From Sphingobacteriales bacterium (GTDB lineage: Bacteria; Bacteroidota; Bacteroidia; Sphingobacteriales; Sphingobacteriaceae): a stretch of DNA of 47,554 nt. The position numbers and the translations under genes were made by a program. The stretch is from assembly GCA_015654985.1 (NCBI GenBank), contig JAATFW010000084.1, positions 1 to 47,554 of the forward strand. Direction: 5' to 3'. How positions within the stretch are numbered: position 1 is the first letter of the stretch; each line of letters opens with the position of its first letter. Below, in pieces: positions 1-47,554 of this stretch. Under the pieces are notes generated by a model. It did no database searches and had not been told where the DNA came from. It saw only the letters and a list, made by a program, of their open reading frames with translations.

Positions 1-949
1 CCCCTGCAAGAAGAATATAAAGGCTTTCGTAGAACCAGCGCTTTCCGGCATTGGTAAAGAAGTGGGCCATAAAAACAGAGACGGACGGTACAACCAGCAG
101 GAAATGATAGATATTGTATTCCTTCTTCAGATAAAAAGAAAGGATAGCAAACACCAGCATAAATAACAGGACATAGTAAGCCTTCCGTACATGAACGTTG
201 CTGCGATAGAGCTTCTGCCTGAGCGTAAAAACGGATGAGATCAATATAAGAACAACAGGGATCAGAACGATATAGTCATAAAAATTCACATGGAAGCCGG
301 TGTTGAATTTGGTAGCCTGCGAGACCGTCAGAAAGAAGCTGTCAAGAGACCCATTCAAATAATAAAAGACACCAATGAAGAAGCAGACCGTAAAAAACCC
401 GATTAGTCCGGCTATCCATTCACGCCAGTTAAAGGGCCTGAAAATGATCAAAACGATCCATAGCAAAGGAAGCATTGCTATAAAAGGGAAATAAATGAGA
501 GTTCCCGCAGCGATGATCATTCCCAGATCAAACATTACCGGAAGCACGTGTTCTCTCCGGTAAATACTCAGAATCTTTTCCATCATCCATAAAATCAGAA
601 AATTTGCTACTAAGGCCGGATTGAGCGCTACAAAAGGCTCAAGCAAAGCTGTTGCTGTAACATACATCAGGGCAGGCATAAAAGAAGGCTTACCCAAAAG
701 GTTATAATTATTAACGATCCTGTTTAGCAATACTGCCTGGATCAGCACGATAATCATAGCATAAAAAACGTTGCTGAAAGGCGTAAAAAGATCATTGGGA
801 AGATGAACCGCTAAACCTGCATAAGGCTCAAATAAGGAGAAGCTCAAAGTTTCCGGCAAGCTGGTAAGAACGCCCGCCCGCAGTATAATGGCAATAACCA
901 CCAGGAAGATGAGATTAATGGGATTTAAACTTCTGAATTGATTGATCAT
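1..949 (-). CDS. DUF6427-like multi-pass membrane protein (C-terminus truncated by window edge)
   Basis: Reverse-strand open frame running off the left edge, start ATG at 949 (MINQFRSLNPINLIFLVVIAIILRAGVLTSLPETLSFSLFEPYAG...). Hydrophobic multi-TM; absent from the ORF track because it is open at the window edge. Confidence 0.7.
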   Translation of the reverse strand, partial: MINQFRSLNPINLIFLVVIAIILRAGVLTSLPETLSFSLFEPYAGLAVHLPNDLFTPFSNVFYAMIIVLIQAVLLNRIVNNYNLLGKPSFMPALMYVTATALLEPFVALNPALVANFLILWMMEKILSIYRREHVLPVMFDLGMIIAAGTLIYFPFIAMLPLLWIVLIIFRPFNWREWIAGLIGFFTVCFFIGVFYYLNGSLDSFFLTVSQATKFNTGFHVNFYDYIVLIPVVLILISSVFTLRQKLYRSNVHVRKAYYVLLFMLVFAILSFYLKKEYNIYHFLLVVPSVSVFMAHFFTNAGKRWFYESLYILLAG

Positions 950-1131
950 ACCAGACGCAGTCTTTTTCAAAAGGCAATATTAGGATAAAAGTAGTGAATG
1001 CCGAAAATTAACTGCCTGTCTGCAATGGCAAGTGCGGCGGTGTTCGCACAGCAAAAGGCTGGTTTGATCGAAGATCTGCCTTCTCAAGAGATTTAGGCTG
1101 ACCGTTCGTAAATGGCAGGCTAATAGAAAAG

Positions 1132-1650
1132 CTACCGGAAAGAACTTCTGATCCTTTTCAACTGTTTAAGATGATGCTTAGTATGAATTTCCAGAAAGCG
1201 AAGCCACTCAATAGCATTAAGCATCCCGAGGCGCTGGTGCTTTATGCGTTGATATGGTGAACATTTAAGGGCTTTCGGCATCAGCTCTTTAAGTTTACCG
1301 GTAAACTTTATAAGATCATTTTTTGCATCTTCAAGTGTAATAGTCTTTACAATCGATGCAACATTCGGGGGTGCCTTCAATTTTCCGGGGGGGAACCTGC
1401 CAAAATATAAAATGAGGTGACTAATAAAAGAAGGACCTGAGCGCCGGGGCTGCTTCTTACCGTGAATACACCTTTCAACAGCAAGAAGACAGCGCATATT
1501 GACCTGAAGCATATGGCAGTACACTTCAGAACATGACCATCCCCCATCATGAGGTTTTCTGCAAAACTCTTCTTCCGAAAAGCTTTTCAAATTATCCTGG
1601 TATTTACCGATAGCATCAAGAATAGAACGTTCGCTTACCATTAAACTCAT
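1132..1650 (-). CDS. DinB-like superfamily protein
   Basis: 172 aa; helical DinB-like layout with GGWSCSEVYCHM and C-terminal EIHTKHHLKQLKRI. Confidence 0.65.
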   Translation of the reverse strand: MSLMVSERSILDAIGKYQDNLKSFSEEEFCRKPHDGGWSCSEVYCHMLQVNMRCLLAVERCIHGKKQPRRSGPSFISHLILYFGRFPPGKLKAPPNVASIVKTITLEDAKNDLIKFTGKLKELMPKALKCSPYQRIKHQRLGMLNAIEWLRFLEIHTKHHLKQLKRIRSSFR

Positions 1651-2339
1651 AGTAAACTCATTAAATCCTGCAATTGTGTTATCTGTATTGTTACGATCTC
1701 AGGTCCGGGTTTATTGCCGGGATTAAAATAAATAGCATCCATGCCAAAATCCAGAGCTCCCTGAATGTCGGCTTCAAGACTGTCGCCTATCATTATACTT
1801 TCTTCTTTTTTTGCTCCCGCACCGTTAAGAGCGTACTCAAAAATCGCCTTATCGGGTTTATTAACACCAACATTTTCTGATATCACTACTGTTTCGAAGT
1901 ATTTTTCGAGTTCTGAAAGTTCTATTTTTACTGTAGTAGATTCCAGGAAACCATTAGAGATGAGATGAAGCATGTATTTACCCCGCAGATAGCTCAGGGT
2001 TTCGTGCACATGGGGAAACAAGTTGGTTTTTGTAGGGCAAATCCTCACATAATCATCTTCGAACGACAGGGGAATTGTTTCGGGCTCCAGTCCTAATTCG
2101 AGAAAAGTTGTTCTGAAACGGGTTTCCCTTAACTGATCCCTGGTGATTTTACCGCCATGATAATCGGCCCACAGTTTATGATTGTTCCTGGTATAGACTT
2201 CAATAAAGGTGTGGGGGCATGAAACGCCAAGTTGTTCGAGGGCATGTACATGATATAGCTCATGCAGGGTCTCTTCAGCATTCTTATCAAAATCCCATAA
2301 TGTATGATCGAGATCGAAAAAAATATGTTTGTATTTCAT
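1647..2339 (-). CDS. yjjG: YjjG-family noncanonical pyrimidine nucleotidase (HAD superfamily)
   Basis: HAD motifs FFDLDHTLWDFD, LISNG, KPDKAIFEYAL and MIGDSLEADIQGA; 4-bp overlap with the DinB-like CDS. Confidence 0.88.
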   Translation of the reverse strand: MKYKHIFFDLDHTLWDFDKNAEETLHELYHVHALEQLGVSCPHTFIEVYTRNNHKLWADYHGGKITRDQLRETRFRTTFLELGLEPETIPLSFEDDYVRICPTKTNLFPHVHETLSYLRGKYMLHLISNGFLESTTVKIELSELEKYFETVVISENVGVNKPDKAIFEYALNGAGAKKEESIMIGDSLEADIQGALDFGMDAIYFNPGNKPGPEIVTIQITQLQDLMSLL

Positions 2340-2352
2340 ACCACTGTTAAAC

Positions 2353-2384
2353 TATACGTAATAAGTTGTAAGTTATTACGTATA
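2353..2384. repeat. 12-bp perfect inverted repeat TATACGTAATAA-N8-TTATTACGTATA (upp/yjjG intergenic hairpin)
   Basis: Arms 2353-2364 and 2373-2384 are exact reverse complements; loop GTTGTAAG. Confidence 0.85.
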
Positions 2385-2445
2385 AACCGCCTGAAATTCT
2401 TTGTTTTATAAAAATATCACAAGTCGTTTTATCTTTAACTTAACG

Positions 2446-3087
2446 CTAGTCTTTTATGCCAAAAGCCAGATCCCCTGCATCGCCCAGCCCGGGAACAATA
2501 TAGGCCTTCGTGGTCATTTCTTCATCAACAGCGCCGAGCCACAATTTTGCTTTAGGCAGATTGGCTTTTACATAGGCCACACCCTCCGTACTGGCTATCA
2601 CTGAAACGATATGTAACTGGCGGATCTTATACTGTGTGAGCAATTCCTTACAGCTTAAAACGATACTTCTTCCTGTGGCAAGCATGGTATCTGCAAGGAT
2701 AACCACCTTATCGTTAAGATCGGGAGAGGTGACATATTCCTTCTGGATTATAAATCCGTCGCCTTTTGTTGTTTTCCGGTAGGCGGCAATAAAGGCTGAA
2801 TCTGCCTTGTCAAAATAATTAAGCAGTCCCTGATGGAGAGGTAAACCTGCCCGCAGAATAGTTGCCAGCACAGGCTGCTCTTCAAGAACAGCAATTGGGG
2901 CTGTTCCCAGCGGAGTTTCGAATTCAGTATCGATGTAACTGAGCGTTTTACTGATTTCGTATGCAAAGATCTCCCCTAAACGCTCCAGGTTCTTCCGGAA
3001 ACGCATGCTATCCTGCTGAATCTGGGCATCGCGTAATTCGGCGAGAAAATTATTTCCGATAGAAGAAGTATTATTCAAAATAAACAT
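2446..3087 (-). CDS. upp: Uracil phosphoribosyltransferase
   Basis: 213 aa; PRPP-binding region VVILADTMLATGRSI and C-terminal VPGLGDAGDLAFGIKD. Confidence 0.9.
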   Translation of the reverse strand: MFILNNTSSIGNNFLAELRDAQIQQDSMRFRKNLERLGEIFAYEISKTLSYIDTEFETPLGTAPIAVLEEQPVLATILRAGLPLHQGLLNYFDKADSAFIAAYRKTTKGDGFIIQKEYVTSPDLNDKVVILADTMLATGRSIVLSCKELLTQYKIRQLHIVSVIASTEGVAYVKANLPKAKLWLGAVDEEMTTKAYIVPGLGDAGDLAFGIKD

Positions 3088-3264
3088 AGTATGCTAAAAT
3101 TAATCATTTCAATTATCAAGCGCAATATTCGGGGAATGTTATTTACAATTAAAGAAAAATAAACTAAACAGCAAAGATGTTCGTTTCTACAACAAAAGGG
3201 TGCCATCCTTCCTTTTTATTCCGGCAGATGACACTTGTCTGAGAGAAGAGCGACCCGATTTCAC

Positions 3265-3272
3265 TATCTTTG
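3265..3272 (+). promoter_or_regulatory. Bacteroidota -7 box TATCTTTG upstream of uvrB
   Basis: Exact TAnnTTTG match 7 nt before ATG 3279; no good -33 element at the expected spacing. Confidence 0.5.
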
Positions 3273-3278
3273 AAACTA

Positions 3279-5306
3279 ATGGATTTTAAAATAATATCTG
3301 ATTATCAACCTACCGGGGATCAGCCTGAGGCAATCAGGCAACTTGTTGAGGGAGTGGAAAATAATGAAAATTATCAAACGCTTCTTGGAGTTACCGGTTC
3401 AGGAAAAACTTTTACCATTGCCAATGTTATACAGCAAACGCAAAAACCCACACTGGTCTTAAGCCATAATAAAACCCTGGCCGCCCAGTTATACGGAGAG
3501 TTTAAGCAATTTTTTCCTGAAAATGCTGTAAACTATTTCGTTTCCTATTATGACTATTATCAGCCTGAGGCTTACATTGCTACTACAAACACGTATATAG
3601 AGAAGGACCTGCAGATTAACGATGAAATTGAAAAACTTCGTCTCCGCACTACCTCCTCGCTCATGTCGGGAAGAAGGGACATTATTGTCGTTTCTTCTAT
3701 TTCCTGCATTTACGGCATGGGAAATCCCGAAGATTTCTATAATTCGGTTTTCCGCTTTGCGGTTGGCACAAAAATAAGCAGGAATGCTTTCCTGCACCGC
3801 CTTGTAGAGATCCTGTACTCCAGAACGACACTCGATTTCAGAAGAGGGACTTTCAGGGTGAAGGGCGATACCGTAGATATTTATCCGGCTTACCTTGACA
3901 ATGCATACAGGGTTTCTTTTTTCGGTGATGATATTGAAGAATTAACTGTTATTGATCCGGCAACAGGCAAAACACTGGAGAAAATGACACATATGGTTGT
4001 TTATCCGGCGAATTTGTTTGTTACACCACGCGAACGTTTCAATAAATCGGTCTGGGCCATACAGGAAGAACTCGAAACCCGTAAGCAGCAGTTAATTGGC
4101 GAACAGCGTTTCCTGGAAGCCAAACGCCTTGAAGAAAGGGTAAATTACGACCTGGAAATGATGCGGGAGCTCGGTTATTGCAGCGGAATTGAAAATTACT
4201 CACGTTTTTTTGACGGCCGTACACCGGGAATGAGGCCTTTCTGCCTGCTCGATTATTTCCCCGATGATTACCTGATGGTAATTGATGAGAGCCATGTTAC
4301 CGTTCCGCAGGTACGCGCCATGTATGGGGGCGACCGTTCAAGGAAACTATCGCTGGTAGAATATGGATTCCGGCTGCCGGCTGCCCTGGACAACAGGCCC
4401 CTGAATTTCGACGAGTTCGAGCGGCTTGCCCCACAGACCATTTATGTAAGCGCCACTCCCGGAGATTACGAACTTGAAAAATCGGGCGGCGTGGTGGTCG
4501 AACAGGTGATCAGGCCTACAGGGCTTCTCGATCCGGTGATCGAAATAAGGCCTGTTATTAACCAGGTGGACGACCTTTTGGAAGAAATTGACCAGACTGT
4601 TAAAATGGGAGACCGGATACTGGTGACCACTCTTACCAAACGTATGGCCGAAGAACTGACGAAATATATGGACAGACTGGGGATCAGGGTACGGTACATT
4701 CACTCTGAAGTAAAAACACTGGAGCGGGTTGAAATACTACGGGGGCTCCGGCTGGGGGAATTTGACGTACTGATAGGGATTAACCTGCTGAGGGAAGGGC
4801 TTGATTTGCCGGAAGTATCTTTTGTAGCGATCCTGGATGCTGACAAAGAAGGATTTCTCCGTTCTGAACGTTCCCTCATTCAAACAATCGGACGTGCTGC
4901 AAGAAATGACAGGGGAAGGGTTATTATGTATGCTGACAAGATCACTGAAAGTATGCGTATAACGATTGAGGAAACGAACCGGCGGCGTGAAAAGCAGATG
5001 AAATATAACGAAGAGCATGGAATTACACCACGTACTATCGGGAAATCAAGAGAGGCTATCATGGAGCAGACGTCTGTTGTCGACTTTAAAGGCGGCGTTC
5101 AGAAAGTATATGTAGGAAATGATGAGATGAACACGATCGCTGCCGACCCGATCGTTCAGTACATGAGTAAGCCGGAGCTTAAAAAGGCCATTGAAAAAAC
5201 CAAAAAGGATATGCTTGCGGCTGCAAAGGACATGGACTTCCTGATGGCGGCTAAATTAAGGGATGAAATGTTTGCACTGGAAAAAGCAATGGAAGGAAGG
5301 GACTAA
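3279..5306 (+). CDS. uvrB: Excinuclease ABC subunit UvrB
   Basis: MDFKIISDYQPTGDQPEAI, Walker A GVTGSGKTFT, YYDYYQPEAY, ATPGDYEL and C-terminal UVR motif. ATG 3279 preferred over the ORF-track TTG at 3270. Confidence 0.98.
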   Translation: MDFKIISDYQPTGDQPEAIRQLVEGVENNENYQTLLGVTGSGKTFTIANVIQQTQKPTLVLSHNKTLAAQLYGEFKQFFPENAVNYFVSYYDYYQPEAYIATTNTYIEKDLQINDEIEKLRLRTTSSLMSGRRDIIVVSSISCIYGMGNPEDFYNSVFRFAVGTKISRNAFLHRLVEILYSRTTLDFRRGTFRVKGDTVDIYPAYLDNAYRVSFFGDDIEELTVIDPATGKTLEKMTHMVVYPANLFVTPRERFNKSVWAIQEELETRKQQLIGEQRFLEAKRLEERVNYDLEMMRELGYCSGIENYSRFFDGRTPGMRPFCLLDYFPDDYLMVIDESHVTVPQVRAMYGGDRSRKLSLVEYGFRLPAALDNRPLNFDEFERLAPQTIYVSATPGDYELEKSGGVVVEQVIRPTGLLDPVIEIRPVINQVDDLLEEIDQTVKMGDRILVTTLTKRMAEELTKYMDRLGIRVRYIHSEVKTLERVEILRGLRLGEFDVLIGINLLREGLDLPEVSFVAILDADKEGFLRSERSLIQTIGRAARNDRGRVIMYADKITESMRITIEETNRRREKQMKYNEEHGITPRTIGKSREAIMEQTSVVDFKGGVQKVYVGNDEMNTIAADPIVQYMSKPELKKAIEKTKKDMLAAAKDMDFLMAAKLRDEMFALEKAMEGRD

Positions 5307-5408
5307 ATTTTAACCCGATTTATACTTGCAACTTAATTACGTATAACTATAACTTATTACATAACTTGCAACTCACACCCTTCAACTTTGAACTTTCAAC
5401 TTATTATT

Positions 5409-5609
5409 ATGAGCGGACAGAACAGAAACGATATATATCCCGGCCTTGAGGTCGAAATTATTCTTAAGAAAGATCAGCGCACGGGGAAACGCACCAGGGG
5501 GATTGTTAAAGATCTCCTCACGAGCTCTTCTTTTCATTCAAGAGGCATTAAAGTAAGGCTTGAGGACGGCCAGATCGGGCGCGTTACCGAAATTATAGAG
5601 GAGGAATAA
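5409..5609 (+). CDS. ywbE: YwbE family protein
   Basis: MSGQNRNDIYPGLEVEIILKKDQRTGKRTRGIVKDLLTSSSFHSRGIKVRLEDGQIGRVTEI; ATG at 5409 downstream of the ORF-track start. Confidence 0.88.
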   Translation: MSGQNRNDIYPGLEVEIILKKDQRTGKRTRGIVKDLLTSSSFHSRGIKVRLEDGQIGRVTEIIEEE

Positions 5610-5701
5610 CGATCTGTAATTTTCATCGAATTGTAAATGTTACTTTACATTTGTAATATTTCCGGACTTAATTCGTCATATTTGTGTATTTTAATTAACG
5701 C

Positions 5702-5962
5702 ATGGCATTACTTAAATTCCTGTTTATAACAATTTGTATCCTCTGGCTGATAAAAATGATCGTCCGCCTGCTGCTGCCTCTTTTGTTTCAGAAGATAGTT
5801 AATAAAGCACAGGATCAGGTCAATAATCAATACCGGCAGCCACGAAATCCAAACCGGCAGCCTGCCGGTAAGATCAGTATCGACTATATCCCGCCCAAGG
5901 ATAAAGAAGCCCGTGCTGCTGATAAAGCAGGGGATTTTGTGGATTTTGAGGAGATAAAGTAG
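5702..5962 (+). CDS. DUF4834-like small membrane protein
   Basis: 86 aa; one N-terminal TM segment, basic linker, C-terminal IDYIPPKDKEARAADKAGDFVDFEEIK. Confidence 0.7.
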   Translation: MALLKFLFITICILWLIKMIVRLLLPLLFQKIVNKAQDQVNNQYRQPRNPNRQPAGKISIDYIPPKDKEARAADKAGDFVDFEEIK

Positions 5963-6112
5963 TTTGGGAGTTGAAAGTTGCGGGTTGAAGGTTCAAAGGT
6001 GAAAGCAGAAGGCTAAAAGCAGAAAGGTGAAAGCTAAAAGCGAAGAGCTAAAAGTCCGGACTGAAAGTTGTGGTTTGAAAAGGGCAAACAGTAACACTAT
6101 CTTATAAAATAC

Positions 6113-8140
6113 CTATCTTATAATCAGGACCCATCCTTTGTATGATTCTGGCCTGAGCCGTGGTTTGGGTGTTATGACATAATAATAAACTCCAGGAGGT
6201 AAATCGCGGCCCTCAAATTTTCCATCCCAGGGTTTTAAATAACCTGTTTCAGATAACACCAGCGAACCATACCGGTTATATACTTTTACATCGGATTGGG
6301 AATATGAGGAGAGAGCTTCTATATTCCAGGTATCGTTCATTCCGTCGCCATTCGGTGAAAAGGTATTCGGGATCACAAGCTTTTTGAAAACCTTTACAAA
6401 GACTTCATCGGTTGAACTGCTGCAGCCTGTATTAGAAACTGCGTTCAGGGTATAGGTGATATCGTCAGAAGGACTAACTTTTGGGGTTAATGACAGGGGG
6501 TTATCCATATGATCGGATGGGCTCCAGAAATAGCTGAAACCGGGTGATCCTTTCGCCGTTCCTTCAAGAACTATAGAGTCGCCTTCTATGATAGATTTAT
6601 CAGGGCCTGCATTTGCAATGGCAGGATTAAGAACGGTTACTGTAACGTCATCTGTAACCGTGCAGCTTCCGTCGGAAACATAAACGGTATAAACGGTGGT
6701 TTTATCAGGACTGGCTACAGGATCGGAACTTTCCGGGTCAGACAGCCCCGCAACGGGCAGCCACTTATAGCTGCTTCCTCCCTGTGCATGCAGAACAGTG
6801 CTGGTGCCTGAACAGATCACGGCATCTTCTCCGGCCTCTGCTACCGGCGGAGGGTTTACAGCAACTGTGGTTTGCCCGGACTGCTGGCATCCGGAGGCTG
6901 ACGTGACCACCACGTGATACACTCCGGCTGCTGATGCATCTATATTTTTCAGGACAGGGGAACGCTCTGAGGAGGTGAATCCGCCGGGACCTGTCCAGGA
7001 ATACGTGCCTCCGTCGGTGGCGGTTAAAATAAGATTGTTTCCATAACACACGGGGCTGTTGCTTTGAACGGCAGGGACAGGCTTAGGGTTAACAATTATT
7101 GAAAAAATACCCGAATTTACCCTGCATTTTTCAGAATCGAACACTAAACGTTCGCCCACGGCCAGCCTGTATAAATAAGTGCCCGGAGAAGCATTTGCAA
7201 CAGATATGGTAAATTGCTTTGTTGTTTCACCCTGTATATCCTGCCACGAAAGCCCGTCAAATATCTGCCATTGCATAAGAGGATCAATAAATTCGCTGGA
7301 GATATCAGCGGAGAGAGGTACAGTAATATCTTCGCCCTCACAGAATTTAGCGGTATTATTAAAAAGTATACCTGTAACTTTTACATCGGGCCCGCAAGGC
7401 CTGAACGTTATATCATCAAGTGCAATATCATTTCCGCGCCCACCAGGTCCATTATTTCTTATGATCAGAACGACGTCCTGAACGTTAACAGGAGTGGTAA
7501 AATAGAAACCATATTGTTTCCACTCAGGAGTGCTGCTTTGTGGAATACTCCCTGTATTGTATTCATTATCTATAAGCATGCCATCGGTTGTTTGGACCCT
7601 GAAAGTAATATCGGGCTTTAAGCCATCATAACCTGTTAACAGGTTCATTACCCATGCAGCGGCTTCATATTTAGTACCGGGACAAAGTCCGGTAATTTTT
7701 ACCCTGTAAAACTCTCCGGGGGTTTCGGAGGCGTTTACTACCATCATATATCCGTTGGCATCGCCGGGCGTATGATCTACTGTAGTAAACCAATTTTGGT
7801 TCATACCGCCGGTACTGCTGGCTATGGAATAATAGCCGTCATCCGACGAGTTTGTAGAAAACAAATAACTTGTTATTCCGGCATCCAGCGGACCTCCGCG
7901 CGATGAAGTTCCTGAACCGAAATCTATATTTACAATCGGGTCACCCAGACTGCCGGTACAAAGTTGGGATTGGGCCGGTAATGAGCCAGGCAGTAAACAT
8001 CCTGCGATGATTATCAATTGATTAAGTCCCCGCCCCTTAGGCCTTAATATTTCCAGACTCCTTTTTAAAAGCGTGAGATTACATAGTATACACCAATCAC
8101 CAAAAAAGACACGAATAGTCATTATAATAAACGCTTTCAA
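6113..8140 (-). CDS. T9SS type B (CHU_C / gliding motility-associated) sorted surface protein with PKD/Ig-like repeats
   Basis: C-terminal LVIPNTFSPNGDGMNDTWNIEALSSYSQSDVKVYNRYGSLVLSETGYLKPWDGKFEGRDLPPGVYYYVI is a CHU_C sorting domain; PKD-like repeats GGTYSWTGPGGFTSSERSPVLKNI. Exact start uncertain. Confidence 0.88.
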   Translation of the reverse strand: MKAFIIMTIRVFFGDWCILCNLTLLKRSLEILRPKGRGLNQLIIIAGCLLPGSLPAQSQLCTGSLGDPIVNIDFGSGTSSRGGPLDAGITSYLFSTNSSDDGYYSIASSTGGMNQNWFTTVDHTPGDANGYMMVVNASETPGEFYRVKITGLCPGTKYEAAAWVMNLLTGYDGLKPDITFRVQTTDGMLIDNEYNTGSIPQSSTPEWKQYGFYFTTPVNVQDVVLIIRNNGPGGRGNDIALDDITFRPCGPDVKVTGILFNNTAKFCEGEDITVPLSADISSEFIDPLMQWQIFDGLSWQDIQGETTKQFTISVANASPGTYLYRLAVGERLVFDSEKCRVNSGIFSIIVNPKPVPAVQSNSPVCYGNNLILTATDGGTYSWTGPGGFTSSERSPVLKNIDASAAGVYHVVVTSASGCQQSGQTTVAVNPPPVAEAGEDAVICSGTSTVLHAQGGSSYKWLPVAGLSDPESSDPVASPDKTTVYTVYVSDGSCTVTDDVTVTVLNPAIANAGPDKSIIEGDSIVLEGTAKGSPGFSYFWSPSDHMDNPLSLTPKVSPSDDITYTLNAVSNTGCSSSTDEVFVKVFKKLVIPNTFSPNGDGMNDTWNIEALSSYSQSDVKVYNRYGSLVLSETGYLKPWDGKFEGRDLPPGVYYYVITPKPRLRPESYKGWVLIIR

Positions 8141-8285
8141 ACTAAGATAAAATGTTTTATAAGCACTTTTACAGAAACATCATATAAAACATTTTTTTAT
8201 CGGTTTTTCATCTTCCTTTGAAGAACAATTTTACAGATGAAAAATTGAAGAAAGATAAACAAGAATTTACAGAAACATCATAGTT

Positions 8286-8293
8286 TATTTTTG
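8286..8293 (+). promoter_or_regulatory. -7 box TATTTTTG upstream of 42-aa sORF and YfhO gene
   Basis: Exact TAnnTTTG match 17 nt before the ATG at 8310. Confidence 0.4.
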
Positions 8294-8309
8294 GGGATTC
8301 GTAGCATTT

Positions 8310-8438
8310 ATGCTGGTGAAAAGACTTTTACAGCGCCTCTTCCGGTTAATAAATACATTGGCCCTGCCTTTTTACGGCCTAAACCGGAAAAAGCCGCTTT
8401 GGGATAGTTTAAAAAATTCTATTTTTGGTGACCAATAA
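8310..8438 (+). CDS. Small 42-aa basic amphipathic ORF upstream of the YfhO gene
   Basis: MLVKRLLQRLFRLINTLALPFYGLNRKKPLWDSLKNSIFGDQ; ends 7 nt before the YfhO start, with a -7 box upstream. Below the ORF-track length cutoff. Confidence 0.4.
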   Translation: MLVKRLLQRLFRLINTLALPFYGLNRKKPLWDSLKNSIFGDQ

Positions 8439-8445
8439 TTGAATA

Positions 8446-10956
8446 ATGAATAACTGGTTTAAACGGAATGGCATTCATATAGCCATCATAGGTTTTTTTA
8501 TCGTATTATGTTTTATTTACTTCAGTCCGCTGCTGCAGGGTAAGATATTATACCAGGGCGATGTATTGCAGGCAAAAGCCATGCAGAAGGAAATAATGGA
8601 TTTTAAAGCCAAAGACGGGACAGCGCCATTGTGGACGAACTCTATGTTCGGAGGGATGCCTGCCTATCAGATCTGGGCCCAGTATCCGAAAAACCTGACA
8701 ACCTATGTTGTTAATTTTTCAAAGACCGTATTTCCGCCGCCGATGCATATTGTCATTCTGTATCTGCTGAGTGCTTACCTGTTCTTTAGTTTGTTAAAAG
8801 TTAAACCATGGCTTGCTGCTGCCGGGGCTATAGCAATAACCTTTTCCACATATAATTTTACAATTATTGAAGCGGGGCATGTTAACAAAGCACTGGCTAT
8901 TGCTTTTTTCCCTCCTATTCTTGCCGGGATCCTGCTGGTCTTCAGGGGAAGATATTGGCTTGGAGCAGCTATTACCGCGCTGTTTATAGCGCTGGAGATC
9001 AGGTCGAACCATATCCAGATGACTTATTACCTGGTGCTGGTACTGATCCTCCTTGGAATAATAGAGTTTTATCATGCCGTAAAGTCGAAAACTACGGGGC
9101 TGTTCTTTAAATCGGCAGCATTTATCGCCGTTGCGGTGGTATTGGGGGCCGCGGTAAACGCAGGGACTCTATGGACAACCTATGAATACGGGCAGGAATA
9201 AATACGCGGAAAATCTAACCTGAAAACAGAAGGGACAAAGCCTTCCGAAGGGCTTGACAGGGAATATGCCTATCAGTGGAGCCAGGGTGTAGGAGAAACG
9301 CTTACTTTCCTGGTGCCCAATGCGTATGGAGGCGAATCAGGTAAAAGGCTTGACAAAGATTCAAAAGTGGCCACGGCGCTGATCAATAAAGGGATTCCGG
9401 AAGCGCAGGTAGAAGGGGCCTTACAGCAACTCCAGGGAATGGGACTCGTAAATACCTATTGGGGGTCAAAGCCGTTCACCTCGGGGCCATATTATTTCGG
9501 CGCCATCATCTGTTTTCTTTTTGTAGTAGGTTTGTTTGTTGTACGCGACCGGATTAAATGGTGGATTGCAGGGGCAACCTTGCTAACTGTATTCCTTTCC
9601 TTTGGCAAGAATCTTCCTTTCTTATCCGACCTTTTCTTTAATTATTTCCCGCTGTATAACAAATTCAGGGCTGTAGAATCGATACTGGCAGTAACTCAGT
9701 TCTTAATTCCGGTTCTGGCGATACTGACAGTTAAAGAAATAACGGAAGGTAAGCACGATACCAACACACTCCTTAAACAAGTTAAGTACTCTTTCTACAT
9801 AACGGGGGGGATTCTTCTGCTCCTGATCGTAATTCCCGGGTTGTTCTTAAGTTTTAAAACTCCCAATAATGAAGCAGTGCTTCAGGGACTTGCCCAGGTA
9901 ACCGGCGGAGATCAGGGTTTTGCTAACGCCATTGCCAACGGCTTAATTGATGACCGGACCAGTCTGACCAGAACAGACGCCCTCCGCTCACTGGCATTTG
10001 TATGTATCGGGGCTGTTTTGCTCTGGGCTTTTATCAAAAGAAAGATCAGCGCCCAGCTTACCATTATATTAATTGCCCTGACCACTCTTATAGACATGTG
10101 GACGGTAGACAAACGATATCTGAATAATGATAAGTTTGTGGACGAAGCTACCATCAACCGGTCTTTTCAAAAACGGGAGGTAGACGATCTGATCCTGAGA
10201 GATACAAGTCCTGATTACCGTGTACTTGACCTTACTATTAATACGTTTGCCGATGCTACAGCGTCATACTTTCATAAGACGGTGGGCGGTTACCACGCGG
10301 CCAAGTTGAAACGCTTCCAGGAAGTGCTCGACAGGCAGTTCAACAATGCCATCAATGAAGATGTGCTGGACATGCTGAATACTAAATATGTTATTACTGC
10401 CGATGAAAAAAACCAGTCGCAACGGATTCAAAACCGGAGTACTGCCTGCGGGAACGCCTGGTTTGTATCTAACATTCTTTACGTAAAGAATGCTGAAGAA
10501 GAAATGGCAGGGATCAACAGCTTTAACCCGCGGAAAGAGGCCATTGTGGATGAGCGTTTTAAATGGCTTATAGATCTTAAAAAAGCGGGCACTCCCGATC
10601 CGAATGCCACTATTAAGCTAACAGATTATCACCCTGACCACTTAACATATGAATATTCATGCGGAAAGGATATGATCGCAGTATTTTCAGAAGTGTGGTA
10701 TGATAAGGGCTGGACAGCGTATGTTGACAAAGAAGAGATCCCTCACTTCAGAGCTGATTATATATTAAGGGCAGCCCAGCTCCCCGGGGGAAACCATAAA
10801 CTTGAATTCATATTTAAACCGGCATCTTACTATACAGGTGAGAATATTTCACTTGCCGCCTCTATCCTTCTTATCGGTGGTCTTGGCTTCGCAGGATACA
10901 AGGAAAGAGAAAGAAAGGGAAAGGGAAAGGGCAAAGAGCAGAAGAAGAAAGGATAA
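8446..10956 (+). pseudogene. YfhO-family membrane protein interrupted by a single in-frame TAA (9199-9201)
   Basis: ORFs 8446-9201 and 9313-10956 share a frame; the gap translates cleanly as IRGKSNLKTEGTKPSEGLDREYAYQWSQGVGETLTFL, giving ...LWTTYEYGQE*IRGKSNL...LVPNAYGGES.... Confidence 0.85.
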
Positions 10957-10963
10957 AAGGCAG

Positions 10964-11003
10964 GCACCGGAGAACAACCGATCAGTCATTTGTTCTCCGG
11001 TGC
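10964..11003. terminator. Bidirectional hairpin between convergent YfhO and GT2 genes
   Basis: GCACCGGAGAACAA (10964-10977) and TTGTTCTCCGGTGC (10990-11003), 14-bp perfect stem with 12-nt loop; the right arm lies in the 3' end of the GT2 CDS. Confidence 0.7.
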
Positions 11004-11734
11004 TTCAGATAATAAAACAGCAGGTTCCCGGCCATAACCAGGTGATTAAAGAGATTTGGAATCAGTCCGTAATGTTGGTTAAAGATCCTGAACCGTTCTG
11101 CGAGACTTTGCCTGTGCTTCTTTTTTGACATTCCTCCCACCATGTATTTCGCTGTGTACATCTTTGTATTCGTAATTTTAACAGCTTTTTTCAGGGCATT
11201 CAGGATCCAGTCTATATCTGCGCTTAACCTGTATCCGGGATTATAGGGCGAAGCGATGCTTCGTTTGATGTAAATGGCCTGATGGCTCACACTCATTCCA
11301 TAGCGGAAACTGCAATAATTAAGTTGTTCGGGAGCATGATGTCTTCTCCTTCCCAGGCTGTTCCAGTTTTCATCATACATCTCAGTTTCTCCGTAATAAA
11401 TATCGGCATCGGCAGAGGTGCTGAATACTCTTTCTACGGTATCAGGCGCAAATATTTCATCACCTGAGTTCATAAAAAGGATATAATCTCCTGTAGCGAG
11501 CTGCAGGCCTTTATTCATCGCGTCATAAATCCCGTTATCTTTTTCAGACCTGATCACCGCAATCTTTTCCCTATATTTTTTTATGACTTCCAGGGTCCCG
11601 TCGGTAGAAGCACCGTCAATGACAAGGTATTCCAGGTTATGGTAGGTCTGGTTGATAACAGAGAGCATGGTCCGTTCAATATCTTTTACATTATTAAAAA
11701 CTACGGTAACAACACTTAGCTTTGGATAAAACAT
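10982..11734 (-). CDS. Glycosyltransferase family 2
   Basis: GT-A motifs LSVVTVVFNNVKDIERTMLSVINQTYHNLEYLVIDGASTDGTLEVIKKY and NKGLQLATGDYILFMNSGDE. Confidence 0.92.
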   Translation of the reverse strand: MFYPKLSVVTVVFNNVKDIERTMLSVINQTYHNLEYLVIDGASTDGTLEVIKKYREKIAVIRSEKDNGIYDAMNKGLQLATGDYILFMNSGDEIFAPDTVERVFSTSADADIYYGETEMYDENWNSLGRRRHHAPEQLNYCSFRYGMSVSHQAIYIKRSIASPYNPGYRLSADIDWILNALKKAVKITNTKMYTAKYMVGGMSKKKHRQSLAERFRIFNQHYGLIPNLFNHLVMAGNLLFYYLKHRRTND

Positions 11735-12988
11735 TTATAGTGAATGATAAAGTGTTAAATGCTGCCGGGCGACAAGCTGGGGATTAAAGTTATCATGAGC
11801 CCAGTTTCTTGAATTCTGAGAAAGTGCCGCAGGATGAGAATGGTTAAGAACCCATTCAATGCCCGAGGCGAGCTGATCTGTATTATACAGTTCGGCCATA
11901 TAACCGTTTATCTCATGCTGTACCACATCCTTTACCCCCGAAGTATCAAAAGCAACAACAGGTGTTCCGCACGCCAGGCTTTCCAGGGCGGTGTATCCCA
12001 TGCTCTCCTCAAGGGAAGACATTAGGAATACGTCGGCAGCATTATAATATTTAGCCAGTAACAGGTCATTGGAAATCGTGCCGGTAAAGCGGAACTTCAC
12101 CGGCAATGATTCTGTAAACTCAGTCCCCTGAGAACCGAAAAAGACAATTTCAATCCGGGCCGGATCAAGGGATTTTATCGCAGAAAGTTTTCTGATTGCT
12201 TCAATAAGCTCCGGAAGGCCCTTATGCCTGCTGAATTTAGAAGGCATAAAACCTGCTAATATGATCTGCTTCCCGGGATCTAAGCCAAGCTCCTTCCTGC
12301 ATTCAGCTTTATCCAGAGGCTTAAACAGGTCCATTTCAAGACTGTTAAAGATAGTGACCACCTGTTTACCTTCAGACAGGCTGCCATTTTCAGCAGATTG
12401 CTTCATCCATTTACTTGGGGCAACAAAAGTAAGGTCAAGCTCATTGTATGCCTCTTTTTTTATCTTCCAGGTGCGGTGTGAAAGGTCGCCGGGGCCGGGG
12501 TTCTTTAAAACCGGGCAATTTCCGCATGAAAACCGGTGGTTCTCACATTCATAACGAACATGGCAGCCCCCGGTAACCGGGTTGGCATCATGAAGCGTCC
12601 ATACTATTTTTTTTTTTATACGCGCCAGTGCCTTCAGCTCCGGTCCGGCTAAAAAGCCATGATTCACCCAATGCAGATGGACTACATCTGCTTCTATTAC
12701 CAGCGGATCGTCCGCAACCGAAAACCCAAAACGCTGTAATGAGAACGGAACCTCATTATTCTTCAGAAAGGGACTGATGAGAAAGCGTTCAGCAAAAATA
12801 TTAAAGACGGCCTTTATCTTACCCGGAAGGGTTGTGTAAGCAGTTTTTACATTTGATAAAGGGTTAAACCGGTAAAGACAAAGTACACTCGACTGAACAC
12901 CCGAGTCAATTAATGCTTTGTTCAGCCTGAGCACTGCCCTGCCCGCCCCTCCATTTCCATCATATGTATTTATGTGTACTACTTTCAC
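11735..12988 (-). CDS. Glycosyltransferase family 4 (group 1)
   Basis: GT-B: VVHINTYDGNGGAGRAVLRL, DVVHLHWVNHGF, WTLHDANPVTGGCHVRYECENHRFSCGNCP, C-terminal SSLEESMGYTALESLACGTPVVAFDTSGV. GTG start. Confidence 0.92.
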   Translation of the reverse strand: MKVVHINTYDGNGGAGRAVLRLNKALIDSGVQSSVLCLYRFNPLSNVKTAYTTLPGKIKAVFNIFAERFLISPFLKNNEVPFSLQRFGFSVADDPLVIEADVVHLHWVNHGFLAGPELKALARIKKKIVWTLHDANPVTGGCHVRYECENHRFSCGNCPVLKNPGPGDLSHRTWKIKKEAYNELDLTFVAPSKWMKQSAENGSLSEGKQVVTIFNSLEMDLFKPLDKAECRKELGLDPGKQIILAGFMPSKFSRHKGLPELIEAIRKLSAIKSLDPARIEIVFFGSQGTEFTESLPVKFRFTGTISNDLLLAKYYNAADVFLMSSLEESMGYTALESLACGTPVVAFDTSGVKDVVQHEINGYMAELYNTDQLASGIEWVLNHSHPAALSQNSRNWAHDNFNPQLVARQHLTLYHSL

Positions 12989-12991
12989 CTG

Positions 12992-13010
12992 GCAAATATA
13001 CTATATTTGC
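12992..13010. promoter_or_regulatory. Divergent promoter palindrome GCAAATATA-C-TATATTTGC (two outward-facing TATATTTG -7 boxes)
   Basis: Perfect 9+1+9 palindrome; minus box 13000-12993 faces the GT4 gene, plus box 13002-13009 faces the DUF115/Pse operon. Confidence 0.65.
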
Positions 13011-13043
13011 ACTCATGTCTGCGTCAATGCAGGCAAGGTAAGT

Positions 13044-13931
13044 ATGTTGGAATCCGTTTATAAACAGTTAGCTGAAATTATAAAATTAACAATAGCAGTA
13101 CTGACTTCATCCCTGAAAATACTTGTACGATCGAAATTCGGGTTAAAGTTTCCGCCTGCAGCCAGCCCGGTTTGCTGTATTTTGGGAAACGGCCCTTCCC
13201 TGAAGATCTCTCTTGAAAAGGACCTTGATTTTATTAAAAAGCATGAGACCTTTTGTGTTAATAATTTCATTCAGTCGGAATACTTTGAGGTACTGAAGCC
13301 TGAAAACTATGTATTACTTGACGGGTATTATTTCATCTTTAACGATACAACCCATAACCGTGGTGATATAAGGGCAACATTTGAAAAATTCAAGACAATT
13401 AGCTGGGAGATCCGTTTGTTTGTGCCCTATACCGGCAGAAATTCTTATTTTATCAAGGCCCTGCTCGCCGAGAATAAGCATATCAGGGTATGTTATTTTA
13501 ATTACGTTATTGCCAAAGGCTTTAAATGGTTCAGGCACTTCGTATTCATGAACAACCTTGGTATGCTGCAATGCGAAAATGTTCTGGCTTCCTGCCTGTA
13601 CATAGCCATTAACAGAGGGTTTAAAAAGATCTTTATGTTTGGCGCCGACCATTCATGGCATGAGCAGTTCGTATTGGAAGACAACAGGATCATGGTTTCC
13701 GACGTTCACTTTTATGATAAAAAGCCTGTTGTGCCTTTTGTGGTCCACGACAGGATCAAAGACAAAAAAGTTACTATAGCAGATTATTTTCTATCTTTCC
13801 ATAAAGCATTTAAAAGCTACCAGGTTATTAAGGAATACGCCGAAACGCAAGGTTCGGAAATTCTGAACGCTTCAGCAAAAAGCTATATAGACAGCTTTGA
13901 AAGGGTAGAAGTTACGCAAACAGAAGAATAA
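13044..13931 (+). CDS. DUF115 / MptE-like (Maf-like) protein, candidate pseudaminyltransferase
   Basis: VCCILGNGPSLKISLEKDLDFIKKHETFCVNNF nucleotide-sugar-binding-like motif, IFMFGADHSWHEQF, C-terminal ILNASAKSYIDSFERV. Start ATG 13044 chosen because of the promoter at 13002; stop overlaps pseB start (TAATG). Confidence 0.65.
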   Translation: MLESVYKQLAEIIKLTIAVLTSSLKILVRSKFGLKFPPAASPVCCILGNGPSLKISLEKDLDFIKKHETFCVNNFIQSEYFEVLKPENYVLLDGYYFIFNDTTHNRGDIRATFEKFKTISWEIRLFVPYTGRNSYFIKALLAENKHIRVCYFNYVIAKGFKWFRHFVFMNNLGMLQCENVLASCLYIAINRGFKKIFMFGADHSWHEQFVLEDNRIMVSDVHFYDKKPVVPFVVHDRIKDKKVTIADYFLSFHKAFKSYQVIKEYAETQGSEILNASAKSYIDSFERVEVTQTEE

Positions 13932-14947
13932 TGTTAGATTTAAACGAAAAATCAGTTTTGATAACCGGGGGCACAGGTTCCCTGGGGAAGCATCTTACAA
14001 AAACCATATTATCCCGGTATCCGCAGATAAAGCGCCTTGTAATTTTCTCAAGAGACGAGCAGAAACAGTTTCAGATGTCGCAGCTATACCCGAATTCCAA
14101 ATATCCCGGAATAAGGTATTTTATTGGTGATGTAAGAGATGCCGATCGTCTGAAAAGAGCATTTAAAGATATTGATTATGTAATCCATGCCGCAGCAATG
14201 AAGCATGTGCCCATTGCCGAATACAATCCCTCGGAATGTATAAAAACAAATGTTATGGGTGCTGAAAATGTAATTAATGCAGCACTTGAAACAGATGTTA
14301 AATGTGTTGTGGCGCTGTCGACGGATAAAGCAGCCGCTCCGATCAACCTTTATGGGGCCACCAAGCTTACTTCGGATAAGCTTTTTATTGCAGCTAATAA
14401 CATCAGGGGCAAAAGAGATATCCGGTTCTCAGTAGTCCGTTACGGAAATGTGATGGGATCAAACGGCTCGGTTATTCCCTTCTTCATTGACAAAAGAAAA
14501 GGAGGAGTGATACCCATTACCGATCCTGAAATGACCCGCTTTAACATTACATTGCAGGGAGGGGTCGATATGGTGCTTCATGCTATGGAAACGGCGTGGG
14601 GAGGAGAAATTTTCGTTCCTAAAATTCCGTCTTACAGGATCACTGAACTTGCTACAGCCATTGCCCCGGAATGCAGACAGGAAATAGTGGGCATCCGCCC
14701 GGGGGAAAAGGTGCATGAGGAAATGATCACCTCTTCTGACTCCTTCTCTACTTACGATCTTGGGAAATACTATGCTATTCTTCCCCAGGTGACTAACTTC
14801 AGTATGGCCGACTATATCAGGCACTTTAATGCGAAACTGGTGACTAAAGGATTTCAGTATAATTCGGGACAGAATACCGAATGGGTATCTATTGATGAAA
14901 TACGCAGGCTTATTACCGAACATGTAGATCCCGATTTTAAAGTTTAA
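13931..14947 (+). CDS. pseB: UDP-N-acetylglucosamine 4,6-dehydratase (inverting)
   Basis: SDR: KSVLITGGTGSLGKHL, HAAAMKHVPIAEYNPSECIKTNVMGAENVI, LSTDKAAAPINLYGATKL, RYGNVMGSNGSVIPFF. Confidence 0.95.
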   Translation: MLDLNEKSVLITGGTGSLGKHLTKTILSRYPQIKRLVIFSRDEQKQFQMSQLYPNSKYPGIRYFIGDVRDADRLKRAFKDIDYVIHAAAMKHVPIAEYNPSECIKTNVMGAENVINAALETDVKCVVALSTDKAAAPINLYGATKLTSDKLFIAANNIRGKRDIRFSVVRYGNVMGSNGSVIPFFIDKRKGGVIPITDPEMTRFNITLQGGVDMVLHAMETAWGGEIFVPKIPSYRITELATAIAPECRQEIVGIRPGEKVHEEMITSSDSFSTYDLGKYYAILPQVTNFSMADYIRHFNAKLVTKGFQYNSGQNTEWVSIDEIRRLITEHVDPDFKV

Positions 14948-14964
14948 ATGAAAATGCAACGACA

Positions 14965-16137
14965 ATGAACACAATTCCATACGGCCGGCAGAGCATTACA
15001 GAAGCAGACATTGAAGCTGTTGTTAATGTGCTGAAGTCAGACTACCTGACCCAGGGGCCTGAAATACCCGCTTTTGAAAAGAAATTCGCAGAATATGTTG
15101 GGGCAAAATATGCAGTGGCTGTTTCTAACGGAACTGCAGCACTTCATTTATGCGCCCTTGCCCTGGAAGTTAATGCCGGAACGCGGGTAATTACCACTCC
15201 GGTAACATTTGCTGCTTCCGCCAACTGCATCCGTTATTGCGGCGGGGAAGTGTATTTTGCAGATATTGATCCCAATACTTATTTACTGGATATTCAGAAA
15301 GTAAGGGAATTGCTGGAAGCCCACCCCAAAGGTTATTTTCAGGGGATTGTTCCGGTAGACTTTGCAGGTCAGGCCCTTGACCTGGAAGCCTTCAGAAAGC
15401 TGGCGGAGGAATATGGATTATGGATCATTGAAGATGCGTGCCACGCCCCCGGAGGTTACTTTACAGACAGTGAAGGCAATCATCAGAAATGCGGCAATGG
15501 AAACTTTGCCGACCTGGCCATTTTTTCTTTTCATCCTGTTAAGCATATTGCCACAGGCGAAGGGGGAATGATCACAACCAATAATAAAGCGCTTTACGAT
15601 AAACTTCTTTTGCTAAGGACCCATGGCATTACAAAAGACCCTTCCCTGTTTCTCAACTCTCCGGAGGAAGTTGCACAGGGAGCTTGGTATTATGAGATGC
15701 AGGAGCTGGGATATAATTACCGGCTGACGGAGTTTCAGGCAGCCCTGGGTGTATCGCAGCTCGACCGTGCCGACAGTAACCTGGAGAGACGGAGAATTAT
15801 TGCGAAAAGATACGATGAGGCCTTTGCAGATACGCCGGTAATAAAGCCTGTAAATACAGGAGGCCATGCCTGGCATCTGTATGTAATAGAGGTGGATGAC
15901 AGGAAAAGGATGTATAATTACCTCCGGGAACACCATATTTATTCACAGGTCCATTATATACCCGTTCACCTGCTGCCCTATTACAAACAACTTGGTCACA
16001 GAAAGGGGGAGGCTCCCGTGTCTGAAGCTTATTATGACAGATGCCTGAGCATCCCGATGTACCATTCGCTAAGTGATGAGGAGCAGGCTTATGTGATCAA
16101 TACAATTTTAAAGTATTACAACCTGGCTGTATTTTAA
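14965..16137 (+). CDS. pseC: UDP-4-amino-4,6-dideoxy-N-acetyl-beta-L-altrosamine transaminase
   Basis: DegT/DnrJ aminotransferase: IPYGRQSITEADIEAVVNVLKSDYLTQGP, EDACHAPGG, FSFHPVKHIATGEGGMI. Confidence 0.95.
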   Translation: MNTIPYGRQSITEADIEAVVNVLKSDYLTQGPEIPAFEKKFAEYVGAKYAVAVSNGTAALHLCALALEVNAGTRVITTPVTFAASANCIRYCGGEVYFADIDPNTYLLDIQKVRELLEAHPKGYFQGIVPVDFAGQALDLEAFRKLAEEYGLWIIEDACHAPGGYFTDSEGNHQKCGNGNFADLAIFSFHPVKHIATGEGGMITTNNKALYDKLLLLRTHGITKDPSLFLNSPEEVAQGAWYYEMQELGYNYRLTEFQAALGVSQLDRADSNLERRRIIAKRYDEAFADTPVIKPVNTGGHAWHLYVIEVDDRKRMYNYLREHHIYSQVHYIPVHLLPYYKQLGHRKGEAPVSEAYYDRCLSIPMYHSLSDEEQAYVINTILKYYNLAVF

Positions 16138-16144
16138 AGCTGTT

Positions 16145-16882
16145 ATGCCGTTTAAAGTGGAAAATATAGGAATAATAACCCAGGCAAGGATGACCAGTAC
16201 CAGGTTACCCGGCAAGATCTTTAAAAAAGCAAATGGTAAAACCTTGCTTCACTATCATATCTCGCGTTTAAAACAGAGCGGGTTCGATGTTGCTATTGCA
16301 ACTACAACCAATGGTACCGACGATTGCGTTTACGATTTTGCAGAGAAGAACCAGCTTAAGATATACCGGGGAAGCGAGGATAATGTTCTGAGCCGTTTTT
16401 ATGAAACTGCTACCAAGTATCAGTTTGATGTAATCGTACGGGTTACGTCCGACTGTCCGCTGATAGATCCTCATTTAATACGAAACAGCATTGAGAAATA
16501 TATAAAGCTGAATAACTCCGGATTATATTTAAGCAATACCATTGAACGGACTTTTGCCAGGGGATTTGATTTCGAGGTATTCAGTTTCAGGCTCCTGAAA
16601 GAGGCCTATGAAAATGCATGCAACATAGCCGACCTTGAGCACGTAACTCCCTATATTATAAGAAATGCGTCAGGAAGCACTGATTTCTATTCTGTTAAAC
16701 AGGATAGGGACAATAGTAATCTGCGCATTACAGTTGACACTCCTGAAGATTATCAGTTGATTAAAACGTTGATTGGGCAATATCAGGCCGACGCGATGGA
16801 TTACCACAGTATTGAAGATCTTTTGAATGATCATGCCGAACTGAGGGCAATTAACGCAGATATAGTCCAGAAAAAAATATAA
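16145..16882 (+). CDS. SpsF-type cytidylyltransferase family protein, predicted CMP-pseudaminic acid synthetase role
   Basis: IITQARMTSTRLPGKIFKKANGKTLLHYHISRL, YRGSEDNVLSRFYETA, VRVTSDCPLIDPHLI; genomic position between pseC and pseG. Confidence 0.85.
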   Translation: MPFKVENIGIITQARMTSTRLPGKIFKKANGKTLLHYHISRLKQSGFDVAIATTTNGTDDCVYDFAEKNQLKIYRGSEDNVLSRFYETATKYQFDVIVRVTSDCPLIDPHLIRNSIEKYIKLNNSGLYLSNTIERTFARGFDFEVFSFRLLKEAYENACNIADLEHVTPYIIRNASGSTDFYSVKQDRDNSNLRITVDTPEDYQLIKTLIGQYQADAMDYHSIEDLLNDHAELRAINADIVQKKI

Positions 16883-16894
16883 AACTTCTGTTAT

Positions 16895-18394
16895 TTGAGA
16901 CCTGACATAATTATAAGAGCCGATGGAGGTTCCTCAATTGGAATGGGGCACGTAGCGCGCTGTCTGGCCCTTGCAGATATGCTGAACGACGAATTTAGTG
17001 TTGCTTTTGCAATACAAAATCCGGACTCCGCCACCCTTGAAACCATAAAAGTAAGCCTCCCGTCAGTCATACTTTTACCGGGAACATCTGATTATTACGC
17101 AGACTGCGTCAACTTTACGGAACACCTGCATCCGGACGTAATTGTTGTTCTCGACGGGTACCACTTCAATACTGCATACCAGCAAAAAATAAAAGAAGCA
17201 GGCTGCAAAGTGGTTTATATTGATGATCTGCACGCAGGACATCAAGTGGCTGACTGTATCATAAATCATGCGGAAGGTCTAAATCCCTCATTATACGAAG
17301 CGGAAGCATATACCAGGTTTTATCTGGGAGCCTGCTATGCTTTACTGCGCAGGCCGTTTCTTAATCTGTCTGGCTCCAGGGAGACCGGGGAAGTAAAAAA
17401 AGTGTTTATCAATATGGGGGCCGCTGACAAGGATAACGTGACTCAGAAATTCGCAGAAGCTCTACTTGAACTTCCGCATATTGATGAGATCCACGTAATG
17501 CTAGGGGCCGTGAACCCTAACTTAGCAAAGATAAAGGCTCTCTGCGGAAAAGCCGGCAGGGAGAAATTAAGTATTCATATTAATATAAGTGCGGAGAAAT
17601 TAAGAGATCTGCTTACCGAATGTGATATTGCGGTCTGCCCGGCTAGCACCATTTCTATGGAAGCCTGTGCAGTTGGAATTGGCCTTCTGTCGGGGTTTAC
17701 AGCCGAAAACCAGAAAAACATTCTGGCAGGACTAAAAGCCAAAAGGGTTTTAACAGATCTTGGAAATTTAAACCAGGTTGAAAAAGATCAGATCAGGTCG
17801 GCCATAATAACCCTGTCGGATCAACCCGGCCTGATCGGCCCGATGATAGCAAATCAAAAAAAGCTGATAGATGGCAGGTCGGCAGCAAGACTGAAAACCT
17901 TATTCAGAGAGCTGAAGAATGAAAAGCTCCATTTCAGGTTTGCAAAGGAAAGTGACGCTTCAACGTATTTTAAATGGGCAAATGATCCTGCAGTACGATC
18001 TAATTCCTTCCATCAGGGAAAAGTACAATGGGATGCCCACCTTCGCTGGTTTAATTCATGTATCCATAATCCTGATTGTTATTTTTATCTTTTCTTAAAT
18101 CATACAGATCAGCCGGTTGGACAGATTAGAATGAGCCGCAATATGGATGAGGTTATCATTGGTATTTCGATAGATCAAAATTTCAGGGGACAATCGCTTG
18201 CACCTGAAATGATAAAAAAGGCGTGTACCCATTTCTTTTACAGGCATCCTGAAGAAAAAATTACGGCATATATCAAGACGGAAAATATGGCTTCTTATAA
18301 ATCGTTTAAGAAGGCGGGATTTACAGAAATGATGGTTATAGATATTGATGGTTTTAACTGCTACAAATTAGAGAAAGGGGCCTCCTGTGAATGA
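16895..18394 (+). CDS. pseG: PseG (UDP-sugar hydrolase) fused to a PseH-like GNAT acetyltransferase
   Basis: PseG N-terminus IIIRADGGSSIGMGHVARCLALADML (TTG start); GNAT domain from about residue 345 (LHFRFAKESDASTYFKWANDPAVRSNSF...IGISIDQNFRGQSLAPEMIKKA). Confidence 0.9.
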   Translation: MRPDIIIRADGGSSIGMGHVARCLALADMLNDEFSVAFAIQNPDSATLETIKVSLPSVILLPGTSDYYADCVNFTEHLHPDVIVVLDGYHFNTAYQQKIKEAGCKVVYIDDLHAGHQVADCIINHAEGLNPSLYEAEAYTRFYLGACYALLRRPFLNLSGSRETGEVKKVFINMGAADKDNVTQKFAEALLELPHIDEIHVMLGAVNPNLAKIKALCGKAGREKLSIHINISAEKLRDLLTECDIAVCPASTISMEACAVGIGLLSGFTAENQKNILAGLKAKRVLTDLGNLNQVEKDQIRSAIITLSDQPGLIGPMIANQKKLIDGRSAARLKTLFRELKNEKLHFRFAKESDASTYFKWANDPAVRSNSFHQGKVQWDAHLRWFNSCIHNPDCYFYLFLNHTDQPVGQIRMSRNMDEVIIGISIDQNFRGQSLAPEMIKKACTHFFYRHPEEKITAYIKTENMASYKSFKKAGFTEMMVIDIDGFNCYKLEKGASCE

Positions 18395-19427
18395 TATTAA
18401 AATTGGTAATTTTCTGATAGGCGAAAATCATAAGCCTTTCATCATTGCAGAAATGAGCGGTAATCATAATCAGTCGTTAGACCGGGCACTTGAGCTTGTT
18501 GACGCTGCCGCAAAAGCGGGGGCACATGCTTTAAAGCTTCAGACCTATACTGCAGATACCATTACCATGAAAGGGGCCTATACCATTAACGACGGCCATT
18601 CGTTGTGGAACGGCAAAGAGCTTTACGACCTGTACAAGATGGCGTATACTCCCTGGGAATGGCATGAGGCGATCTTTAACCGCGCTAAAGAAAAGGGGAT
18701 GGCGGCTTTCAGCTCGCCTTTCGATGAAACGGCAGTAGATTTTCTGGAAACGTTAAACGTACCGGCCTATAAGATCGCTTCTTTCGAAAATACCCACCAT
18801 CCTCTTTTGCGCAAGGTTGCCGCTACAGGAAAACCTGTAATTGTTTCAACAGGCGTAACCACTATTGCAGATGTTGATGAGAGCGTAAGTGTTTTGAAAG
18901 AAGCGGGTTGTAAAGATATTATTCTTTTAAAGTGCACCAGCACCTATCCGGCCTCGCCGGAAAACACCAACTTACGTACCATCCCTCATCTCTCACATCT
19001 GCATAACTGCATTACAGGGCTTTCTGATCATACCATGGGCATCGGGGCATCGGTAGCTGCCGTTGCCCTGGGAGCAAGAGTAATTGAAAAACATTTCACG
19101 TTAAGAAGGGCAGACGGGGGAGTAGACAGTGCCTTTTCTCTTGAGCCTGAGGAATTAGCATCATTGGTAACGGAAACCGAACGTGCCTTTCTTGCCCTTG
19201 GAAGCATTCAATATGGAATACAGCCTGCGGAAGAAAAAAGCGTCCTCTTTAAACGGTCGGTATATGTTGCCAGAGATATCAAAAAAGGAGAAACTTACAG
19301 TGAAGAAAATTTAAAGATCATCAGACCGTCAAACGGGCTTCCTCCTAAATACTGGAATTTCATTCTTGGAAAGAAGGCTAATACAGATCTGAAAGGCGGC
19401 AATCCGCTCACCTGGGAAGATCTGTAA
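18387..19427 (+). CDS. pseI: Pseudaminic acid synthase (NeuB family)
   Basis: KPFIIAEMSGNHNQSLDRALELVDAAAKAGAHALKLQTYTADTITM, GLSDHTMGIGASVAAVALGARVIEKHFTL, C-terminal SAF-like domain; GTG start overlapping pseG by 8 bp. Confidence 0.95.
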   Translation: MNDIKIGNFLIGENHKPFIIAEMSGNHNQSLDRALELVDAAAKAGAHALKLQTYTADTITMKGAYTINDGHSLWNGKELYDLYKMAYTPWEWHEAIFNRAKEKGMAAFSSPFDETAVDFLETLNVPAYKIASFENTHHPLLRKVAATGKPVIVSTGVTTIADVDESVSVLKEAGCKDIILLKCTSTYPASPENTNLRTIPHLSHLHNCITGLSDHTMGIGASVAAVALGARVIEKHFTLRRADGGVDSAFSLEPEELASLVTETERAFLALGSIQYGIQPAEEKSVLFKRSVYVARDIKKGETYSEENLKIIRPSNGLPPKYWNFILGKKANTDLKGGNPLTWEDL

Positions 19428-19547
19428 TTTATTCTATTGCTAAGTATATATTTCCTCTATAAAAAGGTTTTCAATGGCAGAGGAGAGATCGATAAAGCGT
19501 AAACACTCATGAACACCTTAAAAATCAAATAATATGGTGAATAAATC

Positions 19548-19598
19548 TACTTTTGGATGCAAATCAATTATATATAAAAGTAAATTTATCTAAGTTTG
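19548..19598 (+). promoter_or_regulatory. Tandem -7 boxes TACTTTTG (19548-19555) and TAAGTTTG (19591-19598), each followed by GATGCA
   Basis: Two exact TAnnTTTG matches 43 bp apart sharing TTTGGATGCA, upstream of the flippase gene. Confidence 0.45.
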
Positions 19599-19661
19599 GA
19601 TGCAGGGACGCCGGCAAGCCGGGTCCATTGATTGAAAACAATAACCAGGGCAGAGATCACA

Positions 19662-21143
19662 TTGATGGGTACTATTGGCAAACAAACGATCAAGGGCAGT
19701 ATTTACTCCTATCTGGGAGTAATTATTGGTTTCTTTAGTGTTACTCTTTTGCGTTCTCATGGTTTGAGCCCTGAGCAAAACGGCGACCTGGAGGTTATTA
19801 TGTCATTTTCCGTAATTCTCACCCAGTTTGGCTCACTGGGCTTTTTCACTGCCAGTACCCGCTGCTTCCCTTTTTTCAGAAACCCTGAACGCAACCATCA
19901 TGGGTTCCTGTTCCTGATGCTTATTGTGCCGGCAATCGGGACTTTATTCATCTGCCTGTTGTTTATGCTTTTTAAGCCTCTGATCTATTCGTTCACTAAT
20001 TATGAAGAGTTCTTTACCAATTATTCCGGCATTATCCTGATCCTTACTGCAGGGACCTTACTGTTCAGCGCTTTTGACAATTATAACAGGGTAGCGCTGA
20101 TGGATGCAGCTACCGGCTCTATATTAAAGGAGTTCTTACAAAAGCTTACCGTTGCCTGCGCTCTGGCCCTGGTATTTTTTTTCCCGCTTTCTTTTGACCG
20201 CTTTATATGGATCTGGCTGTTTGCAAACCTTATTCCCACTTTCCTGATTTTTCTGACACTCAGGAAAAAGGATGCGATCAACCTTAAACCTGATCTTAAG
20301 TTTTTGAGCCGCCCAATCGTAAACATGCTGAGCAGCGTCAGCCTGTTTGCTGTAATAACAGGCTTAACAACCATGATCATTCAATATATAGACCGCATCA
20401 TGATCAACGACATGATCAGCACATCGCTTACCGGCATTTACGGCATTACTGCCTTTTTTGGTACCGTGGTAGCCATGCCCTCCCGTGTAATGTACCGGAT
20501 AGGAGGAGTAATCATTGCCGAGAAGTGGAAGTCGGATGATCTCCCCGGAATTGCTTCTATTTATAAAAAGAGCTGCTCAAACCAGTTGCTGATCGGCCTG
20601 CTGCTTTTTATAGGGATCTGGGCAAACATCCACAATATTCTTAAAATGATCCCGGAGGAATATGCTTCGGGAAAATATGTTATTTTGTTTATCAGTTTAA
20701 GCGGACTGATCGATATGGCGACGGGCATGAACGGAGTGATACTGGCCACTTCAAAATTTTACAGGTATGATACTTATTTCTTTCTGGGACTGATCATTGT
20801 AACAATTATTGCCAATTATTTTTTTATTCCGATTTGGGGAATAACAGGTGCCGCAGTGGCAAGCGCACTTACTACTTTTCTTTTTAATTTTTACAGGTAT
20901 CTTTTTATCCGGAAGAAATTCGGAATGCAGCCGTTTGACTTAAGAAACCTCTATGTTATCCTCACCGGATTATCCATTCTTTTCCTTATTCATTATCTGC
21001 CCGTAATCCCGCTGGTCCCTGATATTATTATCAGGTCGGGTATTATCACTTTATTCTATACAGGAATTATTTATCTGCTGAAAATTGCCCCTGAAATGAA
21101 TGATACAATAGATAAACTGGTGGCAAAAGCATTGAAGCGATAA
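19662..21143 (+). CDS. Polysaccharide flippase (Wzx / MATE-like)
   Basis: Multi-TM: GTIGKQTIKGSIYSYLGVIIGFFSVTLLRSHGLSPEQNGDLEVIMSFSVILTQFGSLG; ATG 19662 preferred over TTG 19632. Confidence 0.85.
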   Translation: MMGTIGKQTIKGSIYSYLGVIIGFFSVTLLRSHGLSPEQNGDLEVIMSFSVILTQFGSLGFFTASTRCFPFFRNPERNHHGFLFLMLIVPAIGTLFICLLFMLFKPLIYSFTNYEEFFTNYSGIILILTAGTLLFSAFDNYNRVALMDAATGSILKEFLQKLTVACALALVFFFPLSFDRFIWIWLFANLIPTFLIFLTLRKKDAINLKPDLKFLSRPIVNMLSSVSLFAVITGLTTMIIQYIDRIMINDMISTSLTGIYGITAFFGTVVAMPSRVMYRIGGVIIAEKWKSDDLPGIASIYKKSCSNQLLIGLLLFIGIWANIHNILKMIPEEYASGKYVILFISLSGLIDMATGMNGVILATSKFYRYDTYFFLGLIIVTIIANYFFIPIWGITGAAVASALTTFLFNFYRYLFIRKKFGMQPFDLRNLYVILTGLSILFLIHYLPVIPLVPDIIIRSGIITLFYTGIIYLLKIAPEMNDTIDKLVAKALKR

Positions 21144-21185
21144 AGATCAATTAAATCTGACCTGCAATCCAATTACCTCCAGACA

Positions 21186-23117
21186 TCAAGGCATGCGTAC
21201 ATCTGCGCAAAAACCACCATTTGCAATTAGCTTAATTGTTAAATCATCTTCGGATGATGCACTTAGAGTTCTTTTAATCACATGGTGCATGGGATCAGCG
21301 CTGTCGTCTTCATATACATCAAAGGTATATTTCCCCTTTTTAAGAAAATCTAATTTTACTTTTATTGTTACTTCCTTTCCTGCATTAATGGCTGCAATGT
21401 ACCATTCTGACCCATGTCTGCGGGCTATACAAACAAATTCACCGGGATATCCGTCAATGAAGCGGATTTCATCCCATGTGGCTTTCACTTTTGTCAATAA
21501 ATCGCGGGCAGGAGAGCCCAGGTAAGCGGATGGACGATCTGCCATAACCATCCATCCTGACTCAAAAATAAAAGGCAGAGCCAATTCGTGTGCATATGTG
21601 GTTGTACGCGGGTTCTCATCCCTTATTGTAAAGGTAGCCGGGGTATAATCCATTGAACCAACAACATTTCTTGTAAATGGCAAAACACAATTATGTTCAG
21701 GGGTTGGAATTATAGGAGTTTTAAAGGCATAATATTCTGCTCCCAGGACACCTTCACTGGTCATTAGGTTGGGATATTTCCGGCGTTGACCCCGGGGCAG
21801 CGTTTCTCCATGAAAACTAACCATTAAATGATAATTTATTGCCTCTTTCAGTGCATCCTCCCTGAATTTCATCATTTGGATACTGTCACCTTTAAGATAA
21901 TCTATCTTAATTCCTTTTATCCCCCATTCTTTGTACTTACTGTAGATATCGTCTCTATCCGCTTTCGTTTTTAAGGCTTCATACCCTTCCCATCCATATA
22001 CATTCAGCCCCTTACCGTTCGCATAGGCAACAAAGTCTTTCAGCCAGGGTATTGTTCTCCATGTATTGGAAATTTTTTTGCTCCCAACAAGGGCTACATC
22101 AAACTCAAACCATTTCCAATTCATTTTAACAGCCAGATCAACATAGCTTTTCAACGTATCTATATTACTGTTAGCGTTAAAATCTGCCCACCACGGAAAT
22201 ACTGCAACCCCTGGTTGGATCCACGACATATCTTTGATAACAGATGGAGGATTCAGATTTTCAACTAACACTGATTCTACAATTGTCTTCAAATTGGAAC
22301 CGATAATAATAGTTCGCCAGGGTGATTCATATCCTTCTTCAACAGTAAATGAATTTTCAGGAAAGCTGACATTCATGGCCTCTTCCTTTTTACCTTTGGT
22401 CAGGTGGGTCCCCGGATGGTTAAGGATGCCTGCTTCGGTTATCAGCATCCAATGATCCTGAATTTCTACCAATGCAGGATAAGATAATTCTTTATCCTGA
22501 ATATTATCATATCTTCGGCGCGGATAATAATTTTCATAAACATCACTAAAATCCATCATCCAGGTAGTACTGTTTGCAGCGACCCTGAAGCTTGTCTTTT
22601 CGGAGATTATTTCAATTTTTCCATCTTTCATTATTTTATAACGAAACGCAATACCATCATCATAAGCCCGGCAAACAAGCTCCAGAATGTGCCCCGAAGC
22701 ATTTCGAAAACGGTAAACACCTTCGTTCCCATTATTGTGATAGACATGTGTTTTACCTGTTGGAAGTTGATAAGTTTCTCTAATGATATTTTTCTGAACC
22801 GAAACAAAGGCAAGATCTTCCGAAAAAGTATAGCCATGTTCTGCTGAAATAACACCAAGATCAGATTCAGGAATCAAAACCATTTTGTCGCTAAGTACCC
22901 TATATACTAATTGACCCCTGTTATTAAGTAAGACCTGAATAGCTGTTTTTCCATTCGGAGAAATTACTGTAAACCTATTGTCGTTCGAATTTGACCTTAG
23001 CAAATTCATTCTGCAAGAAAGACAGGATGAGACTAATATCAATAGAAATACTAACCGAAGATTGTTCTTCCCTTTAAGTAGTTCAATCCGGCTAAAGAAG
23101 GTAATTTGTGACCTCAT
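21186..23117 (-). CDS. Glycoside hydrolase family 97 protein (lipoprotein-like N-terminus)
   Basis: SPNGKTAIQVLLNNRGQLVYRV, WKWFEFDVALVGSKK, WGIKGIKIDYLKGDS, LMVSFHGETLPRGQRRKYPNLMTSEGVLGAEY; lipobox-like SSCLSC. Confidence 0.92.
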   Translation of the reverse strand: MRSQITFFSRIELLKGKNNLRLVFLLILVSSCLSCRMNLLRSNSNDNRFTVISPNGKTAIQVLLNNRGQLVYRVLSDKMVLIPESDLGVISAEHGYTFSEDLAFVSVQKNIIRETYQLPTGKTHVYHNNGNEGVYRFRNASGHILELVCRAYDDGIAFRYKIMKDGKIEIISEKTSFRVAANSTTWMMDFSDVYENYYPRRRYDNIQDKELSYPALVEIQDHWMLITEAGILNHPGTHLTKGKKEEAMNVSFPENSFTVEEGYESPWRTIIIGSNLKTIVESVLVENLNPPSVIKDMSWIQPGVAVFPWWADFNANSNIDTLKSYVDLAVKMNWKWFEFDVALVGSKKISNTWRTIPWLKDFVAYANGKGLNVYGWEGYEALKTKADRDDIYSKYKEWGIKGIKIDYLKGDSIQMMKFREDALKEAINYHLMVSFHGETLPRGQRRKYPNLMTSEGVLGAEYYAFKTPIIPTPEHNCVLPFTRNVVGSMDYTPATFTIRDENPRTTTYAHELALPFIFESGWMVMADRPSAYLGSPARDLLTKVKATWDEIRFIDGYPGEFVCIARRHGSEWYIAAINAGKEVTIKVKLDFLKKGKYTFDVYEDDSADPMHHVIKRTLSASSEDDLTIKLIANGGFCADVRMP

Positions 23118-23175
23118 ATTAATAATATTAAAATTTATTTAAGTACTGAAAACCGGGATAACTGATTGCACTATC

Positions 23176-26091
23176 CTATTTATCCGACAAAAAAAACTGA
23201 ACCGGGCCCAGTAATCCCGAAGGCTGTAATTCCCAGTCTTTTCCTGTTACAATATTCGTTTTAGTTAATCTTTCAGCTTCGGGTTTGTCCCTGTCGCCTA
23301 TCAGCCTGTTCCGCCACGTATTCACAACTACAATTTCCAGCTTATTATTTTTCTTCTTAAGGAGATAGTCCGGCAGTCCGACCCTGAAAGGAGGATTCCA
23401 CAGAATCCCAAGATCCACCCCGTTCACCGATATCTGTGCGATTCCTATATCTTTTACTTCTCCCAGGTCCAGGTGCAATTTACCTCCTTTGCTGCCAACA
23501 GGTCTGTCAAACTCTTTTATATACTTCGCTTTTCCCGAATAATAGCGGATTCCCTCCTCTTTATGGTTGGTCCAGCTAAGTAAATTATTAAACTTTATGG
23601 AGGCAGGGCCTCCCCAGCGGTTATCAAATCTTACTTCCCAGGGACCGTTCAACTGCTCCAATTTTTTAAATACAGGATAATTGGCTACAACAGGACTGCT
23701 GTGCCTGGAAATAAGCGGCTTACGGAATATGATGAAAACAGAACCATAAGGATCAAACTCCAGGGGAATACTTATTTGCCCACTGGACTCATGAAATAAT
23801 TCAGCATCCTTAATTTCACCGGATACCGGGTTCCAAAGCTCAGGCTGTTTCCCTGCAACCCTGAATGAACAAATTATTTTTGAAGCTTCCCTGTTTTGGC
23901 TGCTCACAAAATAGCAGTCTGTAGCTTCTGATGTACGGTGAATATAGTCAAAAACGTGGCTTCCAACGGCAGGACCGGCAGTAAAATCAGGTTTTAGACT
24001 ATCCGTTAATAAAACCTCCCGCGCCTTCTGTCCCCAGATAATTCGCCCTAAACCAACTTTTCGCACCCCCCGGAGAGATGCCGGTTCTCCCCACAGCTCA
24101 TTTGCAATAGAAGCGAGCTGCATTTCGGATTGAGGATATGAGGTAAGGCTTGCGGTAGCCGAAGGCTTATTTCCAATAACAGTAGCCCCTGCTTCAACTA
24201 ATTTTTTTATTTTCTCCATCACTCCGAGTGACATTATCCTATGATCAGGCAAAACCAGCACCCGGTAAGATGCACCATGCGGCAGGACTACACGTTTATT
24301 CACTACCGTCAGGGCCATTAAACGATCTTCGTTAATGAGATCGTAATCAAAACCAGGCAGGGCGCCGGCGGGATCATCCTGTTTGTACCGGCCCAGATTA
24401 GGCACATGATCACCATAATAGTAAAGAACATCTGCAACTGCCGTTGTATTTTGAAGAAGATACTGGCAACGTGTTAGATACTGAATAAAAGGGGTAGAAT
24501 AATCCCACCAGGTAACATTCGGGTTGAAATGGGTCCCGGCAAAGTATTCCTGGCCGGGGAGGCCCATTTCTTTTGGCGAAGAGGTGAAAGTATGGAGGTA
24601 AGTTAAGTTGAGCCCCGCGCAGAACTCATGATCAACAGAGGGTTTCATATCTGCCCAAATCACATCGTTCCAATGCGGGCCTATCGTTGTAAACGACTCA
24701 GCTCCCACAATCCTTTTATTAAATATTTTAGCAGCGCTTGCCGCCTGCTTTACGAAAAAGCGTTCGGCAGGGTTTGAGCGATGCGGAGAAGGCGACCAGA
24801 ATTCACTCATCATGACCTCGCTGTAGCCATAATTTTTCAATCCTTCAAAGGGGCCGGCATGTGGCCCTGCCGATTCGGGCTGAATACCAATACCATATTC
24901 TTTTGCTCTTTTAGCAAAGGTGCCATAATGCTTTTCTGCAATAAGTTCTCCGAGAGTTTTCCTGAAATCTGATAAGAACCGGTTGCTCACGTCGCGGCTG
25001 CCAATGATCTTCTCTGTAAGTACAGGAAGGTAAGGAACCGGATCATATCCTCTTCTTTTTTTAAATTCGTTTTCGAATCCTTCTGTCCAGTTCATTCCCC
25101 CTGCTTCAAAGCTGTCGGTCTGGAGATAGCGCAGTGTTCTGCCGGCCATTGGCCCGATTAATTTTAACAGTGGCCCGACATGGGTGTCCCAATACCTGTT
25201 AAAATGTTTTTCACTTAAATAATCGATTACATGTCCATACCATTTACCACTGGTGGTAGAAGTATAAGCATCGGTAGTTGTATAGCCGATCCGTATAATA
25301 CGCCATTCGCCCGGAGGCATATTCCAGGTAAGGGTCTCATTCCTGAAGTTAGCCGTTAAGTTAACAACCTGATTCGATTTTGCATCCTCTTCTCCTCTTA
25401 CTGAAGAGATATCCGTCAACAAATGCCTCGACTCGGGAACAGAACGGCCAAGTTCCTTCATGGCTGCCTTGTATTCAAAATCTCGGACCGGTTTCCGGCC
25501 AGTGAAGTTTTTAAACGGGACAGCCAGGATGGCGATATCCTTATAATAGTTATCGCGGATAACAGGTTGCGGAAGTCTTTCATTAAATTTAGCAGGACCT
25601 GAGATAATAACTTCTGAATAGGTTATCTGTTTTGCAGATTCTTCAGGTGTAATATCCGGGGCTCCGAGGTCCCATCCGCTCTGAATGTTAAGAGACATAA
25701 CAAGTTTCAGACGGTCTGCCTCTTTAATAGCATGTAAAAATAATTCACGCCAGGCGGAGCTTCCAAACATGGGCCCTTCGGGCACCTGCGAATTACCCCT
25801 GAGGTCTGCTCCGCCTGCATCAAAAATACATGCTCCGCTAAACCCCTTTGCTTTCATAGCCTGTAAATCAGCAGAGATCGATTCTTTAGTAACATTCCCG
25901 TTTAGCCACCACCACCAGCATCGTATGCCGTATTGCGGATCCGGTTTCGCAAACTGGATACTCCCGACAGAATCTTTTATGCCGGAGGCAGACGGACGTA
26001 ACACTGCCTGAGAGTAAGGCCCTTCAAATAATAAGCTTAAAATGAGAACAGAAGCTATGAGATTTTTTTTGAGAACAGCCATAGTAAGCAT
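23176..26091 (-). CDS. GH106-like (alpha-L-rhamnosidase-type) glycosyl hydrolase
   Basis: RCWWWWLNGNVTKESISADLQAMKAKGFSGACIFDAGG, TDSFEAGGMNWTEGFENEFKKRRGYDPVPYLP, C-terminal galactose-binding-like GPWEVRFDNRWGGP. Confidence 0.85.
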   Translation of the reverse strand: MLTMAVLKKNLIASVLILSLLFEGPYSQAVLRPSASGIKDSVGSIQFAKPDPQYGIRCWWWWLNGNVTKESISADLQAMKAKGFSGACIFDAGGADLRGNSQVPEGPMFGSSAWRELFLHAIKEADRLKLVMSLNIQSGWDLGAPDITPEESAKQITYSEVIISGPAKFNERLPQPVIRDNYYKDIAILAVPFKNFTGRKPVRDFEYKAAMKELGRSVPESRHLLTDISSVRGEEDAKSNQVVNLTANFRNETLTWNMPPGEWRIIRIGYTTTDAYTSTTSGKWYGHVIDYLSEKHFNRYWDTHVGPLLKLIGPMAGRTLRYLQTDSFEAGGMNWTEGFENEFKKRRGYDPVPYLPVLTEKIIGSRDVSNRFLSDFRKTLGELIAEKHYGTFAKRAKEYGIGIQPESAGPHAGPFEGLKNYGYSEVMMSEFWSPSPHRSNPAERFFVKQAASAAKIFNKRIVGAESFTTIGPHWNDVIWADMKPSVDHEFCAGLNLTYLHTFTSSPKEMGLPGQEYFAGTHFNPNVTWWDYSTPFIQYLTRCQYLLQNTTAVADVLYYYGDHVPNLGRYKQDDPAGALPGFDYDLINEDRLMALTVVNKRVVLPHGASYRVLVLPDHRIMSLGVMEKIKKLVEAGATVIGNKPSATASLTSYPQSEMQLASIANELWGEPASLRGVRKVGLGRIIWGQKAREVLLTDSLKPDFTAGPAVGSHVFDYIHRTSEATDCYFVSSQNREASKIICSFRVAGKQPELWNPVSGEIKDAELFHESSGQISIPLEFDPYGSVFIIFRKPLISRHSSPVVANYPVFKKLEQLNGPWEVRFDNRWGGPASIKFNNLLSWTNHKEEGIRYYSGKAKYIKEFDRPVGSKGGKLHLDLGEVKDIGIAQISVNGVDLGILWNPPFRVGLPDYLLKKKNNKLEIVVVNTWRNRLIGDRDKPEAERLTKTNIVTGKDWELQPSGLLGPVQFFLSDK

Positions 26092-26117
26092 CGTACTTAT
26101 TGCGTTAAACAGTCAAT

Positions 26118-26891
26118 TTACAACTGCCAGAGAAGGCTGCTGCTTTCCTTGTCAAGAAATAAGATCACGGCAGGGTGTGTTCTTATAACGGAAGCAGGAA
26201 CCTTTTCGGTAATTTCGCTATTTAAGGTATTATAAACTGCCCTGGCTTTAGTTATTCCCGGCACAATGCAATAAATAAACGGGGCATTCATTAACGCCGG
26301 AACAGTTAATGTGATTGCATGGGATGGAACCTGGTCCAGCGATTCAAAACATCCGTCATTTACCTGTTGCTGCCGGCAGGCAAGATCAAGACTCACCTCT
26401 TTAACAGTGTGTTTGTCTTTAAAATCGGCTACAGGAGGATCGTTAAAAGCAAGATGCCCGTTCTCCCCTATCCCCATACAAACGATATCCGGAACATGCG
26501 ATTCTAATAAAGCGCTGTACCGCCGGCATTCTTCCTGAATGTCAGTAGTATTTCCATTGATGTAGTTTACTGAATTAAACGGGAGCTTACTGAAAAGTCT
26601 TTCTTTTAAAAAAGCAGCGAATAACTGAGAGGCATCAGCGTTCAGGCCGATATATTCATCCATATGAAAGGCATTTACCTTTGCCCAGTTAACATTACTG
26701 CTTTCTGTCAAAGCGGTCAGAAATTCGTTTTGCGAAGGCGCGGCAGCAAAAACAATGTTAACGGTTTCCTGCCAGGCCAGCAGATCATTGATTTTTTGAG
26801 CTACTTCCCCTGCGGCATCTTTACCAAGTGTCTGCCTGCCGCTATAAATCCTTACATCGACCTTCTGTTCATGTATTTCGTCTGGCAACAT
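26118..26891 (-). CDS. nagB: Glucosamine-6-phosphate deaminase
   Basis: VNAFHMDEYIGL, CMGIGENGHLAFNDPPVADF; ATG 26891 preferred over the longer ORF start at 26954, which overlaps nagA. Confidence 0.9.
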   Translation of the reverse strand: MLPDEIHEQKVDVRIYSGRQTLGKDAAGEVAQKINDLLAWQETVNIVFAAAPSQNEFLTALTESSNVNWAKVNAFHMDEYIGLNADASQLFAAFLKERLFSKLPFNSVNYINGNTTDIQEECRRYSALLESHVPDIVCMGIGENGHLAFNDPPVADFKDKHTVKEVSLDLACRQQQVNDGCFESLDQVPSHAITLTVPALMNAPFIYCIVPGITKARAVYNTLNSEITEKVPASVIRTHPAVILFLDKESSSLLWQL

Positions 26892-26904
26892 ATTAATCTG
26901 ATTT

Positions 26905-28116
26905 CTATGAGGTGAGCGGCTTTGTTTCCTGTTGGGAATAAATGATATTTCCATTTACAATGGTTGTATCAACAACAATATCAGCATTAAAAAGAATAAT
27001 ATCAGCATCTTTACCCTTAACCAGTGATCCCTTTTTGTCATCTACTTTCATTATTGAAGCAGGAGAGAGGGACATCATCTTCACTGCATCTAAAAGAGAA
27101 ACTTCTGCCCTTTTAATCATATTCCGCACAAGACGGTCGGCTGTAGCGACACTACCTGCGAAAGCACTCCTGTCTGGTAGTTTCGCAACATCATCTTCTA
27201 CAATAACTTTCATTCCATCTTTCAAACTACCAAGGATGCTTTCACCCGGGGGAAGTCCTGCCGCACGCATTGCATCAGTTATCAGGGCAATTTTGTCAGG
27301 ACCCTTGATTTTATAAACAAGCTTAAGCAAGGGGGGAGGAAGATGCACTCCATCGGCAATAATCTCAACGGTCATGTCGTCAATTAAATAAGCGCTTTCG
27401 ATCACTCCGGCGTATCTGAATGCATTCCTTCTGGATACGCCCGACATACAAGAATAAAAATGAGTGGCGTGAGTATACCCTTTCTCATAGGCTTCCATTA
27501 CTTCTTCATAAATGGCATCTGTATGAGCGATAGCAGCAAGAATATTTTTCGAACGAAGATATTCACCAAATTCAAGGGCCCCCTTTAGCTCCGGAGCTGC
27601 ACTCCAGCGTTTAACAACAGATGTTTTTGATAATATTTCCCTGTATTCTTCAGGATCGGGATCACGGATATACCGGACATCCTGAGCTCCCCGTTGTTTT
27701 CTGGAAAAGTAAGGCCCTTCAATATGCATTCCTAAAAACTGAGCACCCTCCTTATTTTGTGCATGAGCAGGTTCGTAGAGGCTGAGTGTTTCCATGAGAT
27801 CATCAATCCCGCAACTAAGGGTGGTAGGTGTCATGGCTGTAGTTCCATATCTTGCGTGGACCCGGGCTATTTCCAAAAAAGCCGTTAAGGTATTGTCCAT
27901 AAAGTCGTGCCCGCCTCCACCATGAACATGGATATCTATGAAACCGGGTGAGATATATTTCCCATGTGCATCGATCTCTACCGCGTCCATTATTTCGAGG
28001 TTCCCGCGACTGATCTCTGTGATCTTACCATCAGTGATCAAAACGGAACCGCCAGGGATCAATCCTCCGGGTGTAATAACATTTCCGTTATATATTTTTA
28101 TCTTGTTGAAATTCAT
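26905..28116 (-). CDS. nagA: N-acetylglucosamine-6-phosphate deacetylase
   Basis: GKYISPGFIDIHVHGGGGHDFMD, LGMHIEGPYFSRKQRGAQD, IAHTDAIYEEV, ATHFYSCMSGVSRR, LITDAMRAAGLPPG; ATG 28116 preferred. Confidence 0.93.
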   Translation of the reverse strand: MNFNKIKIYNGNVITPGGLIPGGSVLITDGKITEISRGNLEIMDAVEIDAHGKYISPGFIDIHVHGGGGHDFMDNTLTAFLEIARVHARYGTTAMTPTTLSCGIDDLMETLSLYEPAHAQNKEGAQFLGMHIEGPYFSRKQRGAQDVRYIRDPDPEEYREILSKTSVVKRWSAAPELKGALEFGEYLRSKNILAAIAHTDAIYEEVMEAYEKGYTHATHFYSCMSGVSRRNAFRYAGVIESAYLIDDMTVEIIADGVHLPPPLLKLVYKIKGPDKIALITDAMRAAGLPPGESILGSLKDGMKVIVEDDVAKLPDRSAFAGSVATADRLVRNMIKRAEVSLLDAVKMMSLSPASIMKVDDKKGSLVKGKDADIILFNADIVVDTTIVNGNIIYSQQETKPLTS

Positions 28117-28123
28117 TTTCAAA

Positions 28124-29443
28124 TTATAAAGACCATTTCTTGCTTTTATACCCATAGAAGGCATAAAAGCAGAGGTATATATAGCAGGGTAATAACACCC
28201 AATATGCTTCCCGAAGGCCTGCCAGGTCTGCAAAATGACCATACAGCAACGGAAGAATGGCATTCCCGCTTAAACCCATAATTAAGATAGATGCGCCAAT
28301 TTTTATAAAGCGTCCAAGGCCGTCCAAAGCTAACGGCCATATGCCCGCCCAGATCATCGAATTGGCAAAGCCGAGAAGAACGACGAACCAGATAGAGATG
28401 TCGGCAGTATGCCCCAGAAAGGTTACCGTACCTTCTGAATAGATGATGAGAAACGTAAACACAACACCCAGCATAGTACAAAAGCGTAAAGCGGCCTTTT
28501 GAGTAATGAACCTGGGAATCAGCAGTATCCCCAATAAGTATCCGATAATTGTTGCCGACAGCGTGTAAGAAGGGAATACTTTTGCTTCATACAGGTTAAT
28601 ATCCATCGACCTTGCATATCCAATAATTGTGTCGACAGCAATAACCTGGGAACCGACATGAAGAAAAATGGCCAAAGCGCCAAGTATCAGATGTGGAAAC
28701 TGGAATATATTATGTTTTGCAGAATTCATTTCTGCAGTTTCGGCATTTTCTATATCTGTATTTATTTCCGGAAGCGGGGAATATCTTACCAGCGCTCCCA
28801 GTCCCAAAAGAACAAAGCCTACTATAGTGTACGGAATGATCACTCTTCTGATTAATTCGTCTAATGCCTGGTCTTTCTGTATGCCCTGCATTCTTTCAAG
28901 CAACTCAAAAGTGTGAACGTCTGAAGGTTTTAATATAATCGCGGCAAATAACAAGGGGGCAATAATCCCGGCAAACTTATTACAGATCCCCATAATACTA
29001 AAGCGTTTCGCAGCACTTTCTTTGGGGCCCAGAATGGTTACATATGGATTGGCAGCCGTTTGCAATACAGCCAGACCAACACCTAAAGTAAAAAGTCCGC
29101 TTAGAAATAATTCATACGTGCGGGTTAAAGCCGCAGGGACAAATATGAAAGCGCCGGCTGCCATTATACAGAAGCCAACCATCATTCCCTTTTTGAATCC
29201 TATGGCCTTTAAAAGATAGGATGCCGGGACAGACATTACCAGATAAGAAATGTAAAAGGCAAAGGCAACCAGGTAGGACTGAAAATTAGAAAGCTCGCAG
29301 GCAATCTTAAAGTATGGAATTAAAATAGCATTGATCCAGGTAACAAATCCGAATATAAAAAACAGAATTGCTATGATCGAGATAGAGATCAGATTGTCAC
29401 GTTTACTTAAAGAGCTAATGTCCTGAACTGATATATTCTTCAT
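28124..29443 (-). CDS. Sugar MFS transporter (FucP/NagP-like)
   Basis: FFIFGFVTWINAILIPYFKIACELSNFQSYLVAFAFYISYLVMSVPASYLL. Confidence 0.9.
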   Translation of the reverse strand: MKNISVQDISSLSKRDNLISISIIAILFFIFGFVTWINAILIPYFKIACELSNFQSYLVAFAFYISYLVMSVPASYLLKAIGFKKGMMVGFCIMAAGAFIFVPAALTRTYELFLSGLFTLGVGLAVLQTAANPYVTILGPKESAAKRFSIMGICNKFAGIIAPLLFAAIILKPSDVHTFELLERMQGIQKDQALDELIRRVIIPYTIVGFVLLGLGALVRYSPLPEINTDIENAETAEMNSAKHNIFQFPHLILGALAIFLHVGSQVIAVDTIIGYARSMDINLYEAKVFPSYTLSATIIGYLLGILLIPRFITQKAALRFCTMLGVVFTFLIIYSEGTVTFLGHTADISIWFVVLLGFANSMIWAGIWPLALDGLGRFIKIGASILIMGLSGNAILPLLYGHFADLAGLREAYWVLLPCYIYLCFYAFYGYKSKKWSL

Positions 29444-29467
29444 ATGAATGATTTTTTTTCCCGGATC

Positions 29468-31021
29468 TTAGTTTCGGTCCCGGGATAAGCGGTTATAAAG
29501 AATTTTAATCTTTGCATTTCTTAATTCGTTTTCCTGTTCCAATTCGGCAAGATGGAATGAATTGCGGTTCAGTTCAATAAAACGCTGGTTGATGGCTCCC
29601 ACAGGAAGGGATTCGAGGCTCTTTAAGACCGCAGGAACCTGTGCAGTAGTAAAAGAAGCGGAATTAACCCGGGCTTCTATATCCATATAGGATAAATAAA
29701 GCTTTCTGATATCCGCCATCAACTGATAATGAGAAAATTCTTCTTTATTTCTCAAAGGCTTCAGGCTGTGAAGAACAGTGGCTGCCTGAACGGCACTATC
29801 AAGCACCTGCCGGATACTTACACCTGGCTTACTCACAACTCCCTGATTAACCTCATAGGGGGCGGCACTCAATGCCTTCCAGAATTGCTGAGACTGTTCC
29901 TTACTAAAGCCATATTTATCCTGAGCATATTTAAATATAAACGCCTCAACCGGTAAAGGAGCAGAAGAGGCGAGACTTTCACAAAAAGCGCTGATAAGCA
30001 TATTAAATCCCGTTACCGGATATACATGGCGTATGGCATACAGATCGATAATATCTGTTGGGGTGTCGAAAACAGGCGAATATTCGCCGGAGGTAGACCA
30101 GGATGTCATGATGATCCCCTTGTATCCCAGCTTCCTGGCAACAGGAATAAAATCATGAATATTATCAAAATGTTTCTTCCATTGCGCCAGAAAATAATTA
30201 TCGGGATGGCTTCGTATTGAGGGAGCCCCCCAGATTTCATATCCGCTTTCAAGAAGTTTCTGATGATTTCCGAAGCGGTCCAGGTCCCAGCCATAGTTCC
30301 AGTCTACAAAAACTGTTTCCTTTGGTAAAAGGTGTATGGCGTCGGGGTATTTAATAGCAATATCGGCCCAGAGTACAGGTCGCTTTCCGAGCTTAATTAC
30401 CAAATCGCACAGCATTTTGATATGGTCAATATAAAGCCGGGAATTACCCGCTTCCAGCGCTCTTTTCCTGCATTTTTCACAATGCCCCAATAACCGTGTT
30501 TCGTCTCCGCCGATATGGATAAAACGGGAAGAATGGGTAGAGGTAAGGTCAGAAAATAAGTTATAGAATAGTTCCCTGTTCCCCTCAGTTTCAAGAGGGC
30601 AAACCTGGGAAAAATCCTTTGTGTCTTCGCGCAGCGCTGCATATTTATAGTTTCTGAGAATGTATTCTACATGTCCGAAACTTTGCTGCAAAGGAATGAC
30701 CTCAATACCCAAAGACTTGCAATAAGACGTAAACGAGCGTACTTCTTCACGCGAATAGGCATAGCGGTTCGGGATCAGCGGCTGATCTTTATATGGATAG
30801 GAAGCTTCCCATTCCATTACCAGGGTATTGATCCCATTTTTGCTTAATTGTAAAGCAAAATTCCTTAACGCCGCCATGGTCATCACCTGTATCCGGAGAT
30901 CCAAATGAAAGCCCCTGATATTAAAAGGTTCATTACTCTTCGGAACTGTTTGTGATTTAACAGATGAAGTAAAGAACAGGCATAATAACAGCCAATGAAG
31001 AAAGTACTTTTTTTGTATCAT
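29468..31021 (-). CDS. GH20-type beta-N-acetylhexosaminidase
   Basis: FNIRGFHLDLRI, IPLQQSFGHVEYILR, RFIHIGGDETRLLGHCEKC (GGDE catalytic pair), PVLWADIAIKYP; signal peptide. Confidence 0.85.
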   Translation of the reverse strand: MIQKKYFLHWLLLCLFFTSSVKSQTVPKSNEPFNIRGFHLDLRIQVMTMAALRNFALQLSKNGINTLVMEWEASYPYKDQPLIPNRYAYSREEVRSFTSYCKSLGIEVIPLQQSFGHVEYILRNYKYAALREDTKDFSQVCPLETEGNRELFYNLFSDLTSTHSSRFIHIGGDETRLLGHCEKCRKRALEAGNSRLYIDHIKMLCDLVIKLGKRPVLWADIAIKYPDAIHLLPKETVFVDWNYGWDLDRFGNHQKLLESGYEIWGAPSIRSHPDNYFLAQWKKHFDNIHDFIPVARKLGYKGIIMTSWSTSGEYSPVFDTPTDIIDLYAIRHVYPVTGFNMLISAFCESLASSAPLPVEAFIFKYAQDKYGFSKEQSQQFWKALSAAPYEVNQGVVSKPGVSIRQVLDSAVQAATVLHSLKPLRNKEEFSHYQLMADIRKLYLSYMDIEARVNSASFTTAQVPAVLKSLESLPVGAINQRFIELNRNSFHLAELEQENELRNAKIKILYNRLSRDRN

Positions 31022-31049
31022 ATTAAAACTATGCTCCTATTCTAAACAA

Positions 31050-31059
31050 TGCGCGGGCA
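31050..31059. promoter_or_regulatory. Putative operator half-match TGCGCGGGCA upstream of GH20 operon
   Basis: Core match to GTGYNCGNRCAC; centre 22 bp from the operator at 31071. Confidence 0.4.
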
Positions 31060-31070
31060 ACTCAGCAGCC

Positions 31071-31082
31071 GTGCGCGGACAC
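31071..31082. promoter_or_regulatory. Putative LacI-family operator GTGCGCGGACAC upstream of GH20 operon
   Basis: Near-palindrome with central CG; matches the susC-upstream sites; preceded on the minus strand by -7-like TATTTTCG. Confidence 0.55.
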
Positions 31083-31117
31083 GAAAATAAGTAAAAAAAA
31101 GCATTTTTGAATTTCTT

Positions 31118-33256
31118 TTAATCTGTTCTTTCAATTCCCAGAACTTTTGCCTCGTAGATATCAGGAATCGTTATCGTTATTCCTTTCTCAATCAATTCTT
31201 TTCCCTGATAGCTTCCAACAATTTTACCATCTTCAGGAGAATACAGCCTGTACTTTACATCCTTATCAACCAAAGGCATCTCAAAAGTCCTCGTATTTTC
31301 TAATGAACCATTGCGATAGAAAAAAAGAACACCTCCCTGCTTTTCTTTATTAAATTTATAACAGCCATCCCAATTACTCATCGTTGCCCTCGGAAAAATA
31401 TCTGACGTTTGTGTAAACCGGGAAAACTGATATTTCTTATCCATCATTTTAAACCAGGAATTCCATTTGGAGTACCACATTTTAGTATCCGCAGTCAGAT
31501 TCCGCGGATCACCTACTAAAATCGGTTTACCCGACACCAGGGACATATAGGTGTATTTATAATTTTTAAGCACGGCGGGATTTGATGCGGATGTATACAT
31601 CTGTTGATTTCCTATCAGACTGGTAGCTGCGGGAATTACACGGGCCCTGTCATACGACATCTGACGGATACTAACCGGTCCCTCGGGAGGATCTGCCTCA
31701 TAATTAGTAAGCCAGTCGTAATCCGCGTGTTGTATCAGGGCAAAATCACTGACATAATATTCGCCCCATACTTCATAGGTACAGTCAATCAGAAGATCAG
31801 GGAAGTCCTTGTGCAGCTCATCAAAAAGTTTCATTGCACGTTCATAGATGGCATAAAATGAACTTGCGCGATCACTATAAATTTTCCCCTCTGATCCATA
31901 ATCTCCTTTTTTATCAAAATCAAGTACATATGCTGAGTTTGCAATTGTAAGGTCCAGTTTTACATAAGCCAGTCTGTTTTCCCTGACAAGATGCTTTATA
32001 CCTTTTAAAATATAATCATAATATCCTGATCCTAATGACATGGTATAACGGTCTTTTGTATCGCCATGTAAATCTACAGGCTTTCCATCGCTCCCCAGAA
32101 CCAGCCACTCAGGATGCTGCTGTACTATTTTACTTTTTGCATCGACAGTTGCCAGGCTAATCCATAAACCAGGCAGCATCCCTTTTCCCCTGATATAATC
32201 GCACACCGGCTTCAATCCGCCGGGAAATTTTTTCCTGTCGGCTTCCAGATCACCCCATTTAGACATCCACCCGTCGTCAAGAATAACAAGGTCTGTGCCT
32301 GTTCCATGGAGGCCATCGGCTATATCATACATCAGGGTATCACTTATATTAGTTCTGAAAGGGTACCAGGTGTTATAGAACGCAAAGGGGATTTCCTTTT
32401 TCTCAAAAAGCCTTACCCCTAGTTTCTTTCTGATAAAACCGGCAAAGTCTCCTTCGAAAGCATCTTCAACTTTCTTTGACTGAACCAGAAATATAAATGT
32501 TCCCGGACTGGAAAACGCCTCTCCGGGGGCAATCAGTTTCTTAAAAGGGTAATGATCGTTTATACCGGTGAGTCCTATGGAAATCTGTTCATTATGGGTG
32601 TACACCTCGGTTCTTTTCAAAACGCCGGGTGCTTCATTTCCAAGAATGAAACCGTCTTTGGCTACTGTATTATATACGTAAACGGCAGCATCGTGATGAT
32701 CCCCCCGGAAAGGGCGCCATGAAAGGTGAGTCCCATAGTGACTATATATATCAGTCTTCCAGGTATTAAGGGGAACGAGATTGAGACGTTCTACCTCTAA
32801 ACCGGTAACAGCAACCGGAATACCTGAATGATTTCTAATGCTGATCTTCTTACGCACAACGGGAAATTCATCATATATCTCATAAACTAATTCGACATCC
32901 ACTTTTTCAGCCACGGTGCCTTTCTTTCCTTTCAGAAAAACAGTAAGCTTCTGATCCCCGTTGGCGGACACTAAATAGTCATGCTTCACATAAGCAAACG
33001 AAGAATTATTTACATCCGCTCGTTTTTCATCCTTCTGAAGAGAAAAAAAGAACTCTTCTGTTCCCTGCCTGCTGTAATCTTCTCCTGTTATTAAACTTTT
33101 GAAACTACTGGTATAAAACGTATCTGCTTCAATTGTAAATTGTCTGCATAAATACTTATTCTTTATAGCAATAGAATCTTTTGCCTGAGCCTGAACGGCA
33201 ACTGCTAATCCCAGAAAAAAGAAAATGAAGTTTCTCTTCTTTTCCATTGATTCCAC
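31118..33256 (-). CDS. GH36-like alpha-galactosidase / alpha-N-acetylgalactosaminidase-type glycosidase
   Basis: PFAFYNTWYPFRTNISDTLMYDIADGLHGTGTDLVILDDGWMSKWGDLEADRKKFPGGLKPVCDYIRGKGMLPGLWIS, RLAYVKLDLTIANS; N-terminal beta-sandwich. Confidence 0.8.
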   Translation of the reverse strand: MESMEKKRNFIFFFLGLAVAVQAQAKDSIAIKNKYLCRQFTIEADTFYTSSFKSLITGEDYSRQGTEEFFFSLQKDEKRADVNNSSFAYVKHDYLVSANGDQKLTVFLKGKKGTVAEKVDVELVYEIYDEFPVVRKKISIRNHSGIPVAVTGLEVERLNLVPLNTWKTDIYSHYGTHLSWRPFRGDHHDAAVYVYNTVAKDGFILGNEAPGVLKRTEVYTHNEQISIGLTGINDHYPFKKLIAPGEAFSSPGTFIFLVQSKKVEDAFEGDFAGFIRKKLGVRLFEKKEIPFAFYNTWYPFRTNISDTLMYDIADGLHGTGTDLVILDDGWMSKWGDLEADRKKFPGGLKPVCDYIRGKGMLPGLWISLATVDAKSKIVQQHPEWLVLGSDGKPVDLHGDTKDRYTMSLGSGYYDYILKGIKHLVRENRLAYVKLDLTIANSAYVLDFDKKGDYGSEGKIYSDRASSFYAIYERAMKLFDELHKDFPDLLIDCTYEVWGEYYVSDFALIQHADYDWLTNYEADPPEGPVSIRQMSYDRARVIPAATSLIGNQQMYTSASNPAVLKNYKYTYMSLVSGKPILVGDPRNLTADTKMWYSKWNSWFKMMDKKYQFSRFTQTSDIFPRATMSNWDGCYKFNKEKQGGVLFFYRNGSLENTRTFEMPLVDKDVKYRLYSPEDGKIVGSYQGKELIEKGITITIPDIYEAKVLGIERTD

Positions 33257-33258
33257 TG

Positions 33259-34329
33259 CTAATCATTACTTAAATAATAGTTTACGTTTTCTTTAGTGAC
33301 AACATCAAGAGGGAGAAATTTTATCTCAGGTACTTCTTTTTTAAATATTAAATGGTCAACCAGATGATGGATGCTCCAGTATCCCTGTCCTTTAGGGTTT
33401 TGATTAATAAGAAAACTAATGATCTTTTTATTCAGGAAGTGAACATTTGCCGGAATCAGGTCATATCCTATAATCTTTATTGATGTAATATGACGCTGCT
33501 CTAAATATCTTGCGATCATATAACTCCTCGATGTTGTTACATAAATGCCTTTGAGATTATCAGATTTCTCTAAAACATCGTCCATCTGTTTCATAAAGGA
33601 AGAGGAATCATTTCCCTGCAGGGCCACACTGTTAAGGGTGAATTTTTGCGATAAATTATTCTGAATAAAATAGTTTTGAAAGCCCTGCTCCTTTTTAATC
33701 AGATGCCTGGAGTTACTAATGTCAGCATTTATATGGGCGACAAGCAGCGTACAGGGATCATCTTGTCCGTAATGCATCAGACTGGCAGCCAAAAGGCCGC
33801 TTTGATAAGAGTCCTGCCCTATATAACTAAGTGGATTATATTCATTTATCTGAGTATTAAAAATAACAAATGGGATCTTTAAGGTGTTCCATTCTTCAAA
33901 GAAAGGGAGCGTTTCTTTATAAAACAAAGGAGATACAATAATTCCGTCGGGGCAAAGTTTTGACACACGCCGCGCCTGTTCAATATATGAACCGGGATCA
34001 TCCTGATCAAAAAGAAACAGAGATACAATAACTCCGTACTGCTTTAGATCCTTTTCTGCCTGTTCTATTCCAAGTTTTGATTCAAACCAATAAGATTCGC
34101 TGGGGTAATCGGGAATCAAGGCAGCAATAACATAAGTTTTCTTTGTCCCCAAAGCTCTTGCGCTGTAGTTCGGCTCGTAATTGGTATCCTTTATGATCTT
34201 TAAAACTCTTTCTTTTACTTTTAAAGACACACCTCCCCGGTTATGTATAACCCGGTCGACAGTTCCGGTAGACACTCTTGCTTTTACTGCTATATCTTTA
34301 ATTCTTATAAGTTTATTAGTCAATTCCAT
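33259..34329 (-). CDS. LacI-family transcriptional regulator
   Basis: N-terminal HTH IRIKDIAVKARVSTGTVDRVIHNRGGVSLKVKERVLKIIKDTNYEPNYSARALG plus periplasmic-binding-like domain. Confidence 0.95.
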   Translation of the reverse strand: MELTNKLIRIKDIAVKARVSTGTVDRVIHNRGGVSLKVKERVLKIIKDTNYEPNYSARALGTKKTYVIAALIPDYPSESYWFESKLGIEQAEKDLKQYGVIVSLFLFDQDDPGSYIEQARRVSKLCPDGIIVSPLFYKETLPFFEEWNTLKIPFVIFNTQINEYNPLSYIGQDSYQSGLLAASLMHYGQDDPCTLLVAHINADISNSRHLIKKEQGFQNYFIQNNLSQKFTLNSVALQGNDSSSFMKQMDDVLEKSDNLKGIYVTTSRSYMIARYLEQRHITSIKIIGYDLIPANVHFLNKKIISFLINQNPKGQGYWSIHHLVDHLIFKKEVPEIKFLPLDVVTKENVNYYLSND

Positions 34330-34380
34330 TTGATTTTATGATGCTCTTAAGATAACAACACTAAAGTAATTTAATTTTTA

Positions 34381-34388
34381 CAAAGGTA
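34381..34388 (-). promoter_or_regulatory. -7 box TACCTTTG upstream of the LacI-GH36 pair
   Basis: Reverse complement of CAAAGGTA; exact TAnnTTTG match about 50 nt before the LacI ATG. Confidence 0.4.
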
Positions 34389-34403
34389 GATTGTTATAAC
34401 TCA

Positions 34404-36188
34404 TTATTGTATTTTCTCGATTACAGGCGTCAGAATATCCTTTGCTTTACCCTGTGTTTCGAGTTGATGCATGATTGCATAAATTGCGCCGTTCCAGCCC
34501 TGATTAATTTTTCCGGGCTTACCGGTAGCCGTATTTATATGCTCATAATAAGTCCCTTCCCTTTCAAAATCCATTTTTCCTCTCCAGATTAAAAGTTTAT
34601 CAGCACCGGGGATACCATGTGCATAGGCAGTAATTAAAAACAGCATGTCATATAAATAATAAGAACCACCATTGGCATACTCGCCGAAAGGGACATTCCA
34701 GTGAGGAGATTTATATCCGGGGATATCAAACTTTTCATTTGGGGCATAGCTTCCATCAGGCATACAAACGATCTTGAAGCCATTTTCAGTCTTTGCAACT
34801 GCAGATACTTTTTGAAAGTGAAGCCTCACCTGCTCCCTTTCCAAAAGAGGGGTATTAAAAATGAGTATATGCAATAGATCACCGATCATAGCATCTACCG
34901 CCACCAAATCTTTCTTTTGTTCGCTTAGGGGGAAATATCCGCCTTCATTATAAAAAAGGCCCCGATATGCCTTTGCAGCGTCCTGCCAGGTTACAGAAGG
35001 TTTTAATCCTAATTCCTGAGCAGCATGGAGAGCTACCACCAGAAGCCCCTGATTATAGGTAACAACATCATCATCGGTAAACATACACAGATCGAACCAC
35101 GACTTAAAGTTCTTTCTTCCAGATTGCTCATCAAAAGCCAGGTATCTATTGTTAACTATATGTTTTTCTATATATGCAAGACTTTTGGCAGCGCCTTCCA
35201 TATCTGGTTTCCCGCCGCTTTTACTAGTTCTGTAAGCCCAGATAAGTGCAAAAATGGGTCTTTCCGCACCGGGTGTTTGTTGACGGGCTTCATTCAGATA
35301 ACACTGTTCTTCCATTGCGGGAGGTAAAACCATAGACTGCCAGAAGGCATCTCTTGAGTACTGTTTGTTACAATAGTCAATACCGGCCACTACCCAATAT
35401 TTGCTGGCCTTAAGTTCATTTGTACGATAAAGCATATAATTAGTGGCAAATGCGGTCGCCCCAAACTTGCTGTTTATATTCCCCCATCGCCGGGCAATAG
35501 CCCTGAATACATCCTGCCGCATTGCACCAATATTCCGGGCATTACTATGCATTATTACTCCATTAAATTCATGATCTCGACCGGGGGAAACCTGATGATA
35601 GAAAGGCCGGACGATTATTGTATCTCCAACCTGTGTTCCGGGCTTCAGGCCATTGTCGCCACTGGCAATCTGCATTTTCTTTTCCTGGGGCTTGAAATAT
35701 TGTGTCGTGTAATTATTATAAAAAGCAGGGGCATCACTAAATGCGATATCCCATCCTTTCCCTTTATTTAAAGCCATCATTGGAACAGCCTGCCTTGGAA
35801 GAGAATCAAAGAAATAGTTTCCCGGATCGTGTACGCTTTGTCTGTATATCTCTTCTTTGGCTACCGTGCCATTAAAATTGAGGGCAGTGCCTTTATCATA
35901 ATTAAACTCCAGGGCGAGGAATAAACTGTCCTTCGATTTTGAGCCTGCCTTTATCTTATAGTATAAATAGCCGTTCTGAGGTTCCAGTGTTATTTCGAAG
36001 TTAAAATTCCCCACCTGTTTTTTTATTACGGTCTTCTTATCAGGCCATGAAGCGAGACTTGCGGCCGTTATTGATTTACCCGGCTGTTCTGCTTTAAACA
36101 GTATTTTTGTCTGTGAACTTGCAGAAATAGCAGATATACAAGCTATAAGAAAAGTAAGTACAACAAATCCTCGTTTTTTGTGATGCAT
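34404..36188 (-). CDS. Secreted six-hairpin (alpha/alpha toroid) glycosidase-like protein
   Basis: Signal peptide MHHKKRGFVVLTFLIACISAISASSQ (ATG 36188); NQGLLVVALHAAQELG, YRGLFYNEGGYFPLSE, INQGWNGAIYAIMHQLE. Family number not assignable by eye. Confidence 0.65.
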   Translation of the reverse strand: MHHKKRGFVVLTFLIACISAISASSQTKILFKAEQPGKSITAASLASWPDKKTVIKKQVGNFNFEITLEPQNGYLYYKIKAGSKSKDSLFLALEFNYDKGTALNFNGTVAKEEIYRQSVHDPGNYFFDSLPRQAVPMMALNKGKGWDIAFSDAPAFYNNYTTQYFKPQEKKMQIASGDNGLKPGTQVGDTIIVRPFYHQVSPGRDHEFNGVIMHSNARNIGAMRQDVFRAIARRWGNINSKFGATAFATNYMLYRTNELKASKYWVVAGIDYCNKQYSRDAFWQSMVLPPAMEEQCYLNEARQQTPGAERPIFALIWAYRTSKSGGKPDMEGAAKSLAYIEKHIVNNRYLAFDEQSGRKNFKSWFDLCMFTDDDVVTYNQGLLVVALHAAQELGLKPSVTWQDAAKAYRGLFYNEGGYFPLSEQKKDLVAVDAMIGDLLHILIFNTPLLEREQVRLHFQKVSAVAKTENGFKIVCMPDGSYAPNEKFDIPGYKSPHWNVPFGEYANGGSYYLYDMLFLITAYAHGIPGADKLLIWRGKMDFEREGTYYEHINTATGKPGKINQGWNGAIYAIMHQLETQGKAKDILTPVIEKIQ

Positions 36189-36231
36189 AAAAACCAATTT
36201 ATCAGAGTAACCAAATGATATCTTTAACCTT

Positions 36232-36398
36232 TTAATAATATTTAAAAACTTTACCACCGGCCATTACTTCCTGTGTTTTTTGTTTCCAGCCCGAAAGTTC
36301 CTTACCGTTGAAAAGATACATCCAGCCATTACTTTGTTGTGCTTCTAACGAAGAGACAAGACAAAGGCAATGATTGAGAAATATAATTTAAGATTCAT
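36232..36398 (-). pseudogene. N-terminal remnant of a DUF1080 (3-keto-disaccharide hydrolase) gene, frameshifted and truncated
   Basis: Minus strand: ATG 36398 gives signal peptide MNLKLYFSIIAFVLSLR*; in the shifted frame ..SSLEAQQSNGWMYLFNGKELSGWKQKTQEVMAGGKVFKYY*, which carries the DUF1080 hallmark LFNGKELSGWK. Confidence 0.75.
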
Positions 36399-36413
36399 CC
36401 TTTTTTTAAAGTA

Positions 36414-38621
36414 TTAATTTAATGACAGTTTTACACTCCTTAGATCTGCAGAATTTGGCCCGATCATAATTGAAAAGTCTCCCGGTTCTGTGATCCATTT
36501 TCCGTCTTTCCAGAACTTAAGCATTTCCGGCGTTACCGGAAAAGACAGCTTTTTAGATTCACCGGCTTGCAAACTGACGCGTTGAAAGCCTCTTAATTCT
36601 TTTAAAGACCTGGCCAGAGAAGAAATTTCATCTCTGATGTAAAGCTGCACAATTTCTTCACCGGCTAGTTTTCCGGTATTTTTTACTTCAACCTCAGCCA
36701 CAACATGCTCACCTTTAGCAATTACTTTTTTTGATAAAGCAACCGGTGAATAGCTGAAAGTTGTATAACTCAATCCGTATCCGAAAGGATAGGTAGGATC
36801 AGAAGAAGAATTCCAAAGCTCCCTTGACCTTCCGGGCGCCAGAGTATTGTAAAAGGCCGGAACCTGGCCAACGTTGCGGGGATAGGTAACGGTAAGTTTT
36901 CCGGATGGATTGATATTACCAAAGATGGCATCTGAAACAGCAGTACCGGTTTCCTGCCCGAGGAACCACCCATCTAATATAGCGGGGATATTATCTTTCG
37001 CCCACTGAATGGCGGCAGGCCTGCCGTGAAGCAGCACCAGTATCACAGGCTTTCCTGTAGCGGCAATTGCCTGCATTAGTTTTTCCTGTTCGCCCGGCAG
37101 GGTTATATCGTCACGATCTACATTTTCCATCACTGTTTTATCATCATCTCCCAGAACAAGTACACAGGCATCCGCCTGCTTTACTACAGAAACAGCCTCA
37201 AGGATCTGCCGGCTGTCAGGATTCTGAATATCTGTCCCCTTAGCATATAATATTTTTACGTCAGGGCCGGCAGCTTTTTGAATACCCTGCCTCACTGTTA
37301 CAAAATATTTTGGCTGTTGTGTAGAATAGGTCCCCAGACGGACTGTGTCGGCATTAGGGCCGATAACCGCAATTGTTTTAAACTGGCTTTTTTTTAATGG
37401 AAGAAGGCTCTCTTTATTCTTAAGCAGAATAATACTTTTTCTGGCCGCTTCAAGGGCCAGTTGATTGTGCGATACTGTGTTCAATACCTCCTGATAGTTC
37501 TTCCTGGGATTAGATAAAGAGCCATCAATTTGTGAGAAAAAAACATCTGCATTTACATCGGCGTTCTTTGTTTCTTTCTGCAACTGCGACATTTCTCTCC
37601 CCATAGGATTTTCTTCATTTTCAAGATGCAATGCAAACTTAATTTCCAGGACTTTTCTCACTGCATTATCCAGCAAAGTTAAAGGAACATGGTTATTTTT
37701 TACTGCATTTACTAACGGGGGGCCGTACATTCTTTTGTCAGCCCACGTTTGTTTAAAGGCTAATTCTGTATGAACTCCGGCCTCTAAAGCTTTTCTGATC
37801 GTTTCTTCCCTGCTTCCGGTTGCTTTTAACCGTTCCCGGACCCACCTGATATCGTTATTATCGGAAACCACCAGTCCTTCAAAACCATATTCTTTTCTAA
37901 GAATATCATTTAAAATATATGAATTAATATGGCACGGTACGCCGTTAAGAGTATGATGTGCCGGCATTACAGAACCCACGTGAGCTTCCTGTACTGCGGC
38001 TTTAAAAGGGACGAGATGAATTTCATGCAAACTTCTTTCCGAAATCTCTACTGCAGCTCCGTTCGCCCCGAGTAAGGGCTCGCTGTCAGCGACAAAATGT
38101 TTAGCTGTTGCAATAACGTGGTTCTGATCAAAACGTTCCTTCCCCCGGCCCTGCAAACCATTTATAAAAGCAACACCTATCCTGCTGACCAGGTAAGGAT
38201 CTTCTGAATAGCCTTCTTCGAAACGTCCCCATCTTGCATCGCGAACCACTCCCAGCATAGGGGTAAAGCAATGATGAATACCCAAAGCCCTCGCTTCCCT
38301 GGCAATAACAGAAGACACTTTTTCTACCAAAGAAGTATCCCAAGAACTGGCAAGCGCGATGGCTTGCGGAAAGGAAGTGGCACCGGCAAAAACTACGCCA
38401 TGCAAACATTCACCTGCCTGCATATGCGGTATGTTTAATCTTTTATTCGCATTTGGATAAAAGGAGGCCAACTGATGCGCCTTTTCTTCAAGGGACATCC
38501 GGCCCAGCAATTGTTCGATCTTAATTTTATCTTTTGAGGATAAAGGGATATAGTCCGGCTGCCGGGCGAAACCCTTTAAAAACAGAACTAAAAACAGAAC
38601 AATTGTAAACAGCCTTTTCAT
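36414..38621 (-). CDS. Glycoside hydrolase family 3 (beta-glucosidase-like)
   Basis: GFEGLVVSDNNDIRW (nucleophile region), GECLHGVVFAGATSFPQAIALASSWD, C-terminal fibronectin III-like YPFGYGLSYTTFSYS. Confidence 0.94.
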   Translation of the reverse strand: MKRLFTIVLFLVLFLKGFARQPDYIPLSSKDKIKIEQLLGRMSLEEKAHQLASFYPNANKRLNIPHMQAGECLHGVVFAGATSFPQAIALASSWDTSLVEKVSSVIAREARALGIHHCFTPMLGVVRDARWGRFEEGYSEDPYLVSRIGVAFINGLQGRGKERFDQNHVIATAKHFVADSEPLLGANGAAVEISERSLHEIHLVPFKAAVQEAHVGSVMPAHHTLNGVPCHINSYILNDILRKEYGFEGLVVSDNNDIRWVRERLKATGSREETIRKALEAGVHTELAFKQTWADKRMYGPPLVNAVKNNHVPLTLLDNAVRKVLEIKFALHLENEENPMGREMSQLQKETKNADVNADVFFSQIDGSLSNPRKNYQEVLNTVSHNQLALEAARKSIILLKNKESLLPLKKSQFKTIAVIGPNADTVRLGTYSTQQPKYFVTVRQGIQKAAGPDVKILYAKGTDIQNPDSRQILEAVSVVKQADACVLVLGDDDKTVMENVDRDDITLPGEQEKLMQAIAATGKPVILVLLHGRPAAIQWAKDNIPAILDGWFLGQETGTAVSDAIFGNINPSGKLTVTYPRNVGQVPAFYNTLAPGRSRELWNSSSDPTYPFGYGLSYTTFSYSPVALSKKVIAKGEHVVAEVEVKNTGKLAGEEIVQLYIRDEISSLARSLKELRGFQRVSLQAGESKKLSFPVTPEMLKFWKDGKWITEPGDFSIMIGPNSADLRSVKLSLN

Positions 38622-38637
38622 ATACTTTTATGAGAAT

Positions 38638-38678
38638 ATTACAGACAGGGAATCCTTAAGCAATTCCCTGTCTGTAAT
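38638..38678. terminator. 16-bp perfect hairpin between susD and GH3 (attenuator / processing hairpin)
   Basis: ATTACAGACAGGGAAT (38638-38653), 9-nt loop, ATTCCCTGTCTGTAAT (38663-38678); no U-tract on either side. Confidence 0.6.
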
Positions 38679-38711
38679 AAGTGGATCAATCAGATAAACG
38701 TCGCTTAATAG

Positions 38712-40361
38712 TTAATTATACCCGGGATTCTGTGGAATAACGGCTCCCGAATTCAATTGAATTGCATCCAATGGAATCGGGAACAGCACATTCTCCTGCT
38801 TCATTGTAGGGCCAATCTGTGGGTTATACTTTACCGTTCGCTCATACAATTTCCCTACACGGTTCAAAGTGATCCTTCTTTCTTCCTCCAGGAATAATTC
38901 CCTTGCACGCTCATCCAGGATATAGTCCATTGTTACATCAGCAGGAGCAACAGGTGTGGCATGTGCCCTGTTCCTTACAACATTGATATCGTCTGCCGCC
39001 TTTTGAAGATCGCCCTTATTCATATAAGCTTCGGCCCTTAACAAATAAGTTTCCGACAGCCGCATCTTATAGAGGTCCGTGTAAGTCCTTCCTGTGGTTA
39101 AACCAGCCTCATAGACTCCTTCCACTTTCCTCCATTGCGGAATTAATTGCGTGATCGTATCAATTGGCACTGCATGGCTTGCACTAAAGGACAATACTTT
39201 ACCATACCATTTTGTTGATTCCGGATTATTACCTGTATAGATCCTGAGGATATTATATTTTGAATTCCTGATATCGTTTTTATCATTCCAGATATCGTAG
39301 CGCACAAAGTTATTGGTCGCACACCATCCCACTCCCCTGCCTATCGTATCTATAACTATCATTGGATTAGGATTTGATTCACCGGGAGTTGGGTTCGGCT
39401 CGGGAATGCTGAAATAATTGGCACCCCAGCATCTTAACATATGATTTCCTCTCGCCCCGTAATCACTGCCACCGCCGGTAGTCGTATTCTCATATTGTAA
39501 AGCCCAAATGGTTTCTGTATTAGCTGCGAGGTTCACGTTTCTAAACCTGAAAAGGTCGCGAAATACATCGGAAGGCTCACTGGCATAGTTGCCGAAGCGT
39601 TGCATCATTAAAGCATATCCTCCGTTGATCACTTTTGTAGCGCTTGCTATAGCAGCGTCGTTATCTCCAATTTCGAGATATACTGCTGTCAACAGATGAT
39701 TTGCAGCCCCCTGCGAAATCCGGCCGGCGGCAGCAACGCTGTTCTTTGTTGGAAGCCATTGCGCTGCAAACTCCAGATCTTCCTTTACGCTGTTCAACAC
39801 CTCACTTTTGGGGGTACGAACAAAGTCATACTTCGGGGAAGTATAGAATTCCGTAACCAAAGGAACATCACCAAATAGATTCACCAGGCAATAATGGGCA
39901 TATGCCCTGAAAAACCTTGCTTCGCCTATTACTGCGTTCTTCTGGGCCTCGGTTGTAAAAACACTGGCATTTTCTTCAGCTTTCTTTATAATCAGATTTG
40001 CTTTGGGAAGGTAGCCGGTATACATTACATTCCAAAAATAGGCAGGAATTACATGCTGTGAATTCAACTGATCATAATCATAGATCGACGCAGAAGCAGT
40101 GTAGCCACCAAGACGGCCTTCATCTGTTCCTACGGTAAGCATGTAATAATAGGGATTATCGCTTCCTGAAATTTCATCACGCGCTACCTTGTGTAAACCT
40201 GCTATGGCGGCATCAAATGCACCGGCTGTGTTAAAAGCATTTTCAGGGCTGAGTTTATCCAAAGGAACTTCAGTCAGTTCACTTTCTTTACATGAGGTGA
40301 CAACAAATATTGCCAGCAAAAAGCATGAAAGTACTAAATATCTGATTTTCATATTCTTCAA
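38712..40361 (-). CDS. RagB/SusD family nutrient-binding outer membrane lipoprotein
   Basis: Lipobox SCKESELTEVPLDKLSPENAF, GEARFFRAYAHYCLVNLFGDVPLVTE, C-terminal FPIPLDAIQLN..IPQNPGYN. Confidence 0.96.
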   Translation of the reverse strand: MKNMKIRYLVLSCFLLAIFVVTSCKESELTEVPLDKLSPENAFNTAGAFDAAIAGLHKVARDEISGSDNPYYYMLTVGTDEGRLGGYTASASIYDYDQLNSQHVIPAYFWNVMYTGYLPKANLIIKKAEENASVFTTEAQKNAVIGEARFFRAYAHYCLVNLFGDVPLVTEFYTSPKYDFVRTPKSEVLNSVKEDLEFAAQWLPTKNSVAAAGRISQGAANHLLTAVYLEIGDNDAAIASATKVINGGYALMMQRFGNYASEPSDVFRDLFRFRNVNLAANTETIWALQYENTTTGGGSDYGARGNHMLRCWGANYFSIPEPNPTPGESNPNPMIVIDTIGRGVGWCATNNFVRYDIWNDKNDIRNSKYNILRIYTGNNPESTKWYGKVLSFSASHAVPIDTITQLIPQWRKVEGVYEAGLTTGRTYTDLYKMRLSETYLLRAEAYMNKGDLQKAADDINVVRNRAHATPVAPADVTMDYILDERARELFLEEERRITLNRVGKLYERTVKYNPQIGPTMKQENVLFPIPLDAIQLNSGAVIPQNPGYN

Positions 40362-40362
40362 A

Positions 40363-43300
40363 TTAAAAAGTAAGATTTAAACCTGCAACAAAAGTCCGGA
40401 TTATAGGGTATCCGCCACGAACCTGTGACTGTGTATAAGCATTTATTACAGTAGTCATTCCTTCAGGATCCCAGCCAGACCAGGGTGTAAATACAAATGG
40501 ATTTTTGGCACTGGCATATAAACTTAACCGGTCAACCGACAATTTCTTAAGTACAGATTTGGGGATCTGATAATTTAGAGTGATGTCCTGAATACGGATA
40601 AAATTCGTCTTTTCATAAAATCTAAGGCCGCTTAAACCACTTGAATAAGCCAGGGACGGGCGCTTGTTGTTCCGGTTATCCGGGGTCCACCAGCCACCGT
40701 CAATATCAATAATATTAACAGCCTGATTAACCCCGGTTTCCATATAGATGGGATTGATCAACTGATTTTCAGAAATTGAACCCTGGGCTGTATTGACAAA
40801 GACCGATAGCGTAAAATCTTTATACCGGAATTCGTTACGCAGGCCCGCCCGCCACTTTGGTTCGGTCTGTCCAAGAATAGTGCGGTCGTTTGCATCTATC
40901 GTTCCATTTCCATCCTGGTCTACGATACGCATATCCCCAGCCTTAAAACCGATGGGGATGTTATCATCAACCTGCCATACCCCATCGAATTGATAATTAT
41001 AAACAGAAGTAATATTTTCTCCAATGAACAAAGAACTTGTCGGAATATCCTGCGTACCCCTCAAACTCAGAATTTTATTGGTATTAACGGAAAAATTACC
41101 ATTAACAGCCCATCCGAAGCTATCACTCTTAATTGGATTATAATTAAGAGTTAATTCAAGTCCCTGATTCCTCATAGAGGCAAGGTTAGAATTGATAGTG
41201 CTAAAACCGTTCATTGAAGGAAGAAGTTGCTGATACAACAGATCATATGTCTTACGGTTGTAATAATCTAAGGTGCCTGAAAGCTTTCCTTTAAAAGTTG
41301 TAAAATCCAGGCCCAGATCCAGCTCGTCTGTTGATTCCCATTGAAGGTTAGCATTAGGCATACTGGAAGGATAAATGGTTACAGTACTTATTCCCCCGTC
41401 TCCAAACACATAATTAGATCGCTGGATTTGGGCGAGAGAGGCATATGGATCTACGCCCTGATTTCCAATGGTTCCATATGAGACTCTAAATTTCAGAAAA
41501 TCCAGCCAGCTGCTGTTTTTTAAGAACTTTTCCTCAGATGCGATCCATGCTACAGCGGCAGAGGGAAAGTTACCGTATTTATGATCAGCTCCAAACGCGG
41601 AATAACCATCCCGTCTTATTGTCGCTGTTAACAGATACCTGTTCAGGAAACTGTAATTGGCCCTGAACATCGCACCCTGATTCACATATTTATTGGTAAT
41701 ATCAGTATTAGTTTGAGTTGTTCCCAAACCGAACTGATCATATCCAAGTGCCATATTGAAAAAATCGGAAGCAGTGGAAGTATTGTTGGTACGGCTGTCT
41801 TTTTGCTGGGTCAATACTGCAGTCAAAGCCAGAGAATGTTCCTTATTCTCTCCAAGCTCTACTTTATAATCCAGTTGATTTTCAATTAAGTTAGTAGCGA
41901 TATCACTTCTTACCCTGTTTGCGGTAGCATTTTTTGAACTTGGCCTGACATTAGCCGGTAAATAAAGATCTAAAATACCGATCGGATAAGTAAAATCTTC
42001 ACCCCTACCGTAACTTAGGGTAGACCCGAACCTGATATTATACGTTAGACCTTTAAGAAAAGGGAAGTCAACTTTTGCATACATCACTCCATTCAATGCA
42101 TTTGAAATACTGGAATTTGGATTTAGCGTAGTTAACAGAGGATTGGCTACGGTGGTTAAAGTGTATGCCGGGTATGCGGTGAGAGATCCGTCCTCATTAT
42201 ATATTTTCCCGTAGGGCGTCATCCATTGTGCATTAAATGTATTAGCTGGTGTACCCGAATTGTCTCTTTTGGTAAAGCCGCTGTTTAAACCGATAGTTAA
42301 CCATTTATTCAAATTCGATTCAAGGTTGGCCCGGAGGCTTATTCTTTTGAAATTATCGTTCACTACAACACCCTGCTGTTTGGTGAATGCCCCGGACAGA
42401 AAATAATTAACCTTATCTGTTTTCTGGGACACGCTCAACTGGATATTTTCAGATGGCGCATCCTGCTTGATAAGCTCCTGTGGGTCTACAGTTTTGCCTG
42501 CAGCGTATTGTTCTGCCTCATAGACTGTGAGGTAGCTGGCTACATTTTCCATAGTATATTTACCGGGATCCCATACACCGGAACTTTTATAATCAGGATC
42601 ATTGAAACGTTTATAATCCACCAGCTTTTCGAGATATCGTTCAGGGCTCAGAAAGTTTATCTTATTAATGTAATCGGAAGATCCATAATAGGAGGAGAAA
42701 GCAAACTTAGGCTTATCAGAAGAGCCCTTCTTGGTAGTAATTAAAATTACCCCTTTTGCTGCACGGGAACCATAAATAGCAAGGGCACTCGCATCTTTTA
42801 ATACTTCCAGGCTGGCAATATCGTCAGGTGGTATATCGGCAAGGTTCCCGGGAAAAATAATTCCGTCCAATACTATCATAGGTGAGCCTAAGCTAGAAAT
42901 ACTTGCAATCCCCCTGATATAGATCCCTCCTGTTGTTCCCGGCCGTGTTCCGGGTGTGACACTTAAGCCGGCAACGCTCCCTGACAGTGCCTGTGTAACG
43001 TTAATATTCGGAATATCCGCTACCTGACTGAGGTTCACCGAAGCGACAGCACCTGTAATATCTCTTCTTTTCTGTGTACCGTAACCCACTACCACTACTT
43101 CATTCAGCTGGCTTGAAGACTCTCCCATTGTTACATTAATAACAGTGCGCCCGCCTATTTTAATACTATGAGGATTAAATCCTATATAAGTAAAAGTAAG
43201 GGTTGCCTGGGCATCTGTATTAATTGAATAATTTCCATTTAGATCTGTACTGGTGCCACCCCCTGCGGAGCTTTTAATGCTTACTCCGATTAATGCGTTC

Positions 43301-43476
43301 CCCTTGTTATCAGTAACCTTACCTTTAACAATAACAGGAGGAATGCCGGCTTTCGCCTTCAGTGAAATACCGGTTGCTAAAATTAGCGCCAGAATAACAG
43401 AAGAGGTAAGCAGCAGCATTTTCTTTGCAGGCCTTAAGTTTAAAGAACTGCATTTGAGTAGTTTGGTTCTCATCAT
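40363..43476 (-). CDS. SusC/RagA family TonB-linked outer membrane protein
   Basis: Carboxypeptidase-like domain VKGKVTDNKGNALIGVSIKSS, NEVVVVGYGTQKRRDITGAVASV plug, ASALAIYGSRAAKGVILITTKKG. Confidence 0.97.
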   Translation of the reverse strand: MMRTKLLKCSSLNLRPAKKMLLLTSSVILALILATGISLKAKAGIPPVIVKGKVTDNKGNALIGVSIKSSAGGGTSTDLNGNYSINTDAQATLTFTYIGFNPHSIKIGGRTVINVTMGESSSQLNEVVVVGYGTQKRRDITGAVASVNLSQVADIPNINVTQALSGSVAGLSVTPGTRPGTTGGIYIRGIASISSLGSPMIVLDGIIFPGNLADIPPDDIASLEVLKDASALAIYGSRAAKGVILITTKKGSSDKPKFAFSSYYGSSDYINKINFLSPERYLEKLVDYKRFNDPDYKSSGVWDPGKYTMENVASYLTVYEAEQYAAGKTVDPQELIKQDAPSENIQLSVSQKTDKVNYFLSGAFTKQQGVVVNDNFKRISLRANLESNLNKWLTIGLNSGFTKRDNSGTPANTFNAQWMTPYGKIYNEDGSLTAYPAYTLTTVANPLLTTLNPNSSISNALNGVMYAKVDFPFLKGLTYNIRFGSTLSYGRGEDFTYPIGILDLYLPANVRPSSKNATANRVRSDIATNLIENQLDYKVELGENKEHSLALTAVLTQQKDSRTNNTSTASDFFNMALGYDQFGLGTTQTNTDITNKYVNQGAMFRANYSFLNRYLLTATIRRDGYSAFGADHKYGNFPSAAVAWIASEEKFLKNSSWLDFLKFRVSYGTIGNQGVDPYASLAQIQRSNYVFGDGGISTVTIYPSSMPNANLQWESTDELDLGLDFTTFKGKLSGTLDYYNRKTYDLLYQQLLPSMNGFSTINSNLASMRNQGLELTLNYNPIKSDSFGWAVNGNFSVNTNKILSLRGTQDIPTSSLFIGENITSVYNYQFDGVWQVDDNIPIGFKAGDMRIVDQDGNGTIDANDRTILGQTEPKWRAGLRNEFRYKDFTLSVFVNTAQGSISENQLINPIYMETGVNQAVNIIDIDGGWWTPDNRNNKRPSLAYSSGLSGLRFYEKTNFIRIQDITLNYQIPKSVLKKLSVDRLSLYASAKNPFVFTPWSGWDPEGMTTVINAYTQSQVRGGYPIIRTFVAGLNLTF

Positions 43477-43701
43477 ACTTCATTAATTAATTTGGTTGAT
43501 TAATATTAAGTTGGTCGATCAGGATTAGCATATAATCCTTCTCCTGTTAAAATTTGAATGATCTCTAATTTATCATACTCCTCCAGCTTTTACGGTTGAA
43601 ATTCGCTTTTGCAACTCCTTCCAGGTGCAGACATCTTAAATATCCGGAATAATAAAACTTCCAGCAACCCGAATGTATGCGTAAAACAACATAACAATAC
43701 C

Positions 43702-43713
43702 GTGTCCGAACAC
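43702..43713. promoter_or_regulatory. Putative LacI-family operator GTGTCCGAACAC
   Basis: Near-perfect palindrome with central CG; abuts the susC -7 box (minus-strand TATATTTG, 43720-43713). Confidence 0.6.
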
Positions 43714-43720
43714 AAATATA
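43713..43720 (-). promoter_or_regulatory. susC -7 box TATATTTG
   Basis: Reverse complement of CAAATATA; exact TAnnTTTG. Expected TSS falls inside the operator and leaves a leader of about 230 nt. Confidence 0.5.
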
Positions 43721-43733
43721 TAAAAACATTTAC

Positions 43734-43745
43734 GTGTGCGAGCAC
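43734..43745. promoter_or_regulatory. Putative LacI-family operator GTGTGCGAGCAC
   Basis: Second site; centre 32 bp from the first (about three helical turns). Confidence 0.55.
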
Positions 43746-43921
43746 AATTTTAAAAAAAATCTTTTTTTAACAATATTTTGTCGGTAAGTTTGGCTTTAAC
43801 AGCAATCAGGGCCTCTTATTAGTGCTCATAATATAAAAATTAACGCGTTTGAAGCTATTTATTAACAACATAACAACAAACAAATAGAATATTTAATACT
43901 TTTTAAAAAAAACTCGCTAAA

Positions 43922-46624
43922 GTGAAAAAAAATCTCATTTCCCTTCCTCTTTTGATTGCAATTACGGCTTTTGGACAGGACAAAGCCAGGGAAAGACATC
44001 CTATCGATATAGATGCAATCCGTCAGACAGAGCTAACCGGCGACGTCGGGCTTCGCCCAACTGTCATGTCTGTTCCTGCAAGCGAGTCCGAAACTGAGGC
44101 TTTTATAAAGAAATTCCCATCCAAAAAATACCTTACCTTCCCGGAAAGCCGTGATAATTCTATTCGTCTTTTAGATGGCATTCCTGAAAAATGGTTAACA
44201 TACAGAGAGAGGCAATTAACGTCATATAAAGACAAAGGCCGTCCCGGCGAGTACTTTGTCTTTCAGGTGGGAGTATACGCATCGTCTGTACCTTTAAAAA
44301 ATATCCGGATAAGTTTCGTTTCTACCGGCACAGGAAGTGAATTAATAAAAGGGCTTACATGCTTCAATTCTGAGGGAACATCCTTTCGGGGACTGAACTT
44401 CAAAAAGCAACTGAACCTGGAGCACAAAAAGGTATTGCCCTTATGGTTCGGGATCCAGCTTCCTAATGAAGCTAACCGGTTATTTAATGGACAGATTATC
44501 ATAAAGCCGGAAGGGTTACCGGCAACTTCTGTTGCTGTTACAATTACTATTGAAGGCAGTTCGATAGAAAATCATGGATATAATAACGAACAACAGCTAT
44601 CCAGGCTCGCCTGGCTCAATTCACGATTAGCCATTGACAATGATATTACTGCCGGGTTTAAACAGATTGTCCGCAATGAAAAAACGATATCCATATTGGG
44701 AAGGACCATTACTCTTTCTGATCAGGGACTCCCGGCCAACATTCAAACGTTTTTTGATGCAAATAACCAGAACCTTCTTCCCTCAGGGCAGCCCCTTCTT
44801 TCCAGGCCTGTAACTTTTATTGTTGAAGAGAACAACGGCAAACTAATGAAATTTAAATCAGGAAAGATTAAGTTTAAAGACCATTATCCGGGAAATACAG
44901 AATGGGAAACTACATTAAGCAATGAGCAGGTGCAGATCCGTCTGTCGGCAAAAGCCGAATATGATGGATTTATAGGATACAGTGCCCTTGTTACCTCACT
45001 TAAAGATATTGCAGTTCAGGATATCCGCCTTGAGATTCCACTCCGGCCTGAAAAAGCGATCTATATGATGGGCCTGGATAAAGAGGGCGGGTTCAGCCCG
45101 AAAGAATGGCAATGGAAGTGGGATGTTATTAATAAAAACCAGGATGAGGTATGGATGGGCGCCGTAAACGGGGGCTTGAAACTTAAGCTAAAGGGGAAAA
45201 ATTACCATAGGCAATTAATTAATATTTACTATCCTTTCGGACCGCTAAATGAGCCGGAATCATGGGGCAACAATAAAAAGGGCGGCGTTGATATAAGAAA
45301 TAATGATAAATATACTCTTATAAAAGCTTTCTCAGGTAACAGGACACTTTTAAAGGGCCAGACTTATCAATTTGATTTTGATCTCCTTGTAACGCCTTTT
45401 AAGCTCATTAATAAAGATATTCAGTTTAACGACAGATATTATCACTCAGACATTGATACCAGTCTTAATTTCATCAAAACCGCATCCGAACATGGCGCGA
45501 ACATTATTAATGTCCATCACAAGAAAGATATTTATCCATTTATTAATTATCCTTATATCGCCGAAAATATTCCTGATTTAAAAGCTTTCATTGACAGTTC
45601 CCATATAAAACATCTTAAAACAAAGCTCTATTATACCACAAGGGAATTAACAGTTAACGCACCGGAAATATGGGCAATGCGTGCCCTGAACAACGAAATT
45701 CTTTATCCAGGCCCGGGAATGGCAACAAGAACACTGGTCAATCCAAATGGGGTACATCCCTGGCTTGGTGAAAACTTTAAAGAAGACTTCATTCCTGCAT
45801 GGGTTGCTACTTTCACTCATGGTAAATATAAAGGACGACAGGATCTGGCTGTATTAACCACTCCCGACTCAAGACTGAACAACTTTTATGTTGAAGGCCT
45901 TGACTGGATGTGTAAGAACCTTCAGATAGATGGAATTTATATTGATGATCTTGCTCTCGACCGTGAAACCATGCGCAGAACAAGGAAGGTTTTAGACAGG
46001 GAACGCCCGGGAGCAAGGATAGATATGCATACCTGGAACCACTATAACCAGTATGCGAAATGGGCGTCATCTCTAAATCTGTATATGGACCTTCTGCCTT
46101 ACATAGATCAGCTATGGGTTGGGGAAGCGCGTGACTATGATCGCTCTCCCGACTACTGGCTTATTGAAACCAGCGGAATCCCGTTTGGATTAACTTCACA
46201 AATGCTGAATAAAGGCGGCAATAAATGGCGGGGAATGGTATTTGGAATCACCAACCGCTTTGGATGGCACAGCGCTCCAACGCCCGGATACATCTGGGGA
46301 TTCTGGGATGCATATAACATAGAAAAAAAACAAATGATAGGGTTCTGGGACAATTCGATCCCGGTCAGGAGCGACAATCCCGATACTAAGGCGACAATAT
46401 ATACAGAGAAAGATGAAGTAATCATTGCCCTTGCAAACTGGACGGACAAGCCTCAGAAATGCCGGCTCGAAATTAACTGGAAGGCACTTAATCTTTCCCC
46501 GGACGATGTTACAACTGAAGTACCCTATATAAAAGAATATCAGGAGGGCGGTAAGATTGATATTCTTAATGAAATTGACCTCGAAGGGGAGAAAGGCTTA
46601 CTTATCGTTCTTAAAAGGAAATAA
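43922..46624 (+). CDS. DUF6067 / GH123_N-like secreted glycoside hydrolase-type protein
   Basis: 900 aa; VWMGAVNGGLKLKLKGKNYHRQLINIYYPFGPLNEPESWGNNKKGG, IDGIYIDDLALDRETMRRTRKVLDRERPGARIDMHTWNHYNQ; GTG start with a short signal peptide. Confidence 0.7.
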   Translation: MKKNLISLPLLIAITAFGQDKARERHPIDIDAIRQTELTGDVGLRPTVMSVPASESETEAFIKKFPSKKYLTFPESRDNSIRLLDGIPEKWLTYRERQLTSYKDKGRPGEYFVFQVGVYASSVPLKNIRISFVSTGTGSELIKGLTCFNSEGTSFRGLNFKKQLNLEHKKVLPLWFGIQLPNEANRLFNGQIIIKPEGLPATSVAVTITIEGSSIENHGYNNEQQLSRLAWLNSRLAIDNDITAGFKQIVRNEKTISILGRTITLSDQGLPANIQTFFDANNQNLLPSGQPLLSRPVTFIVEENNGKLMKFKSGKIKFKDHYPGNTEWETTLSNEQVQIRLSAKAEYDGFIGYSALVTSLKDIAVQDIRLEIPLRPEKAIYMMGLDKEGGFSPKEWQWKWDVINKNQDEVWMGAVNGGLKLKLKGKNYHRQLINIYYPFGPLNEPESWGNNKKGGVDIRNNDKYTLIKAFSGNRTLLKGQTYQFDFDLLVTPFKLINKDIQFNDRYYHSDIDTSLNFIKTASEHGANIINVHHKKDIYPFINYPYIAENIPDLKAFIDSSHIKHLKTKLYYTTRELTVNAPEIWAMRALNNEILYPGPGMATRTLVNPNGVHPWLGENFKEDFIPAWVATFTHGKYKGRQDLAVLTTPDSRLNNFYVEGLDWMCKNLQIDGIYIDDLALDRETMRRTRKVLDRERPGARIDMHTWNHYNQYAKWASSLNLYMDLLPYIDQLWVGEARDYDRSPDYWLIETSGIPFGLTSQMLNKGGNKWRGMVFGITNRFGWHSAPTPGYIWGFWDAYNIEKKQMIGFWDNSIPVRSDNPDTKATIYTEKDEVIIALANWTDKPQKCRLEINWKALNLSPDDVTTEVPYIKEYQEGGKIDILNEIDLEGEKGLLIVLKRK

Positions 46625-46654
46625 AACTATCAATATACATAACAATACATTTAT

Positions 46655-47554
46655 ATGAAGATTTATATTATAAAAAAACTAAACGTTATATGCTGCTTAT
46701 TTGCAGTGCTGGCTTACACAGCAGTTAACGCCCGGCCCATTGTGAAAATATATGCTGATCCAAAAGGGAAAGCAGAAGCAAAGGGAACAAAAAACGATCC
46801 TGTAAACAGTATCAGCACTGCACTCGGTCTCGCAAAAATCCAAAGCAACACAGGGGTTCAAGGTATCAGCATTGTCTTACGTAAAGGAATATATCCAATA
46901 GAAAGTACATTGGAAGTAGTACAGGGAAAGACATGGCATTCCTCTGTACCTCTAAGCATCGAAGCTTATAAAAAAGAGGAAGTAATATTGCACGGCGGCA
47001 GAATTATTTCTCAGGATCTTATAACGCCGGTAACAGATGAAGCATTCGGGAACCGTTTTATTCCTGAAGTCAGAAAAAAGATCAGGCAGGTAAACCTCTC
47101 TGATGCAGGGATCAGAGAGATTGGTAATCTGCGCCCGGTTGGATTCGGCAGACCTTACGGGCCTGCCTGGATGGAAATATTTATAAATGGCCTGCCCGGT
47201 AAAGTAGCGCGATGGCCGAACGAGGGTACCGTGCCAATTCATTCCGTTATCGATACAGGATCGATTCCCCGCAGAGGCGATACAACAAACAGGGGAGGAA
47301 TATTTACATACACGGAAACAAACCGGCCATCACGCTGGAAAGAACCAGGAAAAGTATGGATCTCAGGCTTTTTTATGTGGGGCTATGCTGCTGATGCTGT
47401 GCCATTAAAAGGCATAGACACATTGAACAAAACCATTTCAACACAAATACCAACTATGTATGGTTACGGAAGCGGAAAGCCATGGAGAGCATGGTACGCT
47501 TACAACCTTCCGGAAGAAATTGACCTCCCGGGAGAATATTACGTAGATGAAATA
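46655..47554 (+). CDS. Right-handed beta-helix (pectate-lyase fold) secreted protein, truncated by window edge
   Basis: Signal peptide then KIYADPKGKAEAKGTKNDPVNSISTALGLAKIQ..ISIVLRKGIYPIESTLEV..EVILHGGRIIS..EIFINGLPGKVARWPNEG; absent from the ORF track because it is open at the edge. Confidence 0.7.
   Translation, partial: MKIYIIKKLNVICCLFAVLAYTAVNARPIVKIYADPKGKAEAKGTKNDPVNSISTALGLAKIQSNTGVQGISIVLRKGIYPIESTLEVVQGKTWHSSVPLSIEAYKKEEVILHGGRIISQDLITPVTDEAFGNRFIPEVRKKIRQVNLSDAGIREIGNLRPVGFGRPYGPAWMEIFINGLPGKVARWPNEGTVPIHSVIDTGSIPRRGDTTNRGGIFTYTETNRPSRWKEPGKVWISGFFMWGYAADAVPLKGIDTLNKTISTQIPTMYGYGSGKPWRAWYAYNLPEEIDLPGEYYVDEI

Follow-up and report, generated by a model that had tools for sequence, protein, structure and literature searches.

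The window analysed here, a 47,554-nucleotide contig stretch from a Sphingobacteriales bacterium, carries a PUL whose gene for a LacI-family repressor lies between two promoters. Its genes are the following, with the basis of each assignment in brackets.

21186-23117, minus strand: GH97 (Pfam)
23176-26091, minus strand: GH106 (Pfam)
26118-26954, minus strand: nagB-like (Pfam Glucosamine_iso)
26905-28263, minus strand: nagA (TIGR00221, 290 bits, above the cut-off of 226)
28124-29443, minus strand: MFS sugar transporter, NagP-like (NF046060, 379 bits, below the cut-off of 625)
29468-31021, minus strand: GH20, first gene downstream of O3 (Pfam)
31118-33256, minus strand: melibiase, alpha-galactosidase or alpha-GalNAc-type (Pfam Melibiase; PDB alpha-galactosidases)
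33259-34329, minus strand: LacI-family repressor, proposed reader of the operators (Pfam LacI HTH and Peripla_BP_4)
34404-36257, minus strand: 617-aa protein without an assigned family (nothing matched in Pfam, NCBIfam or PDB)
36414-38621, minus strand: GH3 (Pfam)
38712-40361, minus strand: susD (Pfam SusD_RagB)
40363-43476, minus strand: susC, first gene of the operon predicted to be controlled by O1/O2 (TIGR04056, 782 bits)
43922-46624, plus strand: GH123_N (DUF6067) protein, divergent from susC (Pfam PF19543, 943 bits)

The gene run GH20-MFS-nagA-nagB-GH106-GH97 and the position of lacI, between O3 on one side and O1/O2 on the other, had been proposed from the letters alone; the Pfam and NCBIfam matches confirm the former and the coordinates the latter. 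No HTCS or ECF/anti-sigma gene was found among the annotated PUL proteins, on a contig that ends at 47554, so that a further regulator may lie beyond it. The suggestion that LacI replaces HTCS or ECF control is fair for the visible locus. There are, however, earlier reports of lacI genes within PULs and of LacI sugar regulons in Bacteroides (PMC5306329, PMC3878776).

Among 300 other genomes of the family, a single one encodes a good relative of the 617-aa protein (L144, 46%); that relative belongs to another gene cluster, with neither lacI nor operator in the 20 kb read. The protein may represent a new family of enzymes or binding proteins. Elsewhere on the plus strand, 12918-21143 holds a surface-glycan cluster (NeuB, DegT aminotransferase, GNAT acetyltransferase, MptE-like protein and flippase), read as nonulosonic (sialic-like) acid synthesis. 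A partial secreted ORF at the contig end (46655-47554, plus strand), whose 300 available residues match nothing in Pfam, resembles by eye the start of a beta-helix protein.

An exact-match search of the window located the palindromes GTGCGCGGACAC at 31071-31082, GTGTCCGAACAC at 43702-43713 and GTGTGCGAGCAC at 43734-43745, precisely where the sequence-only reading had placed three strong sites. With the adjoining promoter elements they are arranged as follows.

43734-43745, minus strand: predicted operator O1, exact match, GTGCTCGCACAC on the minus strand, family matrix score 20.7, upstream of the susC -7 box
43713-43720, minus strand: -7 box of the susC promoter, TATATTTG, TAnnTTTG consensus
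43702-43713, minus strand: predicted operator O2, exact match, GTGTTCGGACAC on the minus strand, family matrix score 16.9
31082-31089, minus strand: -7-like box of the GH20 promoter, TATTTTCG, one mismatch to TAnnTTTG, offset -7 from O3
31071-31082, minus strand: predicted operator O3, exact match, GTGTCCGCGCAC on the minus strand, family matrix score 13.3

All three palindromes are intergenic. O3, which has the lowest score of the three, lies about 55 bp from the GH20 start, in front of GH20-MFS-nagA-nagB-GH106-GH97. A weaker fourth site had been claimed at 31050 (TGCGCGGGCA). Its letters are present, a 12-mer with two mismatches, both outermost, 22 bp from O3, but its matrix score is below -2, against 13.3, 16.9 and 20.7 for the others, and no relative showed a 22-bp pair; it was therefore rejected as a second GH20 operator. 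The idea of paired operators thus stands at susC, where the 32-bp centre spacing is right and recurs elsewhere, but lacks support at GH20.

Allowing up to one mismatch, the window contains five matches to the palindrome where shuffling predicts 1.43. Exact GTGYNCGNRCAC occurs five times in the own genome (assembly of 4.73 Mb, 87.9% complete), three of these inside this PUL. Because 4.73 Mb hold only five exact matches, about 0.05 would be expected per 47.5-kb window, and three matches have a Poisson P of order 1e-5. Genome-wide, the frequency of the 12-mer is not above its control; in the own genome the reversed pattern gives four matches. A genome-wide scan had been proposed as a check: the exact matches cluster here, but their total is about equal to that of the control. 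A genome-wide regulon in the own genome was accordingly rejected, and the function of the motif therefore rests on local context. Another exact genomic match (C283:1716) falls within an ORF. The match at C324:4032 was considered as a third target and rejected; it has poor flanks (score 5.9), sits between fecR and a SusC gene and probably does not belong to this regulon. In two different genera (L061:4032 and L095:17662) an identical AAGCCGGAAGTGCTCGAACAC string precedes susC, after fecR in L061, and may be an unrelated conserved element.

Loci for comparison were chosen solely by similarity of their LacI protein (66 relatives on genome contigs, plus others from whole genomes, with up to 20 kb fetched for each), so that the motif played no part in their selection. 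Together with the window they contain 99 exact motifs, 85 of them intergenic in DNA of which only 12% is intergenic, and several of the other 14 merely touch an over-extended ORF start. After deduplication, 77 intergenic motifs remain in 70 loci against 0.25 expected under a first-order Markov model; permuted control palindromes give zero or one intergenic match in the same loci. Phylogenetic footprinting, also proposed beforehand, thus finds the motif recurring near LacI relatives. That the window merely holds three look-alike palindromes in AT-rich promoter DNA would fit a whole-genome count close to its control, but the concentration of three of the five genomic matches in one PUL, all intergenic, and this family-wide footprint make chance so improbable as to be nearly negligible.

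An unbiased intergenic count ranks GTG...CG...CAC first among the half-site/centre combinations. The second-ranked palindrome, TGT..GC..ACA, was discarded as a separate motif, as it consists largely of the sites already counted, displaced by a single base. The family matrix, which was built from motif matches in the fetched loci with the window left out, so that scores on those fetched sites are not independent, extends the palindrome to TRYGTGTKC|GMACACRYA, with CG as its centre. Even palindromes with a central CG are found in the great majority of LacI-family motifs (Ravcheev et al., PMC4052901), and the earlier proposal of a LacI-type operator agrees with this rule. Two exact operators occur in a partly similar PUL (L084; GH3 68%, GH123 66%). 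In the fetched DNA of about ten relatives, including L087, L088, L093 and the loci from Dyadobacter, no site could be recognised.

The position of the operators relative to the promoter follows a pattern. At susC, TATATTTG ends on the first G of O2, which therefore overlaps the end of the box, and the offsets are -7 from O2 and +25 from O1. The claim that a -7 or -7-like box abuts the operator at both loci holds, with a consensus box at susC and one mismatch at GH20. Offsets were measured with each operator oriented towards its downstream gene, for 79 non-redundant operators: the Bacteroidetes -7 box, TAnnTTTG, is found at -7 in 12 and at +23 to +26 in 20, while all remaining offsets combined give only 12 matches. 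The nominal, redundancy-filtered P values of the two peaks (about 1e-21 and 1e-28) overstate significance because related loci are mutually non-independent; the pattern nonetheless recurs across several families. Operators of the first class start on the last G of the box, and those of the second occupy the DNA upstream of it. About 32 bp separate the two classes, and the susC promoter of the window employs both simultaneously, which explains its 32-bp operator pair. Pairs of 31-32 bp are also present in Rufibacter, Sabulibacter, Adhaeribacter and a Cytophagales bin; pair spacings in other loci are 53-58, 97-100, 104-105 or 115 bp. No clear -33 box was identified. The placement relative to the -7 box points to repression through promoter blocking. 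For the divergent GH123/DUF6067 gene, the best -7 box (TAAGTTTG, 43785-43792) lies about 40 bp from O1, its nearest operator, and control of this gene by O1/O2 is therefore uncertain.

The repressor itself has an N-terminal HTH (PF00356, 50 bits, cut-off 27) and a C-terminal periplasmic-binding-protein-like sugar domain (PF13407, 125 bits; 3gbv, 161 bits). Its recognition helix, VSTGTVDRV, is common to the relatives whose loci carry the motif, and all close members have VSxGTVDRV (VSxGTVDRI in one). An outgroup LacI clade with 36-40% identity has the helix VSIATVDR and loci with GTGTACGTACAC- or GGGTACGTACCC-like sites; the motif changes together with the helix, as expected if the LacI proteins read the motif. 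Members of this clade (L054-L059, L187 and L195) have nagA/nagB or susC as neighbours, together with GTGTACGTACAC-like operators, and read as a sister regulon with shifted operator specificity. Could the sites instead be bound by another factor, or be structural, for example RNA hairpins, and coincide with LacI genes? Palindromic sequences are able to fold into hairpins; in addition, on C324 the fifth genomic match separates fecR from susC, and L095 has a similar site ahead of a susC gene. However, the motif tracks one LacI subfamily across several families and changes with the recognition helix, its central CG is typical of LacI, and the sites lie on or directly against the -7 box, not in the transcript interior, all of which leaves such a coincidence decidedly improbable.

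A more substantial competitor is a second LacI protein of the same genome. This paralogue, on contig C8, is 63% identical to the window LacI, has the same VSTGTVDR helix and adjoins genes for NagB-PIG-L, MFS, an APH-family (NahK-like) kinase and CBM9_2. Its own operator (L042:11096-11117) is degenerate (GTGTGCGCCTACAC), and relatives of the C8 regulator within the genus retain TGTGTGCGCACA or TGTTTGCGCACA. The maximum-likelihood tree places the window LacI in one group with the core regulators of the genus (support 100/95), on a long branch (0.64). On this tree it is a diverged, PUL-borne relative of the predicted core N-acetylhexosamine regulator; the simplest reading would be a duplicate captured by the PUL, the alternative being transfer from an unsampled relative. 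The identical helix and the long branch would both suit a scheme in which O1-O3 are real LacI operators read mainly or jointly by the C8 protein, with the PUL copy redundant or drifted. PUL regulators are normally local, however, this lacI is embedded between the sites, and O1 and O2 are good whereas the operator of C8 itself is degenerate, so that we consider a reading by C8 unlikely. The earlier claim that one repressor co-regulates both halves of the PUL is thus upheld as regards the motif, an operator of this LacI subfamily that overlaps the -7 box with lacI between the promoters, but is weakened by a paralogue with the same helix.

The genes found under the motif in relatives suggest the signal. 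NahK-type kinases come first (13 of 58), followed by SusC (9), CBM9_2 (7), lacI (7), a GalE-like epimerase (5), GH109 (3), GH20 (2) and GH123 (1); NagB-PIG-L also adjoins operators. The kinase scores 255 bits to N-acetylhexosamine 1-kinase, and the epimerase is GalE. NahK, GalE, NagB-PIG-L, GH109, GH123 and GH20 are targets for N-acetylhexosamine uptake and catabolism, and together with SusC they point to an N-acetylhexosamine regulon, with GalNAc probably as its sugar. GH109 and GH123 are N-acetylgalactosaminidase families, which is why GalNAc is favoured; judging from gene content, GalNAc or a derivative would be the effector. A nagA resembling that of the window is common throughout the family, in most cases adjoined by GH20, MFS or nagB. 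The motif is absent from 20 fetched orthologous nag-cassette loci, save for GTGTACGTACAC (outgroup type) and one GTGTGCGTACAC, which adjoins GTGTACGTACAC-type sites. The nag cassette of the window appears to have come under the control of this LacI through acquisition of O3.

Our principal conclusion, which we regard as very probable, is that O1-O3 are operators of the LacI repressor encoded at 33259-34329, a member of an N-acetylhexosamine-responsive subfamily spread over Sphingobacteriaceae and Hymenobacteraceae, and govern the susC and GH20 promoters. The sequence-only reading is thereby borne out in most respects. Without inducer, LacI dimers would occupy O1 and O2, which frame the susC -7 box, as well as O3 on the GH20 -7 box, and so exclude RNA polymerase from both promoters. 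Repression of the susCD/GH3/lacI/melibiase operon and of the GH20/MFS/nagA/nagB/GH106/GH97 operon would be relieved by a sugar set free from the glycan, with GalNAc or one of its phosphorylated forms as the likeliest candidate. As lacI sits in the susC operon, it is probably autoregulated. Somewhat better than even, in our estimate, is the chance that the wider picture also holds: an undescribed regulon in these two families, a two-position rule (operator on the -7 box, or about three helical turns upstream, sometimes both), duplicated regulators captured by PULs and, here, a recruited nag cassette.

Known LacI-family systems provide both parallels and differences. The local sugar regulons of the RegPrecise collection (PMC4052901) likewise combine an HTH and a sugar-binding domain with an even palindrome with central CG, local sugar genes and probable autoregulation, but the collection covers only one group of Bacteroidetes (Bacteroides). 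UxaR, UxuR, KdgR and UxmR of Bacteroides (PMC3878776) are also LacI regulators of sugar catabolism in Bacteroidetes, but control uronate pathways; in that study, N-acetylglucosamine and sialic acid are under the ROK regulator NanR. The xylan PUL of Gramella flava (PMC5306329) similarly has a lacI gene inside a susCD-bearing PUL, where the gene is named without an operator. UxuR2 of Algoriphagus (PMC5507952) is likewise a LacI regulator from Bacteroidetes and has GH109 among the genes of its loci, but was assigned to galacturonate/glucuronate utilisation. The open-access literature yielded neither this operator nor any account of a LacI regulon for N-acetylhexosamines in Sphingobacteriaceae or Hymenobacteraceae. 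The type of switch is ordinary, a LacI-family sugar regulon; this circuit is apparently undescribed, as far as that literature shows.

For mostly environmental Bacteroidetes, in which PUL control is little mapped, the analysis supplies an explicit operator code, together with a rule for where the operator stands with respect to the -7 box. It predicts the inducer class (an N-acetylhexosamine, likely GalNAc) and the target operons in dozens of genomes. The circuit is directly testable, and it would provide a clear case of a core sugar regulator that was apparently copied into a PUL with its operator specificity kept.
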